Source: Maribacter polysaccharolyticus
Lineage (GTDB): Bacteria; Bacteroidota; Bacteroidia; Flavobacteriales; Flavobacteriaceae
Assembly: GCF_028882255.1 (NCBI RefSeq)
Contig: NZ_JARBUY010000001.1
Coordinates: 1,146,344 to 1,210,343 of the forward strand
Reading direction: 5' to 3'
DNA: 64,000 bases
Of the stretch, positions 1-64,000 are shown one piece after another. Position 1 is the stretch's first letter, and every line of letters starts with the position of its first letter. Position numbers and translations under genes: made by a program. The notes under the pieces were generated by a model, which saw only the letters and a program-made list of their open reading frames with translations, made no database searches and was not told the origin of the DNA.

Positions 1-1
1 C

Positions 2-244
2 GATGACTTAGGTATAGAACCTCCTGGACGATTTTACGGAAAGGATCTTAATGTTATGGGCGAAGTATTGTTGTCAAGATATGAACTTTACCTGCAGACC
101 AAACACAAAATCAAAACCCACGCCACGACAAACCTCAATGCCGAGGAATTGGAAGAACGCTATGGCAATCGGGTTCGAAGCCGCATGCGGGAACTGTTTA
201 ATTTGATTGCTTTTGATAAGGGAGCTGCGGATAAGCGTAAATAA
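2..244 (+). CDS. DnaC-like replication ATPase, C-terminal fragment (cut by window edge)
   Basis: The reading frame is open from the first bases and ends in TAA. It begins with the Walker-B-like DDLGIE and continues to NRVRSRMRELFNLIAF, which resembles the end of DnaC/phage-type helicase-loader ATPases: a conserved Asn-Arg-x-x-Ser-Arg sensor region, then a short basic tail KGAADKRK. Only about 80 residues are visible, so Walker A lies outside the window. Such genes occur in phages and integrative elements, where they help load the replicative helicase. IstB of IS21 was considered, but the C-terminal sequence does not look like it. A diverged copy of the last codons follows about 60 bp downstream. 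Confidence 0.6.
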   Translation, partial: DDLGIEPPGRFYGKDLNVMGEVLLSRYELYLQTKHKIKTHATTNLNAEELEERYGNRVRSRMRELFNLIAFDKGAADKRK

Positions 245-304
245 GACGATATAAATATTAAACTTTGGCAAATTTAATATTATTTGCCCAATCTTAATTA
301 AAGC

Positions 305-344
305 GATTGCTTTTGACAAAGGCACTGGGGACAAGAGGAAGTAA
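305..344 (+). repeat. Diverged duplicate of the DnaC-like gene's 3' end
   Basis: These 40 bp align without gaps to 205-244, the last 13 codons of the DnaC-like gene including the stop. The encoded peptides are IAFDKGAADKRK and IAFDKGTGDKRK. Nearly all base differences are synonymous third-position changes (GAT/GAC, AAG/AAA, AAA/AAG). This is therefore not a recent tandem duplication. It looks like the tail of a homologous gene left by recombination or by insertion of an element at this gene's 3' end. Confidence 0.6.
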
Positions 345-354
345 AATTCATCCG

Positions 355-564
355 TTATTTGGACTTTAATCGATTATAATTATCAATCAATGCTTCCGAC
401 ACGATTTTGGCTTTTTCATTACTGATACAGTCAAAAGTGATTTTTTGGGTTGTTATATATTCTTGCATTAGGATTTCAACATCTTTGCTGTTCAGGTATC
501 CATTATCCTTTAAGTTGCCAAGGATAGCACTATATCTGTCCGAACTGAACCCTTCTTCTAACAT
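355..564 (-). CDS. Small hypothetical protein (69 aa)
   Basis: An ATG-initiated frame of 69 codons with plausible composition: acidic/amphipathic helices, no signal peptide and no Cys pairs; it ends NYNRLKSK. I do not recognise the family. The ATG lies directly after a copy of the dispersed AAGTTCAAATAAAG word, and its own stop falls inside another, diverged copy, so it sits between two units of a local repeat family. It may be a real small accessory gene or the intact part of a decayed one; the surrounding DNA is mostly debris. Confidence 0.4.
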   Translation of the reverse strand: MLEEGFSSDRYSAILGNLKDNGYLNSKDVEILMQEYITTQKITFDCISNEKAKIVSEALIDNYNRLKSK

Positions 565-697
565 ATTCTTTATTTGAACTTAATGTGACGGCAACAAGTG
601 GCGAGTTCCCAATCTACCTTATACACCACAGTTGTTCTCCGTTTGTTATTTTAGATAAAAGGAAATCGGTTAAAATAAAAAGGGTCTCAATACATTT

Positions 698-996
698 TTA
701 TGACCTGTTACTGCCTAAGTAGGTTCTGTGAAACAATTCCACTGTCATTCCTTGATTGGCCTCGGGAATACCTCCCCCTTGGATCCATTCATCCTCGACC
801 AGTTTCCTTCCTGCTTTGAAGGTTAAACTCCGTTATAAGGCAAACCAAGGCTTCCCCTTTGGTTTTTTGGTCCTTTCCTTTGTATAATCCTCTAATATTG
901 TCGATCATGGTCGGTTTTCGCTAATGCTAAATATATTCCAAATTTGGAACTATAGAAAGTTAAATCGTTGTATGGGATGATTTCTTTTGAACTCAT
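698..996 (-). pseudogene. Frameshifted small gene remnant, family unknown
   Basis: On the minus strand, an ATG at 996 opens MSSKEIIPYNDLTFYSSKFG and continues to KTDHDRQY before a stop. Shifting one frame at about 906 gives MIDNIRGLYKGKDQKTKGEA and then CLITEF. A second shift gives KLVEDEWIQGGGIPEANQ, then HRTYLGSN and a stop. Each segment has coding-like composition and they join end to end, so this is probably one gene of roughly 100 codons broken by two indels. I do not recognise the product. Another coding-like scrap (WELATCCRHIKFK, then stop) lies further downstream near 570-650. Confidence 0.4.
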
Positions 997-1037
997 CCAT
1001 TATTTGAACTTTTCAGTAAGATAGTTAGAGTCCTCCT
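994..1037. repeat. Dispersed repeat unit, copy A
   Basis: Contains TTATTTGAACTTTTCAG (1000-1016), an exact 17-bp match to the unit at 12809-12852; with flanks the two share roughly 80% over about 45 bp. Shorter relatives lie at 355-367, 570-581 and 11774-11786, all in the same orientation. On the minus strand the two long copies read as related peptide ends: EDSNYLTEKFK-stop here and GDS-stop-CLPEKFK-stop at the other. They look like decayed 3' ends of homologous genes followed by a conserved GGATGA. Confidence 0.55.
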
Positions 1038-1142
1038 GAATACTAAACTCTTTGCACAGGTTGGACCGAAAAGGGAAAGCTTAAGAAAAGGAATTTTAAA
1101 AAAACTACTGACTCATTTTTTTATAAATGAAAAATCTTTCAA

Positions 1143-1233
1143 TGTGTCACTGTTTGACTGAAACAGGTGGCACCATCACTACGAAATAGCCATTTTCAAA
1201 GTTTGCACCAGTAGCGCACCGAATCGAACTTGT
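1143..1233. repeat. Possible IS21-type terminal repeat remnant
   Basis: Two successive units beginning CAC and ending GAAACAG or GAAATAG (1148 and 1171) are followed by a third, looser unit with CACC and CGAAT near 1208. Short repeats iterated at about 22-bp spacing near an end are typical of IS21-family termini. No istA or istB gene is next to it, so at most this is a solo end left by a lost insertion sequence. Assignment is by pattern only. Confidence 0.3.
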
Positions 1234-1630
1234 ATTTAATATGAACTTGTTTGTATGTAAAATTTAATTGATTGTCAAGAATCGTTATCGGAATGATTCT
1301 TAGCTATCCTAAATTCTACATGTCGTAAAGGTCAAAAAGGTAATATTACCCTAAATCTTGTGTGAGTTGTTAAAATTACTCTTATCGATTTAAAGGAGAT
1401 AATTTGTGAGCAATCGTGTCCATGAATATGTCTGTCAAAATGTCCACAGACCAACTCTTTTTTGGATCCAGTTTTACCGGATGCACCGCTTGTGAAAATC
1501 TGTCTAATGCTTGAACTCTCCTGATGTAATACAGAAATTATGAGGACAAGTAAGTTTTTAGCAAACTAGCAGAGTTAAAATAAGGTAAAGGACAACGTTG
1601 TTGCGTTAAACTCAGAACCTTACTTATAAA
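1234..1630. other. Intergenic, no gene seen
   Basis: AT-rich stretch downstream of the sigma factor gene. I found no open frame with coding character, no RNA gene and no convincing terminator hairpin. It probably continues the debris seen to its left. Confidence 0.5.
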
Positions 1631-2239
1631 CTAATGGTGAGGTATTTTATTACTACTAGAATTGAGTTCAATCAGTAGAAACATTATGGGCATGATCTTA
1701 TCCTTCAATTTTCCCCGAAGTATCCTGAATGCCTTATTCATTTGAACTTCTACGGTCCTTCTGGAAACTTTCATGAAATCCGCAATTTCAATATTAGTCA
1801 AACCCTCTTGTTTGCTTAATAAGAATGTTTGCTTACATCTTGGAGGTAGGTTTTGAACTTCGCACCGGACCAGTTCAATCTGTTTTTTTAAAAGTTCCTC
1901 ATTTTCATTTTCAACGATTTGCTCCAAGGCTTCAAAATGTATTCTCTCAATAGTCAACATTCTTTTGTCCTTTCTCCATTGATCGATAAAGCCATTATAG
2001 ACCGACTTGTACAAAAAACTTTTTATAGACTTTATTGATCGTATATTACGTCTTTTCTCCCATAAACTAATAAATACATTCTGAACTAGATCTTGGGCTC
2101 CCTCATAATCATTTGAAAGACTGTAGACATACAAACAAAGGGAATGATGATAGGTATTCATCAAATACACCAACGCTTGATGGTTTCCCTTTTCAAGTTC
2201 ATCCTTGAGTACTCCGTCATTGGAAAAATCAGTATTCAT
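1631..2239 (-). CDS. ECF-type RNA polymerase sigma factor (FecI/RpoE-like)
   Basis: Starting at MNTDFSNDGV gives about 202 residues, the usual length for Bacteroidetes ECF sigma factors; an upstream in-frame ATG would add an unlikely hydrophobic/basic extension. Region 2 is visible in YEGAQDLVQNVFISLWEKR and region 4 in the helix-turn-helix SRRTVEVQMNKAFRILR, preceded by LPPRCKQTFLLSKQEGLT. It is divergent from the FecR-like gene and the SusC/SusD genes, the standard arrangement in which signal-bound SusC contacts FecR and releases the sigma factor to transcribe the locus. The C-terminus ends in a short hydrophobic stretch. Confidence 0.9.
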   Translation of the reverse strand: MNTDFSNDGVLKDELEKGNHQALVYLMNTYHHSLCLYVYSLSNDYEGAQDLVQNVFISLWEKRRNIRSIKSIKSFLYKSVYNGFIDQWRKDKRMLTIERIHFEALEQIVENENEELLKKQIELVRCEVQNLPPRCKQTFLLSKQEGLTNIEIADFMKVSRRTVEVQMNKAFRILRGKLKDKIMPIMFLLIELNSSSNKIPHH

Positions 2240-2349
2240 TTTGCGAAATCTACAAATATTGTGGGGTAAATATATAAAAAACAAAAAATATTTTGCAGAA
2301 ATATAAGTAATGTTCCAATGTGATTCGTCTTACTAAAAAGAGTTCCTTA

Positions 2350-3519
2350 ATGTTGAACGACAAAATAGAGGCCATAATAATCAAATACTTTACCAAATCT
2401 GTCTCGATCCCCGAATTGATCAAGTTGACAGAATGGATGAGTGAGCCATCCAACGCTTTGATTTTTCAGGACTATGTAAAAACCAATTATCTAATAGATT
2501 CCAATATGCTTGACTTTGATACGGAAGCCGAAAAAGAAAAAATATTACAAAAAATAAGGGAGGATGAAAAAAACATCCGCAATAATAAATTTAAGGATTT
2601 GCTTAAGTATGCGGCAATATTCATTGGTGCTATTGGCCTTGGATTCTTTCTTCTGACTGATGATTTTTCTTTTACGAAAGAACAAGATATCATCACCAAT
2701 ATTAAAACTGAAATACAGCCTGGAAAGAACAAGGCTATCCTAACATTGGAAAACGGCTCAGATATAGATTTGGAAAACAGTGAAAACTTAAAATTGACAG
2801 GGCGTTCAATTTATGGCGAAAAACTGGTTTATGATACCAAGGCAGAAACCAAGAACAATAGTATCCAATATAATTATCTGGCGATTCCAAAGGGAGGGCA
2901 GTTTTTCGTGCAATTGTCAGATGGCACAAGGGTATGGTTGAATTCAGATTCGAAACTAAAATACCCGGTCAATTTTATTAGAGGGCAAGCAAGAAAAGTT
3001 GAATTGCTCTACGGTGAGGCCTATTTTGATGTATCACCAAGCACTGATCATAATGGGGATACCTTTCAAGTCCAAACCAGAATTCAAGAAATCGAAGTTT
3101 TAGGGACTGAGTTCAACATAAAAGCTTATCAAGATGAAAAAGAGATTGTTTCCACATTAGTTGAAGGAAGGGTAAAAATCACCAGTGGCACTGAAACAAA
3201 CGTTCTCAGACCGTCGGAGCAAGCACTCCTATATACTGGGGGTCAAAGTATGACCATTCGCAAAGTCGATAAACTGTTCGATGAAATTGCCTGGAAGGAT
3301 GGATACTTCAGTTTTAAACATAAGTCTATGAAGGATATTATGAAAATTTTGTCCAGATGGTACGATATGGACTATGTCTTTAAAAATTCGGAAAAAGAAA
3401 ACAAGCGCTTTACAGGAGTATTGGATAGAGAAAGTACCATTAATGAAATATTAAACTATATACAAAAAACCAATGAAATAAGTTATGAGATAAAAAACAA
3501 GACCGTAATTATAGACTAA
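2350..3519 (+). CDS. FecR-family anti-sigma factor
   Basis: An inner-membrane regulator partnering the divergent ECF sigma factor. An N-terminal cytoplasmic sigma-binding region of about 80 residues is followed by one membrane span (YAAIFIGAIGLGFFLL), then the periplasmic FecR domain (YLAIPKGGQFFVQLSDGTRV, VELLYGEAYFDV, EVLGTEFNIKAYQD) and a C-terminal DUF4974-like domain (FKHKSMKDIMKILSRWYDMD). The ATG at 2350 is preferred over a GTG ten codons upstream. The periplasmic end should touch the N-terminal STN domain of the downstream SusC protein, which that protein has. Confidence 0.92.
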   Translation: MLNDKIEAIIIKYFTKSVSIPELIKLTEWMSEPSNALIFQDYVKTNYLIDSNMLDFDTEAEKEKILQKIREDEKNIRNNKFKDLLKYAAIFIGAIGLGFFLLTDDFSFTKEQDIITNIKTEIQPGKNKAILTLENGSDIDLENSENLKLTGRSIYGEKLVYDTKAETKNNSIQYNYLAIPKGGQFFVQLSDGTRVWLNSDSKLKYPVNFIRGQARKVELLYGEAYFDVSPSTDHNGDTFQVQTRIQEIEVLGTEFNIKAYQDEKEIVSTLVEGRVKITSGTETNVLRPSEQALLYTGGQSMTIRKVDKLFDEIAWKDGYFSFKHKSMKDIMKILSRWYDMDYVFKNSEKENKRFTGVLDRESTINEILNYIQKTNEISYEIKNKTVIID

Positions 3520-3615
3520 GTAAAAAGGAACAAAGTCGCTACCTCCTAAAGTGTTGACTTCATTCCCTCTACGTAAGATTAATCAAATTGATCAACTAAT
3601 CCGAAATACTAATTT

Positions 3616-6600
3616 ATGAAAATTAACTTTACCAATGTTATTCTCCATAAATGGGGAAAACTTCTACGAACCATTATGAGAACATTTATTTTTCTGTTTT
3701 TCACATCAGTCTTTAGTATTACCCCAAATAATTCGTTCTCTCAAAATGCCAAAATCAAAATCGATTCTGATATGACAATATCGGTAGCTCAGATTTTTGA
3801 ACTCGTTCAGCAACAAGCCGGTTATAAATTTGTTTATAGCGACGACCTGATTGCTGATGCTCCAAAAGTTGAATTGAAGAAGGGTGTGATCCCTGCAAAA
3901 AGACTTATAAGAAAAGGATTGTCACCTATAGGATGTTCCTTCGAGTTTACTAACAACGAAACAATTATTGTAAAAAAAGATTTGAATCCACCTTTAGTGG
4001 AAAGTACCATTAGTTTGGAACAACAACGGACAATAATGGGAAACATTAAGGATGAAAATGGTGGGCCACTACCTGGTGCTTCGATTGTTGAAAAAGGTAC
4101 TACCAATGGAATATCAACCGATTTTAATGGTGATTTTTCTTTGGATATTACCTCAGATCCGGCTATTCTGATAGTTTCCTATTTGGGTTTCCTAACCAAG
4201 GAAGTGGCCGTCGGTGCTTCAGATTTCGTGAGTATAACCCTTCTCCCAGATACGGAAAGCCTAGAAGAGGTTGTGGTAACCGCTTTGGGTATTAGGCGGG
4301 AGGAAAAAGCCTTGGGTTACGCCGTTCAAGAAATCTCAGGAGAAAGTTTGCAAAAGGTATCCGGCGTGGATGTCGGTACTTCACTAACCGGTAAAGTCGC
4401 AGGTCTTTTGGTCAAGAACTCAACAGATTTTAATGTTGCACCTGAAATTACCATTCGAGGTGAGGAACCCCTATTGGTGATTGATGGTATTGCTTATGCC
4501 AATAAAACGCTAAGCGACGTATCTTCAGAGGATATAGAATCAATGAGCGTATTAAAAGGAGCAACAGCTTCCTCACTTTATGGATTTCGTGGAGCAAATG
4601 GCGCAATTCTGATTACTACAAAAAATGGTAGTACTGGTAAAAGTGGATTATCTGTTGACCTAACAACCAACACAATGTTTTCTGCCGGGTTTTTAGCAAT
4701 TCCTGAAAAGCAAAGTATTTATGGGCGTGGCACAAATAATACTTATGATATTAATACAGATCAATCATGGGGTCAGGTTATGGATGGATCGATACAAACG
4801 CAATGGGACCCTATTTTAAAGGAGTTTAGGGATTTTGAATACCTACCAATAGGCAAGGACAATTTCAAAAACTTTTTAGAACAAGGGTATATAACAAATA
4901 ATAATGTTAATGTGGCGTATAGAGAGGGGAATGTTGCCTTAAGGAGTTCCATAAACTGGACAGAAAATAAGGGACAGTACCCAAATTCCACTTTAGACAA
5001 ATACACGTATACCTTAGGCGGGGATATTGATTTGGACAAGTTTCAATTGACTTCAAATTTATCGTATGCCAGAAGAGAATCCCCGAATATGGGTTCTAAC
5101 GGCTATACTTCCTATGACCCAATGTACACTTTATTGATTTGGGGACCTGTCGATTACAATGTTCTCGATTATAAAGATAATTATTGGATCATCCCGGACG
5201 TACTCCAAAACAACCATTATGGATATGATTATGAAGAAAATAGATATAGGGGAAAAAGCCAAAATAGCCCGTATTTTGACCGATATGAAAAAACAAATGA
5301 AGTATCGCGAGATATCTTTAATGCAGACCTCTCCATGAGCTATGATATAGCTGATTGGTTAAAAGCAACTGTTCGTTCAGGATTGGATTTTTATGTGGAT
5401 CGCGGACAGTTAAGGGTTTCCCAAGGCTCTTATGTATCAACCGGTAACACAGCTATTCCTGGAAATCTGTATACTTGGAATGGTACTAGGACAGGAGCCT
5501 ATGTAACAGGTAAAACACAAGGCTTTAGTACAAACAGTGATCTGTTGCTTACAGGTAATAAAACTTTTGACAAATTTGAAATGGAATACCTTGTTGGGGG
5601 GACAATATATTATAAAAGAGATGATAATATCAATGCCCAAACAGTAGGTGGTATTTCAATTCCCGGTTTTTTCTCTTTAAATGCATCAGTAGAACCAGCA
5701 GCTGTTTCAGAAACCACATATGCACAGCAGGTTAACTCCGCATTTGGTCGCTTTGCCTTGTCATGGAACAAATTAATATACTTTGAAGTCACTGGGAGAA
5801 ATGACTGGAGCTCTACATTGGCAGGGCCCAATGTATCAGATTCAAAAAGGTCTTATTTCTACCCCTCGACTTCAAGTAGTTTAATAATTTCGGAATTGCT
5901 ACCTGAATCCACTAAAAGTTGGCTTGATCTATTAAAGATCAGAAATTCTTGGACACAATCAAAAACACCTGCGGGGATCTATGAAATAAATAGCGTTTTT
6001 ACTACTACAACAGGTCTCTGGAATAATGTTAATGGGGCTAGTGCCCCCAGTAGTTTATATGATTTAAATAGTATTCGACCTCAAAGTGCCGATACCTATG
6101 AGGTTGGTTTGCAAGGGATTTTGTTTAAAAAACGCCTAACATTTGATGTATCCTACTATACAAAAGACATGTACAACTTATTAAAATACGCCCCTGTAAC
6201 TGCCGCTTCAGGGTATACCAGTAACTATATTAATACCGATGAGGAAAGAGCACGCAGGGGGTGGGAAGTAGCACTTACTGCTAGGCCAATTGATAAAGAG
6301 GATTGGCAATGGGATTTAAGTATGAATTGGTCAACGTATAAGGAAGTATATACAAAATTAGACCCCCTATATTCTACTGAAAAACCTTGGATAAAAGAAA
6401 ATGCAAGGGTTGATGCTTATGTAGGAAAAGAATTTTTAAAAGTTCCTGAAACAGGAGAAAATATCTATAGTAATGGACGGATCCAAAGAAGTGCCTATAG
6501 TACAGTATTCGGTTATTCCGATCCTGATTGGTTATGGGGGGTGAACTCTACCTTACAATATAAAAATCTAAGTCTATTCGTTTCAATGGATGGTGTTGTC

Positions 6601-7116
6601 GGCGGTTTAATGAATACAAGGACAGAGAGTTATATGTGGCAATCTGGTGGCCATCCCGATTCAGTTACAGAGGAAAGAGCTTTGGACGTTGCCACACCGG
6701 GCTCAGAAAATTATATTGGAGATGGTGTAATGGTCGTATCAGGGGATGTTAGTTTCGATACGGATGGTAATATATTGGAAGATACGCGTGCTTTTGCACC
6801 AAATGATGTACCGACCACATATCTAAGAGCCGTAAAGGATTTACACAACAGTAGTGCTTGGGGAGGTTCGGGAACTACGGCCGATGCCTATGAAAAAACC
6901 TTCTTTAAGCTGCGAGAAGTATCTTTAACATATAACGTTCCAAACCGTGTGTTGGAAGGTTGGGGACCTATTAAAAATGCGTCCATTAGTTTCATAGGAC
7001 AAAACGTACTGTTATGGGCAAAAGATTTTAAATATTCCGATCCAGATGGCGGTAGGGAGGATTTTTCCGATCCCTCTGTTAGATATCTCGGAGCTAATAT
7101 TAAACTTTCATTTTAA
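3616..7116 (+). CDS. SusC/RagA-family TonB-dependent outer-membrane transporter with STN signalling domain
   Basis: A 1166-residue protein with a signal peptide (MRTFIFLFFTSVF, cleavage near SFSQ), then an STN signalling domain (about 50-110: MTISVAQIFELVQQQAGYKF), a carboxypeptidase-like beta-sandwich (IMGNIKDENGGPLPGASIVE), a TonB-box-like segment (EEVVVTALGI), a plug (AGLLVKNSTD to GANGAILITTKNG) and a beta-barrel ending NIKLSF. It forms the channel of a SusCD pair that imports a bound oligomer using TonB energy. The STN domain plus neighbouring FecR and ECF genes indicates ligand-induced transcriptional autoregulation. The SusD gene follows after 12 bp. Confidence 0.95.
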   Translation: MKINFTNVILHKWGKLLRTIMRTFIFLFFTSVFSITPNNSFSQNAKIKIDSDMTISVAQIFELVQQQAGYKFVYSDDLIADAPKVELKKGVIPAKRLIRKGLSPIGCSFEFTNNETIIVKKDLNPPLVESTISLEQQRTIMGNIKDENGGPLPGASIVEKGTTNGISTDFNGDFSLDITSDPAILIVSYLGFLTKEVAVGASDFVSITLLPDTESLEEVVVTALGIRREEKALGYAVQEISGESLQKVSGVDVGTSLTGKVAGLLVKNSTDFNVAPEITIRGEEPLLVIDGIAYANKTLSDVSSEDIESMSVLKGATASSLYGFRGANGAILITTKNGSTGKSGLSVDLTTNTMFSAGFLAIPEKQSIYGRGTNNTYDINTDQSWGQVMDGSIQTQWDPILKEFRDFEYLPIGKDNFKNFLEQGYITNNNVNVAYREGNVALRSSINWTENKGQYPNSTLDKYTYTLGGDIDLDKFQLTSNLSYARRESPNMGSNGYTSYDPMYTLLIWGPVDYNVLDYKDNYWIIPDVLQNNHYGYDYEENRYRGKSQNSPYFDRYEKTNEVSRDIFNADLSMSYDIADWLKATVRSGLDFYVDRGQLRVSQGSYVSTGNTAIPGNLYTWNGTRTGAYVTGKTQGFSTNSDLLLTGNKTFDKFEMEYLVGGTIYYKRDDNINAQTVGGISIPGFFSLNASVEPAAVSETTYAQQVNSAFGRFALSWNKLIYFEVTGRNDWSSTLAGPNVSDSKRSYFYPSTSSSLIISELLPESTKSWLDLLKIRNSWTQSKTPAGIYEINSVFTTTTGLWNNVNGASAPSSLYDLNSIRPQSADTYEVGLQGILFKKRLTFDVSYYTKDMYNLLKYAPVTAASGYTSNYINTDEERARRGWEVALTARPIDKEDWQWDLSMNWSTYKEVYTKLDPLYSTEKPWIKENARVDAYVGKEFLKVPETGENIYSNGRIQRSAYSTVFGYSDPDWLWGVNSTLQYKNLSLFVSMDGVVGGLMNTRTESYMWQSGGHPDSVTEERALDVATPGSENYIGDGVMVVSGDVSFDTDGNILEDTRAFAPNDVPTTYLRAVKDLHNSSAWGGSGTTADAYEKTFFKLREVSLTYNVPNRVLEGWGPIKNASISFIGQNVLLWAKDFKYSDPDGGREDFSDPSVRYLGANIKLSF

Positions 7117-7128
7117 TAGACAAAAAAC

Positions 7129-8661
7129 ATGAAAAATTTAAAATATACTATCATAACGATCATTTCTTCCATCGTTGCATTTTCGTGCAGCAATTTTGAA
7201 GATATAAATACAGACCCGGATAAATCAACCACTGTTGCTCCGGAAATGCTTGCTACACAGGTATTGGTAAATACATATAGATTGTCAAATACTAGTGCTG
7301 ATGTTTATACCCAGGTCAATCTGTTCAACAAACATACCGCAGTTCTTAAATCCAGCCCAGATCCAAACCAATACTATTTTTCATATTGGCCTTTTGGTAG
7401 TTTTGGTAAATACAAAAATCTGACCGACCTTAAAAGAATGGTTGAATTTTCTGAGGGGGCACTATATGAATCCTCATTTAAGGGCTTAGCCTTGTTTCTC
7501 AAAGCTTCTTACGGTTTTTCGGCAACATTGGATGTGGGGGATGTCCCTTATTCTGAAGCAGGAATGGCCGAAGAAGAAATTACAAGGCCAAAATATGATA
7601 AACAAGCTGAAGTATTTGCACAGATATTGCTTGACCTTCAACAAGCGGAATCATATTTTGCGGAAGGAGCTGATTTTGGGGGTGACATCATGTTTGATGG
7701 AGACGTTACCAAATGGCGTAAGCTTTGTAATGCCATGCAGCTTAAAGTTATCCAAACTATAAGTAAAAAAGCTACTACGGACCAAAAAAACCGTTTTTCC
7801 GCCATTGTAAATGCCGGTAATTTGATGGAAGGCAATGATGACAATTTAAAATTGGTTTATTCTGAAAATCCAAACGCGACATTTCCTTTTTGGAATGGTG
7901 AAAATCAAAGAATTGACGAAGGTGTATCAAAATTAGTAGTTGATGCTTTAAAGAATTTCAATGATCGAAGACTGTTTTATTTCGCTGAACCTGCTCAAGC
8001 CCAGATTGATGGGGGTCAACTGGAATCCGAGTTTGATGCCTATGTGGGGGCCCCCACAGCACTGGCAGCAGAACAACTATCTTTGAATAATCAAGCTGGT
8101 ATATATTCTTTGGTAAATAAACGTTATGTGGAATTTATGGATGGTGACCCCATGCTACTTTTTACCTATTCCGAACAATGTTTTATTATTGCTGAAGCCA
8201 TTGAGGAAGGTTGGGTGAGTGGTAATGCTCAGGAGTATTATGAAAAGGGGGTAAAAGCCATGTTGGAATATTATATGAACCTCAACCATACTGAAGGGTG
8301 GGTTCATGGTATGGCTATTGACCAAGAATATATCGATAATTATTTTACAGGTGCTGCTGCCTATGCGTCTACAGGTTCCAAAGAAGATCGTTTGGAGCAA
8401 ATATTGACTCAAAGATGGTTGATAGATTTCTTTCAAGGGAATGGTGGCAATTACCCACAATTTCTGCGTACAGGTTATCCTGAATATCCTTTGGACCCCG
8501 CAACCAGTTTAAATCCTGATGATCCAACGGTTTATCCAAAACGATGGAAATATCCTGAAAACGAACAAACGACTAATCCTGAAAACTATCAGAAAGCCAT
8601 TGATGTACAATATGGCGGTTTTGATGGAATTAACCAAGTTCCCTGGTACTTAAAGGATTAA
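7129..8661 (+). CDS. SusD/RagB-family surface lipoprotein
   Basis: A 510-residue lipoprotein: signal peptide with lipobox ending AFSCSN, then EDINTDPDKSTTVAPEMLAT, typical of the SusD-like branch with Asp-rich N-terminus. TPR-like helices form the scaffold that caps the SusC barrel and captures substrate at the cell surface. The C-terminal part contains LTQRWLIDFFQGN and ends with RWKYPENEQTTNPENYQKA, also characteristic of this branch. It directly follows its SusC partner. The bound ligand cannot be read from sequence; the downstream GDPD-GH16 fusion suggests a phosphoglycerol-decorated beta-glucan. Confidence 0.93.
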   Translation: MKNLKYTIITIISSIVAFSCSNFEDINTDPDKSTTVAPEMLATQVLVNTYRLSNTSADVYTQVNLFNKHTAVLKSSPDPNQYYFSYWPFGSFGKYKNLTDLKRMVEFSEGALYESSFKGLALFLKASYGFSATLDVGDVPYSEAGMAEEEITRPKYDKQAEVFAQILLDLQQAESYFAEGADFGGDIMFDGDVTKWRKLCNAMQLKVIQTISKKATTDQKNRFSAIVNAGNLMEGNDDNLKLVYSENPNATFPFWNGENQRIDEGVSKLVVDALKNFNDRRLFYFAEPAQAQIDGGQLESEFDAYVGAPTALAAEQLSLNNQAGIYSLVNKRYVEFMDGDPMLLFTYSEQCFIIAEAIEEGWVSGNAQEYYEKGVKAMLEYYMNLNHTEGWVHGMAIDQEYIDNYFTGAAAYASTGSKEDRLEQILTQRWLIDFFQGNGGNYPQFLRTGYPEYPLDPATSLNPDDPTVYPKRWKYPENEQTTNPENYQKAIDVQYGGFDGINQVPWYLKD

Positions 8662-8716
8662 CTGAATAAAGTATTGATTATTTCATATTGTTTAAGTTGT
8701 TAGTTTAGTTGCATTG

Positions 8717-8747
8717 ATCTAAGGGCATCTTCTGCATGCCCTTAGAT
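8717..8747 (+). terminator. Hairpin after susD-like gene
   Basis: A perfect 12-bp inverted repeat (ATCTAAGGGCAT and ATGCCCTTAGAT) with a 7-base loop lies between the SusD-like gene and the GDPD-GH16 gene. The 3' side is AT-rich without a long T tract. It may be a partial terminator that lowers expression of the enzyme genes relative to SusCD, or an mRNA-stabilising hairpin. Confidence 0.6.
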
Positions 8748-8789
8748 TATTATTGATTTACATTATTTTCTTATTTAAAATACAAATCC

Positions 8790-10367
8790 ATGCGTTTCTT
8801 ATTTGTTATACTATTTCTTACAAGTTTAAATTCTTGTAAAAACTTAAATCCGAATGATGAAATTACATTTGCTGATAATGTTGTTATAGCCCATCGTGGT
8901 GCTTGGAAACAGCATGGTCTTCCTGAAAACTCAATAGCTTCGTTGAAACACGCTATAGCCTTAAACTGTACCGGCTCTGAATTCGATGTACGGATGACAG
9001 CCGATGATGTTTTGATCCTCAACCATGATAATGTTTACCACGAACTCCTTATAGAAGAAACCAATTACGAAGAATTGGCAAAGTTCAGACTTTCGAATGG
9101 AGAGGTATTGCCGACCTTAAGGGATTTTATACTTGCTGGGATCAAGGATAATACAACAACGGGATTGGTCTGTGAAATAAAAACATCAAAATCCAAAGAG
9201 CGGGGGCAGCTTATTGCCAAGAAAGTGGTCGAATTGGTTAATGAACTGAATGCTGGACAGTTTGTTGCTTCATATATCAGCTTTGACTATGACATTTTAA
9301 AGAGAATCATTGAATTGGAACCACAAGCGAAGACACAATACTTGAACGGTACTAAAACCCCTGAAGAATTACATGTGGATGGTATTTCTGGTTTGGATTA
9401 TGAGCGCCATGTACTGCTTGACCATCCTGAATGGATACAAAGTGCTAAGGAGTTAGGTTTGACCTTAAATGTCTGGACTGTCAATAACCAAGAGGATATG
9501 GATGTATTCCTGGCAAACGGTTTTGATTTCATTTCTACCAACGAACCGGAGTTGTTATTTGAAAGAGCAAGTGCAAGTCCTCTAAACAGTGGATATAAAT
9601 TAGTGTGGAGCGATGAATTCAACTATAATGGTAAGCCAGATCCTACCAAATGGACCTATGATTATGGATTTGTCGCCAATCAGGAAAAACAGTACTATGT
9701 TGATAGCTTAAAAAATGCAAGGGTCGATAATGGTCACCTGATTATTGAGGCCCATAAGGAAAAAGTGGCCAATAAGGATTATAAAAACGCAGAAATCAAA
9801 GGTTGGGTAAAATACAAGGCAGAAATTGATACTGCACAGTATACTTCTTCAAGACTAAAGACCGAAGGTCTTGTTGAATGGAAATACGGTCGCATAGAAG
9901 TAAGGGCAAAACTTCCCAAAGGTCGAGGCATGTGGCCCGCCATATGGATGTTGGGTGAAAACAGGAAAGAGATAGGATGGCCCGAATGTGGTGAAATTGA
10001 TATTATGGAACATGTAGGTTATGATAATGACACCATACACGGCACCATACATACAAAGGCATACAACCATATAATCGGTACCCAAAAAGGTAAAACTATT
10101 TTCATTGAAAATCCAAATGAAGAATTTCATGTATTTGTAATAGAATGGACACCCGGGAAAATCGATTTTTTATTGGATGGCGTTGTGTATAATCACATAG
10201 AAAATGAACATAAAACTACTGCTGAATGGCCTTTTGATCAAAATTTCTATCTTATATTGAATGTTGCCGTTGGTGGTGGTTGGGGAGGTAGAAAAGGAAT
10301 TGACGATAGCATTTTCCCGCAACAAATGATTGTTGATTATGTACGGGTGTATCAAAAACTGAATTAG
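8790..10367 (+). CDS. Lipoprotein fusing glycerophosphodiester phosphodiesterase and GH16 glucanase domains
   Basis: A 525-residue protein. The signal peptide ends in a lipobox (TSLNSC, Cys16), so it is membrane-anchored. Residues about 30-255 are a GDPD TIM barrel: H35-R-G, E46-N, E64-x-D66 and H79 are the metal and catalytic residues of the family. Residues about 270-525 are GH16 laminarinase-like: YKLVWSDEFNYNG at the start, the EIDIME nucleophile/acid-base motif near 402-407 and VDYVRVYQK at the end. Both domains keep their key residues, so both should be active. The likely pair of jobs is removing phosphoglycerol from, and cutting, a beta-1,3-type glucan. Such a fusion is unusual to me. 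Confidence 0.9.
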   Translation: MRFLFVILFLTSLNSCKNLNPNDEITFADNVVIAHRGAWKQHGLPENSIASLKHAIALNCTGSEFDVRMTADDVLILNHDNVYHELLIEETNYEELAKFRLSNGEVLPTLRDFILAGIKDNTTTGLVCEIKTSKSKERGQLIAKKVVELVNELNAGQFVASYISFDYDILKRIIELEPQAKTQYLNGTKTPEELHVDGISGLDYERHVLLDHPEWIQSAKELGLTLNVWTVNNQEDMDVFLANGFDFISTNEPELLFERASASPLNSGYKLVWSDEFNYNGKPDPTKWTYDYGFVANQEKQYYVDSLKNARVDNGHLIIEAHKEKVANKDYKNAEIKGWVKYKAEIDTAQYTSSRLKTEGLVEWKYGRIEVRAKLPKGRGMWPAIWMLGENRKEIGWPECGEIDIMEHVGYDNDTIHGTIHTKAYNHIIGTQKGKTIFIENPNEEFHVFVIEWTPGKIDFLLDGVVYNHIENEHKTTAEWPFDQNFYLILNVAVGGGWGGRKGIDDSIFPQQMIVDYVRVYQKLN

Positions 10368-10369
10368 CA

Positions 10370-11185
10370 ATGTCCAATAGAGTCCTTTATAAAAATAGTT
10401 ATATTATAGCTTTTTTCCTTTTATTCCTCTTGTCTTGCAGTGGAAGACCAGAACCATTTACTTTTGTACAAATGTGCGATACCCAATTGGGATTTGGAGG
10501 TTATGATCACGACTTGAAATCGTTCAAAACAGCTGTAAATCAAATCAACACTCTTAACCCTGATTTCGTGGTTATATGTGGTGACCTTGTTGAAGAACCT
10601 AACGATACTTCATATAAAGATTTCAAAAAGGTGATGGAAGACTTTAATATGCCATGTTATCTGGCTTCAGGGAATCATGATATTGGGAATATCCCCAATG
10701 ATAGCACACTCAATTATTATAGAAATGCCATAGGTAAGGATTATTATAAATTCGAGCACAATGGATATTCATTCGTAGTCACCAATACCCAATTATGGAA
10801 AGTAGATATTGGGGGTGAATCTAAAAAACATGATAGTTGGTTTAAAAAAACGTTGAGGATTGATAAGGCTCATAATCACCAGACCTTTGTGATTGGTCAT
10901 TATCCATTGTTTTTAAAAACAATAAATGAAGATGAGGAATATTTTAATTTACCTTTAACAAAAAGGAAAGAATTGATAGAACTGTTTGAACAAAACAATG
11001 TATTAGCTTACTTATCTGGCCACACACATAAGACTGTGATAAACCATTATAAAAATATCCAATTTATAAGTGGAGAGACCACTAGTAAAAATTTTGACAA
11101 TAACCCTTTTGGGTTTAGGCTTTGGACAGTTGGTGATACAATAAACCAGCAGTTTGTTCCATTAATGACCAAAGATTTGAATTAA
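10370..11185 (+). CDS. Calcineurin-like metallophosphoesterase lipoprotein (CPPED1-like)
   Basis: A 271-residue lipoprotein (lipobox LLSCSG) starting 2 bp after the GDPD-GH16 stop, so the two are co-translated neighbours. The metallophosphoesterase motifs are complete: FVQMCDTQLG (first motif D-x-Q, as in CPPED1-type enzymes), VVICGDLVE, SGNHD, VIGHYP and YLSGHTH. It should remove phosphate from a small ester, and in this locus the obvious candidate is glycerol-phosphate or a phosphorylated sugar released by the upstream enzyme. The exact substrate is not readable from sequence. Confidence 0.88.
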   Translation: MSNRVLYKNSYIIAFFLLFLLSCSGRPEPFTFVQMCDTQLGFGGYDHDLKSFKTAVNQINTLNPDFVVICGDLVEEPNDTSYKDFKKVMEDFNMPCYLASGNHDIGNIPNDSTLNYYRNAIGKDYYKFEHNGYSFVVTNTQLWKVDIGGESKKHDSWFKKTLRIDKAHNHQTFVIGHYPLFLKTINEDEEYFNLPLTKRKELIELFEQNNVLAYLSGHTHKTVINHYKNIQFISGETTSKNFDNNPFGFRLWTVGDTINQQFVPLMTKDLN

Positions 11186-11239
11186 TTGAAAAAGTTAATT
11201 TCTTAGTAACCTTTTAACCAGATGTTTTTTTTAATTTTT

Positions 11240-11346
11240 AATTTTGACATTGGTGGCATGCGGGGAGGTGAAAAAGAATTGACCATAGTTTTTACGCACA
11301 ACAAATGGTTGTAGATTATGTGCGGGTTTATCAATTAGAAGAATAG
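11240..11346 (+). pseudogene. 3' remnant of a second GH16 gene
   Basis: From 11278 the frame reads IDHSFYAQQMVVDYVRVYQL, then EE and a stop. This matches the end of the intact GH16 domain at 10290-10367 (IDDSIFPQQMIVDYVRVYQK). Upstream bases (GGTGGCATGCGGGGAGG) correspond to its VGGGWGG region but are out of frame. So a second GH16 gene once stood here and only its last 35 or so codons survive. Confidence 0.75.
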
Positions 11347-11796
11347 TTTTTAAACCAACCTCACTACTAAGTAATTTAGCTTTTTCTTGGCGCACCATAT
11401 TGGCTTGCAAGAGGTTATGTATAGGAATCGATTTGGTGAAAGAACAAAAGCAAAATTCAAAAAATATGTTTGTGAGAATTGTCCCATAAATCAACTCCAG
11501 AATTTCAATAACTATCGAAGCTAGTGGAGAAGAAACTTGCAACTAACTAATTACATCGTTTTTTTTAACTTTATTTAGAATCTAGAAGTAGCAAAACAAC
11601 AACTATTACGGAAACTACCGATGAGGCTATTATCCAAAAAGAATGCACATTATTTGGATTGGATAAAAACGACCTTATTTACTTTTCCTCTTTTTCATCT
11701 CACATCAATTTTGTTTTTTAAGTAAAATACATATTTAACCTTCACATCGTAAAAGAACTGTACAGTTTATCCTTTATTTGAACTTTCAATCGTGGA
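11347..11796. other. Intergenic debris, one repeat word
   Basis: No credible gene. The stretch is AT-rich, with a short copy of the dispersed TTATTTGAACTTT word at 11774-11786 just beyond the GNAT gene's stop. A 103-codon minus-strand frame across 11231-11542 overlaps the GH16 remnant and has no coding character. Confidence 0.5.
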
Positions 11797-12408
11797 TTAT
11801 CCTTTTGCCAATACAATTAAATCAAAAAACATAAGTCTTGTGGATAATGATGCCTCATTGGGTAAGCCTGTAAATTTTTTTTCTTGTTCTTCAGAAGAAA
11901 AAAGACTTTCGAAGCCATTTTTAGCATAATATCTTAGTGCTCTTGGCTCATTATAAGAATCAACAACAATAAACCTACAACCTGTTTTATTAGCACCATC
12001 AATAAACCAAGACTTAATGAAATCCATTAGTTGTTTCCCTGTATTATCTACTTCGCCTTCAATATTTCTATAATCTTTATGAACACCCAATCTTCCAATA
12101 AGAACAGCAGGATAGCTTCTCATGTGCTTTTGTCTTGGAATCTCTTTGATTACCTTCTTCTTTCTTGAATTTGGTAAATGTGTTGTTTTTATACTATCGT
12201 TAGAAATAGTAAATGCACATACAATCACAGCAGGGTCCTCATCTAAAGTGAAACAATATGTCTTACCCAAAAGTTCTGCAGAATAATTATCTACATCATT
12301 GGTGAAAAAATCATTTAAATCTTCATGGTCGCAATCAAAAGGATTACAACTATCTAATATTTCTTGATTATAAGGTTTTAGGGTGCAATTATCAAGTAGA
12401 AAACCCAA
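11797..12408 (-). CDS. GNAT-family acetyltransferase, probable toxin of a TA pair
   Basis: About 203 residues with the GNAT order: AELLGKTYCFTLDEDPAVIV strand region, SYPAVLIGRLGVHKDYRNIE (beta-4 and acetyl-CoA-binding start), NTGKQLMDFI, FIVVDSYNEPRALRYYAKNG (the conserved late Tyr of toxin-like GNATs) and a C-terminal strand. TacT-type toxins acetylate aminoacyl-tRNA. The predicted start is TTG, nine bases after the stop codon of the 51-residue upstream ORF and in the same frame as it, which fits a translationally coupled antitoxin-toxin pair. A plain metabolic acetyltransferase is the alternative. Confidence 0.75.
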   Translation of the reverse strand: MGFLLDNCTLKPYNQEILDSCNPFDCDHEDLNDFFTNDVDNYSAELLGKTYCFTLDEDPAVIVCAFTISNDSIKTTHLPNSRKKKVIKEIPRQKHMRSYPAVLIGRLGVHKDYRNIEGEVDNTGKQLMDFIKSWFIDGANKTGCRFIVVDSYNEPRALRYYAKNGFESLFSSEEQEKKFTGLPNEASLSTRLMFFDLIVLAKG

Positions 12409-12417
12409 AGCAAATAT

Positions 12418-12573
12418 TTATAATTTTGCCTTAGCTAAAATCTTTGAAGCAACAGAAGTTTGTTTGGAAAAATCAATAGAAGATTTCTTAGCATTATTTT
12501 CAGCTATCTTAGAGTTAAAGTGAGCTGCTGCTTTATCTTTTAATACTGGTATTGATTTAATTGTAATTGCCAT
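12418..12573 (-). CDS. Probable small antitoxin upstream of the GNAT gene (51 aa)
   Basis: An ATG-initiated 51-codon frame: MAITIKSIPVLKDKAAAHFN, then KIAENNAKKSSIDFSKQ and a C-terminus SKILAKAKL. The pattern of an N-terminal beta strand (ITIKSIPVL), a helix and a Lys-rich tail suits an antitoxin with DNA-binding and toxin-wrapping parts. It is not an obvious DUF1778/TacA ribbon-helix-helix. It directly precedes the GNAT gene in the same frame, separated by one TAA. A TAATTTTG element lies about 30 bases upstream with a TTG 21 bases before it, a possible promoter with loose spacing. Confidence 0.6.
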   Translation of the reverse strand: MAITIKSIPVLKDKAAAHFNSKIAENNAKKSSIDFSKQTSVASKILAKAKL

Positions 12574-12711
12574 TATTCTTAAATATAGAACAAAATTATA
12601 TAATTTATTAAACTTAAAACAATTTTTATACCAAAAACTATATTTAGTTACTTAAATATCTTATTTAACTTAAATACTTAAACGGGTTATTCTTTTACAT
12701 ATTTTAAATCT

Positions 12712-12803
12712 TTATTTAATTGTTTCTTTTAAAAACTCATAAATCTTAACCATTGCTAAGGTATCTAATTGGCAATAGTCTAAAAGTTTTTTCTCCTAGC
12801 TTC
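12712..12803 (-). pseudogene. C-terminal remnant of a DUF2779-like gene
   Basis: The minus strand reads KLLDYCQLDTLAMVKIYEFL, then KETIK and a stop. The YC-x-x-DTLAMV signature is the end of DUF2779-type (RNase-H-like) proteins. A one-base shift just upstream recovers DIEARR. Nothing of the rest of the gene remains; the homology stops at the dispersed repeat copy B, so the repeat marks a recombination junction. Confidence 0.5.
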
Positions 12804-12808
12804 TATAT

Positions 12809-12852
12809 CATCCTTTATTTGAACTTTTCAGGAAGACACTAAGAGTCCCCCA
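12809..12852. repeat. Dispersed repeat unit, copy B
   Basis: Contains TTATTTGAACTTTTCAG at 12815-12831, identical to 1000-1016, and AGAGTCC downstream as in copy A. Minus-strand reading is FGKEIIILGDS, stop, CLPEKFK, stop, comparable to CKEFSIQEDSNYLTEKFK at copy A. It borders the DUF2779 remnant. Confidence 0.55.
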
Positions 12853-13209
12853 AAATAATAATTTCCTTGCCAAAGATGCGCTCTGTAAAGTGTATAGATC
12901 TGATTGTTGTTAAACTACGTACTCAATTAAAACACTTACAAGCGGTTAAAATAACGGCAAGAAATATTATAGCCCTTGGAAGGAAGCAACAAGTAAAACC
13001 TAATCCCTACTAAAATGAGTAAAACCTCAAAGCTGTTAAGCTAGTTTGACATAAGAAAAATTATAGTACAAATGTATTGTGTGCAGTTTCCGTATAGCTG
13101 TGCTATTTTATATAATTGTAGATATGATTGCCTTTAGGCTCATATCGTCAACAATTATGTAAAAGGAAACCAATACGCTATACTTAAATAATTGTTCTCC
13201 ATTCGTTAA

Positions 13210-13352
13210 CTATAATTGCATTATGTAAAATATCCCAGAAGCATTTGTTTTCATTAGAATAATTGGAACTTGGGTCATTAAACTATTAAGTGGTTTGCTT
13301 CACAGCGTTTAAAAACATTTGCATCTATAATTAGCCGTTATGTAAAATAGCC
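13210..13352 (+). repeat. Two direct copies of a 26-29 bp word ending TTATGTAAAATA.CC
   Basis: Copies at 13210-13235 and 13324-13352 share CTATAATT and TTATGTAAAATA, with a two-to-three base difference in the middle. A shorter version (ATTATGTAA) is at 13154. In opposite orientation, TTACATAAT occurs twice at 20411 and 20439, so the module between is loosely bracketed. The core is AT-rich, and chance occurrence of the short versions cannot be excluded. Confidence 0.4.
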
Positions 13353-13614
13353 GCTACTAAGCGCTCGATTGTTTTATAAAATCAAATTGCTCTGGCAATT
13401 TATTTTACACGCAATTATCCAACGCTTGCCAACGCCAAAATAAAAGCTAACTTTTTTGCTCTTATTAAAAATCGCGGATTCGATAAAATGTACGTCATAA
13501 AAAATTTTAGACGATTCTCGTAAGCTTGCCACAAGAGCATAAATTTTAAGAAAAATAAAATTCTATACACTTGTTAACTATAGAACTTCAATTAATCTTT
13601 TTTCGTGTTTCATT

Positions 13615-13655
13615 ATCTTTTGTCTTGAAACAAAAGAAACAAAAATTCAAGGCTG
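13615..13655. repeat. Hairpin-forming intergenic element
   Basis: CTTTTGTCTTGAAACAAAAG forms a short stem with a TTGA-containing loop and is followed by AAACAAAAATTCAAGGCTGC. I recall very similar strings recurring in intergenic regions of flavobacterial genomes, but that is memory, not a search. It could act as a terminator or be a REP-like element. Confidence 0.35.
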
Positions 13656-13888
13656 CATATAATTTTGGAAACTATTAACGGCTCATTAGCTATATTTAAG
13701 GAAACATCGGAACTCGTTAAGATTGCTTTGAAATTCATTGATTAATTGAAACTCTTAAGAAACTGAATTACTAAACCCCTAAAATATGCACGCTCATTTC
13801 TCCTATTGTTTTGACCAAAATTTTATGAGGCCAAGGTAAATACCGAGATTCTAATTTACATAATATTTAAAAACTCAACTATTTGTAA

Positions 13889-14029
13889 TTAGTCACCTTT
13901 TTTGTGCTTATGCTTTTTTAATGGTGGGTAATCTTTCTTTTTATCTGGTGAAACTCTTCTTCTTTTGTCCAGTGAACCATCATCTTTTCTCGGTTTAGGA
14001 CCTGGTTTAATTGCTTCAATTGTAATCAT
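13889..14029 (-). CDS. Small Lys/Pro-rich basic protein (46 aa) ending the Ubl operon
   Basis: ATG-initiated: MITIEAIKPGPKPRKDDGSL, then DKRRRVSPDKKKDYPPLKKH and KHKKGD, stop. More than a third of residues are Lys or Arg, with scattered Pro, so it is probably disordered. It starts 12 bases after the DUF6527 stop on the same strand and is likely the fourth gene of the ubiquitin-like operon. Possible roles are an acceptor rich in lysines for the Ubl protein or a nucleic-acid-binding tail; both are guesses. Codon pattern and tight spacing favour a real gene despite its size. Confidence 0.55.
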   Translation of the reverse strand: MITIEAIKPGPKPRKDDGSLDKRRRVSPDKKKDYPPLKKHKHKKGD

Positions 14030-14041
14030 AATATTTGTTTA

Positions 14042-14452
14042 TTAATTTGATAATAGCATTAAAAACCAATCTAAAACTCTTCTAAAAATTGATTTTCTCA
14101 CCTGTTTTGATTCTAAATCATCATAATAGGCTTTTCTTTTTCTTGCTTCTGCTTCACGTCCTGCTATGATTTCCTCTTCACTCCAATCATGTGACCATTC
14201 AATATTTCCATTAGTAATCCAATAATGTGACCTACATGGTAATTGCCAATTACCTATAGAAGGATATAAAGTTGGTTTATTTTTAACTTCTTTAAACGAC
14301 CATTCGGATGGCTCAATTGGAGTCATTATTTTATTTTCACAACCACATGGGCACAAATGACCTGCAATACCAAATTCTTCAGAAACATATAAAATTCCTT
14401 GCTCAAGGACTTTTGGTAAATATTCAACTTTCAGCAATTTAATTTTTTCCAT
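14042..14452 (-). CDS. DUF6527-family protein of a ubiquitin-like conjugation operon
   Basis: 136 residues. The family core is visible: HLCPCGCENKI (clustered Cys, probably metal-binding), PTLYPSIGNWQLPCRSHYWI and TNGNIEWSHDWSEEE. A charged tail and a short hydrophobic end (VLDWFLMLLSN) follow. The start overlaps the end of the E1-like gene by 14 bases, so translation is coupled. DUF6527 proteins recur beside multiubiquitin and ThiF genes. From memory, relatives in so-called Bub operons were described as unusual peptidases acting on the Ubl protein; I could not verify this. The conserved Ser-His of CRSHYW would be the place to look. Confidence 0.75.
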   Translation of the reverse strand: MEKIKLLKVEYLPKVLEQGILYVSEEFGIAGHLCPCGCENKIMTPIEPSEWSFKEVKNKPTLYPSIGNWQLPCRSHYWITNGNIEWSHDWSEEEIIAGREAEARKRKAYYDDLESKQVRKSIFRRVLDWFLMLLSN

Positions 14453-15614
14453 TCTCCCCTACTAAATTTACCCCATCAACATTAAATAACATATGGAAAT
14501 ATGAATTGTCATCCAAATAAAAACCTCTCATTTGTTTATATTTAATAACCGCTAAACAAGCATTTAAGGCATTAAGTTCTGAAATTTGAATATTACTTTT
14601 ATAAACATCATCGGGAATATCACTTAATGGAGCTAGCCTTTTATTAATAGTACTTTGTGCTGATTCGACAGGGAAATATGTAGTTCGAAGTGTGCCACTT
14701 ATTAAGCCAGTATCTTTGTCTAATCCCATACCTAAATCTATAAATGGTATTTTTAGTTTTACTAGTAAATCAAATATTTCACCACGAGCAGCTCCGCTAT
14801 CAACACAAACAAAAGCAAAAGTTACGCCAGTCAAATCTTCTTCTGAATCACAAGTAATATAATTAGAATAAATATTTACATTATCACGGAAATTTTGATA
14901 ACGATTGTTATATACTTCTGTTTTTCTTTTACCTAGTTCTTCTTCATTTAATTTTCCAGGAGAACGGAATGCATTATGAACATGATACCAATCTCCATCA
15001 AATCCTTTGATTTCTTTTACTGGAGTTTTAACTAAAAAATCTAAAAGGTATGAACCAGTCCCACCAAGTCCGATAATCGCAATTGTATCTTCTTCAAGTT
15101 TAGCACTTAACTCTCCTATTCCCGCCCTACTTGTTAACGTATCCCTAAATTTAAACACAGATTTAGTATTTTCATCAGCTACTCTAAAAGTATAAGGGTT
15201 CGCATCAAATTTATCAATTGCTGGTCCAGAAATTATAGTAATATAATTTTCAATTTTTTCGAACCAATCTTTAAATTTTCCACTTGGAGGCTTGTTAGAA
15301 AAAGACCTTTGTACAACCAAATCTTTTGAAGCCAAATGGACTGATGTTGCACCACCACCAAGATTTCTAATTGGTTTTCCGTTTAATTCATGAGGATGAC
15401 TACCACAAAAGAATATTTGATGGTCTCTCATGCCCATTTTATTCTGGCTAATAAAATTTACTATTGAAACTATTGCTCCAATTTGAAGGTTTCCGTTATT
15501 GTCTAGATAAGGGATATCTCTAACAACAAGATGATTGCTATCTATTGCCAATGCATATCCCTTTTTTAATAATCTATCAATATCCTCATTATTCTCTGCT
15601 AAACTTACTATCAT
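14439..15614 (-). CDS. ThiF/E1-like ubiquitin-activating enzyme with N-terminal DUF6791/E2-like region
   Basis: 391 residues. Residues 1-135 match the type of region found in front of ThiF in multiubiquitin operons: YLDNNGNLQIGAIVSIVNFI and then FFCGSHPHELNGKPI, whose Cys70 is the only Cys in this part and a candidate E2-like thioester site. Residues about 165-391 are the E1 adenylation domain: glycine loop IIGLGGTGSYLLDF (182-193), acidic pair in GFDGDWYHVHNAFR (206, 208) with Arg217, GKRKTEV and the FVCVDSG aspartate (272). It should adenylate the C-terminus of the Ubl protein encoded 6 bases upstream. Zinc-binding Cys pairs of MoeB are not visible. Confidence 0.85.
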   Translation of the reverse strand: MIVSLAENNEDIDRLLKKGYALAIDSNHLVVRDIPYLDNNGNLQIGAIVSIVNFISQNKMGMRDHQIFFCGSHPHELNGKPIRNLGGGATSVHLASKDLVVQRSFSNKPPSGKFKDWFEKIENYITIISGPAIDKFDANPYTFRVADENTKSVFKFRDTLTSRAGIGELSAKLEEDTIAIIGLGGTGSYLLDFLVKTPVKEIKGFDGDWYHVHNAFRSPGKLNEEELGKRKTEVYNNRYQNFRDNVNIYSNYITCDSEEDLTGVTFAFVCVDSGAARGEIFDLLVKLKIPFIDLGMGLDKDTGLISGTLRTTYFPVESAQSTINKRLAPLSDIPDDVYKSNIQISELNALNACLAVIKYKQMRGFYLDDNSYFHMLFNVDGVNLVGENGKN

Positions 15615-15620
15615 TTCTAT

Positions 15621-15881
15621 TTAAGATTGTCCCGTATGTTTAACTTTAAAAATCATTCCTTCTTTTACTCTAACTTTTCCACCTGGAGATAAAATTCCAG
15701 TTGGTTTGTTTCCATTTCCTCTTTCGTAAGTAACAGAATAGGTTCTTTCTGGGTGTTGAGGAAAATCTGGAAAAGCAAGCGTAACCACTTCGTCATAAGT
15801 TATTTCATTTTTCTCTTCTTCATGAGGTGTACCATTAACTATAATAGTTACCAATTTTTTTTTGTCTTCTTTCTTAATCAT
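15621..15881 (-). CDS. Ubiquitin-like modifier (multiubiquitin-domain family, single domain)
   Basis: 86 residues with the beta-grasp pattern of the multiubiquitin family: KLVTIIVNGTPHEEEKNEIT, YDEVVTLAFPDFPQHPERTY, SVTYERGNGNKP, then GGKVRVKEGMIFKVKHTGQS. There is one domain only, despite the family's name. The C-terminus ends TGQS and has no Gly-Gly, so the modifier is either trimmed, perhaps by the DUF6527 protein, or linked through another residue. It is first in the operon and divergent from the XRE gene. A consensus promoter sits about 55 bases upstream of the ATG. Confidence 0.88.
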   Translation of the reverse strand: MIKKEDKKKLVTIIVNGTPHEEEKNEITYDEVVTLAFPDFPQHPERTYSVTYERGNGNKPTGILSPGGKVRVKEGMIFKVKHTGQS

Positions 15882-15907
15882 GATAATTAAATTTAAATTA
15901 CTATATT

Positions 15908-15981
15908 TGTCTCACACATAAGATTATGTTGCATCAAAGATACGTTATGTTGACTGTCTTACAAGTGAAACAATGTCTTAC
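15908..15981. promoter_or_regulatory. Iterated operator-like words in the shared intergenic region
   Basis: The 134 bp between the Ubl and XRE genes holds TGTCTCAC at 15908 and TGTCTTAC at 15955 and 15974, plus TTATGTTG at 15924 and 15945. The TGTCTTAC copies are 19 bp apart and the TTATGTTG copies 21 bp apart, close to two helical turns. One copy overlaps the -33 element of the Ubl promoter. That is what a binding array for the neighbouring XRE protein would look like. Confidence 0.5.
15935..15964 (-). promoter_or_regulatory. Bacteroidetes housekeeping promoter for the Ubl operon
   Basis: On the minus strand TTG (15962-15964) is followed by exactly 19 bases and then TATCTTTG (15935-15942), a full match to the Bacteroidetes -33 TTG / -7 TAnnTTTG consensus. 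Transcription should start near 15928, about 47 bases before the Ubl start codon. The -33 side overlaps a TGTCTTAC word. Confidence 0.65.
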
Positions 15982-16015
15982 TTATTAACAACTTTTTAAT
16001 TTTATTAACATTTAG

Positions 16016-16351
16016 ATGAATTCTGAATTAAATACAAGCCTTTTAGCAGGCATGCTTAAAACAAAAAGAGGTAGTACTGGATTAAGAGATACAGCTGCCC
16101 AAATAGGAGATATTAGCTCCGCAACACTTTCAAGAATAGAACAAGGGAAACTTCCTGATGTAGAAACTTTTATCAAAATTTGTAAATGGCTTGAAGTAAC
16201 TACAGAAACTTTTATCATTTCGAACAAAGAACAAAAAGTAACGTCCTCAAAAGACAAAATATTAGCTCATTTACGCGCTGATAGAGAATTAGACCCAGAT
16301 ACGATGAGAATGTTAACTCAAGTAATAGACTTGGCTTATAATAAGAAGTGA
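16016..16351 (+). CDS. XRE-family helix-turn-helix regulator
   Basis: 111 residues with one lambda-repressor-like HTH: TGLRDTAAQIGDISSATLSR, then IEQGKLPDVETFIKICKWLE. A C-terminal helical part follows (DREPDP-like DPDTMRMLTQVIDLAY). It heads an operon with an ImmA-like metallopeptidase and a reverse transcriptase and faces the Ubl operon. XRE plus ImmA/IrrE pairs (for example CapH-CapP of CBASS) are switches in which the peptidase removes the repressor on a damage or infection signal. By analogy this protein may repress both arms through the intergenic repeats. Confidence 0.85.
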   Translation: MNSELNTSLLAGMLKTKRGSTGLRDTAAQIGDISSATLSRIEQGKLPDVETFIKICKWLEVTTETFIISNKEQKVTSSKDKILAHLRADRELDPDTMRMLTQVIDLAYNKK

Positions 16352-16352
16352 T

Positions 16353-16940
16353 TTGGCAAAAAAGAATTATTTGAAAAGAGGTTTTAAGGCAAAAGCAGAA
16401 AGAATTTCAAATAAATTCAGAGCTGAATTAGGTCTAGAGTTTAATCAGCCATTATGTGGGTTTGAACTTGCTAAACATCTTAATATTGAAGTTATGTCTC
16501 CAGAAATTTTGGGTTTAGATAATCAACAACTTGATGTTTTAATGGGTAATAGCAAAGAAAGTTCAGGTTGGTCGGCTTTGACTATGACCAATTATAATGA
16601 CAAAAAAATTATTATTCATAATACAAGAGCAAGTGAAGCCAGACAGCAAAGTGATTTAATGCATGAGTTAGCGCATATAATATGTGAGCATGAAATCGTT
16701 GTTCCAAAAGGAGTGGTCCTTCCAAGTTATATGAGATATTACGATAGAAATCAAGAAGCAGAAGCTGAATATCTTGGTTCAGCTTTACAATTACCTAGAG
16801 AGTGTTTGGTTTGGGCTTTAACTACTGGTAATATGTCTAAAAAAGAGATATCAACTAATTATTCTGCTAGCTTACAAATGGTTAATTATAGAATTAATAC
16901 AACTGGTATTAGAAAACAGATAAAATATATTAGAGCTTAA
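16353..16940 (+). CDS. ImmA/IrrE-family metallopeptidase
   Basis: 195 residues with the zinc-protease motif HELAH at 104-108 (SDLMHELAHIICEHE) and the downstream Glu-rich RNQEAEAEYLGSALQLPREC, the third-ligand helix of the ImmA family. The predicted start is TTG, two bases after the XRE stop; the first ATG in frame is too far in to be the start, so TTG is favoured and translation is probably coupled. It likely cleaves the XRE protein encoded just upstream. ImmA-type DNA-damage responses are known from ICEBs1 and CapP; the trigger here is unknown. Confidence 0.85.
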   Translation: MAKKNYLKRGFKAKAERISNKFRAELGLEFNQPLCGFELAKHLNIEVMSPEILGLDNQQLDVLMGNSKESSGWSALTMTNYNDKKIIIHNTRASEARQQSDLMHELAHIICEHEIVVPKGVVLPSYMRYYDRNQEAEAEYLGSALQLPRECLVWALTTGNMSKKEISTNYSASLQMVNYRINTTGIRKQIKYIRA

Positions 16941-16942
16941 GT

Positions 16943-18172
16943 TTGACACTACTAGAGGAATTATCAAATAAAGATTTCTTATTTGAGGCATGGAACCAAT
17001 TAAAGAAAGAGAATGAAGATTCCCATGGATTATCTGGGCTTACAATAAAAGAGTTTCAAGAAAATCTTACTACTAATATTTTCAATATTAGACGCTTTCT
17101 AAAAAAAGGAAGCTATAATTTTTCCCCGAATAGAGCGGCTGTAATAAAAAAAGAAAATGGGAAGTACAGACCATTACAAATACCAGAAATTCGAGATAGA
17201 GTTGTTCTTAAAGCGTTAGCCATCCTTCTTGAAGAAAATCTCAAAGAATTACTTAAAGACAGCGAAGGCATAAGTTATGCATATCAAAAAGGGAAAGGTG
17301 TAAAGCAAGCCGTACTTCAAATGAAAAGCGTTTTTGACCAAGGAAAGCAAATAATACTTAAAGCTGATATTGTTAACTTTTTTGAAGAAGTTGATAAAGA
17401 TTCACTTTTAAAGAATAAAATATTTCCGAACCTTAAAGATAAAACAATAAATTTTTTAATAATAAACGCTCTTAATCAAAAGCTTGGAGGATTAAAACGC
17501 CTTGGCAAAAAGCATAAAGAATTGTTTAAAAATGCAGGAAAAGGTATTCCTCAAGGTAATCCACTTTCTCCATTGCTCTCAAATGTTTATTTGGCGGACT
17601 TTGATAGTTACATGAAAAATGAAAACCATCCAATGGTGAGATATGCAGATGACTTCATTGTTTTGTTTGATAATCTCGAGAATGCAGAAGATGGATATAA
17701 TCATATTTCTGAATACTTAACTAATGAACTTGGATTAGAAATTCATGAGTTAGATGAGAAAGATATGGGAAAAACCACTATTGTAAATCCGTTTAATCAA
17801 ACTTTATCCTTTCTATCTATACGTTTTGATGGCAAAAAATTATTACCGCCACGAAATTCTATTCCATATCTAAAAAGCAAAATTGCTAAAGAAGTTAAGA
17901 GAGGTGAGCTTAATGAAGACACTTTTAATTCAGTTTATACAATTATTACAAATTGGATTGCTTTATACTCGTATTTGGAAATAGACATATATTTTGATGC
18001 GATTGATAATTATTTTGTAACAGTATTGAAGAAAAAATTTGGTTATGAAAAGATTAAAACCACTAACTGTAAGAAATTAAAAGCTAGATATTTTAAGGAA
18101 AGAAGTAAAAAAAATAAAGCTCCTTTTTGGAAAAAAATATTACCTTCTTTCTCAAACTCAAAAAGTATATAA
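16943..18172 (+). CDS. Stand-alone reverse transcriptase of group-II-like type
   Basis: 409 residues, TTG start two bases after the ImmA stop. Fingers and palm motifs are complete: YRPLQIPEIRDRVVLKAL, GISYAYQKGKGVKQAV, ILKADIVNFFEEVDKDSL (first catalytic Asp about 142), GKGIPQGNPLSPLLSN and VRYADDFIVLF (YADD at 234-237), then FLSIRFDG. A thumb-like tail of about 110 residues follows, ending in a basic stretch. There is no maturase, HNH or other added domain, and no group II intron domain V was seen around it. It is not an intron ORF but the third gene of an operon, as in defence-type or unknown-group RTs. Confidence 0.88.
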   Translation: MTLLEELSNKDFLFEAWNQLKKENEDSHGLSGLTIKEFQENLTTNIFNIRRFLKKGSYNFSPNRAAVIKKENGKYRPLQIPEIRDRVVLKALAILLEENLKELLKDSEGISYAYQKGKGVKQAVLQMKSVFDQGKQIILKADIVNFFEEVDKDSLLKNKIFPNLKDKTINFLIINALNQKLGGLKRLGKKHKELFKNAGKGIPQGNPLSPLLSNVYLADFDSYMKNENHPMVRYADDFIVLFDNLENAEDGYNHISEYLTNELGLEIHELDEKDMGKTTIVNPFNQTLSFLSIRFDGKKLLPPRNSIPYLKSKIAKEVKRGELNEDTFNSVYTIITNWIALYSYLEIDIYFDAIDNYFVTVLKKKFGYEKIKTTNCKKLKARYFKERSKKNKAPFWKKILPSFSNSKSI

Positions 18173-18179
18173 AGTAACC

Positions 18180-18639
18180 ATTCCACACACATTATGCTTC
18201 CCTCCTACGTCGTCGCATAAAAAGTGTTCCATTAACATTGTAGAAGAAACTTTTAGAATAATTTTTTTAAAGAAACTGTAGTAACAACTATCGCTTTTAA
18301 CCAAAGCACAAGTTGCATAACGCGGTATATTATAATACATTTTGTATTATTGGTTTAGCCAGTGGCTGAAGCAATAATCAAGAAAGCTGGTGCGTTGTCA
18401 TAATTTGAACAAGGTTTAATCCACCTGTAGCCTTACCCAATAATATGAGCAAGCCAAACATTTTTTTCTTCTTTTCCGACAAAACAACTTTAAGCCTATT
18501 AATTCCCGTTTTGGAGATTTCTGTTAGCATATTAAGCAATATATATTTAAATATTAACCTAAAATTACATTTAAACAGTGTTTATTTATAAAGTATTTAA
18601 CAAATATTATCATTTCACACACATTACTCTTCCCTCTTA
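18180..18639. repeat. Direct repeat pair (28 bp, 24 matches) flanking an XRE pseudogene
   Basis: ATTCCACACACATTATGCTT at 18180 recurs as ATTTCACACACATTACTCTT at 18612, both followed by CCCTC-T-TA. They begin a few bases after the reverse transcriptase stop and enclose the decayed regulator gene below. The pair could be a trace of a duplication or of a cassette junction. A short RNA partner of the RT in this interval is possible, but I see no strong structure. Confidence 0.45.
18355..18530 (-). pseudogene. Decayed XRE-type regulator gene
   Basis: From ATG at 18530 the frame reads MLTEISKTGINRLKVVLSEK and then K-rich sequence, matching the start of small Bacteroidetes XRE regulators (INRLKVVLAEK type). 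It then shifts: the next frame gives NVWLAHIIG, stop, GYRWIKPCSNYDNAPAFLII, ASATG, stop, aligning with the HTH and the following NTxQPxLETLxxIA segment of such proteins. A frameshift in an A-run and a nonsense codon make it non-functional. Confidence 0.6.
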
Positions 18640-18694
18640 TCAGCAGTCAGTTAATAAGGATTCTATTATAATTTAACCAAGAGTGCCGTTCGTT

Positions 18695-19900
18695 TTAATT
18701 TTTTGAATTTTCATCTTCAAGCTTTATGCTAAAGCCTCCTACAAACCTTATCGAGAAAAGGAACTGAGTGTCTGTAAGCCCTTCGACATCATTTCTACCT
18801 GCTCCACCTATCATTGGCATTGAAAACTCCGCGATAATATTGTTTAACCTAAAACCAAATGAAGGTTCAATACCACTAAAACTTGTGTCAGTCGTTCCCA
18901 AAAATTGATTTCTTATTAAATTGTTTGTTGGAGATGAGATATCACCAGTCAATTCTCTAAAAGTATAATTTAAACCCAGCCTTACACTGTATTTTCTCCT
19001 ATTTTTAACATCACGAATTTTATTATTTGGCAAAAATTCGTGAAACAGTCCAAACCTTAAATTCACCGCACCTGCATATCTGCTTTTGTCTACCTCCTCA
19101 TCGGCAAAGTTCCAAAGAACATTCGATGCATTAATTCTAAAATTTGCACCACTTATCCATTTTGTAATCCATCCACCCTTTACCCACAATAATTCTGGGT
19201 TAAAGTAAACATCAGAATTTATGAAAACTGATTGTTTAGAACTTACCGGGTTTAAAACATAATTGCCGAATAATCTTGTATTAGACACATTGCCATCGTC
19301 TAAGATAGCCTCAAGCGAATCAACACTTGATGCAACATTTATATAAGCTTCCATGTCTAAACTCTCAAAAAACCTTTTGAAATTCTTATCTATGGTCATA
19401 TTCTTCGTTGCATTACTTATTGTAATTTTTTCTTTTTCAAGCTCTTTTTTCTCTTCTTCTAGTTCTTTTTGTCTATCTACTAAATCAGAAGAGCTATTTT
19501 CTATTTTAATTTTTTTGCCTATTTTTTCGATTTTGACCTTTAAACGTTTTAGCTCTCTTTCTAAATTATTTTTCTTTTTTAACTTTAGAAATAGTTCCTT
19601 ATCCTGATAAAACAATTCCTTTTGTTCTTCACTCTTGTTTAAAAAGTATCTTTCAAAAATGACTCCCAAACCAGCCGATCCCTGAACTTCATCAGTTGCC
19701 TCGCTAAGATTTGCCTGTAAATTTGCTGTACCAACAAAATCAATATAGAATTGGTTAGGTCCGTTTGTTGGAATGGATTTTTTGTCAATCTCTGTTATAT
19801 TTTCATTCAAATAACCATTTGAAGAATCTTGAAAATATGCATTGGATTGCTGAAGAGAAATAAAACTCATCAAAAACATAAGTGTGATTTTACTTTTCAT
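18695..19900 (-). CDS. Predicted outer-membrane beta-barrel protein with a coiled-coil insert
   Basis: 401 residues. A Sec signal peptide (MKSKITLMFLMSFISLQQSN, cleavage after NA) is followed by FYIDFVGTANLQANL, an acidic/basic coiled coil at about 95-160 (ELEEEKKELEKEKI, LERELKRLKVKIEKIGKKIK), and a C-terminal half of alternating strands (YSVRLGLNYTFRELTG, NNIIAEFSMPMIGG, FLFSIRFVGGFSIKLE) typical of small barrels. I do not recognise the family. It lies downstream of the RT region on the opposite strand and may be unrelated to the Ubl/RT module. Confidence 0.6.
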   Translation of the reverse strand: MKSKITLMFLMSFISLQQSNAYFQDSSNGYLNENITEIDKKSIPTNGPNQFYIDFVGTANLQANLSEATDEVQGSAGLGVIFERYFLNKSEEQKELFYQDKELFLKLKKKNNLERELKRLKVKIEKIGKKIKIENSSSDLVDRQKELEEEKKELEKEKITISNATKNMTIDKNFKRFFESLDMEAYINVASSVDSLEAILDDGNVSNTRLFGNYVLNPVSSKQSVFINSDVYFNPELLWVKGGWITKWISGANFRINASNVLWNFADEEVDKSRYAGAVNLRFGLFHEFLPNNKIRDVKNRRKYSVRLGLNYTFRELTGDISSPTNNLIRNQFLGTTDTSFSGIEPSFGFRLNNIIAEFSMPMIGGAGRNDVEGLTDTQFLFSIRFVGGFSIKLEDENSKN

Positions 19901-20480
19901 AATAATAATTTTAGTTAGTCAAAATTCAATTCTAAAAACATAATGAATATCCCCCTTTTAAGGGTATATCTGAAGGCGCTTAAATTGTGGGGGGAAGTAA
20001 AATGTAGGAAGTCAATTATCTGGAGATCAACAAGTTATTAAATATATATAACAAGATAATGTACAAAAACCATATAAATTCCGAGGTTTTTCTACCATTT
20101 CATACACTTTTTCTTACAAAACTTGGTGTTTTTAAAAAAGCTGTTCAGATAAAAATTTAAATAAAAGAGAAAGGTAAAATATGCCTGCGCACCAACACGC
20201 TAAAAAAAACAAAGATTCCCAATCTTTACTTTTTATGCCGTGCCCAAAGCAAAGTGTTATAACCTAAGACATTATAGGTAATTCCACTCTATTACTAAAA
20301 CATATATAGTTAACATGTTATTTCACAACTCTTTGCATTACGCCTTTCGGAAATATTTTTAAGGTTGCAATTGCAACTTCCTGCAATATGTATCAAAAAA
20401 GAAGAACTCTTTACATAATACTCTTTTTGCAAAGCGTCTTACATAATTCCAACACGATATTCTTTATGACCTTCATTATT
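19901..20480. other. Intergenic, no gene; two TTACATAAT words
   Basis: 580 AT-rich bases between the barrel protein and the amidase. TTACATAAT occurs at 20411 and 20439, the reverse complement of the ATTATGTAA words near 13.1-13.35 kb. GGTTGCAATTGCAACTTCC near 20363 is a 14-bp palindrome core. No open frame with coding character was found. Confidence 0.45.
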
Positions 20481-21176
20481 TCAATCCCTAATTCTTTCAT
20501 AACTATTTAATTTTTTAAATAAAATCCGAAAAATGACCAAGGCCAATGCTTTAAGACTTGCTGTATTTTGATAATATTCACTTTCATCATTATTACTCAA
20601 AAACCCCAATTCCAAAAGCACGGACGAACAATAATCAACTGTTTCCCGCAATACCTGAAAATTCTTGAACTTCACACCCCTACTCTCTAACCGCAGCTTC
20701 TTCTTCAAACCATCTTGTAGTTGAAAGCCTAACCAAATGGACCTGTCAGAATATTTGGTTTTCCGATGGGCCACATAAACTTCAATGCCTCTTGCATTTG
20801 GATTATCCGAATGATTACAATGTAAGGACACAAACAAATCAGCTTTAAGAGCTTTGGCCAGCTTTGTTCTATCCGATAAAGAAATAAGTGTATCGCTATA
20901 TCTTGTTAAATAAATATCCAAGGGTTTATCTAATTCATTATTTAACCTTAACATCTCCATGGCAATATGCAGTACCACCTCATTTTCCTTAATTCCATTT
21001 AACCCTATGGCACCAGAATCCTTTCCTCCATGTCCTGGATCGATTACCACTACTTTTTGCTGACCAAAAATTGTTTGGCACTGGAACAGTAAAATCACCA
21101 AACATAGAGCCAGGCAAAGTCGAAATCTGACGTTTTTGGGCTTTACCCCTTTCCGAAATTTTAGAGTTATCAACAT
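20481..21176 (-). CDS. N-acetylmuramoyl-L-alanine amidase (Amidase_3)
   Basis: Starting at MLITLKFRKG gives 231 residues with a signal peptide (RLCLALCLVILLFQC, cleavage near IFGQ); the further upstream ATGs add an implausible leader. The zinc amidase motifs are VVVIDPGHGGKDSGAIG, KENEVVLHIA, ADLFVSLHCNHSDN (second His) and SVLLELGFLSNNDESEY with the catalytic Glu. It cuts the amide bond between MurNAc and the stem peptide. Next to the conjugation operon and divergent from it, it probably opens the cell wall locally for the transfer channel, as amidases in Bacteroidetes ICEs are thought to do. Confidence 0.85.
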   Translation of the reverse strand: MLITLKFRKGVKPKNVRFRLCLALCLVILLFQCQTIFGQQKVVVIDPGHGGKDSGAIGLNGIKENEVVLHIAMEMLRLNNELDKPLDIYLTRYSDTLISLSDRTKLAKALKADLFVSLHCNHSDNPNARGIEVYVAHRKTKYSDRSIWLGFQLQDGLKKKLRLESRGVKFKNFQVLRETVDYCSSVLLELGFLSNNDESEYYQNTASLKALALVIFRILFKKLNSYERIRD

Positions 21177-21341
21177 AGGCCATTCCATTTCCCATATGAT
21201 TTGATGCCAATTCCCATTAAACAAAAACAATCCATATCAATTAATATTTTATTCACAATTATTTGATTATCAATATATTGAATTACAATATACAGTAATT
21301 TTCGAATAAAGAAATCAGTCTAATTTTAAATCCATTTTAAC

Positions 21342-21629
21342 ATGAAAAAATCACTGTATCCAACCCTTCTGTTTTTGCTTATTACGAATTCCATTTTTGC
21401 CCAAATCGGTGGTATCGAAGATTCGGTCAATGATGTTTCCGATACGATAAGAACCATTTTTCCCATTATTCTGGGTGTCATCTTCCTGATAGGCTTCCTG
21501 TTTAATGCAGGTCATTTCTTTGGCGAAAACGCAGACCTTAAAAAAGGAATAACCCGTGTATTGGTCTTTGTACTAATCGCAGGAGCGGTCGTTGGTATCT
21601 TCACCTATCTCATAGGCATTGTAGTATAA
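21342..21629 (+). CDS. VirB2-like/DUF4134-like conjugal transfer protein
   Basis: 95 residues: signal peptide (TLLFLLITNSIFA), a short periplasmic part (QIGGIEDSVNDVSDTIRTIF) and two hydrophobic spans (PIILGVIFLIGFLFNAGHFF and VLVFVLIAGAVVGIFTYLIG). Size and topology match VirB2-type pilin subunits and TraE of Bacteroides elements. It is the first gene of a tightly packed plus-strand operon followed by the VirB3-like and TraG genes. Confidence 0.75.
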   Translation: MKKSLYPTLLFLLITNSIFAQIGGIEDSVNDVSDTIRTIFPIILGVIFLIGFLFNAGHFFGENADLKKGITRVLVFVLIAGAVVGIFTYLIGIVV

Positions 21630-21634
21630 TCCTT

Positions 21635-21919
21635 ATGAAGAAATTCGAAGTTTATAAGAACATTAGAAAGCGGGCAATGATATTTGGGCTTCCGGTATCG
21701 TTGTTTTCCCTCATGATGGTTTCAATTGTGGCATCTCTTTTGGTCATCATCTTTTCATTTGGTCCGGGCATCATATTAGGCGCCTTCATATTGAATAGTT
21801 GTCTCTATATCGTTCTTATCCGATTGGCCAAAAATCCACAACCTATCCAGCTTACATATCCCTTTCCCAAAATTATCACCAACAAAAAAGTAACGTTATT
21901 CGACTATGAGGAAGATTAA
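21635..21919 (+). CDS. TraF-like/DUF4133 (VirB3-like) transfer protein
   Basis: 94 residues with two adjacent membrane spans (SLFSLMMVSIVASLLVIIFS and GPGIILGAFILNSCLYIVLI) near the N-terminus and a short cytoplasmic tail, as in VirB3 and DUF4133 proteins. It starts 5 bases after the pilin-like gene and its end overlaps the TraG ATPase start by 14 bases. It anchors the ATPase to the inner-membrane part of the channel. Confidence 0.78.
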   Translation: MKKFEVYKNIRKRAMIFGLPVSLFSLMMVSIVASLLVIIFSFGPGIILGAFILNSCLYIVLIRLAKNPQPIQLTYPFPKIITNKKVTLFDYEED

Positions 21920-24308
21920 TCTGGCATCGAACCATCCTATCGCGGACATTCGCAAAAACATATTCTTTGCCAACAATGGTAATGTGGTGCTTTGCTACAA
22001 AGTGGATTTGCCCGAAATCCATTCCCTTTCAGAAAAGGATTTTGAGGATCTCCATGGTGCCTGGTTTCAGGCCATAAAATCCCTTCCTGTCGGTACCGTC
22101 GTTCACAAACAGGATATCTATCTAAAAAAACCATATACCTCTAAACAACTTCCCTCCTGTACTTTCTTGGCAAAAGCAACCTCCGAATATTTCAAAGGGA
22201 GGGAATATATGGAACATCAATGTTACCTGTTCTTTGTCCTGACCAAAAACAAGGCACTTAACAATCCTAAATATGTCAATCCGTTTAAAATAGTCCCTAA
22301 TTCCTTTCCCAAGGAACTGGATGATACCCTTAACCGATTCCTTGGTGCTGTAAACGATTCTGTTTCTTTTATAAACAATAGCCGAAAAATTTTAATTACC
22401 TCTCTGGTGCCCGATGAAATACTAGGGCTTACGCATACATATTTCAATGGTTTCAATGATGGTTTTGATACCGATATTCTTCTAGATAAAGATCAAATCA
22501 ATATCGGTGAAAACCATTTTGATGTTCTGGCCGTCAATAGTGAATCTTGTTTTGGCAAAAACGTACTCAGCAGTAAGACCAATGAAGGTTTTACTTCTGA
22601 CGATTTTGTTTTCCATCAAGGATTTATCGACGGTCTCGGTCTGACCTTGGACGAAAACCATATCGTCAACCAAATCCTATATCTGGATAATAAACAGAAA
22701 TGGCGTAAACTACTGGACAGGAAAATTGAAGAACTGAAGAAGAGCTCCAACTTCGGTTCCCAGAACAAGGTAATACTGGGAAAAACCCAGCACATACTTG
22801 ATAAGATTAATGCTGATGATACCTCGCGGGTCATACGTGGTCAGCTCAATATCCTCTATTGGCATAAAGAGCCTAAAAAATTAGAGGGTATCACTTCCCG
22901 AATCAAGGCGGAGTTCAAGGAACTGGATATTATTCCTTACTACCCTAGGGGGCAAGAATGTTCAAATTATTTTTTAAATAGTTTTTGTGCCTTCTCCTCT
23001 CATTTTTCCAACGAGGATTTGTATGTCACAGACTTGAAACATGCCCTATGCCTGCTTATCAATAACACCACTTATAAATCAGACGAAAAGGGCATCATTT
23101 TTAATGATAGGGTATACAATGTACCTGTTTTAAAAGATGTTTGGGATGAGCGAAAGAGACGTATCAAGGCTAGGAACTTTGCCATTTTCGCACCCACCGG
23201 CGAAGGAAAGTCCTTTCTGGCCAACAACATCCTACGTCAATATTTCGAGAGCGGTGTACGTATGATCATTATCGACCTTGGGGGGTCCTACTCCAAATTC
23301 GCCAAACTTTATCCCAAAAAATACACCATACTCCGATATGAAAGCGGCCAGAATTTGGGCATCAACCCATTCTTCATAAGCCATAAAAATGACCTAACCC
23401 CAGAACGGTTAGAAGACTTATCGGTTTTCCTTTTAGAGCTCTTCGCTTCCGACCTGGACGTAACCAAGGCACAATCAGTCTCTATCAAGAAAATCCTACG
23501 CTACTATTACAAACAATCCGCAATTGGTCATTCGCTCAGTAGCTTTTATTTTTTCATAGAGGAACATAAGAAAACACTGCTCAAAACCCTTAAAATCCAT
23601 CCCGATTACTTCAACATCACCAACTTTCTGCACATTATGTCGGAGTATGTCGGAGATGGTCTATATAGCTTTCTTTTTGACGTTAGCGAAGACCAGACCT
23701 ATAAAATCGAGGACAAGCGACTTATCGTCTTTGAACTCGATGAAGTAAAGGACAACAAGGAAATCCTTTCCGTGATGTTGAAGCTTATAAAAACGGCCAT
23801 TCAACGGACGATATGGAAGAACCGATCCGAAAAGGGCATTATCCTATTCGACGAGTTTGCCAAGCAACTGAAGTTCGACAACGTACTGGAGAGTGTGGAA
23901 TTTTATTATCAGGCCATCCGGAAACAAAACGGTGCCATCGGCATCATTCTACAATCCATCAATCAGTTACCAAACAATTCGACTTCGGCAAGCATTCTTG
24001 AAAATACACAGGTCATCTACAGCCTAAACAACGAAAAGGGATATGACGAAATCGTGAAACGGTTGAATCTTTCCTCCCACGATCTGAATCAATTAAAATC
24101 CATTAAGAACAACTTGACCGGAACACGGAAGTACACCGAAATGTTCATTAAAATAGGTAAAGAGAGTAACATTTTCCGATTGGAAGTGCCGTCAGAAGTA
24201 TATGCGGCCTACTTGACCGACGGTAAAGATAACGACGCCATAATGGCACTTTATAAAAAGACGGGCTCCATGGAAGGGGCCATCAAAGAATTTATCAAGC
24301 AGTTGTAG
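21906..24308 (+). CDS. traG: TraG-family conjugation ATPase (VirB4-like)
   Basis: 800 residues, normal for the family. Walker A is FAPTGEGKSFLANN (about 429-436), Walker B is GIILFDEFAKQL (about 644-650), followed by RKQNGAIGIILQSINQLPNN, the arginine-finger/sensor part of VirB4 proteins. It powers assembly of the type IV secretion channel at the inner membrane. It is VirB4-like, not the VirD4 coupling protein, which I do not find in the window. Confidence 0.92.
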   Translation: MRKINLASNHPIADIRKNIFFANNGNVVLCYKVDLPEIHSLSEKDFEDLHGAWFQAIKSLPVGTVVHKQDIYLKKPYTSKQLPSCTFLAKATSEYFKGREYMEHQCYLFFVLTKNKALNNPKYVNPFKIVPNSFPKELDDTLNRFLGAVNDSVSFINNSRKILITSLVPDEILGLTHTYFNGFNDGFDTDILLDKDQINIGENHFDVLAVNSESCFGKNVLSSKTNEGFTSDDFVFHQGFIDGLGLTLDENHIVNQILYLDNKQKWRKLLDRKIEELKKSSNFGSQNKVILGKTQHILDKINADDTSRVIRGQLNILYWHKEPKKLEGITSRIKAEFKELDIIPYYPRGQECSNYFLNSFCAFSSHFSNEDLYVTDLKHALCLLINNTTYKSDEKGIIFNDRVYNVPVLKDVWDERKRRIKARNFAIFAPTGEGKSFLANNILRQYFESGVRMIIIDLGGSYSKFAKLYPKKYTILRYESGQNLGINPFFISHKNDLTPERLEDLSVFLLELFASDLDVTKAQSVSIKKILRYYYKQSAIGHSLSSFYFFIEEHKKTLLKTLKIHPDYFNITNFLHIMSEYVGDGLYSFLFDVSEDQTYKIEDKRLIVFELDEVKDNKEILSVMLKLIKTAIQRTIWKNRSEKGIILFDEFAKQLKFDNVLESVEFYYQAIRKQNGAIGIILQSINQLPNNSTSASILENTQVIYSLNNEKGYDEIVKRLNLSSHDLNQLKSIKNNLTGTRKYTEMFIKIGKESNIFRLEVPSEVYAAYLTDGKDNDAIMALYKKTGSMEGAIKEFIKQL

Positions 24309-24343
24309 ACTGCATTTAATATTAACAACCAAAAATCAAGAAA

Positions 24344-24925
24344 ATGAAACACATCATTAAAAAAATAATGCTATCCGTATTAGTTGCCATTGTAGTGAAT
24401 GGCCATGCTATGGCCCAAGGGATGCCGGTATATGATAATACCAATTTCATCAGTTTGACCAAATCCCTTATTGAAACTGCAAAACAGACCTCGCAACTTC
24501 TAAAGACTGTAGATTTTCTAAAACAACAAAAAGAGAACATTGACAAGGTGAACAATGTGATCAAACAATTGAAAGCGATAAGGGAACTCGCCAAGAACAA
24601 CCAACGGCTATACGAAGTTGTTCAAAATGATTTAAGGCAAATCCTGAACTCCCCTTTTATAAAACCTGATGAAGTTACCCGTATATCGGATTCTTTCGAT
24701 GCCATTCTTCAAAACTCTATAGAGGGTATGGAATATATCGACCAAATATTGTCCAGTGATAATTTGAAGATGACAGATGCGGAGCGTGCCGAAGTCCTTA
24801 AAGAACAGGAATTACAATCCAAGGAAATGGTAGCGGAAATTGAGGCAAAGACCAGACGCTACCGAGAGATAATTGCATTTCGAGAGATGCAACACACAAT
24901 CAATAATAGAGAAACCAATTACTAA
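24344..24925 (+). CDS. VirB5-like (TraI/DUF4141-type) transfer protein
   Basis: 193 residues: signal peptide (MLSVLVAIVVNGHAMA, cleavage at MAQG) and an all-helical periplasmic body (LTKSLIETAKQTSQLLKTVD, LNSPFIKPDEVTRISDSFDA, KMTDAERAEVLKEQE). The helix pattern and position between the VirB4 and TraJ genes match the TraI/DUF4141 slot of Bacteroidetes conjugation operons, a minor pilus component. Sequence resemblance is weaker than for the neighbours. Confidence 0.65.
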   Translation: MKHIIKKIMLSVLVAIVVNGHAMAQGMPVYDNTNFISLTKSLIETAKQTSQLLKTVDFLKQQKENIDKVNNVIKQLKAIRELAKNNQRLYEVVQNDLRQILNSPFIKPDEVTRISDSFDAILQNSIEGMEYIDQILSSDNLKMTDAERAEVLKEQELQSKEMVAEIEAKTRRYREIIAFREMQHTINNRETNY

Positions 24926-24930
24926 CAACC

Positions 24931-25764
24931 ATGATTTTTTTGGGTATGGGACTGGAATATGTGGACACCGTTTTTCAAACGATAAAAAACAGTGATTTCT
25001 CGCAGTACACCATTGCCGGGATGAAAACGCTGGCAGTATTGTTCTTTTTGATCAATATCCTAAAAAAATATAATGAGGGTGTTGCCAATAACGAGGGTTA
25101 TACTTGGGGGCTTACGCCATCCGAGCTTGCCAAGAACTTTGCAATCGTACTATTGGTTATTTTCTCCACACAGGTTTTGGGTGTTTTCGATGCCTTGCTG
25201 GTGGCCATCGAGAGTCAATACCGGGACACGGCACCCGCACTCCTCCCATTGCAGATGATGGATATCGACATCGAACAGGATGTAGGTGCCCTGGAAGCCA
25301 CAAAAAAAGCGATGGCGATGCTCTATGAGGCCCTCGTCACCCCCTTGTATGGCCTGAAGATACTCTCCTTTATCATTGGGGTTTTCCTGTGGTTATTGGA
25401 TCTGTTTATCTACCCCTTGTTTCTAGCGGAACGCTTTTTCCTTTTGGGCATTATGCAGGCCTTTTTTCCGTTGGTCATCAGCTTGGCCGTCTTTGAAAGG
25501 TTCAGATCATTGGCCTATACATTTTTCAAACTCTATGCAGGGGTCTATATGTTGGTACCGGCTTTTTTTCTGGTCAATGTATTCGTGAACAATCTCTATA
25601 CGGAAATCAACACCAATTTTTGGAGTGACCTTTTTGGAACGGATTGGGGGAGTAATTTATTCGCTCCGCTTTTACAATTAGGATCCATCGGATTTATCGT
25701 ACTGTTGAAATTCAAACTGTACAAACGGGCAACCTCATTCACTTTTAAACTCTTTACAGGCTGA
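24931..25764 (+). CDS. traJ: TraJ-like polytopic membrane protein (VirB6-like)
   Basis: 277 residues with about six hydrophobic spans (MKTLAVLFFLINILKKY, NFAIVLLVIFSTQVLGVFDA, ILSFIIGVFLWLLDLFIYPL, MQAFFPLVISLAVFERF, LYAGVYMLVPAFFLVNVFVN, SIGFIVLLKFKLY). TraJ/VirB6 proteins form the inner-membrane pore of the channel. It begins 5 bases after the VirB5-like gene and is followed after 34 bases by TraK. Confidence 0.8.
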   Translation: MIFLGMGLEYVDTVFQTIKNSDFSQYTIAGMKTLAVLFFLINILKKYNEGVANNEGYTWGLTPSELAKNFAIVLLVIFSTQVLGVFDALLVAIESQYRDTAPALLPLQMMDIDIEQDVGALEATKKAMAMLYEALVTPLYGLKILSFIIGVFLWLLDLFIYPLFLAERFFLLGIMQAFFPLVISLAVFERFRSLAYTFFKLYAGVYMLVPAFFLVNVFVNNLYTEINTNFWSDLFGTDWGSNLFAPLLQLGSIGFIVLLKFKLYKRATSFTFKLFTG

Positions 25765-25798
25765 ATGCCTAAAGCACATTAAGTAATAATATCGCTAC

Positions 25799-26422
25799 AT
25801 GAATATGAAAACACCCTATAAAAATATTTACATCATCTTAAAACAAAATCGCTTTATTGTATTGACGGTCATTATCGGAGCTGTCCTGACATGTATCGTT
25901 TCTGTTCTGATGGTCATAAAACTATATAAAGAAACGACCAACAATGCCTTTGTAGTCAATTCAGACGGTAGTGTAATTCCCTTGAAATTAGTGTCCCAAC
26001 AAGAAAATTTAAAAGTTGAGGCATTAGCCAATCTAGAACTTTTCCACACGTATTTCTATAACATTGATGCCAGCAATTATGAAAAGAATTTGGAAAAGGC
26101 CCTATGGTTGGGTAATAGTTCTGTAGATGCTTTGTACCGCCAGAAAAAAGCTGATGGTGTTTATAACCGCTTACTGCAATATTCCCTGCTCCAGAAAGTA
26201 TTGCGTATAGAATCAAAAGTAGATATACAAAATGAACCCTACAGATTTGAAACGAAAACCATTTTTGAAATCAACCGGGGTACAGTTACTGACACTTATG
26301 AATTAACTACTACGGGAAAGTTGATTCAAATCGACAGAAACTTTCCAAAGAATACCCATGGATTGTTGATTACCGATTTTTTTGAAAACACTTTAAAGAA
26401 AATCAATGATGAAAGCCCATAA
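25799..26422 (+). CDS. traK: TraK-like protein (VirB8-like)
   Basis: 207 residues: short cytoplasmic N-terminus, one span (FIVLTVIIGAVLTCIVSVLM), then a periplasmic NTF2-like domain (ANLELFHTYFYNIDASNYEK, ALWLGNSSVDALYRQKKADG) and KLIQIDRNFPKNTHGLLITD. This is the TraK architecture and VirB8 role, bridging inner-membrane and outer-membrane parts of the channel. Confidence 0.85.
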   Translation: MNMKTPYKNIYIILKQNRFIVLTVIIGAVLTCIVSVLMVIKLYKETTNNAFVVNSDGSVIPLKLVSQQENLKVEALANLELFHTYFYNIDASNYEKNLEKALWLGNSSVDALYRQKKADGVYNRLLQYSLLQKVLRIESKVDIQNEPYRFETKTIFEINRGTVTDTYELTTTGKLIQIDRNFPKNTHGLLITDFFENTLKKINDESP

Positions 26423-26444
26423 TGGGCAACTAAAAAAAAACAGT

Positions 26445-27383
26445 ATGAAAATAGAAAAGAACAAATTAGTTTTTTCCATGGTATTGGCCTGTATTCTACT
26501 TTTTCTAGTAGGCTATGCAATGCTGGTATGGGGAGAGGATAAGGAACCTACTACAGACAATAATCAGATTCCCGTACCGGAACTAGAGGATAACCTAAAG
26601 GAATACGACTCTAAATTAGATGCCCTTAATGACCTTAAAGAGGTTAAGCAAACCAATGCCCCAAGTATCTATGATGAACGACTGTTGGACTCCACAGGGG
26701 TCTACGATGCCCAATTATTGGACAAGGAAAAGATGAGGGTGGTCGACAGCATCTACCAGCATGGTCAAATTCGATATTCAGGCCAATCGTATGAAAATAT
26801 CAACCCGAAGGACAACACTACCAAATCCATAAAGAAAATGGCAAAAGACACCATTAAAATTGATGATAAGGAAACGGAAGTCGCTTCCAAGGAACTGGCC
26901 TTGGAGCATCAACTCTTTTTCGCTTCCCATCCCATAACAAATGAAGCTTTGAATGCGAAAAATACTGATGAATCCATCTATGTGCGTGTAGATGGAACGC
27001 AGACCCTGAAAGCTAATTATCGCTTACAGATGCGATTAACAAACGATGCTATCCTATATGGAAAACGAATACCCAAAAACACACTAATCTATGGCTTTAT
27101 CAGTTTTAAGCCCAATCGCACAATCATAGACATTGAGCATATAAATCATCAACCAGTCAAACTAAAGGCTTATGATTACCAAGACGGTACGGAAGGAATT
27201 TATGTAGAGAATAGTTTCCAGGAAGAAGCAACAAGAGAAGTGCTGGATGATGTCATCAGCGATTTCAATATTCCTAGTGTTCCACAAGTGGGCGGACTTA
27301 CACAAGTATTTCGGCATTCTAACCGAAGAGTAAAAGTAACCATACTGAACAATTATAAACTTATTCTAAAACCAAAATTATGA
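26445..27383 (+). CDS. traM: TraM-like protein (VirB10-like)
   Basis: Starting at the ATG at 26445 (MKIEKNKLVFSMVLACILLF) places the membrane span at the N-terminus, as expected; an upstream ATG would overlap traK and add a polar leader. The C-terminal domain (ILYGKRIPKNTLIYGFISFK, IDIEHINHQPVKLKAYDYQD, GIYVENSFQEEATREV) is the conserved TraM domain. The protein spans the periplasm and senses ATPase energy, like VirB10. Its stop overlaps the traN start. Confidence 0.85.
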   Translation: MKIEKNKLVFSMVLACILLFLVGYAMLVWGEDKEPTTDNNQIPVPELEDNLKEYDSKLDALNDLKEVKQTNAPSIYDERLLDSTGVYDAQLLDKEKMRVVDSIYQHGQIRYSGQSYENINPKDNTTKSIKKMAKDTIKIDDKETEVASKELALEHQLFFASHPITNEALNAKNTDESIYVRVDGTQTLKANYRLQMRLTNDAILYGKRIPKNTLIYGFISFKPNRTIIDIEHINHQPVKLKAYDYQDGTEGIYVENSFQEEATREVLDDVISDFNIPSVPQVGGLTQVFRHSNRRVKVTILNNYKLILKPKL

Positions 27384-28210
27384 GAACCATAATCCTTATA
27401 TTGATTGTGTCTATTTCTACTTTTGCTAAAGCGCAAACAAACATAGTCCTTGATACCATTTATGCAAACGACACCAAGAATGTAGCGCTATTTTTTCCAG
27501 AACCTATTCGACAGGGCATCACAGGAGCCTCTAATTTTGTATTCACATACAACCGTGAAAAAGAACAATATTTTGGATTATTACAGGCAAAGCCAGGAAA
27601 GGAAAGTAATTTACTGGTCATCAATAATTCTGGTTCGGTTTTCTCCTATATTATAAAATATAAGGAGCGGTTAGCAAAACTGAATTATTTTATCCCGATA
27701 TATAGTAATATTGGGAATGAAAAACCAATTGAAACTGATTCGGTTCTGGTTAAAACTTCTGAAAAGGATATTGATTACAGAACCTATTACTATCAAAAAT
27801 TCTGCACTTATCTTCTTGACAGAAAGCAACGTATTGGTAGAATTATGAAGCGATACGAAAACATTGTTCTGAGTGTGGAGAATATTGTTTTTGATAAAGG
27901 TGAACTATACTTCGTGATTCGCATTGAGAACAAATCGACACTTGATTACGATTTGAACTTCTTGAGCTTTTCGGTGGAGACCAGACAAAAGGAAAAGAAA
28001 AAATCTTTACAGAGTCTGTATCTAGAACCTATTTACAAACACCATCTGCCTTCAAAAATTGCAGAGGGTAAGATGATGCGATTCGTTTATGTGTTGCCCA
28101 AATTTTCATTATCTAATGACCGCAGGGTAATTTTGGAATTGAACGAGAAGGATGGCGAACGGATTCTAAAGCTGAATATATCCCATAGATATATCAATAA
28201 CCCAAATTAA
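27380..28210 (+). CDS. traN: TraN-like/DUF4138 protein (VirB9-like)
   Basis: 276 residues with a signal peptide (MRTIILILIVSISTFAKAQT), then the TraN beta domain: TIYANDTKNVALFFPEPIRQ, GITGASNFVFTYNREKEQYF, LLQAKPGKESNLLVINNSG. A second beta domain lies near LYFVIRIENKSTLDYDLNFL. It forms the outer-membrane-side ring of the channel with TraM. It is the last intact gene of the operon; traO, traP, traQ, a relaxase and a coupling protein are absent downstream. Confidence 0.87.
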   Translation: MRTIILILIVSISTFAKAQTNIVLDTIYANDTKNVALFFPEPIRQGITGASNFVFTYNREKEQYFGLLQAKPGKESNLLVINNSGSVFSYIIKYKERLAKLNYFIPIYSNIGNEKPIETDSVLVKTSEKDIDYRTYYYQKFCTYLLDRKQRIGRIMKRYENIVLSVENIVFDKGELYFVIRIENKSTLDYDLNFLSFSVETRQKEKKKSLQSLYLEPIYKHHLPSKIAEGKMMRFVYVLPKFSLSNDRRVILELNEKDGERILKLNISHRYINNPN

Positions 28211-28214
28211 TAAT

Positions 28215-28576
28215 ATGAAAAAATTAGTTATTTGCTCACTCGTACTTCAATTCATTTCTGTTCAGGAAATAAGAATATGTCCCACACAGAAACCGCAGAA
28301 ATTGTTGCGAAAAGCTTTTTTTTTAAAGATGAATCAGCTCTTAAGTAGCACACTACATCAGAAGGATATGCCAGTTTGATCGCGGTTCAAAATATGCTTC
28401 CAGATTCCGATAAAGAAATCAAAGCAGAAATCCTAGATGAAGCCATTGATGGTGAAATTACTTGGGTAGGATACAAAACGTCTTATGATGGAAAGACGGG
28501 CATCTTTAAACTGGTTAAAGAGAATGACCAATGGAAAGTGACTAACAAAGGGCCGAGAGAAAAAGGGTCATTTTAA
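28215..28576 (+). pseudogene. Broken DUF4878-like lipoprotein gene
   Basis: The frame opens MKKLVICSLVLQFIS and then loses one base inside what should be the lipobox: reading on in the neighbouring frame gives SGNKNMSHTETAEIVAKSFF, FKDESALK, then TAG, then HTTSEGYASLIAVQNMLPDS and an intact tail to PREKGSF (the open part from about 28376). This is the pattern of small DUF4878/NTF2-like lipoproteins. A one-base deletion and a nonsense codon disable it. It follows traN by 4 bases. Confidence 0.75.
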
Positions 28577-28579
28577 TAG

Positions 28580-29629
28580 TTAGTCTTTCAATTCAACACT
28601 AACATAATCAAAATCGATTTTTAATTTTTTCTTTACGAAATTCAAATAATCACTTTCATCTTGGTTAGGTGGGTACTGTCCAGCAATGAACAATAATTTT
28701 GTTCTATTGTCATCGTCCTTTTGCATATATGAAATTATTTGACCTAGTCCTTCTCAAATGCAATCAGAGACAAAGGCCGATGACTTTACTTCGTAGAAAT
28801 GAATTTCATTTTCTAATTTAACTTTTACATCAACGTAATTTTCCTCCAGCACAACGTTGTCCTATCCGTATTTCTTTTCTAGTCTTTTTTGTAATACCTC
28901 TTGAATCTTATTGTGTTTCTGCTCTGCAACGTAACTAGCACTTCCTTTTCTTTTTTGTTTTGTAAAGTTTCTCGAAGTGGCTCCCTTTCTCTTAGTTTTT
29001 CTCTTCTTTCCGGTATTAGTTGTTTTTCCATTATCTCGACCATATTTCTCGTACATAAAATCAGCAAACTGATATATTGATAAATGAGATGGTTTATTAG
29101 CTATAATTATTTTCTGAATTTCAGAAGCTCTGGTTTTTCTCGTAACAGTCAAGCCATAATGTTCAGCAATTTTATGTAGTACAGCTTTCTTAAAAATTGG
29201 AATTAATCTTTCGTTTGAATAGAGATAAGCAATTTTCCATTTTATAAAAAGAGTTAAGTGCAAATCATCAATTTTTTCAAAGTCTCCCTTTTCAGAATAG
29301 TCAATAATTTTTAAAACTTCAGCTTTTACATTTTCAAACGCTTCTTTTTTATTTTCTCCATAGTACCGTTGCCAGGAATAAAGGTTATCATTTATTAAGT
29401 TTTTTGGTTTTGCATTTATATCACTACGTTTATAAATACCAAACTTGCTGGAATTTATACCCTTAATACTTCCTAAAGCTCTGGTTTTGGTTTCTAGCCA
29501 TTGACAAAATGTATCTTTTTTCCCAACCGAAACATATTGTTCCAATTTCATAGACTTGATTGCTTCAATATCCCATCGTCCATGAAATTCACTAAGGATT
29601 TCCCTTGACAATTCAGTATTATTTTCCAA
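28580..29629 (-). pseudogene. PD-(D/E)XK-type nuclease gene broken by two nonsense codons
   Basis: The open part (29629 to 28862) encodes 255 residues ending RLEKKYG, then TAG. The same frame continues DNVVLEENYVDVKVKLENEI, HFYEVKSSAFVSDCI, TGA, EGLGQIISYMQKDDDNRT, KLLFIAGQYPPNQDESDYLN and ends ELKD. D-x-D in YVDV and the E-V-K of FYEVKSS form a PD-(D/E)XK nuclease core, and CI-stop-EGLGQI fits the usual CIREALGQ with Arg mutated to TGA. So the catalytic domain is cut off. It lies 79 bases downstream of the STAND gene on the same strand. Confidence 0.75.
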
Positions 29630-29708
29630 TTCAATTTATTGTATTAGTTAATTTAAATGAATGGGCTGTACTTAAAATAAGGTGATTGTAATTGCTTAGC
29701 AGAAAAAA

Positions 29709-32700
29709 CTAAACTTCCGTTTTATATACAAAAACATTTTCGCGAATTAAATAAGCTTCAGTAGAACCCGAATCAATCATCAAACCTAAAATATGTAGAT
29801 ACGCATTGACTAAATCCTGCCTATTTTTAATGATACTTATATTATTAAAAAATAGCTTTTTAACCAAAGTTTTACCATCTTTCCCCATTAAGTCAGCTAT
29901 ATTGCCAGGGTGCTCATCAATCAATTCGTTTAAAATCAAAAGGCCTTCTGGTAGAAACACTTTTTCTCCAAATGTTGAAAAAACGGTAATAACAGAGGAA
30001 AGTTTTCTTGTACCAAAATAAGCTACCATATTAAGGTATTGTTCCTTGTAACTAAAAAACCCTTTCCAATCTTCTAGGGACTTCAAAAACCTATTATCTA
30101 ATAGTAATTTATCGCTAAAATAATAACTGTCGCTCTCCTTTAGTTTATTAAATAAATACTCCCACAACTGCCAGAATCTTGTACCATATTCTTGTAATTC
30201 TTCTTCGGTATTGTCACGTACAATATCATACATTATAGTAATGCAAAAGTCTAATGTACTAGCTACGAACTTGAACAAATCTTGAATATTTTCATCTCTT
30301 TCATTAAATTCCTGTAGGAATGGCAAAACTAAAATATCTACAAATTTTTGTCCATAATCTACTTCACTACTATAAAGAAAGAGTTGCCCGAGAAATAATT
30401 GCATATCTGTCTGTATGGTGTAATCAAAACTTTGGTTACTTCTTCTCCAAGTGTCTCCTTCAACGGTAGTATGTTGACCAACAAATTCGCCTATCACTTT
30501 TATTACATAATCAACTTCTGTTGGATTACAATTCTTCGTGGACATCATTAGCATTGCTCTAACGAGAAAATGCTTTTCGTATAATAAGTAATCAATAGTC
30601 TTCGAATCAATCTCAGTAGGCGCATCCATAGATGTTCTAATGAAATATTTAAAACTCTTTTCATATGCAACTAATTCTTCTTTTGTTGCTCTATAGTAAG
30701 GACTTGGGTTTTCTTTCTCAAATTTTGCAAAGGATACCACCATCTTGGTTAAGTCAGTAGCAGTATCTGGGCAGTTCTTGATAAATTTATCTCTAAAATA
30801 CATTAGAAATTGTCTTAAGTCATAATCGTCTAATGGACATAAGACCAGTCTTCCAAGAAGTATCCGACAATCAGTTTTCACTTTATCTGTAGCAGCATAC
30901 TTCGGTAGTAAATGTATAGCGTGAAGAATTGTCTTTTTCTCCAATAAACTATATTTCATACTTAGATTATGGTCATTTTTGTATTTGTCCGTTATCAGCG
31001 CATCAACGGCTTTAAAAATTGTATAGAAACACCAAGAAACCTGTTGCTCGTTTAATTGAGCAGAAAATGAATCAAGTCCAATCTTAGAGAGTGATACTGG
31101 CATATCAAACATACCGTGCTGAAAATCTACTGCTGTGTAGTAATTGTAGATTTCTAGCCATTGCTCAAAAGTTATTTCTACCTCATTTTCTATCGCTTTA
31201 CGCAGCATATTACTATAAGAGGCATCGAAGTGATTATCCTTAAAACCCTCTTCAATTGCAGTAATTGTTTCCGAAATTTCTTCAGAATAAGATGGCACCA
31301 ACTCCACCGTACCTGCTTCTTCATTTACTTTACCCGGTTTAAGTTTACGAACATCCATTTCTGTAACCGTTTTAATCCACATATGGTCATCCGCAAAGTC
31401 TTTGTGAAATTTATCAAAAATCTTAAAAAGCTCTTCATTAAGCTTGCCATAGTTAATTTGATAATGAAACATAAAAGCCCTCAATCCTTGATGATATTTT
31501 CTGCGGTGAGGCAATGCATTGGAATCCATCCTTTCTTTTTGTGCATATGGTATTTTATTGTCTTCTGGTGCCATACTATGATACTCACTTATAGACCTCT
31601 GTAAATCCCAATCATAGAATTGTCTTAAACCAAAAATTGGTAGTATAGCATCTGTAAATGCTTTTGGGTTTGACATAAAAACACTCGCAAAAACAGAGGT
31701 TAAAGCAACATTATTGGAAAATTGAAGTATATATTTACAATGTTCTTCTAGTAGCTTTTTAGCTAAATCATTATCGACTGATGCCAACTGAAGTAAGTAA
31801 CGTTCTAAAGACATCAATAACGATTCAATAAGGGTATGTACTCTAGTTGCTAAACCTCTATATGCAATCCATAAATCTAAATCACCATATTGTATTCTTT
31901 CCTTTCCGTCTTGGAATTGCAATGTCAACTTTTCCAGAGGATGCTCTTTTGCATAATCAGACTGCATAAAGAAGTCAACACTATAGTTAATAAAGTTTGT
32001 TACAAACGAAATCGCTTTAATTGGGTGGGTTGAAAACAAACCAGCAGCAAATGTTTTATAAATTCCAGAAGGGTAATAATCAAACTTTGAATCTTCTATT
32101 CCCCAAGATTCTTCTTTTTCGGGTCTTGGTTTAGGTAAAAAACTTGATATGCTTCTGCGTCCATCGATTTTCACTTCTTCGACTTCTTCCTTTGGGTGTA
32201 CTTTCCAATTTTTATCTGTTAAAGAAATAAGCAATTCTGGAAATTCTTTTATAAGGCTTTGGTTTCGTATACCACCAAGTGCTATTTTAATAGCTATCTC
32301 ATAGAATTGTTGTACTCTCCAAGCCACGCCGTCTTTAGAGTTTGCTCTATTAAGAAAATCTTGAAGTTCAGGTTTAGCAAAAGGTGCTAGACCAAAGAAT
32401 AGGTATACCAACTCTTGTATCGTATATTTTTCACGAGAAAGCTTATTTAACCAGAAATTATCTTCAGACTCAATCTGCTGAATAAACTGGGTAACAATAC
32501 TTTTACAAGCCTCAATTTCCTCATAGGATGAATTATCAGAATCGAGTAAAAATCTTAGCTCCCAATCTAATAATAACATAAAAATTGACTCACGTAAATT
32601 TGACAATGCCGTTATATTTTCTGCTATAAACACAAGTAAATCTCTCCAAACGCTACCAATAGGAAATAGTATAGATTTATTCTTTTCAGAACCAAAACCA

Positions 32701-34763
32701 TATTCTTTACAAGCAGTTCTGGTCAACATAATGCAACGGGCTAAAAAAGAAGCATTATTAGCAATCAAATCAGCTTTAAAACTCTCAAAAAAGGGTGTCG
32801 CATCGTTAGAACGAAAAACAGCAATCAGAATCTCGTCTATCCAGTATTTTTCAATTGTATCGTTATTAATTGTACTTGCGATTATTCGCACAATAGCATC
32901 AGTATCTTCAATCAGATAATCTTCTACCCATAACCTAAAGGCTCTTCTAAAAGCAGGTTGGTTGCCTATTTGATTAAAAAAGTTTTCTATGGTTGGTGCG
33001 TCGGCTTTTAGTTTTGATAGGTGCTTTACAAGCGCCCAATCTTCAAGAATATCGTGTGAAGGTGAAAATTGATATTCATTTCTACTTTTGTACAAAATAT
33101 GGTCATCAAGTAAAGCTTCTACCGCTGCTTCATCAACTCCCTCGTCTGGTTCAACAAAAAGTCGCATAGACTGTGCTCTTTTAATGGCTACATTTGAAAA
33201 TGCTTTTCCTCGCTTTCTAGCCATACCACTGCCTGTCATGGTTGATTTTTCAATTATATGATTCCATAGTTTTGTTTTGAAATCGATTATAGATAAATCC
33301 TCTACTTGAAATCCGCTTACTCCAATTGTATTTACTGCAAACTGAAGATATTTAGGGCTTCTTAGTATTTCTTTTATGCCGGGGTTTTCAAAATATAGCT
33401 TTAAACTGGGGAAATGTAGTTGTGCTAAATCTAGTTCATCATTCGACATAAGTTTTACCTCTATAACTTCTAAATCTGTAAAGTGATATTTTTGAAGAAT
33501 TAGGTTAACTGCATAGGCTCTTGAAGTAAAAATCACTTTTACATCTTTGAAGGATTTTATCTTAGCCAAAAATTGTTGAAAGGCATTTTCAGGATTCGCT
33601 TCTAGCAATTTCTCCAAACTATCTATTACAATCAGTTTTTCTTTCAGATACCCTATGGAATTGACAATATTACTAATGGAATGTGTGACACCAAGTTTAG
33701 TAAATACATGTGATAGTGTACTTTCATTAAATTGTTCTGCCTTGAAAACAAAAACATTTGTATTGTCGTGATATATTTCTATAAAGTCTTTTAATAATGC
33801 AGACTTACCAGCACCAGCACTTCCTGTTACTATTGTAAATTGATGTCTCTTTGATACCTCTAAAAGCTTTTCTAACGTATCCGAACGGTCCAAGTGAAAA
33901 TCTTCAATAGAGCTAGTGAAAGGCTCTATTATGATATTGCTATCTTCTTTAAGTTTAGATACAGAAGTATAAGTGCTATCAAATACAGAAGGGTTAAAGC
34001 ATTTGTACATATCTAATTTGATGCAGTCGTCATAAGATATTGTTCCACCATTAAGATTATAATGAGCAACTAAAGACAATAAGTTATTCCATATTTGATT
34101 GCCCGCTAGTTCACAATCTGTAGCTTTAGTTAATGTGATAATATTTAAAACATTATTATACGCAGTACTGGTCTCGGTTGTAAAGTCGTACCCAAGAAGT
34201 GCCATACACCTGAGAAACATCCAAATGTCTTTTTTGGGTACATCCTTATCATCGTTAGCCATTTTGAGTAAATTTTCAAAGATGTTAAGATGCTGCTTCT
34301 TTATAGCGATTCTTTCCACTTCTTTATAAAAGTCAACTTCATTATTATGTGTCGATGCCCAATCTAGAAGTACGTTAAAATGTTTTTTATCGTTGTTGGT
34401 CAAATTAGATTTTATCAATAAAAGCCTATCGGTACTTTTATCAAATTTGGTGTTATTGAAATCTTTCCAAAAGGCTGTTATTACTTCGTTAAAAGTTTCA
34501 TTAGCTTCTGTAAGAGCTATATTATATTTGATTTGACCTAAAATCTTCTTCTTTGCCCCTGAACCTATATCTGCCTTTACCAAGAAATCATCTGTTGCAT
34601 AACCTTTACTGGTTGTTTGAAAAGCGACTTCTGATATTTTGCCCTTAGTAACCAGAGGTATCTCAATCTGTAATAACATAGCAAGTAAATAAGCTGCTTG
34701 TACATTATGTTCATAGGTAGCTCCTCCACTTCCCATTGAAAATACACTTCCAGTTTTAGTCAT
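29709..34763 (-). CDS. Giant STAND-type NTPase with N-terminal nuclease-like domain (Avs-like)
   Basis: 1684 residues. N-terminus: SMGSGGATYEHNVQAAYLLA, then ATDDFLV (Asp58/59) and LGQIKYNIAL (Gln77-x-Lys79), the D...QxK signature of a Cap4/DUF4297-like PD-(D/E)XK nuclease. The STAND NTPase core has Walker A VTGSAGAGKSALLKDF (about 313-321) and Walker B KLIVIDSLEKLL with VIFTSRAYAV after it. The remaining roughly 1100 residues are helical repeats with no recognised domain, as in sensor regions of antiviral STAND proteins. It overlaps hipA by 8 bases. Family logic says a ligand bound by the C-terminal repeats triggers oligomerisation and DNA cleavage; the trigger is unknown. Confidence 0.8.
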   Translation of the reverse strand: MTKTGSVFSMGSGGATYEHNVQAAYLLAMLLQIEIPLVTKGKISEVAFQTTSKGYATDDFLVKADIGSGAKKKILGQIKYNIALTEANETFNEVITAFWKDFNNTKFDKSTDRLLLIKSNLTNNDKKHFNVLLDWASTHNNEVDFYKEVERIAIKKQHLNIFENLLKMANDDKDVPKKDIWMFLRCMALLGYDFTTETSTAYNNVLNIITLTKATDCELAGNQIWNNLLSLVAHYNLNGGTISYDDCIKLDMYKCFNPSVFDSTYTSVSKLKEDSNIIIEPFTSSIEDFHLDRSDTLEKLLEVSKRHQFTIVTGSAGAGKSALLKDFIEIYHDNTNVFVFKAEQFNESTLSHVFTKLGVTHSISNIVNSIGYLKEKLIVIDSLEKLLEANPENAFQQFLAKIKSFKDVKVIFTSRAYAVNLILQKYHFTDLEVIEVKLMSNDELDLAQLHFPSLKLYFENPGIKEILRSPKYLQFAVNTIGVSGFQVEDLSIIDFKTKLWNHIIEKSTMTGSGMARKRGKAFSNVAIKRAQSMRLFVEPDEGVDEAAVEALLDDHILYKSRNEYQFSPSHDILEDWALVKHLSKLKADAPTIENFFNQIGNQPAFRRAFRLWVEDYLIEDTDAIVRIIASTINNDTIEKYWIDEILIAVFRSNDATPFFESFKADLIANNASFLARCIMLTRTACKEYGFGSEKNKSILFPIGSVWRDLLVFIAENITALSNLRESIFMLLLDWELRFLLDSDNSSYEEIEACKSIVTQFIQQIESEDNFWLNKLSREKYTIQELVYLFFGLAPFAKPELQDFLNRANSKDGVAWRVQQFYEIAIKIALGGIRNQSLIKEFPELLISLTDKNWKVHPKEEVEEVKIDGRRSISSFLPKPRPEKEESWGIEDSKFDYYPSGIYKTFAAGLFSTHPIKAISFVTNFINYSVDFFMQSDYAKEHPLEKLTLQFQDGKERIQYGDLDLWIAYRGLATRVHTLIESLLMSLERYLLQLASVDNDLAKKLLEEHCKYILQFSNNVALTSVFASVFMSNPKAFTDAILPIFGLRQFYDWDLQRSISEYHSMAPEDNKIPYAQKERMDSNALPHRRKYHQGLRAFMFHYQINYGKLNEELFKIFDKFHKDFADDHMWIKTVTEMDVRKLKPGKVNEEAGTVELVPSYSEEISETITAIEEGFKDNHFDASYSNMLRKAIENEVEITFEQWLEIYNYYTAVDFQHGMFDMPVSLSKIGLDSFSAQLNEQQVSWCFYTIFKAVDALITDKYKNDHNLSMKYSLLEKKTILHAIHLLPKYAATDKVKTDCRILLGRLVLCPLDDYDLRQFLMYFRDKFIKNCPDTATDLTKMVVSFAKFEKENPSPYYRATKEELVAYEKSFKYFIRTSMDAPTEIDSKTIDYLLYEKHFLVRAMLMMSTKNCNPTEVDYVIKVIGEFVGQHTTVEGDTWRRSNQSFDYTIQTDMQLFLGQLFLYSSEVDYGQKFVDILVLPFLQEFNERDENIQDLFKFVASTLDFCITIMYDIVRDNTEEELQEYGTRFWQLWEYLFNKLKESDSYYFSDKLLLDNRFLKSLEDWKGFFSYKEQYLNMVAYFGTRKLSSVITVFSTFGEKVFLPEGLLILNELIDEHPGNIADLMGKDGKTLVKKLFFNNISIIKNRQDLVNAYLHILGLMIDSGSTEAYLIRENVFVYKTEV

Positions 34764-36033
34764 ACTTATTGTTTTTTAATTCTGTTTTAAAAGCACTAGA
34801 CATCGATTCCACTTCACTTCTTTTTATTCCTATTTCTTCTGCAATACGTTTCCAATTTTTGACCACAGCCAATACTTCAGAAAGTATGGTTTCCATTTCA
34901 ATTTCGCTTAACCTATAATATTCGCCAACACTTTTAGCTAAATCAAAATCGAGGGCATTATCATCCATATCTATATGTAGAGACAAACCATCTTTTTCTA
35001 TCGAGGGGTTTAAATCATAGGCGGGCGATAAAATCCAACCTTTTTCGGTTAATATAAATCCGTGATTCCGCAAATGGTCATCTGTATTGGAAATCGCTAT
35101 ATTAAATACGATACGACGCCAAAGTTGATGTAAATTAGCTTCAACATCCACACCATAATTCTCTATGAATTCGACAATTTCAAGATAGCTCGGCGAGGTA
35201 TCCCTTATTGAATCTTCAGTATTACCGGTCATTGTCATTGCCGAGGCAAAGTGTATCCGTTTATTTTTTTCCCTATCGAATCTTTTGGTCAGAAAGGTAT
35301 GGTGTTGCCCACTGATTTTTTTAACTTCGGATTCCGCCATTTCTATTCCCGAAGCTATAGCCAATCGATAGGCCAAAAACTCCCAAAGAGCTTTGTCAAT
35401 GGTATCGGTTTTCGATGGAAACTTGGCAATCCACAAATTCTTTTGCGAGTCGAAAACATTGGCTTTGGGCCTTGCACCACCCAAAGATGAACCAGGTGCA
35501 ATTAAAACGGCGATCCATTTCCTGATAGCTTCACTTTGGTCATCCCTTTCCAGTTGTTCAGCTGCTTCCTGCAAATCCCCTAACGATGACCAAGGCGGTG
35601 TAGGGGTTTGGGCATCATTGTCTAAAAAAGACCCATCCAAATCCGTTTTAAAACGCAAGGCTCCCATACGGCTTTCGTCGAACACGCCTAGTAGATAATC
35701 AATCTCATAAAGGGTCTTCGGTTTTTCTTTATTTGCCTTTGCATCTTGTACTACCCTACGCTTCATCAAGGTTTTACCCCAAGTGTCCGGCATACTGTCA
35801 AGGAAAATTCCAAAATTCTCTTTGTTGGCAGGATATTGTGGTCCGGAATAAAATTCAATATCTGGATCCAAAAGCCGTTGTGCATCAGTTTTTAACCAAT
35901 TTTTGTCATATTCAAAACTGAAGGCCTTCTTTCCCTTGGCAAAATGAGCAGATAGCGTACCTATGAGGGCCGGACTTTCCATGCCTGCCCAGTCTGCGAA
36001 AACATATATGTCAAATTTACCCTCTGCCATCAT
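34756..36033 (-). CDS. hipA: HipA-family serine/threonine kinase
   Basis: 425 residues, full length for HipA. An N-terminal subdomain (FADWAGMESPALIGTLSAHF) is followed by the glycine-rich loop APGSSLGGARPKA, the catalytic NTDDHLRNHGF and the metal-binding SPAYDLNPS. E. coli HipA phosphorylates glutamyl-tRNA synthetase; the target here is not known. The HipB-like gene ends directly before it, and its 3' end overlaps the STAND NTPase gene by 8 bases, making a three-gene coupled operon, which is not the usual two-gene hipBA arrangement. Confidence 0.9.
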   Translation of the reverse strand: MMAEGKFDIYVFADWAGMESPALIGTLSAHFAKGKKAFSFEYDKNWLKTDAQRLLDPDIEFYSGPQYPANKENFGIFLDSMPDTWGKTLMKRRVVQDAKANKEKPKTLYEIDYLLGVFDESRMGALRFKTDLDGSFLDNDAQTPTPPWSSLGDLQEAAEQLERDDQSEAIRKWIAVLIAPGSSLGGARPKANVFDSQKNLWIAKFPSKTDTIDKALWEFLAYRLAIASGIEMAESEVKKISGQHHTFLTKRFDREKNKRIHFASAMTMTGNTEDSIRDTSPSYLEIVEFIENYGVDVEANLHQLWRRIVFNIAISNTDDHLRNHGFILTEKGWILSPAYDLNPSIEKDGLSLHIDMDDNALDFDLAKSVGEYYRLSEIEMETILSEVLAVVKNWKRIAEEIGIKRSEVESMSSAFKTELKNNKYD

Positions 36034-36321
36034 TTACAATAAATCTAAGTCTTGTAATTTTCTTCCGAATGCATCGTCATTGGCCAACTTCAAAAAATCA
36101 TCCTGAAGATTCATTACCTTGAGCACATTAAAATATAGTCCAATGGCCACCCCCGGATCGCCTTTTTCTATACGGTAAAGGGTAGCTCTGTGAATGCCCG
36201 CACGTTCTGATACCTGCTCTGTCGTTAGCTTTCTTCTCTTTCGTGCCAGTTTGATATTCTCCCCTATTTGATCAAAAAACTTTTGATATTTCGGAAGTAG
36301 AATAGCTTTCTTAGTGTTCAT
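36034..36321 (-). CDS. hipB: HipB-like XRE antitoxin
   Basis: Starting at MNTKKAILLPKY gives 95 residues. A longer start at 36342 is ruled out in practice because it lies within the -7 promoter element. The HTH is RKRRKLTTEQVSERAGIHRA, then TLYRIEKGDPGVAIGLYFNV. It neutralises HipA and represses its own operon through the operator just upstream; its stop is immediately followed by the hipA start. Confidence 0.85.
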   Translation of the reverse strand: MNTKKAILLPKYQKFFDQIGENIKLARKRRKLTTEQVSERAGIHRATLYRIEKGDPGVAIGLYFNVLKVMNLQDDFLKLANDDAFGRKLQDLDLL

Positions 36322-36339
36322 GATGTTGCTCTTTTGCGA

Positions 36340-36361
36340 CAAATATACAATTTTTGTTGTA
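36340..36361 (-). promoter_or_regulatory. hipB promoter -7 element and overlapping palindromic operator
   Basis: On the minus strand TATATTTG (36340-36347) matches TAnnTTTG and places the transcript start about 12 bases before the hipB ATG. TACAA-N6-TTGTA (36346-36361) is an inverted repeat overlapping it, in the place and style of a HipB operator (E. coli uses TATCC-N8-GGATA). A good -33 TTG is not present, so the promoter may be weak. Confidence 0.5.
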
Positions 36362-36795
36362 AATTAGCGACATTATGGTGTTTATAGATAGGTATAACAT
36401 TTTTAATCAGGATCATGAATCAACCATATAAATGGGAATTCCCAATGAGAACACCTTGAGTGGGCTCAAAGAAAAATATATATGGTTTTCAGACAGGAGT
36501 TCCCTGAATGATAAATTGGATTCTAATCCCTAATTTGTGAATTTTTCAGACAATCCCGCCGAGCTGAAATCACTTTATGATACCATATTGGAAAGTATCC
36601 TAGACCCAATAGTGAAGAACTATTTCGATTAGATTATAACTCCAAAAAACCTCCTTGAATTTGCCCCTACTAAAATAAGATCTTTCATGTCAAGCTTTGG
36701 TATTGCTTGCTTAACTCCGATATCTTTTTTCCCCTGAATATTATGGATTTCTGTTTTTATTATAGATAGTTCCATTGTTTGCTCTTTAAAGTAGG
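36362..36795. other. Intergenic with gene scraps between hipB and integrase
   Basis: Plus-strand scrap near 36544-36632 reads FSDNPAELKSLYDTILESIL, DPIVKNYFD, stop, which looks like the end of a lost gene. On the minus strand 36629-36775 is an ATG frame of 48 codons (MELSIIKTEIHNIQGKKDIG and on) in front of which lies the integrase end; I do not recognise it. The rest shows nothing. Confidence 0.4.
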
Positions 36796-38058
36796 TTATA
36801 CATTGTGATGGGTTTTGGAAGTTGGCTCACTTTCCAATTGATTGAAGTGGGTTCTCAACCTTTGCATATCGTCACTTACCTTACGTTCAATGACCTTGGC
36901 ATAAATCTGGGTAGTGGATATTTTGGAATGGCCCAACAATTTTGAAACCGTTTCAATTGGCATTCCGTTGCTCAAGGTAACGGTGGTAGCAAATGTGTGC
37001 CTAGCTATATGGAACGTTATGTTCTTTTTAATGCCGCAGACATCGGCAATTTCCTTCAAATAGGAGTTGAGCTTTTGGTTGGATATTTTAGGGAACAACC
37101 TGCCCTGGGAAACGGCTTTCCGATTACCCTTGTATCTTTCGATAATGGCCAAAGCCTTAGGCAATAACGGTATGCGTATGGGTTTGGTCGTTTTTTCACG
37201 TCTGTAATAAATCCATAGTTCACCGTCAATACCGGTACAGATATTATCCTCGCTCAAATGGATAACATCGATATAACTTAAACTTGTATAACAACTAAAA
37301 ACGAACAAATCCCTTACCTGTTGTAGTCTCACAATGGTCAGTTGCTTGTTTTCGATTTCCAGAAGTTCATCCAAACTTAAAAAGCCACGTTCCTTTTTTA
37401 TGAATTTGGATCTGAAATTGATAAATGGGTCACGCTCTATCCACCCCAACTTATGTGATAAGTTAATCAGTTTCCTAAATCGTTCAATATGCTTCATCAC
37501 GGTATTGTTGCCCATCGGTTTTTGATGGTCCTCCGGAATATAGTTCCGTAAATACTTCTCGAACTTTATAATGAAGTCATAATCGAGTTCCTGTAAATAC
37601 TTATCGGTAGTCCTATATGATTTTTGAAGAAATTTGGAAATATAACGTTGTGTGGTAAAGTAGTTCTTTTGGGTACCCCATTTCAGCTTGCCTTCCATAT
37701 CCTCATTGTGGTAGTTGATGATATCCTTAATGGAACGGTTATCGTCATCTTCACCAAAGTACCTCGCTTTGACAGCTTGTGCCGTAATCAATTTACGTTC
37801 CGCTTTTAATTCCCGATAGCACTCGAATAGAAAAGTATAGGATTCATCCAAATAGCTGTTGAGTACCCTGGATTTTTGACTGTTCCCACGAGCTCTATTT
37901 CGATGGGCATCCCAATCAGATATCAAAACCTTTCGTTTTAGACTGATGGTAGATCGTTTTCCGTTTACGGTTATTCTAGCATAGAGTGATGCTTGATTGT
38001 CATTTGCCCTGGCGAAGTCCGCCCAGAACAAAATACTGAAGGTTGAGGATGTTTTCAT
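36796..38058 (-). CDS. Tyrosine recombinase/integrase of the Bacteroidetes ICE type
   Basis: 420 residues: arm-binding N-terminus (YARITVNGKRSTISLKRKVL), SAM-like core-binding domain and catalytic domain. Catalytic residues seen are Lys289 region, H350-x-x-R353 (HIARH), His377 (LLGHSKISTT) and Tyr386 (QIYAKV). The first catalytic Arg, normally in TGLRYSD, is Ser261 here (CYTSLSYIDV). As I recall, IntDOT of CTnDOT also has Ser at that place, so this is a lineage trait and not proof of inactivity. The gene points away from tRNA-Pro, whose 3' end lies about 250 bp upstream, the classic layout of a tRNA-integrated element end. Confidence 0.92.
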   Translation of the reverse strand: MKTSSTFSILFWADFARANDNQASLYARITVNGKRSTISLKRKVLISDWDAHRNRARGNSQKSRVLNSYLDESYTFLFECYRELKAERKLITAQAVKARYFGEDDDNRSIKDIINYHNEDMEGKLKWGTQKNYFTTQRYISKFLQKSYRTTDKYLQELDYDFIIKFEKYLRNYIPEDHQKPMGNNTVMKHIERFRKLINLSHKLGWIERDPFINFRSKFIKKERGFLSLDELLEIENKQLTIVRLQQVRDLFVFSCYTSLSYIDVIHLSEDNICTGIDGELWIYYRREKTTKPIRIPLLPKALAIIERYKGNRKAVSQGRLFPKISNQKLNSYLKEIADVCGIKKNITFHIARHTFATTVTLSNGMPIETVSKLLGHSKISTTQIYAKVIERKVSDDMQRLRTHFNQLESEPTSKTHHNV

Positions 38059-38061
38059 TTG

Positions 38062-38101
38062 TTTCGTCTTTTAGTTAACAACAGTTTGTTATCAGACGAA
38101 A
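38062..38101. promoter_or_regulatory. Palindromic region upstream of the integrase
   Basis: TTTCGTCT (38062-38069) and AGACGAAA (38094-38101) form an inverted repeat around a second, imperfect one (GTTAACAA with TTTGTTAT). It lies directly before the integrase ATG, where a regulator or the integrase/excisionase would bind. Further TGTTGAC-type words lie between 38163 and 38210 and could be arm sites. Confidence 0.4.
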
Positions 38102-38252
38102 GCCAAATCACTTATAAAGATACATTTTATTACCGAACCGAAAAGGCGATTTTAACAATTAGGTCAACACAAATGTTAAATCCGTTTTGTTATCCGATTT
38201 GTTGACTTTTGTTGACGGATTAAATCATTTCATTTGATGCCTTAAAAAACGC

Positions 38253-38286
38253 AAAAACCTGCTAATCATACGATTAACAGGTTTTT
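38253..38286. terminator. Bidirectional terminator between tRNA-Pro and integrase
   Basis: AAAAACCTG-C-TAATC and GATTA-A-CAGGTTTTT form a strong stem of about 15 pairs with a 4-base loop (ATAC). A run of A on one side and T on the other lets it work in both directions, ending the minus-strand tRNA transcript before the integrase. Confidence 0.7.
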
Positions 38287-38310
38287 AGTAACAATTGATA
38301 TGTTAAATTG

Positions 38311-38385
38311 TCGGGGTGGCAGGATTCGAACCTGCGACCTCCGCGTCCCAAACGCGGCGCGATAACCGGGCTACGCTACACCCCG
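38311..38385 (-). tRNA. tRNA-Pro (anticodon TGG)
   Basis: The minus strand folds as a complete cloverleaf: acceptor CGGGGTG/CACCCCG with discriminator A, anticodon stem CCGCG/CGCGG with loop TTTGGGA, and the T arm GCAGGTTCGAATCCTGC. The anticodon TGG reads proline codons. No CCA is encoded. Its 3' end faces the integrase gene and is the likely attachment site. Confidence 0.95.
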
Positions 38386-38411
38386 AGATGGTTATCATTT
38401 CAAAAAAATTG

Positions 38412-38495
38412 CGGAGAGAATGGGACTCGAACCCATGCGACACTTACGCGTCGACAGATTAGCAATCTGCTCCGTTACCACTCCGGCACCTCTCC
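38412..38495 (-). tRNA. tRNA-Ser (anticodon GCT)
   Basis: A class II tRNA on the minus strand: acceptor GGAGAGG/TCTCTCC, anticodon loop TTGCTAA between GCAGA and TCTGT, a long variable arm (CGACGCGTAAGTGTCG) and T arm ATGGGTTCGAGTCCCAT. The anticodon GCT reads AGC/AGT serine codons. It lies 26 bases upstream of tRNA-Pro and is probably co-transcribed. Confidence 0.95.
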
Positions 38496-38604
38496 TGAAT
38501 ATCTTTTAATGAACTTTTGCTGTTAAGCGGTTGCAAATGTACATTTTTCCAATGCTAAAAAGCAACTATTTAATGACTTTTTTTCAATCAATTTTACAAA
38601 TGCC

Positions 38605-40725
38605 TTATTCTGGGTATTCTACCCTTAAATGATAGATGTTCGTTAACCGTTGTTTAAAGATTTTCTTAATGGTCTCTATTTCCATAAAGGTAATGTTCGC
38701 ATTCAAGAATTGATTGGAGGCCATTTGGCCACCGATGATCTTATCCACGAATTCATCCAAGACCTTAAACGTCGGATTCTTTAAACTTTTTGAAGCCGCC
38801 TCTACCGAATCCGCCATCATCAGGATGGCGGTTTCCTTGGAAAAAGGTGTGGGACCAGGATACCTAAAGTCCGCTTCATTTACCCCTTCATCCTTTTCTT
38901 TTTGTTTGGTGTAAAAATAATAGACCAAGGTGGTGCCATGGTGGCATCTAATAAAATCTATCACCCTGTCGGGTAAATTGTTCTTTCGGGCCATTTCAAT
39001 CCCCTTGATCACGTGATCAATGATAATACGTGCGCTATCCTTAGGTTCCAGGTCATCGTGGGGATTCGCGTTTGTAATTTGATTTTCGGTAAAATAGGTA
39101 GGGTTCCCCAATTTCCCAATATCATGGTACAAGGCACCCACCCGCACCAACATGGCATTCGCTCCAATTTCATTGGCTGCCGCTTCCGCTAAATTCGCCA
39201 CTTGTAGGGAATGGTTGAAAGTGCCCGGTGCCTTATTCGAAAGTTCTTTCAATAATTTTGAATTGGTATCCGACAATTCCAACAAGGAAACATCCGATAC
39301 CAACCCGAATATCTTTTCATAGATATAGATCAGCGGTTGTACGAACAAAGTGATCATACCATTCAACAAAAATAGGCCTAAGGTCAGCCAAATGATATTA
39401 TCCAAATTCCCCTCATGGATTATATGGAAGGCCAAATAGGCAACGATATATATCAAAGTGATCTGCCCCACCGAAATAAACAGGTTCGCCCTTTTGTACA
39501 ACTCGGACACCGTTAGTATGGTTACGATCCCGGCAATGATTTGGATAAAGATATACTCAAAACTATTCGGGACCACAAAACCTAAGATCAATACCGTAAG
39601 TACATGTACGAAAAGCCCCAATCGCGCATCAAAAAAAGTTTTCAGGATAAGGGGAAGAATACACAATGGGACCACAAAAACATAGGCTTCATTGTATTTG
39701 ACCACAATGGTGGTCACAAATACCATAACAAGTATGTTTATAAAGATAAAGGTTACCTTGGTACCGTTTTCAAAGATTTCATCCCTGTACTTTTTAAGAA
39801 AGAGAAAGAGCATCATGAGCACCAGTGCAACAAGTACCGTATATCCCGACAAGATATAATAGTAATTATTGGAGGCCCAAAGTTCCGATTCGAACTCGTC
39901 TTTCAAGGACTCCAAGATCAAATAATTCTCCGATTCGACCACCTCTCCTTTGGCAATGATCAGCTTACCTTCATCAATGGCTCCCCTTGTCAAGGATAAT
40001 TTCGAAAGTTCTTCATCCAAGGCCTTTTGGGAAAGATTATCATCATAAGACACATTGGGCTTGATCAGGTCGAAAAAAAGCGACTGAAATGCGTTGGTGA
40101 ACGACCCCAGGTTTTCTTTTTCCAATACCCTTTGTACAATCCCTTCAACATCGCGAACCCTATAAAGGTCATCATAGTTGATTTGATGGGCCTCGTTCTG
40201 CTTAATAAGATATACCTGTTTTCCGATATCATCGGAATTCATTTTTTCCAGGATTCCTTTTTCATAGATCCTATCGAGAAGTTCGCGTCCGGTTTTTTCC
40301 AATATGGCCAATTCCGATGCGCTATGTTCTTTTGACGGAAATGTCTTTGCGAATTCAGACTCATAATCCAGATATACGGCTTCGGCCGTTGCTTCATTAA
40401 AACGATAATAATGCAATTGACCCTCAACGATCTTTTGTTTTTCGGCTGAAATCTCCTCTTGGGTCTTTTTTACCGAAAAATCAAATGGGGCATATAGGTT
40501 CTCATATTGCCATGGTTTGCCTTTTTGGAATTCGTATTTGAACTTACCTCCTTTCGGAAAAAAGAACACAATACAAAAAACAGACACTACGTATAGGAAG
40601 TATTTATATATGAGGGATTGATTTTTGTAAATTCGGTCCAATAATCTCGTTTCTAATTCATATCTACCATCAAAAATAGAAAATATAATAGACCTTTTGC
40701 CACAACATCCCCATTGATTGCACAT
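38605..40725 (-). CDS. Seven-transmembrane HD-domain phosphohydrolase (PgpH-like)
   Basis: The ATG at 40725 (MCNQWGCCGKRSIIFSIFDG) gives 706 residues; frames reaching further upstream run antisense through the thiolase gene and are rejected. Architecture: one N-terminal span (YFLYVVSVFCIVFFF), an extracytoplasmic 7TMR-HDED region (KGKPWQYENLYAPFDFSVKK), about seven spans in the middle, then the cytoplasmic HD domain with ALYHDIGKLGNPTYF and CHHGTTLVYYFYT. PgpH proteins hydrolyse cyclic di-AMP. It is divergent from the thiolase gene. Confidence 0.9.
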   Translation of the reverse strand: MCNQWGCCGKRSIIFSIFDGRYELETRLLDRIYKNQSLIYKYFLYVVSVFCIVFFFPKGGKFKYEFQKGKPWQYENLYAPFDFSVKKTQEEISAEKQKIVEGQLHYYRFNEATAEAVYLDYESEFAKTFPSKEHSASELAILEKTGRELLDRIYEKGILEKMNSDDIGKQVYLIKQNEAHQINYDDLYRVRDVEGIVQRVLEKENLGSFTNAFQSLFFDLIKPNVSYDDNLSQKALDEELSKLSLTRGAIDEGKLIIAKGEVVESENYLILESLKDEFESELWASNNYYYILSGYTVLVALVLMMLFLFLKKYRDEIFENGTKVTFIFINILVMVFVTTIVVKYNEAYVFVVPLCILPLILKTFFDARLGLFVHVLTVLILGFVVPNSFEYIFIQIIAGIVTILTVSELYKRANLFISVGQITLIYIVAYLAFHIIHEGNLDNIIWLTLGLFLLNGMITLFVQPLIYIYEKIFGLVSDVSLLELSDTNSKLLKELSNKAPGTFNHSLQVANLAEAAANEIGANAMLVRVGALYHDIGKLGNPTYFTENQITNANPHDDLEPKDSARIIIDHVIKGIEMARKNNLPDRVIDFIRCHHGTTLVYYFYTKQKEKDEGVNEADFRYPGPTPFSKETAILMMADSVEAASKSLKNPTFKVLDEFVDKIIGGQMASNQFLNANITFMEIETIKKIFKQRLTNIYHLRVEYPE

Positions 40726-40762
40726 TAATTTATTAATTTCGCAATAATAAAAACATTTAGTT

Positions 40763-41938
40763 ATGAACGATGTTGTCATTGTATCCGCAGTACGAACACC
40801 CATTGGTAGTTTTATGGGCGGGCTATCCACGATGCCCGCTCCCAAATTAGGTGCCATCGCCATTAAAGGGGCATTGGAAAAAATCGGTTTAGACCCCAAA
40901 TTGGTAGACGAGGTTTTAATGGGCAATGTCGTTCAAGCAGGCACAGGCCAAGCCCCTGCAAGGCAAGCCGCCATATACGCGGGAATTCCCGATACCGTGC
41001 CCTGCACCACAGTGAACAAAGTTTGTGCCTCCGGAATGAAATCGGTAATGCAGGCCGCCCAAGCGATTGCTTTGGGGGATATCTCGATTGCCGTAGCGGG
41101 GGGAATGGAAAATATGAGCCTTATCCCCCATTATGCACACCTAAGGACCGGTACGAAATTCGGTCCGGTCACTTTCGTTGATGGTATGCAAAAAGACGGA
41201 CTCGTAGATGCCTATGACCAAAATGCAATGGGTGTATGTGCCGATGCATGTGCCGCTGAATATAAATTCTCTCGTGAAGACCAGGACAACTTTGCCCTAA
41301 AGTCTTATAAAAGGTCGGCAGAAGCCTGGGAAACAGGTAAGTTCGAAAAGGAAGTCATCCCCGTCGAAGTGCCCCAAAGGAGAGGGGAGCCTAAAATAGT
41401 TTCGCAAGATGAGGAATTCAAAAATGTGAACTTTGATAAAATTCCCAGCTTACGTCCTGCATTTACCAAAGATGGTACGGTTACAGCCGCAAACGCATCC
41501 ACCATCAATGATGGTGCCGCTGCCTTGGTGCTGATGAGTTTGGAGAAAGCCAAGGAATTGAAACTTACCCCCTTGGCAACCATAAAAAGCTATGCCGATG
41601 CCGCACAGGCCCCGGAATGGTTTACCACATCACCGGCCAAGGCCCTGCCCAAAGCCTTGGACAAAGCCGGAATCGACATTGACGATGTTGATTATTTTGA
41701 ATTCAACGAAGCATTCTCCGTAGTTGGTTTGGCCAACATGAAGTTACTGGGATTAAACGATTCCAAAGTAAACATCAATGGGGGTGCCGTCTCTTTAGGG
41801 CATCCGTTAGGATGTTCCGGGGCCCGTATTTTAATAACCCTTTTAAATATCTTGGAACAGCAAAATGCCAAAATCGGGGCTGCCGCCATATGCAATGGAG
41901 GTGGCGGGGCTTCGGCCATGATTTTAGAGCGAAATTAA
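40763..41938 (+). CDS. Acetyl-CoA C-acetyltransferase (thiolase)
   Basis: 391 residues, full length. All thiolase signatures are present: nucleophile Cys in TTVNKVCASGMKSVMQA, NINGGAVSLGHPLGCSGARI with His, and the terminal Cys in AAAICNGGGGASAMIL. It joins or splits acetoacetyl-CoA and acetyl-CoA in fatty-acid/amino-acid breakdown or ketone-body metabolism; the direction is not readable. The NlpC-like gene follows after 21 bases. Confidence 0.95.
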   Translation: MNDVVIVSAVRTPIGSFMGGLSTMPAPKLGAIAIKGALEKIGLDPKLVDEVLMGNVVQAGTGQAPARQAAIYAGIPDTVPCTTVNKVCASGMKSVMQAAQAIALGDISIAVAGGMENMSLIPHYAHLRTGTKFGPVTFVDGMQKDGLVDAYDQNAMGVCADACAAEYKFSREDQDNFALKSYKRSAEAWETGKFEKEVIPVEVPQRRGEPKIVSQDEEFKNVNFDKIPSLRPAFTKDGTVTAANASTINDGAAALVLMSLEKAKELKLTPLATIKSYADAAQAPEWFTTSPAKALPKALDKAGIDIDDVDYFEFNEAFSVVGLANMKLLGLNDSKVNINGGAVSLGHPLGCSGARILITLLNILEQQNAKIGAAAICNGGGGASAMILERN

Positions 41939-41959
41939 ATTATTACCGCAATATCAACT

Positions 41960-42709
41960 ATGCAATACGGTATTTGTCATTTAAGCATCGTTCCTATTAG
42001 ATACAGTGCGGAAGAAACCTCAGAGATGGTTTCCCAATTATTATATGGTGAGCATTTCAAGGTCCTGGAAAAGCGTAAAAATTGGAGTAGAATACGTACG
42101 GCTTTTGACAAATGTGAGGGATGGATACAGAATCTACAGCTAACCTTTATCGAAGAGGGCCTCTACCGTGAATTGGAAAAAAAAGCCTATCCCCATCATT
42201 ATACCACGGATTTGGTTTCCTATATCGAGACGGACAAGAATAACCTTTTACCCGTTGTACTGGGATCGGTATTCCATAAAAATCAAGAACATGTCCACGA
42301 AGGGGGGCTGATCGCATCAAAACAGGAAAAGCCGAACTTGATCGATAACGCTTTGCAGTATTTGAATACCCCTTATTTATGGGGCGGAAAAACCCCTTTT
42401 GGCATAGATGCTGCCGGGTTTACACAAATGGTATACAAAATCAATGGATACAAACTTCTTCGAAGTGCCACCCAACAAGCAACCCAGGGCACGGCATTAA
42501 GTTTTATCGAAGAGAGTGAAGCCGGGGATTTGGCCTTTTTCGATAATAATGAAGGCATCATTGACCATGTAGGCATTATCATGGACAACAATTACATCAT
42601 CCACGCCTTTGGTAAAGTCCGTATAGACCGTTTGGACCATACGGGAATTTTCAATACCGATTCCAAGACCTATACCCATAAACTTAGGGTCATAAAACAG
42701 ATCATATAA
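41960..42709 (+). CDS. SH3b plus NlpC/P60-fold protein lacking the catalytic Cys
   Basis: 249 residues. An N-terminal SH3b-like domain (YGICHLSIVPIRYSAEETSE, HFKVLEKRKNWSRIRT) precedes an NlpC/P60 domain: NTPYLWGGKTPFGIDAAGFT, IDHVGIIMDNNYIIHAFGKV. In active enzymes the motif is G-[IF]-D-C-S-G-F; here it is G-I-D-A-A-G-F, so the nucleophile is Ala151. His203 and the later His215 remain. The protein has no signal peptide. It is probably a pseudo-enzyme that binds peptidoglycan peptides, unless the base call at 42410 is wrong (two codons differ from Cys-Ser, which argues against error). Confidence 0.88.
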   Translation: MQYGICHLSIVPIRYSAEETSEMVSQLLYGEHFKVLEKRKNWSRIRTAFDKCEGWIQNLQLTFIEEGLYRELEKKAYPHHYTTDLVSYIETDKNNLLPVVLGSVFHKNQEHVHEGGLIASKQEKPNLIDNALQYLNTPYLWGGKTPFGIDAAGFTQMVYKINGYKLLRSATQQATQGTALSFIEESEAGDLAFFDNNEGIIDHVGIIMDNNYIIHAFGKVRIDRLDHTGIFNTDSKTYTHKLRVIKQII

Positions 42710-42749
42710 AAAAAGTCCTGATTTGTTATCAGGACTTTTTTTATATGAT
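42701..42749. terminator. Perfect 22-bp bidirectional terminator
   Basis: Arms 42701-42722 and 42728-42749 are exact reverse complements around a TTGTT loop, with GTCCTGAT/ATCAGGAC at the tip and A/T runs at the base. It overlaps the NlpC-like stop codon and serves both that gene and the convergent TPR gene. Confidence 0.85.
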
Positions 42750-42762
42750 GGTAAGGGATTGA

Positions 42763-44025
42763 TTACTCCCCTAAAAGTTTTTTCAATCTCATGAAATTCT
42801 CATTGTCTCCCATTGCCCCATAGATATTCTTCAATTGGGTTAGGATTCCTTGGTTGTCCGGATTGGTTTTCAAAGCCTCTTCCAACACATTGGCTCCTTC
42901 TTGGAACAAATCGTCTTTTTGCTTTTTCAACTCATCGTAACGGGCAATATCGGCTCTAGAGTTACCCAAGCTATTCATTTCATCGATTAGACCGTTTCCT
43001 TCGTTTACGTAGGTAGTCGAAAGGTTCAACTGGGCATTGGTGTATCCAGGATTGATTTCCAAGGCTTTTCTATAGGCCTCCCTCGCTTCTTCCAAATTAC
43101 CTTGCTCCATGTTGATCACACCGATATTGTAATGTAAATCGGGATTATCAGGGGCAACCGCTGCCGCTTCGGCCATTAATTCCTTGAATTTTTCCTTGTC
43201 CCCTAATTTATAGTGTAGATTAGCTTCGTTCAAGATAAGGTTTACATCCTTAGGGTTGTTGGCACGCGCTTCCTTATAAGCTTCCAATGCCTTATCATCT
43301 TGTCCCAATTGGGTGTAGATCAAAGCAACATTTTTAACGATTTCAGCTTTTTTCGAAGGCGCCTTTTCATCAACTGGATCTTTGTAGGTTCCTGACTTTA
43401 CCATCAAATCCCTTTGTACTTTATCCATTACTTCTTGTTCACCGGTGGCAACGTTCGTAGCTTTGTATTCGATGACACCTCCATCAAAATCAACTTCCTT
43501 AAGTTCGTTATAGTACGATAAGGCCTGCTCATATTCACCGCCATTTACTGCACTACTCGCAGCATAATATAGGTAAATGGTATCTTTTGGGCTGAGCTTA
43601 TAACTCATATAAAGTTTTTCTCCGGCCTCTTTGAACTTCTTATTGCTGTTATCCTCCACAGCGGAATTTACCATATCACCTGCAAGGGCGGCCAATTCCT
43701 GTTCGATCATTTTACCATATTTGGGCTTGCCACTGGTGGTTTCGACCTCATTCGCTTTTTGGTAAGAGGATATCGCCGTTTCAAAAGCACTATCATCGCC
43801 TTTTTTGGCCAAGTCCGCATAGACTTTTCCTTTTAGGTAATAATATTGTGCCTGTAATTTGACATCCGCTCCGGAAATAGCCCCTGCAGCAGCCTCCAAA
43901 CTAGTTTTGGCCCCTGCCGCATCACCACCTTTCAAGGCTTTCTCCGCGGCCTTTATCTCATTTTTTTGCGCAAACCCCACCATCGTAAACGACATGGCCG
44001 CAAGTATAAAAATTTTAGTCTTCAT
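42763..44025 (-). CDS. Periplasmic tetratricopeptide-repeat protein
   Basis: 420 residues with a signal peptide (MKTKIFILAAMSFTMVGFAQ) and several TPR units, clearest at VALIYTQLGQDDKALEAYKE, NEANLHYKLGDKEKFKELMA and NIGVINMEQGNLEEAREAYR. This family is common and conserved next to gyrA in flavobacteria, as I recall. TPRs mediate protein contacts; no enzymatic domain is visible. It lies 33 bases downstream of gyrA on the same strand. Confidence 0.85.
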   Translation of the reverse strand: MKTKIFILAAMSFTMVGFAQKNEIKAAEKALKGGDAAGAKTSLEAAAGAISGADVKLQAQYYYLKGKVYADLAKKGDDSAFETAISSYQKANEVETTSGKPKYGKMIEQELAALAGDMVNSAVEDNSNKKFKEAGEKLYMSYKLSPKDTIYLYYAASSAVNGGEYEQALSYYNELKEVDFDGGVIEYKATNVATGEQEVMDKVQRDLMVKSGTYKDPVDEKAPSKKAEIVKNVALIYTQLGQDDKALEAYKEARANNPKDVNLILNEANLHYKLGDKEKFKELMAEAAAVAPDNPDLHYNIGVINMEQGNLEEAREAYRKALEINPGYTNAQLNLSTTYVNEGNGLIDEMNSLGNSRADIARYDELKKQKDDLFQEGANVLEEALKTNPDNQGILTQLKNIYGAMGDNENFMRLKKLLGE

Positions 44026-44058
44026 TTCGATTTAATTATAATATTTAGTGTTTATTGA

Positions 44059-46593
44059 TTACTCTTTTGTTTCTTCGGTATCATCATTATCAATAGCCGT
44101 GCCGTTTTCAGGTTTAACCTCTATATCCATGATATCGGCCTCCTCTACGGCTTCATCGTCCTTCATCACTTTAGCTACCGCAGCAATACTATCGTTACCC
44201 TTGATGTTTATCAGTTTAACCCCTTGTGTGGCCCTACCCATGACGCGTAGGTCTTCCACACTCATTCGAATAGCGATACCGGATTTATTGATGATCATTA
44301 AGTCATCTGAATCGGAAACGTTTTTAATGGCCACAAGTCCACCGGTCTTTTCGGTAATGGATATGGTCTTGACCCCTTTACCTCCCCTATTGGTAATCCT
44401 ATAGTCATCGATACTCGAACGTTTACCGTATCCGTTTTCGGATACCACGAGAATTTCCTCTTCCAAATCATGTACGGAAACCATTCCTATGACCTCATCA
44501 TTATCATCGGCCAAACGAATACCCCGTACTCCGGAAGCATTCCTCCCCATAGGTCTTGTTTTTCCTTCTTCGAACCTAATGGCCTTACCCGATTTCAAAC
44601 CTAAGAAAATCTGACTTGTACCCGTCGTTAATTTGGCTTCCAACAATTCGTCGCCATCTTTTATACTTATGGCATTGATCCCGTTTTGACGTGGTCTGGA
44701 ATATTGCTCCAAGGATGTTTTCTTGACCGTACCTTTTTTGGTCGCCATGATCACATAATGGCTATTAACATATTCCTCATCCTTAAGATCCTGGGTACAT
44801 ATAAAGGCCTTGACCTTGTCATCCTGTTCTATGTTGATCAGATTCTGAATGGCCCTTCCTTTTGAAGTCCTACTACCCTCTGGGATTTCGAAAACACGCA
44901 TCCAGAAACATTTTCCTTTTTGGGTAAAGAACAACATATACTGGTGGTTGGTCCCTACGAACAAATGTTCCAAGAAATCCTCATTCCGGGTTGACGAAGC
45001 TTTTTGACCCACGCCACCTCTATGTTGGGTCTTATATTCCGAAAGAGGGGTTCTTTTGATATAGCCTGCATGGGAAATGGTTATAACCACTTGCTCATCA
45101 GGAATCATGTCCTCCATACTCAAATCCCCACCGGCGAAGTTTATCTCTGAACGTCTTTCATCACCATATTTTTCCTTGACCTCTAAAAGCTCGTCCTTAA
45201 TAATCTGCATTCTGCGCTCTTTGCGCTCTAGGATATCCTTTAAATCAGCAATGGTCTTGATGATTTCGTCGTATTCCGACCGTAATTTGTCCTGTTCAAG
45301 ACCCGTTAGCTGACGAAGTCTCATTTCCACGATCGCCTTGGCTTGGATCTCGGTCAATTTAAAGCGTTCCATCAAGTTCTCCCTTGCCTCATCGGCATTT
45401 GAAGAAGCCCTAATGATGGCGATCACCTCATCGATATTGTCCGAGGCAATGATCAACCCTTCAAGGATATGCGCCCGATCTTCGGCTTTTTTCAGTTCGT
45501 ACTTAGTTCTTCTGACCACTACTTCATGCCTATGCTCCACAAAATAATGGATCATCTCCTTAACATTAAGCATCTGTGGCCTACCATTCACCAAGGCAAT
45601 GTTATTTACACTGAACGAAGACTGGAGTGGTGTATATTTATATAAGGTATTCAATACGATATTCGGAATGGCATCCCTTTTAAGGATATATACGATGCGC
45701 ATTCCATTCCTATCCGATTCATCACGAATGGATGAAATTCCCTCTATTTTCTTATCATTTACCAAGTCGGCCGTCTTCTTGATCATATCGGCCTTATTGA
45801 CCTGGTAAGGAATCTCGGTAACGATGATACACTCCCGTCCTTGGACCTCCTCCACTCTGGCTTTTGCCCGGATTTTCACCCGTCCACGTCCCGTATGGAA
45901 GGCCTCTTTGACCCCATCATAACCGTAAATAACACCTCCCGTAGGAAAATCAGGTGCTTTTATATGGGTGATCAATTCATCAATTTCAATATCGTTGTTT
46001 TCAATATAGGCTACCGTACCATCAACAACCTCGGAAAGATTGTGTGGTGCCATATTGGTGGCCATACCAACTGCAATACCGGAAGCCCCGTTCACCAACA
46101 AATTGGGAATCCGGGTAGGCAAGACGGTAGGTTCTTGGAGGGAATCATCAAAATTCAATTGATGGTCCACCGTATCCTTATCGATATCGATAAGCATATC
46201 GTCCGCGATCTTACGCATCCTGGCTTCGGTATATCGCATGGCTGCAGGGCTATCCCCATCTATAGACCCAAAGTTACCTTGACCATCGACCAACATATAA
46301 CGCAAGCTCCATTCTTGGGCCATACGCACCATGGTGTCGTAGACCGAAGTGTCGCCGTGGGGATGGTACTTACCTAGGACCTCCCCTACGATACGAGCCG
46401 ATTTTTTGTGCGCACTGTTTGACCGAACCCCCAATTCATGCATACCGTAAAGTACCCTTCTGTGAACAGGTTTCAATCCATCCCTGACATCCGGCAAGGC
46501 ACGTGACACAATGACCGACATTGAATAATCAATGTAGGCAGACTTCATTTCGTCTTCAATGTTGATAGGAATCAATTTTTCTCCTTCTGCCAT
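44059..46593 (-). CDS. gyrA: DNA gyrase subunit A
   Basis: 844 residues, full length. The breakage-reunion domain has catalytic Tyr121 in [14 protein letters not shown]; the C-terminal beta-pinwheel carries the GyrA box QNGINAI-type region and repeated [16 protein letters not shown] strands, followed by an acidic tail. The quinolone-resistance-determining segment reads [13 protein letters not shown], with Thr82 where E. coli has Ser83 and Asp86 where it has Asp87. It introduces negative supercoils with GyrB. It is divergent from clpC across 258 bp. Confidence 0.97.
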
Positions 46594-46851
46594 TCTAATT
46601 TTTATCTATTTAACTTGTTTAAAAAAGCATGGCAATATACGCATTTTAACAGGTTTCAGCACGTATATCGAATACTTTATCCAATAATTTATTAACACGC
46701 TTTTATCGCTTTTCAGTTGATAATTCGATTGTTAATTATTTTGTAAATAACGGCTTTTTTCGACATTTAGACTATGTTTAACGATTATTAGGTATGGTAA
46801 TTGGTCTAGATTAGGATAGTTTTACTAATTTTATTGTTGAAAGGATAATAT

Positions 46852-49407
46852 ATGGATGATAATTTCTCACCCCGGGTAAAGGATGTAATTGCGTATAGCA
46901 AGGAGGAGGCATTAAGATTAGGACACGATTTTATCGGTACCGAACACTTGATGTTGGGATTGTTGCGTGATGGTAATGGCAAGGCGATAAGTATCCTGGA
47001 TGCCATGGATGTTGATTTGGACCACTTACGCAGAAAGGTCGAAATCCTCAGTCCTTCCAATCCAAACCCCAATAGGGTACAAAAGGACAAAAAGAACCTT
47101 CATTTGACAAGACAGGCAGAACGTGCCTTAAAAACGACATTTCTTGAAGCGAAACTTTTTCAAAGTTCCTCAATCAATACGGCGCACTTATTATTGTGCA
47201 TTCTCAGAAATGAAAATGACCCAACCACCAAGTTACTCCATAAATTGAAAGTGGATTACGACGGTGTTAAAGAACAATTCAAATTTATGATCACAAGCGA
47301 TGACGATATTGTGGATTCCCCAACCTCAGAATCCTTCCCCAGTGACTCGGACGAAACCGGCAGTGGGAAAGAAGGATCTTACGGGACCACCTCGAGCCCA
47401 AAAGGAAGCAAAAAATCCAAGACCCCGGTCTTGGACAACTTCGGCAGGGACCTGACCCTAATGGCCGAAGAAAATAAATTGGACCCTGTAGTGGGGCGTG
47501 AAAAAGAAATCGAAAGGGTATCCCAGATATTAAGTCGACGAAAAAAGAACAACCCGTTATTGATCGGGGAACCCGGAGTTGGTAAAAGTGCCATTGCCGA
47601 AGGTCTGGCCTTACGTATCATCAACAAAAAAGTATCGCGTATACTTTACAACAAAAGGGTCGTTACCTTGGATTTGGCATCCCTTGTGGCCGGAACAAAA
47701 TACAGAGGCCAGTTCGAAGAACGGATGAAAGCCGTAATGAACGAGCTTGAAAAAAATGATGACGTCATTCTTTTTATAGATGAAATCCACACCATTGTAG
47801 GTGCCGGTGGGGCCACGGGAAGCCTAGATGCATCAAATATGTTCAAACCGGCATTGGCCAGGGGCGAAATACAATGTATCGGTGCAACCACATTGGATGA
47901 ATACAGACAGTATATCGAAAAGGACGGCGCCTTGGAACGAAGATTCCAAAAGGTCATTGTAGAACCCACATCCGTTGACGAGACCATCGAGATCCTTCAG
48001 AACATCAAAGGAAAATATGAAGAACACCACAATGTGGAATATACCGATGAAGCGATTAAAGCCTGTGTTAAATTGACGAATCGTTACATGACCGATAGAT
48101 TTTTGCCAGACAAGGCCATTGACGCCTTGGATGAAGCCGGATCTCGGGTACATATCGTAAATATGGACGTGCCCAAACAGATTCTTGAACTCGAAAAACA
48201 GTTGGAAGATGTACGGGAACTGAAGAACAGCGTGGTCAAAAAGCAGAAATACGAAGAAGCGGCCAAGTTGCGCGACGACGAGAAAAGATTGGAAAAAGAG
48301 TTGGCCAGTGCCCAAGAAAAATGGGAAGAGGACAGTAAGTTGCACAAAGAAACCGTAGATGAGGAGAATGTTGCCGATGTGGTATCGATGATGAGCGGTA
48401 TTCCGGTCAATAGGATCGCCCAGACCGAGAGCAACAAATTGGCAGAACTTCCAAACCTCATAAAATCGAATGTCATAGGTCAGGATGAGGCCGTAGCGAA
48501 AGTCGCCAAAGCGATCCAAAGGAACCGGGCCGGATTAAAAGACCCCAACAAACCCATAGGCTCGTTTATATTCTTAGGACAAACCGGAGTAGGTAAAACC
48601 CAATTGGCCAAAGTACTCGCCAAGGAATTGTTCGATTCCGAAGATGCGTTGATACGTATTGACATGAGTGAATACATGGAGAAATTCGCCATTTCGAGAT
48701 TGGTAGGTGCACCTCCGGGATATGTCGGGTACGAAGAAGGCGGACAATTGACCGAAAAGGTAAGACGCAAACCATATTCGGTCATCCTATTGGATGAAGT
48801 TGAAAAGGCCCACCCCGATGTATTCAACATGCTTTTACAAGTATTGGATGACGGATTCATAACGGATAGCCTTGGAAGGAAAATTGATTTCAGGAACACG
48901 ATCATCATTATGACCTCGAATATCGGTGCGCGACAATTGAAAGATTTTGGACAAGGTGTCGGTTTCGGTACTGCCGCTAAAAAATCGCAGGCAAGTTCGC
49001 ATCAAAAAAGTGTGATTGAAAATGCCCTGAAAAAGGCATTCGCCCCCGAATTCTTGAATAGGATCGATGACGTCATCGTCTTTAACGCCTTGGAAAGAGA
49101 GGATATACATATGATCATTGACATAGAATTGGCCAAACTTTATTCCAGGATCAAGGATATTGGCTACCACTTGAACCTAACCGATAAGGCCAAGGATTAT
49201 ATTGCCGAAAAAGGCTTTGACAAACAATATGGTGCCCGACCTCTAAAAAGAGCCATTCAGAAATACATTGAAGATGCCCTGGCCGAGGAGATCGTTAACT
49301 CGAAACTCGATGAAGGGGACAGCATTTTCATGGATTTGGATAAGAAGAACGAAGGCCTGACCATCAAAATAAAAAAGGCTGGAAAAATCGAAAAACCGAA
49401 TTCATAA
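46852..49407 (+). CDS. clpC: ATP-dependent Clp protease ATP-binding subunit ClpC
   Basis: 851 residues. The N domain has two Clp_N repeats (FSPRVKDVIAYSKEEALRLG, FIGTEHLMLGLL), then AAA-1 with GEPGVGKSAIAEGL and ILFIDEIHTIVG, a UVR-type middle segment (KKQKYEEAAKLRDDEKRLEK), and AAA-2 with GQTGVGKTQLAKVL and YSVILLDEVEKAHPD, then arginine-sensor QYGARPLKRAIQ. It unfolds proteins and feeds them to ClpP. The UVR motif makes it ClpC and not ClpB or ClpA. Confidence 0.96.
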   Translation: MDDNFSPRVKDVIAYSKEEALRLGHDFIGTEHLMLGLLRDGNGKAISILDAMDVDLDHLRRKVEILSPSNPNPNRVQKDKKNLHLTRQAERALKTTFLEAKLFQSSSINTAHLLLCILRNENDPTTKLLHKLKVDYDGVKEQFKFMITSDDDIVDSPTSESFPSDSDETGSGKEGSYGTTSSPKGSKKSKTPVLDNFGRDLTLMAEENKLDPVVGREKEIERVSQILSRRKKNNPLLIGEPGVGKSAIAEGLALRIINKKVSRILYNKRVVTLDLASLVAGTKYRGQFEERMKAVMNELEKNDDVILFIDEIHTIVGAGGATGSLDASNMFKPALARGEIQCIGATTLDEYRQYIEKDGALERRFQKVIVEPTSVDETIEILQNIKGKYEEHHNVEYTDEAIKACVKLTNRYMTDRFLPDKAIDALDEAGSRVHIVNMDVPKQILELEKQLEDVRELKNSVVKKQKYEEAAKLRDDEKRLEKELASAQEKWEEDSKLHKETVDEENVADVVSMMSGIPVNRIAQTESNKLAELPNLIKSNVIGQDEAVAKVAKAIQRNRAGLKDPNKPIGSFIFLGQTGVGKTQLAKVLAKELFDSEDALIRIDMSEYMEKFAISRLVGAPPGYVGYEEGGQLTEKVRRKPYSVILLDEVEKAHPDVFNMLLQVLDDGFITDSLGRKIDFRNTIIIMTSNIGARQLKDFGQGVGFGTAAKKSQASSHQKSVIENALKKAFAPEFLNRIDDVIVFNALEREDIHMIIDIELAKLYSRIKDIGYHLNLTDKAKDYIAEKGFDKQYGARPLKRAIQKYIEDALAEEIVNSKLDEGDSIFMDLDKKNEGLTIKIKKAGKIEKPNS

Positions 49408-49421
49408 GTACAGATTGCATT

Positions 49422-49461
49422 AAAAAAAGGGAGTCACGAAACGTGACTCCCTTTTTTTTTG
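49422..49461 (+). terminator. Rho-independent terminator after clpC
   Basis: AAAAAAAGGGAGTCACG and CGTGACTCCCTTTTTTT pair perfectly over 17 bases with an AAA loop, followed by further T. It lies 14 bases after the clpC stop. Confidence 0.9.
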
Positions 49462-49603
49462 CACCCCTTGGAAAAGCAAGGGACACACCCCTCTAAATTA
49501 CCGACATTGGCAGTATACACGATATTTGAGCCTTTAATCTAGTATTTTGTTTATTCAAAACGTTAAAATATACATTCGTTTCAGACACTATAAATTACAT
49601 GAA

Positions 49604-50008
49604 ATGAACGTGGGACAATCGAAAAAAACCATTATTGTTAGGGAATATAATTTAGACATAGGGGTAATACAGGTTTATGATAACTACATGGTAGCAAAAT
49701 TTGAGGCAGGAGCCTCCTTGACCCTTGAAAGGGTATACCAGATCATAGGCATATCGGAAATCCATTTTAAGGGCAAACCCTTTGGATACATAAGTCTTCG
49801 CAAAAACTCCTATGCCATTGACCCCATGATCTATACGTATTTAAGGAAAATGGACAATATGAAAGCCTTTGCCATTGTTTCGGTCAAGGAAATAGATATG
49901 CACAACTTCAAAATCGAAAAGTTATTCTACAGGAAACCCATGAAGTTCTTTATTGAATACGACAACGCCTTGGTGTGGGTCAAAAAAAGAATCAAAACAG
50001 CCAAATAA
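49604..50008 (+). CDS. Small conserved hypothetical protein (STAS/SpoIIAA-like fold suspected)
   Basis: Using the ATG at 49604 (MNVGQSKKTIIVREYNLDIG) gives 134 residues; an upstream ATG adds a basic leader. Alternating strands and helices (VIQVYDNYMVAKFEAGASLT, IISVKE-like IVSVKEIDMHNFKIEKLFYR, FFIEYDNALVWVKK) resemble SpoIIAA/STAS-like proteins of Bacteroidetes, but no clear motif is visible. It stands alone between two terminated units. Function unknown. Confidence 0.65.
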   Translation: MNVGQSKKTIIVREYNLDIGVIQVYDNYMVAKFEAGASLTLERVYQIIGISEIHFKGKPFGYISLRKNSYAIDPMIYTYLRKMDNMKAFAIVSVKEIDMHNFKIEKLFYRKPMKFFIEYDNALVWVKKRIKTAK

Positions 50009-50028
50009 ACATCTAGAACACCCTCATT

Positions 50029-51582
50029 TTATGGTTGGGTATCATTGGAACCCGTTTCCCCTGAAGATTCGGGCATTTCAAACAAATCGATAAACGCCTT
50101 ACCCAACGCTTCGATTACCTTCGACGCCGTCAACGCCTGGTACCCTGTTTGTTCCAATGCGATATCCCCCGCCCTACCGTGCAGATAGACCCCGAAAACA
50201 GCCGCATTCAAGGGCTCGTACCCTTGGGCCACCAATCCGGTGATGACCCCCGTTAAAACATCCCCGCTTCCCGCAGTTGCCATTCCAGGATTACCGGTTG
50301 TATTCACATAACCGAGGTTGCCATACACCGTAATGGTATGTGCCCCTTTAATCACAACAATAACATCATGTTCTTTCGAAAAGGCCTTTACCTTTTTTAA
50401 TTTCTCAAAATCATCTTTCCAATCCCCTATCAATCGACTCAATTCCTTTGGATGGGGCGTCAAAATCGTCTTTGGTGGCAATTTTTCAAGTAAAACCTTA
50501 TGCTTTGAAAGTAAATTCAATCCATCGGCATCAATAACCATGGGAACCTTTTCCTGTGTATCAAGATATTCCGAAAGGGCATCGCCCGTTACCGCGGCTA
50601 CCCCCATACCTATACCTACGCCAATTACCGTTGGTTGTATATCCAATGCGATATCCTGTATATGGGCTTCATTCTTATCGGTAATCACCATCACCTCAGG
50701 TAAAGCGGTTTGAAGGGGAACATATCCACATTTGGGAACATAGGCCGTAACCAAACCACTACCAATGATCAAGGAAGCCTTGGCGGCAAGGGATACCGCT
50801 CCGATTTTCCCATAACTCCCCCCGATGATCAAAGCATGTCCATAATTTCCTTTGTGTGAGAATTTTTCACGAGGCATGTACAAGGGAAGCACTTCATTCT
50901 TACCTATCAACTCAAATTCCGTTTCCATCCCTGCAAGGAATTCCTGATCCAGCCCAATATCCAATACTTCCCATTGATTGCTGTAAACCCCTGTTTCGGG
51001 TAAGAAGAAAACCAATTTGGGCACTTGAAAACTCAATACATGGTTGGCTTTTATTGCCGCATCCTTATTTTCAAGGACCCTATCCATAAATACCCCGGAA
51101 GGGATATCGACCGACAATATGAATGCTCCCGAAGCATTCAAGTGCTGAATGAGTTCAGCTACCCATGGCTCCGGGGACCTATTGAGCCCAATGCCAAAAA
51201 TCGCGTCGATAATGATATCATCCTTTCCGATTTCAACAAAATCACTGCCTTTATCCAAAAAATCCGGCCAAATCTTACGGTCTTTAAGTCGGTCTAGATT
51301 AATCAAAAAGTCCCTGGAACGTTTCTCGCTATAATCGACCACATATACCGCTATATCATAGCCATGGTCTTTTAAATGCCTTGCGAGGGCCATGCCATCC
51401 CCACCATTATTGCCTATACCACAAAAAAGATGGATTTTTACCTGCGCCCCCTGCATACGCAAATGGAGCCAATTGAACAGTTGAACGGCCGCACGTTCCA
51501 TAAGTTCGTTGCTTGTAATTTGCTGTTTTTCAATGGTAGCTTTATCGGCAGCATGGATTTGCCCGGCAGTATAAAATTTCAT
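50029..51582 (-). CDS. nnr: Bifunctional NAD(P)H-hydrate repair enzyme (epimerase plus ADP-dependent dehydratase)
   Basis: 517 residues. The N-terminal YjeF epimerase (residues 1-215) has FCGIGNNGGDGMALARHLKD and IIDAIFGIGL; the C-terminal ribokinase-like dehydratase (about 225-500) has HALIIGGSYGKIGAVSLAAK, VIDADGLNLL, KTILTPHPKELSRLIG and NPGMATAGSGDVLTGVITGL. Together they convert damaged NADHX/NADPHX back to NAD(P)H. It is convergent with the gene on its left and divergent from the thr operon. Confidence 0.95.
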   Translation of the reverse strand: MKFYTAGQIHAADKATIEKQQITSNELMERAAVQLFNWLHLRMQGAQVKIHLFCGIGNNGGDGMALARHLKDHGYDIAVYVVDYSEKRSRDFLINLDRLKDRKIWPDFLDKGSDFVEIGKDDIIIDAIFGIGLNRSPEPWVAELIQHLNASGAFILSVDIPSGVFMDRVLENKDAAIKANHVLSFQVPKLVFFLPETGVYSNQWEVLDIGLDQEFLAGMETEFELIGKNEVLPLYMPREKFSHKGNYGHALIIGGSYGKIGAVSLAAKASLIIGSGLVTAYVPKCGYVPLQTALPEVMVITDKNEAHIQDIALDIQPTVIGVGIGMGVAAVTGDALSEYLDTQEKVPMVIDADGLNLLSKHKVLLEKLPPKTILTPHPKELSRLIGDWKDDFEKLKKVKAFSKEHDVIVVIKGAHTITVYGNLGYVNTTGNPGMATAGSGDVLTGVITGLVAQGYEPLNAAVFGVYLHGRAGDIALEQTGYQALTASKVIEALGKAFIDLFEMPESSGETGSNDTQP

Positions 51583-51637
51583 TTCGTAAAAAATTTAAGC
51601 TATTTTGTGCGATTTCCGAAAAAATCAATAGAAACGT

Positions 51638-51667
51638 TTGATTAGCAGATCAAAAATACTACTTTTG
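51638..51667 (+). promoter_or_regulatory. Consensus promoter of the threonine operon
   Basis: TTG (51638-51640), exactly 19 bases, then TACTTTTG (51660-51667): a full match to the Bacteroidetes TTG-N19-TAnnTTTG promoter. Transcription should begin near 51674, leaving about 180 untranslated or leader bases before thrA. Confidence 0.65.
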
Positions 51668-51683
51668 ACACTTACAACGAACT

Positions 51684-51776
51684 ATGCCTTTGAACATTTC
51701 GAACATAGCGATTTTATCCTTTCCATTCTCCAATGGATGCAACACTACGATTTTGCGTACCACCCCATTGGGGTAA
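51684..51776 (+). CDS. Putative Thr/Ile-rich leader peptide of the thr operon (30 aa)
   Basis: The ATG lies about 10 bases after the predicted transcript start. The peptide begins MPLNISNIAILSF and ends NTTILRTTPLG: four Thr and one Ile in its last eleven residues and five Ile in all, in the way E. coli ThrL is rich in Thr and Ile. ACCCC-ATT-GGGGT (51762-51774) forms a hairpin at its stop codon, and ATGGAT (51733) could pair instead with ATCCAT (51789). Ribosome stalling at the Thr codons would change the fold. No T-run terminator is visible, so the downstream mechanism is unclear. Confidence 0.45.
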   Translation: MPLNISNIAILSFPFSNGCNTTILRTTPLG

Positions 51777-51855
51777 CATGCTATATATATCCATCCGTCC
51801 ATTTTTCGCGATTTTTCGCCTACAACAATCCAGTACCAGTTAATCTATTTATATA

Positions 51856-54300
51856 ATGAAAGTTTTAAAATTCGGGGGCACCTCGGTTGCCAATGCCCAA
51901 AACATAGCCTTAGTAAAAAATATCGTATCAAATTCCGACAGTGACAAGAACATCGTCGTAGTTTCAGCCTTGGGAGGCATAACGGATCTTTTATTGAATA
52001 CCGCAAATCTTGCCGCTTTACAGGACGATTCTTATAAATCGTTTCTAAAGGAAATCGAAGACAGGCATTTGGAAACCATTAAAAAACTTATTCCCATTGC
52101 TTCCCAAAGCAGGGTATTGAGTATGGTCAAAAGTGAATTGAACACTTTGGAAACCCTTTTGGAAGGTGCTTTCTTAATCGGTGAGATCACCCCTAAACTT
52201 TCGGACAAAATAGTGAGTTACGGAGAATTACTTTCTTCATACATCATAGGGGAATTCTTTAAAGAAGAAGGGTTGGACGTTGCCCATGCCGACAGCCGCA
52301 ACCTCATCAAAACCAATACTGTAAACGGAAAAACGGTCGTTGACTTTAAAACGACCAATGCCCTTTGTCTCGATTATTTTTCCACAACACCCCATAAAGT
52401 AGTAGTTATGGCCGGATTCATTGCATCTGCGGAAAACGGCGATTCTACCACCTTGGGCCGTGGAGGTTCCGATTATACAGCAGCTATTGTGGCAGCCGCC
52501 GTAAATGCGGAATTATTGGAAATATGGACCGATGTAAGTGGGATGTATACCGCGAACCCAAAACTGGTAAAGCAAGCAAAGGCCATTCCGCATATCTCTT
52601 ATCAGGAAGCCATGGAACTTTCCCATTTTGGCGCCAAGGTATTGTACCCCCCAACCATTCAACCCGTATTGGCAAAAGGAATTTCAATTCAAATCAAAAA
52701 TACCTTTGACCCAGGGAATGAAGGTACGATCATTACCAAGAACAAAAACGAAAAAGGGAAGACCGTAAGAGGCATAACCCACGTGGAAAACATCGCCCTA
52801 TTATCCCTGGAAGGCCCTGGAATGGTAGGCATACCCGGAATATCAAAACGTTTTTTCGAAGTGCTTTTCCAGTCGAACATCAGTGTCGTACTGATCACAC
52901 AGGCTTCTTCCGAACATTCGATCTGCGTGGGTATTTCGGCAGATGATGTGAATTTTGCCGAACAAGCGGTCAACGATGCCTTTGAATTTGAAATGGGTAG
53001 TGGAAAAATAAATCCCGTAGTGGTTGAGAAAGATCTGGCCATTATCGCTTTGGTCGGGGACAATATGAAAAGCCATCAAGGACTGAGTGGAAAAATGTTC
53101 AGCACCCTTGGAAAAAACAATGTGAACATAAGGGCCATCGCCCAAGGAGCTTCTGAGCGGAACATTTCGGCCGTCATCAATAAGGAAGATGTAAAAAAAG
53201 CTTTGAACTCACTTCACGAAGAATTCTTTGAGGAGAACATAAAACAACTGAACCTCTTCGTAATGGGAGTGGGTAATGTAGGTGGCAAGTTCCTGAACCA
53301 AATCCATCAACAAAAAAAATACCTCAAAGAAAACCTGAAATTGAATGTCAGGGTCATAGGTATTTCCAACTCCAGAGCCATGGTTTTCGATGAAGACGGA
53401 ATTCCTTTAAAAAACTGGGAAACCCTTTTAGCCAACGGGGAAAAATCGGACAAGGCCAAATTCTTCGAAATGGTGAAAAAACTGAATTATCGCAACAGTA
53501 TTTTTGTAGACAATACGGCCAGTGAGGAAGTTTCGAACACCTATAGTTCCTACCTAAGCAATAGTATTTCGGTAGTTACCTGCAATAAGATCGCCTGTTC
53601 ATCCAATTACTCAAATTACCTACACCTTAAACAATTGGCAAGAACTTATAACGCCCCATTCTTATTCGAAACCAATGTTGGTGCCGGGTTACCGATCATT
53701 GACACCCTTAAGCACCTCATCGCTTCAGGGGACAAAGTACTGAAAATACAGGCCGTACTTTCGGGTAGCCTGAATTTTGTATTCAATAATTTCAATGATA
53801 AGACCACCTTTCATGATGTGGTACAACAAGCCCAAAAAGAAGGGTATACCGAACCCGACCCAAAAATAGATTTAAGCGGTATCGACGTAATGCGGAAAAT
53901 CCTCATACTTGCAAGGGAAAGTGGTAACCAATTGGAAATCGAGGACATACAGAACAATGCATTCTTACCCCAAGAAAGTTTGGACACGACAAACAACGAG
54001 GATTTTTATGCGACCCTGAAAACCCACGAACCTTCTTTTCAAGAGCTTTACAAAAAAGCGGTGGACCACGACAGTAGACTAAAATATGTGGCCCAATTCG
54101 AAGATGGAAAGGCGAGTGTAGGTTTGCAGGAAATTCCCAAAGGACACGATTTTTATAACCTTGAGGGCAGTGACAATATCGTATTGTTCTATACAGAGCG
54201 CTACCCCAACCAACCTTTGATCGTCAAAGGTGCGGGTGCGGGTGCGGATGTTACGGCTTCGGGTATTTTTGCCGACATAGTAAGAATCGGAAATTATTAA
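51856..54300 (+). CDS. thrA: Bifunctional aspartokinase/homoserine dehydrogenase
   Basis: 814 residues. The aspartokinase part (1-about 300) opens MKVLKFGGTSVANAQNI and has TTLGRGGSDYTAAIVAA; two ACT regulatory domains follow (ALLSLEGPGMVGIPGISKRF, LAIIALVGDNMKSHQG), then homoserine dehydrogenase from about 460 with the nucleotide fold LFVMGVGNVGGKFLNQ and GYTEPDPKIDLSGIDVMRKI. It makes the first and third steps from aspartate to threonine. It is the first gene of thrA-thrB-thrC, with thrB 2 bases downstream. Confidence 0.96.
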   Translation: MKVLKFGGTSVANAQNIALVKNIVSNSDSDKNIVVVSALGGITDLLLNTANLAALQDDSYKSFLKEIEDRHLETIKKLIPIASQSRVLSMVKSELNTLETLLEGAFLIGEITPKLSDKIVSYGELLSSYIIGEFFKEEGLDVAHADSRNLIKTNTVNGKTVVDFKTTNALCLDYFSTTPHKVVVMAGFIASAENGDSTTLGRGGSDYTAAIVAAAVNAELLEIWTDVSGMYTANPKLVKQAKAIPHISYQEAMELSHFGAKVLYPPTIQPVLAKGISIQIKNTFDPGNEGTIITKNKNEKGKTVRGITHVENIALLSLEGPGMVGIPGISKRFFEVLFQSNISVVLITQASSEHSICVGISADDVNFAEQAVNDAFEFEMGSGKINPVVVEKDLAIIALVGDNMKSHQGLSGKMFSTLGKNNVNIRAIAQGASERNISAVINKEDVKKALNSLHEEFFEENIKQLNLFVMGVGNVGGKFLNQIHQQKKYLKENLKLNVRVIGISNSRAMVFDEDGIPLKNWETLLANGEKSDKAKFFEMVKKLNYRNSIFVDNTASEEVSNTYSSYLSNSISVVTCNKIACSSNYSNYLHLKQLARTYNAPFLFETNVGAGLPIIDTLKHLIASGDKVLKIQAVLSGSLNFVFNNFNDKTTFHDVVQQAQKEGYTEPDPKIDLSGIDVMRKILILARESGNQLEIEDIQNNAFLPQESLDTTNNEDFYATLKTHEPSFQELYKKAVDHDSRLKYVAQFEDGKASVGLQEIPKGHDFYNLEGSDNIVLFYTERYPNQPLIVKGAGAGADVTASGIFADIVRIGNY

Positions 54301-54302
54301 AG

Positions 54303-55226
54303 ATGGAGGAACTGAAAATATTCTGTCCGGCTACCATTGCCAACATTTCCTGTGGCTTTGATGTGCTTGGAGTGGCATTGGACTCGGTAGGAGACGAAAT
54401 GATCATTCGCAAAGTGGCCCATAAAGGCATCCGTATCACCAAATTGGAAGGTCAGGACCTGCCGATGGAAACCGATAAAAATGTAGCCGGGGTTGCAGGA
54501 TTGGCCTTTTTGGCCGAAAGTGATTTTGACGGTGGTTTTGAGATCGAGATTTATAAAAAAATCAAAGCGGGAAGTGGTATCGGCAGCAGTGCCGCCAGTT
54601 CTACAGGTGCCGTCTGGGCCATGAACCGATTATTGGGCAACCCGTTCCCAACTTCCAAATTGGTCGAATTCGCAATGGAAGGGGAACGATTGGCCAGTGG
54701 CGTTGCCCACGCAGACAATGTAGCCCCTGCCCTTTTTGGCGGATTTACCCTGGTACGCAGTTATGAACCCTTGGACATTATTCCGATCGCTAGTCCATCG
54801 GAATTGTTCGCTACGGTAATCCATCCCCAGATAGAAATCAAGACATCCGATTCACGGAAAATCCTAAAGGCCCATATTACCTTAAAAGAAGGCATAAAAC
54901 AATGGGGGAATTTAGGTGGACTTATCGCCGGACTGTTCACTGAGGATTATGACTTGATAGGCCGTTCATTGGAAGACCATATTGTAGAACCCATACGATC
55001 TATACTTATCCCCGGTTTCCAAGACGTTAAGAAAGGGGCGTTGGCTTCAGGAGCTTTGGGGTGTGGTATTTCCGGCTCCGGACCCTCGATTTTCGCATTT
55101 AGCCGAGGAGCCGAAACCGCCAAGAAAGTTGGGGATTCAATGATGGCGGTATACGAAAAAATCGGGATCGATCATGATATCCACATATCCAAAATCAATA
55201 CCGAAGGAATCAGAATAATTAATTAG
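54303..55226 (+). CDS. thrB: Homoserine kinase
   Basis: 307 residues, GHMP kinase family. N-terminal FCPATIANISCGFDVLGVAL, the ATP loop IKAGSGIGSSAASSTGAVWA (GSGIGSSAAS) and C-terminal ALGCGISGSGPSIFAF are the three family motifs. It phosphorylates homoserine for ThrC. It is tightly spaced between thrA and thrC. Confidence 0.96.
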   Translation: MEELKIFCPATIANISCGFDVLGVALDSVGDEMIIRKVAHKGIRITKLEGQDLPMETDKNVAGVAGLAFLAESDFDGGFEIEIYKKIKAGSGIGSSAASSTGAVWAMNRLLGNPFPTSKLVEFAMEGERLASGVAHADNVAPALFGGFTLVRSYEPLDIIPIASPSELFATVIHPQIEIKTSDSRKILKAHITLKEGIKQWGNLGGLIAGLFTEDYDLIGRSLEDHIVEPIRSILIPGFQDVKKGALASGALGCGISGSGPSIFAFSRGAETAKKVGDSMMAVYEKIGIDHDIHISKINTEGIRIIN

Positions 55227-55276
55227 AATAAAATACAGCGTCTTTTCCAAAGTAAGGGAACGACCCATTTGAAAAC

Positions 55277-56575
55277 ATGGATTTTTACAGCCTAAACAAA
55301 AAAGCACCGAATGTTTCTTTTAAAGAAGCGGTAATCCAAGGAATCGCCCCGGACAAGGGACTTTACTTTCCTGAAAGCATTACCCCTTTACCAAAAAGTT
55401 TTTTTGAAAACATTGAAACGTTATCGAATGAAGAAATAGCCTTTACGGCCATTCACCAATTCGTAAATGCGGACATTCCCGATGGGGAACTACGCAAAAT
55501 CATCAAGAACGTTTTGGACTTTGATTTTCCTGTTGTTGAAATCGAGGATCAAATCGCCACCTTGGAGCTTTTTCATGGGCCTACCATGGCCTTTAAAGAT
55601 GTAGGGGCACGTTTTATGGCCCAATGTCTTGGCTATTTTTCAGGAAACGAAAGTAATGAGGTCACCGTTTTAGTAGCTACCTCAGGAGACACGGGTGGAG
55701 CCGTAGCCAATGGCTTTCTAGGGGTCGAGGGCGTAAAAGTGGTCATATTATATCCTAGTGGAAAGGTCAGTGACATCCAAGAAAGACAATTGACCACCTT
55801 AGGACGCAACATTACCGCATTAGAGGTTGACGGTACTTTTGATGATTGTCAAAAAATGGTAAAAACCGCATTTTTGGATGAAGGACTATTGCAAAAGATG
55901 CAATTGACATCGGCGAACTCCATTAACGTGGCCCGATGGCTACCCCAACTCTTCTATTTTCTGATCGCTTATAAACAAATAAAGTCAAAAGGTAAGGAAT
56001 TGGTATTTTCGGTTCCAAGTGGCAATTTCGGGAACATTTGTGCCGGTATGGTGGCACAACGATTGGGCATGCCCGTTGACCATTTTATCGCGGCCACGAA
56101 CGTAAACGATACGGTACCCGAATTCATGCAGTCCGGGGAATACAATCCAAAGCCCTCATCAGCCACTATTTCCAATGCCATGGATGTTGGGGACCCCAGT
56201 AATTTCATTCGCATAAGACATTTACACCACGACGATTTCGACAAATTAAAAGAAAACCTTAGCTCTTTCCCATTCACTGACGAAGAGACCAGGAAAGCGA
56301 TGTTGCATATCTATAAAACATCGCAATATATAGCGGACCCCCATGGTGCCGTCGGATATCTAGGACTTCAAAAATATCTAAAAGACCATCCTGAAACCTA
56401 TGGGGTATTTCTGGAAACCGCCCACCCCGTAAAATTCTTGGATGTCGTAGAGGACACCATTGGCCACACCTTGGAACTCCCTCCCCAGATCAAAAAAGTA
56501 ATGGGTAAGGAAAAATCCTCAATCAAGATAGGTACGTATGAAGAATTGAAAAGTTATTTGCTGAAACGGGAATAA
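55277..56575 (+). CDS. thrC: Threonine synthase
   Basis: 432 residues, PLP fold type II. The PLP lysine is in HGPTMAFKDVGARFMAQ; the phosphate-binding loop is VATSGDTGGAVANGF; and FSVPSGNFGNICAGMVAQ is the second glycine loop. It converts O-phosphohomoserine to threonine and ends the operon. Confidence 0.96.
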   Translation: MDFYSLNKKAPNVSFKEAVIQGIAPDKGLYFPESITPLPKSFFENIETLSNEEIAFTAIHQFVNADIPDGELRKIIKNVLDFDFPVVEIEDQIATLELFHGPTMAFKDVGARFMAQCLGYFSGNESNEVTVLVATSGDTGGAVANGFLGVEGVKVVILYPSGKVSDIQERQLTTLGRNITALEVDGTFDDCQKMVKTAFLDEGLLQKMQLTSANSINVARWLPQLFYFLIAYKQIKSKGKELVFSVPSGNFGNICAGMVAQRLGMPVDHFIAATNVNDTVPEFMQSGEYNPKPSSATISNAMDVGDPSNFIRIRHLHHDDFDKLKENLSSFPFTDEETRKAMLHIYKTSQYIADPHGAVGYLGLQKYLKDHPETYGVFLETAHPVKFLDVVEDTIGHTLELPPQIKKVMGKEKSSIKIGTYEELKSYLLKRE

Positions 56576-56588
56576 TACTTTCCCAAGA

Positions 56589-56877
56589 TCAACACCTTAG
56601 AAGGAAATCCTTCCCGTACAAACCAACAGCTTTGGAACGTTTCGGGGTGAAATAGGTTAAATAATCCCAGGGAACAGTTTTGTCCACACCCCCTGCAATA
56701 TCAATATGATCGGGAAAGGGTTTTACTTTTACCCCATTTAAATTGCCCCAACACAGGCGTTAAAACCCATGTTTTGCCATTGACAATGTGTTCATAAACA
56801 TGGTCATTGCCGCAATTGGAAAACAACTCCTTTTGTATCCTTAAATTATTCAATAGCTTTGCCGCTCTAAAGAGATA
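56589..56877 (-). pseudogene. Possible decayed gene between thrC and gcvT
   Basis: Two overlapping minus-strand frames look coding but do not join: CGNDHVYEHIVNGKTWVLTP, VLGQFKWG in one, and NLNGVKVKPFPDHIDIAGGV, DKTVPWDYLTYFTPKRSKAV, GLYGKDFLLRC, stop in the next (56759 to 56589). A one-base shift near 56735 would link them. I do not recognise the protein. It occupies the whole thrC-gcvT gap and overlaps the gcvT promoter, so it is not expected to be expressed intact. Confidence 0.35.
56833..56861 (+). promoter_or_regulatory. Promoter of gcvT
   Basis: TTG (56833-56835), 18 bases, TAGCTTTG (56854-56861), close to the TTG-N19-TAnnTTTG consensus, with the gcvT ATG about 20 bases further on. 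No glycine riboswitch fold was seen in the gap. Confidence 0.55.
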
Positions 56878-56880
56878 AGA

Positions 56881-57969
56881 ATGAAAGATACCGCACTTAC
56901 CAAAACCCACGAAGCCCTAGGGGCTAAAATGGTGCCATTCGCAGGGTACAACATGCCTGTTTCCTATGAAGGCGTTACCATTGAACACGAAACCGTCAGA
57001 AACGGGGTCGGAGTTTTTGATGTATCCCATATGGGTGAATTCCTTATCGAAGGTCCGAATGCCTTATCACTTATACAGAAAATCACCTCAAACGATGCCT
57101 CGAAACTTAGTATTGGCAAGGCCCAATACAGTTGCCTACCCAATGAAACCGGTGGCATTATCGATGATTTGATCGTATACCGTATTAAGGAAGAAACCTA
57201 CCTGTTAGTGGTCAACGCTTCAAACATAGAGAAAGATTGGAACCACATCTCAAAATACAATGAAGACTTCAAGGCCGGGATGAAAGATCTTTCAGGGGAT
57301 TATTCCCTTTTGGCCATACAAGGCCCTAAAGCCGTTGAAGCCATGCAAAGTTTAACATCAGTGGATTTAAACAGCATCAAATTCTACAATTTCGTTGTCG
57401 GGGATTTTGCGGGTGTGGATCATGTTATTATATCCGCTACGGGATATACCGGTTCCGGTGGTTTTGAAATCTATTGCAAGAATAGTGAAGCAAAACAAGT
57501 ATGGGATAGGGTTTTTGAGGCAGGAGCCGATTTCGGTATCAAGCCCATAGGTTTGGCAGCAAGGGACACCTTGCGATTGGAAATGGGATATTGTTTATAT
57601 GGAAATGATATTACCGACGAAACCTCTCCATTTGAGGCCGGTTTGGGCTGGATCACAAAATTCAACAAGGATTTTGTAAACAGTGAAGCCCTCGAAAAAG
57701 AAAAAGAACTTGGTCCCAAAAGGAAGCTTGTTGGCTTTGAATTGGATGAACGCGGTATTCCCAGACACGGATACGATATTGTGGATGCGGAAGGAAAAAC
57801 CATTGGCGAAGTCACCTCGGGAACCATGTCCCCTTCATTGGGCAAAGGAATCGGTATGGGCTATGTTCCCACCCGATATTCCGAAGCAGGTAACAAGATC
57901 TTTATTCAAATACGAAAGAAAGCCGTAGCGGCGACAATAGTCAAACTGCCTTTTTATAAAAATAAATGA
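56881..57969 (+). CDS. gcvT: Glycine cleavage system T protein (aminomethyltransferase)
   Basis: 362 residues, full length. [50 protein letters not shown] and [13 protein letters not shown] are the family signatures, and [20 protein letters not shown] the folate-binding part. It transfers the aminomethyl carbon to tetrahydrofolate in glycine breakdown. Its stop overlaps the start of glsA by 4 bases; the other gcv genes are not here, as is usual in flavobacteria. Confidence 0.96.
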
Positions 57970-58880
57970 TCGATTACCAGCACATCATAAACACGATACA
58001 TTCCGAATTGAAAGGTGTTGAGGATAAAGGGAACGTCGCCTCCTACATTCCGGAATTGGCGAAAATAGACCCCAATAAACTGGGTATCCATCTTACGGAT
58101 TCCATTGGGAACCATTATTCGGCCGGTAATGCCGATGAACTATTTTCCATCCAAAGTATCTCAAAAGTCCTTAGCCTCTCCCAATGTTTTGCCATGCTCG
58201 GGAATTCCATTTGGGAACGGGTGGATGTTGAACCCTCTGGTGACCCTTTCAATCATTTATCGCTTTTGGAATTTGAAAACGGTATCCCCAGGAATCCACT
58301 TATAAATGCAGGTGCCTTGGTTGTAGCCGATATGCTGGTATCCCACCTAGAAAACCCCAAGGAAGACTTCCTGGATTTTATCCGTCGGTTAACGGATGAT
58401 GATACTATTGGTTTTAATGAAAAGGTGGCCAATTCAGAAAAGGAAACGGGTTATACCAATATTGCCGCAGCCAATCTGCTTAAATCCTATGGGAACCTGA
58501 AGAACGATGTTGACGAGGTACTTGATTTTTATTTCCACCAGTGCTCCATTGAAATGAACTGCAGGCAACTGGCCAATGCATTCTATATGTTCATGAACAA
58601 CGGAAAGTGCCAAAAAGGAAAAAAATACTTGGATATTACCCAAGTAAAGCGAATAAATGCCCTGATGTTGACTTGTGGATTCTACGACGAGGCCGGCGAA
58701 TTTGCCTTTGAGGTCGGATTGCCCGGAAAAAGTGGAGTTGGTGGTGGTATCGCCGCAGTGCTACCCAACAATTTTTCGGTAGTCACGTGGTCTCCCGGTT
58801 TGAACAAAAAAGGAAATTCCAAACTTGGAATGCAAGCCCTGGAGAAACTTACCACAAAAACCACCCAATCAATTTTTTAG
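57966..58880 (+). CDS. glsA: Glutaminase
   Basis: 304 residues, serine-dependent beta-lactamase-like fold. The catalytic Ser-x-x-Lys is in [46 protein letters not shown] and [18 protein letters not shown] complete the set. It hydrolyses glutamine to glutamate and ammonia. Translationally coupled to gcvT and followed after 3 bases by the epimerase-like gene. Confidence 0.95.
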
Positions 58881-58883
58881 AAG

Positions 58884-59705
58884 TTGGATTCAAAAAAGAT
58901 TCTCATATTAGGTGCAAGCGGTTTTTTAGGCAATGCCTTTTATCGGGAACTTCGCTCTTATTTTGATACCTATGGCACCTATAATGCTGCCCGAAGGACT
59001 TTTGAAAGCAACCAACAGTTTCTTAAATACGATCAGGAGAGCGATGACATTTTTCAGGTTTTGGAAAAGGTACGGCCCCAAATAATAATTTCTGCCGTAC
59101 GGGGAAACTTCGCTTCCCAGATACAAAGCCACCAACATTTGGTAGAATACGTAGCCGAACACAATTGCAAGATTATCTTCCTATCTTCCGCGAATGTTTT
59201 CGACGCCTATAGCAAATACCCTTCCTACGAAAATGACAAAACCCTTTCGGAAAGTATTTATGGCAGGTTAAAGATCAAGATCGAAAATATGATCATGAGG
59301 CTACCTATCCACAAATACGCAATTCTTAGGGTACCCATGGTTTTTGGCAATACTTCCCCACGAATCAAAGAAATCAAAAAACTGATTTGGAATAACGAAC
59401 CCATAGAGGTTTTTCCCAATTTGATAATGAATGTGACCCATGACGATAAACTGTCACAGCAATTACATTTTCTGATCAATCGGGATAAAAGCGGTATTTT
59501 CCATTTAGGAAGCAATGATTTGGTGCACCATGAGGATTTTATCAAGGAAGTGGTAGAACGCATAGGGGAATTCAACCCGATCTACAAAAGGGTCTATACC
59601 ACAAATGAGGATCGTTATTTGGCCGTACTTGCCAAAACCAATAAACTTCCCAAGAACCTACAAACCACCTATCAGGACATCATTGACCATCATCTTTTGA
59701 AATAA
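58884..59705 (+). CDS. SDR-type sugar-nucleotide reductase/epimerase-like protein (RmlD-like)
   Basis: 273 residues from a TTG start, 3 bases after glsA. The Rossmann fold begins KILILGASGFLGNAFYREL (GASGFLG), followed by IIFLSSANVFDAYSKYPSYE and YGRLKIKIENMIM (Tyr-x-x-x-Lys). It resembles dTDP-4-dehydrorhamnose reductase and related extended SDRs, but the substrate cannot be told. The chain is slightly short for RmlD. Confidence 0.82.
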   Translation: MDSKKILILGASGFLGNAFYRELRSYFDTYGTYNAARRTFESNQQFLKYDQESDDIFQVLEKVRPQIIISAVRGNFASQIQSHQHLVEYVAEHNCKIIFLSSANVFDAYSKYPSYENDKTLSESIYGRLKIKIENMIMRLPIHKYAILRVPMVFGNTSPRIKEIKKLIWNNEPIEVFPNLIMNVTHDDKLSQQLHFLINRDKSGIFHLGSNDLVHHEDFIKEVVERIGEFNPIYKRVYTTNEDRYLAVLAKTNKLPKNLQTTYQDIIDHHLLK

Positions 59706-59753
59706 TGTCCCCTTTATATCATTTGCTTTTATAACTTTGATAAAAACGACGTT

Positions 59754-60041
59754 ATGGCAAAGCTCAGTGAAATCGAAATCCGACAACAACTTAAAGCATT
59801 GAAAGGCTGGGAATATATTGACGGTGCGATACAGACCACTTTCGAATTCAAGAATTTCAAGGAAACCTTTTCGATAATGACCCGCATTGCTTTTGAATGT
59901 GAGGCCCAAAACCACCATCCCGATTGGAGTAATGTGTATAACACCCTGACCATTCGGTTGAACACGCACGATGCCGGGGGGGTCACCCTAAAAGATTTTA
60001 AATTGGCCCAGAGCATTGAGGAAATTATTGAAAGCGAATAA
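59754..60041 (+). CDS. Pterin-4a-carbinolamine dehydratase
   Basis: 95 residues, the normal size. ALKGWEYIDGAIQTTFEFKN and the active-site region AFECEAQNHHPDWSNVYNTL (Glu, His-His-Pro) and RLNTHDAGGVTLKDFKLAQ identify it. It recycles tetrahydrobiopterin after aromatic amino acid hydroxylation. A TAACTTTG -7-like element precedes it without a clear -33. Confidence 0.93.
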   Translation: MAKLSEIEIRQQLKALKGWEYIDGAIQTTFEFKNFKETFSIMTRIAFECEAQNHHPDWSNVYNTLTIRLNTHDAGGVTLKDFKLAQSIEEIIESE

Positions 60042-60258
60042 GGATACACTACCCAAAGCGACATTTTCGAGTTTCGTAAAGGCCTTGAATATTTAGGTAA
60101 CTTCGCCTAAATCAAAAACTTGGAACCCTGATCGCAATCCTTATCGGGATACACCTCCATCGATGTTTTCACCCATGAACTTATACTTGGCCAAAGCATC
60201 GTAATACTCCTAAATTTTCTTAAATTTACAGCCGTTAAAATATTTCATACATCAAATT

Positions 60259-60969
60259 ATGGGAAGAGCTTTTGAATTCAGGAAGGCACGTAAAATGAAA
60301 AGATGGTCCGCTATGTCCAAAGCGTTCACACGTATAGGCAAAGACATTGTTATGGCCGTAAAGGAAGGTGGTCCTGACCCTGATTCCAATTCAAGGCTTA
60401 GAGCGGTAATTCAGAATGCCAAATCGGTGAATATGCCCAAGGACAATATCGAAAGGGCCATTAAAAGGGCCACCGATAAAAGTCTTGGGGATTATAAAGA
60501 AGTATTGTTCGAAGGTTACGCCCCTCATGGAATTGCCATTTTAATCGAAACCGCCACGGACAACAATACCAGGACCGTAGCGAATATCCGTAGTTATTTC
60601 AACAAATGCAATGGCAGCCTAGGCACCTCCGGATCGGTGGAATTCATGTTCGACCACACCTGTAATTTCAGGATCAATGCGGAAGGAATAGACCCCGAGG
60701 AACTCGAGCTGGAAATGATCGATTTTGGGGCCGAAGAGGTTTTTGTCGACGATGATGGCATTTTGATCTACGCACCTTTTGAAAGTTTTGGCGCCATTCA
60801 AAAAGAATTGGAACGTAAGGAAGTAGAGATATTGTCTTCAGGTTTCGAGCGCATTCCACAAGTGACCAAGAAACTTAACGAAGAGGAAGTGGCCGATGTG
60901 GAAAAATTATTGGAAAAAATCGAAGAGGACGATGATGTCCAGAACGTCTACCATACCATGGAGGAATAA
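60259..60969 (+). CDS. YebC/PmpR-family protein
   Basis: 236 residues. MGRAFEFRKARKMKRWSAMS, FTRIGKDIVMAVKEGGPDPD, NMPKDNIERAIKRA and YEGYAPHG-like LFEGYAPHGIAILIETATDN are the family core. Members were annotated as transcription regulators; more recent work, as I recall, ties the family to translation of proline-rich stretches (TACO1-like). The stand-alone position with 217 bp upstream suggests its own promoter. Confidence 0.95.
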   Translation: MGRAFEFRKARKMKRWSAMSKAFTRIGKDIVMAVKEGGPDPDSNSRLRAVIQNAKSVNMPKDNIERAIKRATDKSLGDYKEVLFEGYAPHGIAILIETATDNNTRTVANIRSYFNKCNGSLGTSGSVEFMFDHTCNFRINAEGIDPEELELEMIDFGAEEVFVDDDGILIYAPFESFGAIQKELERKEVEILSSGFERIPQVTKKLNEEEVADVEKLLEKIEEDDDVQNVYHTMEE

Positions 60970-61176
60970 ACACACCTGCCCCACAAGGGTTACCTAAATT
61001 TACTTCCCGCTTTTAGTAGAACATACCCGGACAATACCCCGGAAACTTATCTTTTTACCTTGTCTTATTTTACCCTGATTGACGCAAGTCATTTAGAATA
61101 ACCCTTTGCGCGGTTATTTTTAGCTAGGTCATTTAGGTAACATGGCCAACTATGTTCATCAACAAATTTAAAAATC

Positions 61177-61671
61177 ATGAAAAACACATTGAAAACATTG
61201 GCTTTCTTCACGACACTTATCCTATTTGCGTTTATTTCCTGTGGGGAAGATGGTTCGGACCCGCTCGTAAAAGAGGGAGGACCATTTGCAATCAGTGAAT
61301 TGGCCGGGAATTGGGAGGCTACTTCGGCATCTTTTACCAGTGATAGCGACAACACAAATGTGGACCTTATTGGCGATGGCGGATCATCATCCATATCCGT
61401 ACAAAGCAACGGCAGATTTACATTGACCATAGAACCTGCCGATCGTTCCGCATTCACTTTGAGTGGGGAAATGTTCTGGGAAAAATGGGAAGGGGATTAT
61501 TATTTCGCTATCGCATGGGATGATTATCCCGGGGATTGGGACAGCTATGGAGCAATCCTTTCCGGGGACACCTTCTCAATAAATGGAGGTGTCGATACCG
61601 GGGCATATGATTTTGACGATGATGGCACTTTCGAATCGGCCAGTATCAGTTTTACCTTCGTTAAGGTATAG
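61177..61671 (+). CDS. Lipocalin-like lipoprotein, function unknown
   Basis: 164 residues with a lipoprotein signal (TLILFAFISCGED). The mature part reads SELAGNWEATSASFTSDSDN, then SISVQSNGRFTLTIEP and a run of strands to ISFTFVKV, typical of lipocalin-like small lipoproteins of Bacteroidetes (GxW motif near the start). It is acidic and Asp/Gly-rich. It stands alone. Confidence 0.75.
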   Translation: MKNTLKTLAFFTTLILFAFISCGEDGSDPLVKEGGPFAISELAGNWEATSASFTSDSDNTNVDLIGDGGSSSISVQSNGRFTLTIEPADRSAFTLSGEMFWEKWEGDYYFAIAWDDYPGDWDSYGAILSGDTFSINGGVDTGAYDFDDDGTFESASISFTFVKV

Positions 61672-61995
61672 GTACAAGCCGGAATCCGGCCATTCATGTT
61701 CACAAGTAGGTCATGTTCCTGAGGAAACCATCCAAAAAATATCCATAACGTAATTGTAGTACATAAAATCCAAGCTGTCAACATCAAAAATCAACATCCA
61801 TGGAAAATGGACACTTGGATCATACGAACGAAGCCACCATCCCCGTTCGTTAAAACTTAGTAAATCTTAGTACAATAGCATATTATTTTTAAATTGCACC
61901 TTTTAAGACAAAATTGAAATAACAATGCTCGATTATGCTATAATTTAACTACTACATTGGATAATTAAGAGCTGATTAAACTTTTAGCCGTAAAT
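61672..61995. other. Intergenic, promoter region of the AraC gene presumed
   Basis: No gene seen. The last 140 bases are very AT-rich and include TTGGATAATTAAGAGCTGAT 46 bases before the ATG, which has a TTG but no good TAnnTTTG partner. Confidence 0.4.
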
Positions 61996-62934
61996 ATGAA
62001 TATTCCCCCCAATTCATACTGTGCTTATTGTGATTCGTTACACACACCTTACCATGACAACAATTATTGTTCGCTTCATGGATACGAATACAACAAGGCA
62101 TTTGGTAATGCATTTTACATCAAAACGGATCGACTGGAATCCGCAGACCATCACTCCAGATATACCATAAGGGCCGTCCTAAAAGGTTATCAACACTATA
62201 TGGTAAACAATGAAGACATACTCCTGAACCAAAACAGGTTTTTGGTTCTTCAGGAAAATCAAGTGTTTTCTACCAAAATCGAATCCCACTACCCCACAGA
62301 AGCGGTAGTAATAGCTTATGGTACCGAGGATCTTAGAGCAATTTTGGAAAGTCTGGACACCTCTTTGAAAGATCTATTGGATAACACCCAGGGAAATTCC
62401 ATTTGGGATGTGGAGTTATTGCCCAACAGCTATGAAATGTCCGATGAACTCAACCAACTTTTAATTCATTTGGCCCATGCCATTCAAATTGGTATTAAAA
62501 ATGAAATGTATTATGAGGAAATGAGGTTTAACATCTTGAAGGATGTATACAGGAACCATCTGAAAATTGAAGAAAAGCTACAACACCTATCAGCAAAAAA
62601 AGATTCCACCAAAATGGAATTGTACAAGAGACTGCATAGATCCAAGGATTTTATGATGTCCCATTTAAACCAAAAACTGCATCTTGACCAAATAAGTGCA
62701 CAAGCCTCCATGTCCCCTTATCATTTTTTAAGGAGTTTTAAGGAAGTTTTTGATTGTACCCCCCTACAGTTTATGGCCACCGAGCGTTTATCCGTAGCCA
62801 AGGATTTGATAATAAATTCGGATATGCCCATTTCCCACATTATCGCTGAAGTAGGTTATGACCACCCTAGCTCTTTTTCCAGGGCCTTTAAAAAGAAATA
62901 CGGATTGAGCCCACTAAACTTACGTTCAAGATAG
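61996..62934 (+). CDS. AraC-family transcriptional regulator with an N-terminal CxxC...CxxH motif
   Basis: 312 residues. The C-terminal two HTH motifs are LHLDQISAQASMSPYHFLRS and then DLIINSDMPISHIIAEVGYD, HPSSFSRAFKKKYGLSPLNL. The central part is a cupin-like sensor (VNNEDILLNQNRFLVLQENQ). The first 30 residues hold Cys9-x2-Cys12 and Cys25-x2-His28 (SYCAYCDSLH, NYCSLHG), a possible zinc-binding or redox-sensing knuckle. It lies upstream of a SusC gene in the same direction and may regulate it. Confidence 0.88.
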   Translation: MNIPPNSYCAYCDSLHTPYHDNNYCSLHGYEYNKAFGNAFYIKTDRLESADHHSRYTIRAVLKGYQHYMVNNEDILLNQNRFLVLQENQVFSTKIESHYPTEAVVIAYGTEDLRAILESLDTSLKDLLDNTQGNSIWDVELLPNSYEMSDELNQLLIHLAHAIQIGIKNEMYYEEMRFNILKDVYRNHLKIEEKLQHLSAKKDSTKMELYKRLHRSKDFMMSHLNQKLHLDQISAQASMSPYHFLRSFKEVFDCTPLQFMATERLSVAKDLIINSDMPISHIIAEVGYDHPSSFSRAFKKKYGLSPLNLRSR

Positions 62935-63298
62935 AAATAACTTCCCCAAACACCCCTTTCAAAACCTTAATATAAATTTCACAATTTTTTAACACAAAAA
63001 TATTCGATAATACATTCTTTGTGCTTTTTAAAATGAATACAATAAATCCTTTCTCTTAAAATAGCATTAAAAGCACACACTTCGATTTATATTCTAGGTA
63101 GTTTAGATTTTTACTTAGTTCAATATTTTTTAACATTTCTGGCATTGAATTGGATTGTTCGACCCTACCCATGACCTAAACCCATATGGAAGTAGGAAAT
63201 TCCACCTAGATCAGACGATCTCACTTCAATCTCCAAGATGCGGAAATATGGACTAAGAAAGATTTTCAAGTAAACCAACCTAATTAAAACAAAAGATT
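62935..63298. other. Intergenic upstream of the second SusC gene
   Basis: No gene. AT-rich, with the 5' leader of the SusC transcript expected in the last 150 bases. I could not place a promoter with confidence. Confidence 0.4.
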
Positions 63299-64000
63299 AT
63301 GAGGAAAATGTTATCAGTATTACTGATATTTGGAGCCCTTGGCTTTGCCTACGGCCAGTCGATCACAGTGACCGGTAAAGTGGTTTCTTCCGACGACGGT
63401 TTAGGGGTCATTGGGGCCACCGTACTCGTTAAGGGAGGAACAACAGGAACCACAACGGACTTTGACGGAAACTATTCCATCAATGCGGATTCCAAAGGTG
63501 TATTGGTATTCCAGTACATGGGATTCAGCTCTTTGGAAGTTCCCATTAACGGTCAAAGTACCCTAAACGTAACTATGGAACCTACGGTGCAAACGTTAGG
63601 GGAAATCGTTGTTGTGGGTTATGGCCAACAGAAGAAAGAAGCCCTAACCGGTGCCATTGCCGAAATGGACAATTCCAGGATAGAGCAAGTCCCTGTCGCT
63701 TCTTTTGAACAAACCCTTCAGGGAAATATGTCTGGGGTTCAATCTAGCGGAGGCGATGGTGCTCCAGGTTCCAATTCACAGATCAGGATCAGGGGGATCG
63801 GATCCATTTCAGCATCCAGCGAACCGCTTTATGTTATAGACGGCGCCATTGTTACCGCCGGTAGTTTCGCAGGTCTTAATGATAATGGCGATCGCAGTAC
63901 CAATATCATGTCTACCTTAAACCCTAACGATATAGAAAGTATCTCGGTTCTAAAAGATGCCTCCGCAACGGCAATTTATGGTGCCAGGGGTGCCAATGGG
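63299..64000 (+). CDS. SusC/RagA-family TonB-dependent transporter, N-terminal part (runs off the window)
   Basis: The open frame starts MRKMLSVLLIFGALGFAYGQ (signal peptide) and continues with the carboxypeptidase-like domain SITVTGKVVSSDDGLGVIGA, a TonB-box-like GEIVVVGYGQQKKEALTGAI and the plug (GNMSGVQSSGGDGAPGSNSQ, LNPNDIESISVLKDASATAI, YGARGANG at the edge). Unlike the first SusC protein it has no STN domain, so it is not FecR-regulated; the AraC gene upstream is the obvious candidate regulator. Confidence 0.95.
   Translation, partial: MRKMLSVLLIFGALGFAYGQSITVTGKVVSSDDGLGVIGATVLVKGGTTGTTTDFDGNYSINADSKGVLVFQYMGFSSLEVPINGQSTLNVTMEPTVQTLGEIVVVGYGQQKKEALTGAIAEMDNSRIEQVPVASFEQTLQGNMSGVQSSGGDGAPGSNSQIRIRGIGSISASSEPLYVIDGAIVTAGSFAGLNDNGDRSTNIMSTLNPNDIESISVLKDASATAIYGARGANG

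Follow-up and report, generated by a model that had tools for sequence, protein, structure and literature searches.

A ubiquitin-like operon divergent from a repressor, metallopeptidase and reverse transcriptase operon in Maribacter polysaccharolyticus: a putative inducible module

Introduction

Among bacterial ubiquitin-like (Ubl) systems, BilABCD has separate E2 and DUB genes and BubCD is an E1-DUB fusion. Some E1s carry a domain X instead of JAB (Iyer 2006, PMC1779556). Regulators beside such operons are also on record: PMC13373217 reports that 219 of 544 Bub operons adjoin CapW or CapH+CapP, that ssDNA activates CapP, which cleaves CapH, that CapH+CapP respond to DNA damage, and that phage protection by Bub operons is so far undemonstrated. 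Kopfmann et al. (PMC4963859) found that 70% of PF14452 genes adjoin COG2856 loci and read the arrangement as toxin-antitoxin. Here we describe a locus of seven ORFs in two divergent arms (positions 13889-18172 of the window, the whole 64,000-nucleotide stretch that was analyzed), in which a Ubl operon faces a regulator operon that also encodes a reverse transcriptase (RT).

Results

Gene content and layout

The ORFs lie where the sequence-only reading placed them, and together with Pfam they bore out its proposal that Ubl, E1, DUF6527 and small-protein genes are divergent from XRE, ImmA and RT genes. The left arm (minus strand) consists of a Ubl gene (15621-15881; a single Multi_ubiq domain, PF14452, 53.5 bits versus a cut-off of 24.5, E 2.8e-14), a gene for an E1-like adenylating enzyme (14439-15614) having an N-terminal DUF6791 domain (PF20590, 8.6e-44) and a ThiF domain (PF00899, 6.6e-13), a DUF6527 gene (14042-14452; PF20137, 87.5 bits, 5.5e-25) and, last, a gene for a lysine-rich protein of 46 residues (13889-14029), which gave no match in Pfam, NCBIfam or PHROGs at the limits used. 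The right arm (plus strand) encodes an XRE/Cro-type repressor, CapH-like by layout (16016-16351; PF01381, HTH_3, 4.8e-6), a CapP-like ImmA/IrrE-like M78 metallopeptidase with the motif HELAH (16353-16940; PF06114, Peptidase_M78, 51.7 bits, 9.4e-14) and the RT (16943-18172; PF00078, RVT_1, 4.8e-23). As had been claimed, a single control region of 134 bp (15882-16015) separates the Ubl and XRE genes and both arms are tightly packed, the gaps being 1 nt (XRE-ImmA), 2 nt (ImmA-RT), 6 nt (Ubl-E1) and 12 nt (DUF6527-small protein), with a 14-nt overlap of the E1 and DUF6527 genes. This spacing suggests that the genes within each arm may be translationally coupled.

The Ubl arm

The Ubl protein, which ends in ...HTGQS and has no GG, matched a multi-ubiquitin domain protein in the PDB (9cd2, E 1.7e-5). 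The E1 scored 751 bits against NF004803 (PRK06153.1-2; cut-off 419) and its best Foldseek match, obtained with a low-confidence model, was Citrobacter BubCD. In 23 of 23 aligned E1s the GGTG motif, Y189, D206, D208, R217, K231 and D272 are invariant; no cysteine is. The 'PC' position is Cys in 16 of the 23 and, among close relatives, His in the window and in five of the other six, with Tyr in the E1 of genome G478. The sequence-only reading gave this E1 an E2-like N-terminus, an assignment that was not established: Pfam identifies the segment as DUF6791, and its model (helix, strands, helix) is of low confidence (mean pLDDT 68). Pfam likewise finds DUF6791 in the place where a JAB deubiquitinase domain was sought on the E1, and no separate E2 gene was found among the ORFs of the Ubl operon by Pfam. 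DUF6791 is probably the domain X of Iyer et al., and DUF6527 may be their protein Y. The DUF6527 protein is a predicted metal binder by its motif HxCxCGC ... CxSH; residues H32, C34, C36, C38, C73 and H76 are invariant in all 23 aligned sequences.

The control region and the regulator pair

The control region contains opposed TAnnTTTG boxes resembling -7 elements (15902, plus strand; 15935, minus strand) and four TGTYTYAC half-sites (15908, 15955 and 15974, plus strand; 15965, minus strand), a motif that was picked after inspecting the region and whose count over the whole window equals chance expectation. By analogy to the published CapH+CapP mechanism, from which the model of a peptidase inactivating the repressor derives, XRE and ImmA would form a repressor-protease switch, and the match of the ImmA to the PADLOC capP model is weak (32.7 bits). 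Homologues of both XRE and ImmA are found divergent to Ubl-E1-DUF6527 genes in a Sulfitobacter plasmid (L118) and in a Bacteroidota locus (L142).

An ImmA-like gene lies upstream of the operon in 21 of 41 Ubl-operon relatives and is divergent in 19 of these 21. These loci are a non-random set composed of 20 loci from sampled Bacteroidota (L008, L135-L153; all matches outside the window's own genome), 17 plasmid records chosen from 114 found, and four viral contigs; genomes G583 and G016 contribute two loci each, and L158, a fragment only, was excluded. Three loci having less than 1 kb upstream of the E1 (L145, L146 and L155) count as misses in this tally and were omitted from a control count, in which 37 of 38 input loci had flanks of at least 2 kb in both directions: there an ImmA-like gene lay upstream in 24 of 37 and downstream in 1 of 37. 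In both counts the call was an HExxH motif in a frame of 110-480 residues, not a family score. In viral contigs an alignment query with the E1 gave four full-length matches and one fragment, and a single-sequence query gave none.

The adjacency that Kopfmann et al. interpreted could mean that XRE-ImmA is a toxin-antitoxin pair that stabilizes the cassette and is no switch for the Ubl operon. We consider this quite unlikely, given that 19 of the 21 ImmA-like neighbors are divergent to the Ubl operon and that CapH+CapP, arranged likewise next to immune operons, is described as an ssDNA-activated protease with its repressor (PMC13373217).

Recurrence of the seven-gene unit

The sequence-only reading called for a search for the same divergent order elsewhere, and this succeeded once: all seven genes recur in identical order in G478, which belongs to another genus, with 79-96% amino acid identity and with flanking DNA unlike that of the window. 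The G478 unit adjoins S24 repressor-patatin-CD-NTase (CBASS) genes. Both copies have the TTG starts of the ImmA and RT genes in common, and 123 of 135 alignment columns of the control region are identical (91%). Each of the seven genes has a dN/dS below 0.1 between the two copies and hence is under purifying selection. For the RT the value is about 0.08, with 124 of 409 third codon positions differing; the 46-residue ORF is 96% identical to its counterpart (dN 0.018, dS 1.26). Given the same order and the same TTG starts, the assembly goes beyond chance, and the module is a real, transferable unit. Of the genomes searched, just two had the complete unit, and as these share it in its entirety at 79-96% identity, the pairing possibly reflects one acquisition and not repeated selection.

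On the flanking stretches examined, an RT was present in 1 of the 41 Ubl-operon relatives, that of G478. The proposal that one switch joins the RT to the Ubl operon thus gains a single conserved unit with one switch region and loses generality. The sequence-only reading held that the pairing would be chance within a cargo island if the Ubl operon's relatives rarely sat beside this RT or the RT arm occurred freely with other neighbors; this is largely so for the RT and is not so for XRE-ImmA. The parts of the locus have different histories, the regulator pair being widespread and the RT rare.

The RT and the stretch behind it

The RT is a group II-like, non-intron RT. Its catalytic aspartates are intact (YADD at residues 234-237) and its fold model (pLDDT 86.7) has a TM score of 0.71 to the G2L4 RT and 0.66 to the GsI-IIC RT. 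It is not the protein of a mobile group II intron, since no group II intron RNA matched Rfam in the window at the gathering score or, with E values of up to 5 admitted, in 13000-19500, the maturase score (TIGR04416, 202.4 bits) is below the cut-off of 300, and in two genera the frame lies 2 nt behind ImmA. Assignment to G2L4 was rejected on the active site, YADD and not the YIDD that PMC12337344 gives as the G2L4 hallmark. A generic RT model gave the RT its top score, with UG17 at 143 bits, and the RT fell below the NCBIfam cut-offs for Drt2 (78.4 bits versus 390), Drt3a (62.6 versus 200) and Drt4 (28.9 versus 450). It is single-copy in its own genome. No plasmid match was found at E 1e-30; in viral contigs a single-sequence query found none and an alignment query one distant relative.

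Among the matches listed, the RT falls in a Bacteroidota-only clade of at least eight members (support 100/99), of which the six besides those of the window and G478 all stand alone with other neighbors. By plain count three of these six lie near defense-type genes, namely Zorya and type I RM (L010), Shedu (L013) and an NsnA-like gene (L015); at the other three (L009, L014 and L170) PADLOC gave no match in the 11 neighboring genes scanned. The RT of the window is itself 11.5 kb away from an Avs4-like gene.

These distributions would suit a hitch-hiking RT that arrived a single time downstream of ImmA, in one lineage of Flavobacteriaceae type, and shares only a transcript with a Ubl module that works without it: 1 of 41 relatives has the RT, its clade is otherwise solo among the matches listed, half of the solo members have no recognized defense neighbor, and the unit came up in just two of the searched genomes. 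Against it stand the purifying selection on the RT frame (about 0.08) and its start from the same TTG, 2 nt past the ImmA gene, in two genera, although the RT by itself could be what is selected. We regard hitch-hiking as possible, if doubtful.

The fold, nearest to the GsI-IIC and G2L4 RTs, with G2L4 also the top PDB sequence match (2.6e-27), raises the alternative of a DNA repair polymerase that, like G2L4 in microhomology-mediated end joining, is co-induced with a Ubl stress pathway, making the locus a damage-response and not an antiphage module. The DNA-damage response of CapH+CapP (PMC13373217) would fit. However, the RT has YADD in place of YIDD, branches as a separate clade in the set of RTs compared (a set without a known G2L4), and has some relatives near phage-defense genes. 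A repair role seems unlikely.

The conserved non-coding stretch after the RT (18178-18369) was considered as an RT-specific ncRNA and rejected. It is a repeat that recurs elsewhere in its own genome, in G134 and, as partial copies, in G542, and neither G134 nor G542 gave an RT match; because copies occur away from any RT it is not RT-specific. Folding of the 200 nt after the RT is unremarkable (z -1.3; 21 of 200 shuffles fold equally well). In an empty-site comparison with two same-genus genomes, made to delimit the island, the right flank aligned at tRNA-Pro in both.

Discussion

We favor, at a probability of roughly 0.55, the reading that the locus is a mobile, inducible, putative defense-type module in which a protease relieves a repressor to turn on a Bub-like tagging operon and a recruited RT. 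Gene content, conservation, selection, recurrence and the RT clade are the observations on which it is built. Support comes from the G478 recurrence, selection on the genes, the 91% identity of the control region set against 124 of 409 differing RT third codon positions, the upstream ImmA counts, the L118 and L142 pairs and the published Bub operons beside CapW or CapH+CapP, together with the intact RT aspartates and the defense genes near some clade members. The reading is weakened by the RT count of 1 in 41, the possible single acquisition, the three solo RT loci without a defense match (L009, L014 and L170), the weak capP score and what PMC13373217 says of Bub operons and phage.

At rest, XRE would repress the two divergent promoters that the 134-bp region holds. 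Upon infection or DNA damage, ssDNA would activate the CapP-like ImmA protease, with inactivation of XRE. The left arm would then give a minimal tagging system of the Bub type (row 6e of Iyer 2006), in which the E1 would adenylate the Ubl C-terminus, the Ubl would be attached to targets, and the DUF6527 metal protein would likely serve as a target or as a transfer factor. The right arm would add to the XRE and ImmA present and, only in this lineage, also give the group II-like RT, presumably active and recruited from the Bacteroidota clade of stand-alone RTs, such that the same signal would raise a second effector. A bolder scheme would place the RT inside the switch, where cDNA or ssDNA made from phage or damage RNA would activate ImmA, so that reverse transcription would license tagging. 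We think this very improbable; if true, a single 5-kb unit would hold an RNA-to-ssDNA-to-protease-to-ubiquitin-like relay.

The sequence-only reading knew of no described system that joins protein modification and an RT under one switch. The regulator half of that novelty is lost, because Bub and multiubiquitin operons with such regulators are already published (PMC13373217, PMC4963859): a regulator pair of this kind is common beside this Ubl operon and has been described before. The RT added to the switch arm in two related bacteria looks new and rare, and the single mention of reverse transcriptase in PMC4963859 concerns an unrelated locus. If one switch induces both, nature would here have paired reverse transcription and ubiquitin-like tagging. 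Should that not be so, the locus still offers a compact Bub-like system made up of a Ubl, an E1 and a putative metal protein, to which a switch is linked, and it draws attention to a Bacteroidota clade of RTs in which half of the solo members listed lie near defense-type genes.

Compared with known systems, the RT has in common with group II intron-like RTs, G2L4 included, the fold (TM 0.66-0.71 across some 370-400 residues), thumb helices and intact catalytic aspartates; unlike them it has YADD, a Bacteroidota clade of its own, a maturase score below cut-off and no intron RNA found. With defense-associated RTs (DRT/UG) it shares a partial association with defense genes but is below cut-off for the Drt models. 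As in CapH+CapP, an M78 protease gene comes after a small XRE gene and the two diverge from an immune-type operon, whereas here the capP model score is weak and the regulator operon runs on into the RT. BilABCD is likewise a Ubl system; the Ubl operon here has no separate E2 or DUB gene of the Bil kind. The multiubiquitin operons of row 6e (PMC1779556) and the Bub operons (PMC13373217) have in common with this locus a Multi_ubiq Ubl, a ThiF E1 with an N-terminal domain, a small protein predicted to bind metal, a mobile distribution and adjacent damage-type regulators. The locus differs from them in that neither a separate E2 gene nor a JAB domain was found, with DUF6791 on the E1, and in its single Ubl domain, its extra 46-residue gene and the RT in its regulator arm.

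A complete seven-gene unit shared by two genera

The seven genes at window positions 13889-18172 lie in two tightly packed divergent arms, as the sequence-only reading had placed all seven. One arm encodes a ubiquitin-like protein (Ubl; Pfam Multi_ubiq), an E1 adenylating enzyme (DUF6791 plus ThiF), a DUF6527 protein and a 46-residue protein for which Pfam and further profile searches returned no family match. The other encodes an XRE repressor (HTH_3), an ImmA protease (Peptidase_M78) and a reverse transcriptase (RT; RVT_1). The arms share a 134-bp region (15882-16015) containing two opposed TAnnTTTG boxes, at 15902 on the plus strand and 15935 on the minus strand, which we take to be of the Bacteroidota -7 type. 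Four of the nine TGTYTYAC sites in the window also fall there, but this motif was picked post hoc and its window total equals the chance expectation.

The complete unit is also present in G478, a sampled genome of another genus in the same family, with amino acid identities of 88% (RT), 79% (ImmA), 88% (XRE), 95% (Ubl), 92% (E1), 87% (DUF6527) and 96% (small protein). DNA similarity spans window ~13312-18369, with repeat-type matches only elsewhere in the 18 kb compared, so the unit was either transferred or retained in one piece. All seven gene pairs gave dN/dS values below 0.1, and 16 of the 19 nucleotide differences in the 46-residue ORF are at third positions. The control region is identical in 123 of 135 columns, whereas 124 of 409 RT third positions differ. 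The dS values (XRE 2.0, ImmA 1.4, others 0.5-1.3) are near saturation, and hence we give the higher XRE and ImmA values no interpretation.

The RT is a rare addition to the regulator arm

Relatives of the Ubl and E1 genes were collected from 41 loci: that of G478 (L008), 19 from sampled Bacteroidota (matches in 14/395 and 7/397 genomes, the own genome counted in each), 17 plasmid records selected from 114 found, and 4 viral contigs. The sequence-only reading had proposed a search for the same divergent order with the RT in other genomes; G478 has it, but the other 40 loci lack an RT within the stretch available for each. RT relatives are themselves rare. In overlapping genome samples they were found at E 1e-30 in 5/296 genomes of the phylum, of which the tree assigned just two, those of the own genome and G211, to the clade described below, and in 3/299 of the family (own, G478 and G401); at E 1e-60 the counts were 2/295 for the class (own and G896) and 1/296 for the order (own). 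A scan of one genome per species (84,980 species) gave at least 80 RT loci, and tblastn (1e-3) detected no Ubl, E1, DUF6527, XRE or ImmA gene in any of the 80 listed, many of which are on short contigs.

In a maximum-likelihood tree of 88 RTs, the window RT belongs to an eight-member clade made up entirely of Bacteroidota sequences (support 100/99). Its six members other than those of the window and G478 stand alone. The G211 RT (L010, 8276-9721) lies between ZorA2/ZorB2/ZorE2-type genes (Zorya type II) and a type I restriction gene, a Pedobacter RT is near a Shedu SduA gene and a Mucilaginibacter RT near an NsnA-like gene; at three other solo loci (L009, L014, L170) PADLOC matched none of 11 neighbor genes scanned. 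The RT could be a hitch-hiker in the unit, a reading that these solo relatives favor and the complete G478 copy disfavors, and which we think unlikely. The addition of the RT to the regulator arm is a conserved fact.

The RT model has a mean pLDDT of 86.7, with low confidence solely from residue 369 onward, and matches the G2L4 RT (TM 0.71) and the GsI-IIC group II RT (TM 0.66). Its YADD motif is intact and differs from the YIDD that marks G2L4 in the accessible text of PMC12337344. No group II RNA was found around the gene, and neither the maturase score nor the DRT model scores reached cut-off. Given the fold match and these absences, the enzyme is a group II-like non-intron RT of unassigned class. 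No template RNA for it was found. A role as a repair RT, with the same fold matches in its favor and the missing YIDD mark against it, is more doubtful than hitch-hiking.

The tagging arm

The Ubl operon has no separate E2 gene, and a JAB domain is absent from the Pfam matches of the E1. No cysteine is invariant among 23 aligned E1 proteins. The Ubl ends in serine (TDKS, TGQS, TNRS and similar) in the window and in 24/24 relatives (L008, L116, L120-L122, L135-L153), none with a Gly-Gly end. An E1 lacking an invariant cysteine and a Ubl lacking Gly-Gly suggest that tagging does not proceed by a simple Gly-Gly thioester cascade. The Bub study reportedly describes unusual intermediates. The top Foldseek match of the predicted E1 model, which is weak (pLDDT 68), was Citrobacter BubCD.

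The residue after Pro74 is cysteine in 16 of the 23 aligned E1s, histidine in the window and five alphaproteobacterial plasmid proteins, and tyrosine in G478. The window Ubl has its terminal serine without overlap of the Ubl and E1 genes. Among the E1 relatives found in other families, those most similar (53-57%) are encoded by alphaproteobacterial plasmids (L115-L119, L122, L160) of Rhizobium, Neorhizobium, Ensifer, Sagittula and Sulfitobacter. A DUF2188 gene precedes the Ubl gene in L117 and L118, and also in L163, a more remote relative (37%).

Genomic surroundings

In G478 the unit adjoins S24-type repressor, patatin phospholipase and SMODS/DncV-like nucleotidyltransferase genes, which constitute a CBASS system. 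To the right of the window unit are putative conjugation genes; a Pfam scan of two gave no match. Farther right, an Avs4-like STAND gene (29709-34763; 1684 residues; PADLOC 421 bits; Pfam nSTAND) clusters with a HipA-like gene and a tyrosine integrase at tRNA-Pro, and is additional defense-type cargo near the unit. DNA related to window 21406-26546 lies within ~12 kb of the tRNA-Pro copy of G542, a genome of the same genus. The left end of the island was sought and not located.

A degenerate intergenic repeat of ~150-190 bp occurs at window 18178-18369 and 18611-18700, elsewhere in the own genome (L130, C11:378891-379049), in G134 and G478, and partially in G542. Its loci (L008, L130, L132, L133, L134) are often next to variable genes, and in G478 it flanks the unit on both sides. 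The repeat may serve cassette swapping, either as a boundary or as a recombination element. Noncoding DNA left of the unit (13199-13830) matches, at 70%, the reverse complement of L008 1940-2634, the far end of the G478 CBASS, giving a cargo-repeat-cargo pattern.

The regulator and known systems

Of the 41 Ubl/E1 relatives, 21 have an ImmA-like HExxH gene in the 4 kb upstream, divergent in 19; some encode larger proteins and a few are two or more genes distant. Where the flank measured 2 kb or more, 24/37 loci have such a gene upstream versus 1/37 downstream. Homologues of the window XRE and ImmA themselves are divergent to the Ubl gene in L118 and L142. Other neighbors are a WYL regulator (L116, L122, L165) and a UvrD-type helicase gene directly upstream (L161, L162, L167). 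That XRE-ImmA is a toxin-antitoxin pair is the least probable of the three alternatives, which are mutually compatible.

The regulator-Ubl pairing is already known. In the accessible text of the sources, the operon type is row 6e of Iyer et al. 2006 (PMC1779556), 70% of PF14452 genes are adjacent to COG2856 loci (Kopfmann et al. 2016, PMC4963859), and 219/544 Bub operons are next to CapW or CapH+CapP and 59/544 next to CapK+CapS (PMC13373217). "Reverse transcriptase" does not occur in the accessible text of PMC13373217 or PMC1779556, and its single occurrence in that of PMC4963859 concerns a different chromosomal locus. The sequence-only reading, which knew of no described system joining protein modification with an RT under one switch, holds up for the RT, for which no report of its joining this pairing was found in the open-access PMC literature, but not for the regulator-Ubl part, which is in print. 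The best supported explanation, and the one we favor, is a switch plus a Bub-like operon with a lineage-specific RT addition. CapP is cited as an ssDNA-activated protease with CapH as its cleavage target (PMC13373217). By comparison with CapH+CapP, we infer that XRE-ImmA would act as a repressor-protease switch derepressing two operons, the Bub-like one for tagging and its own; the latter has gained the RT in one lineage.
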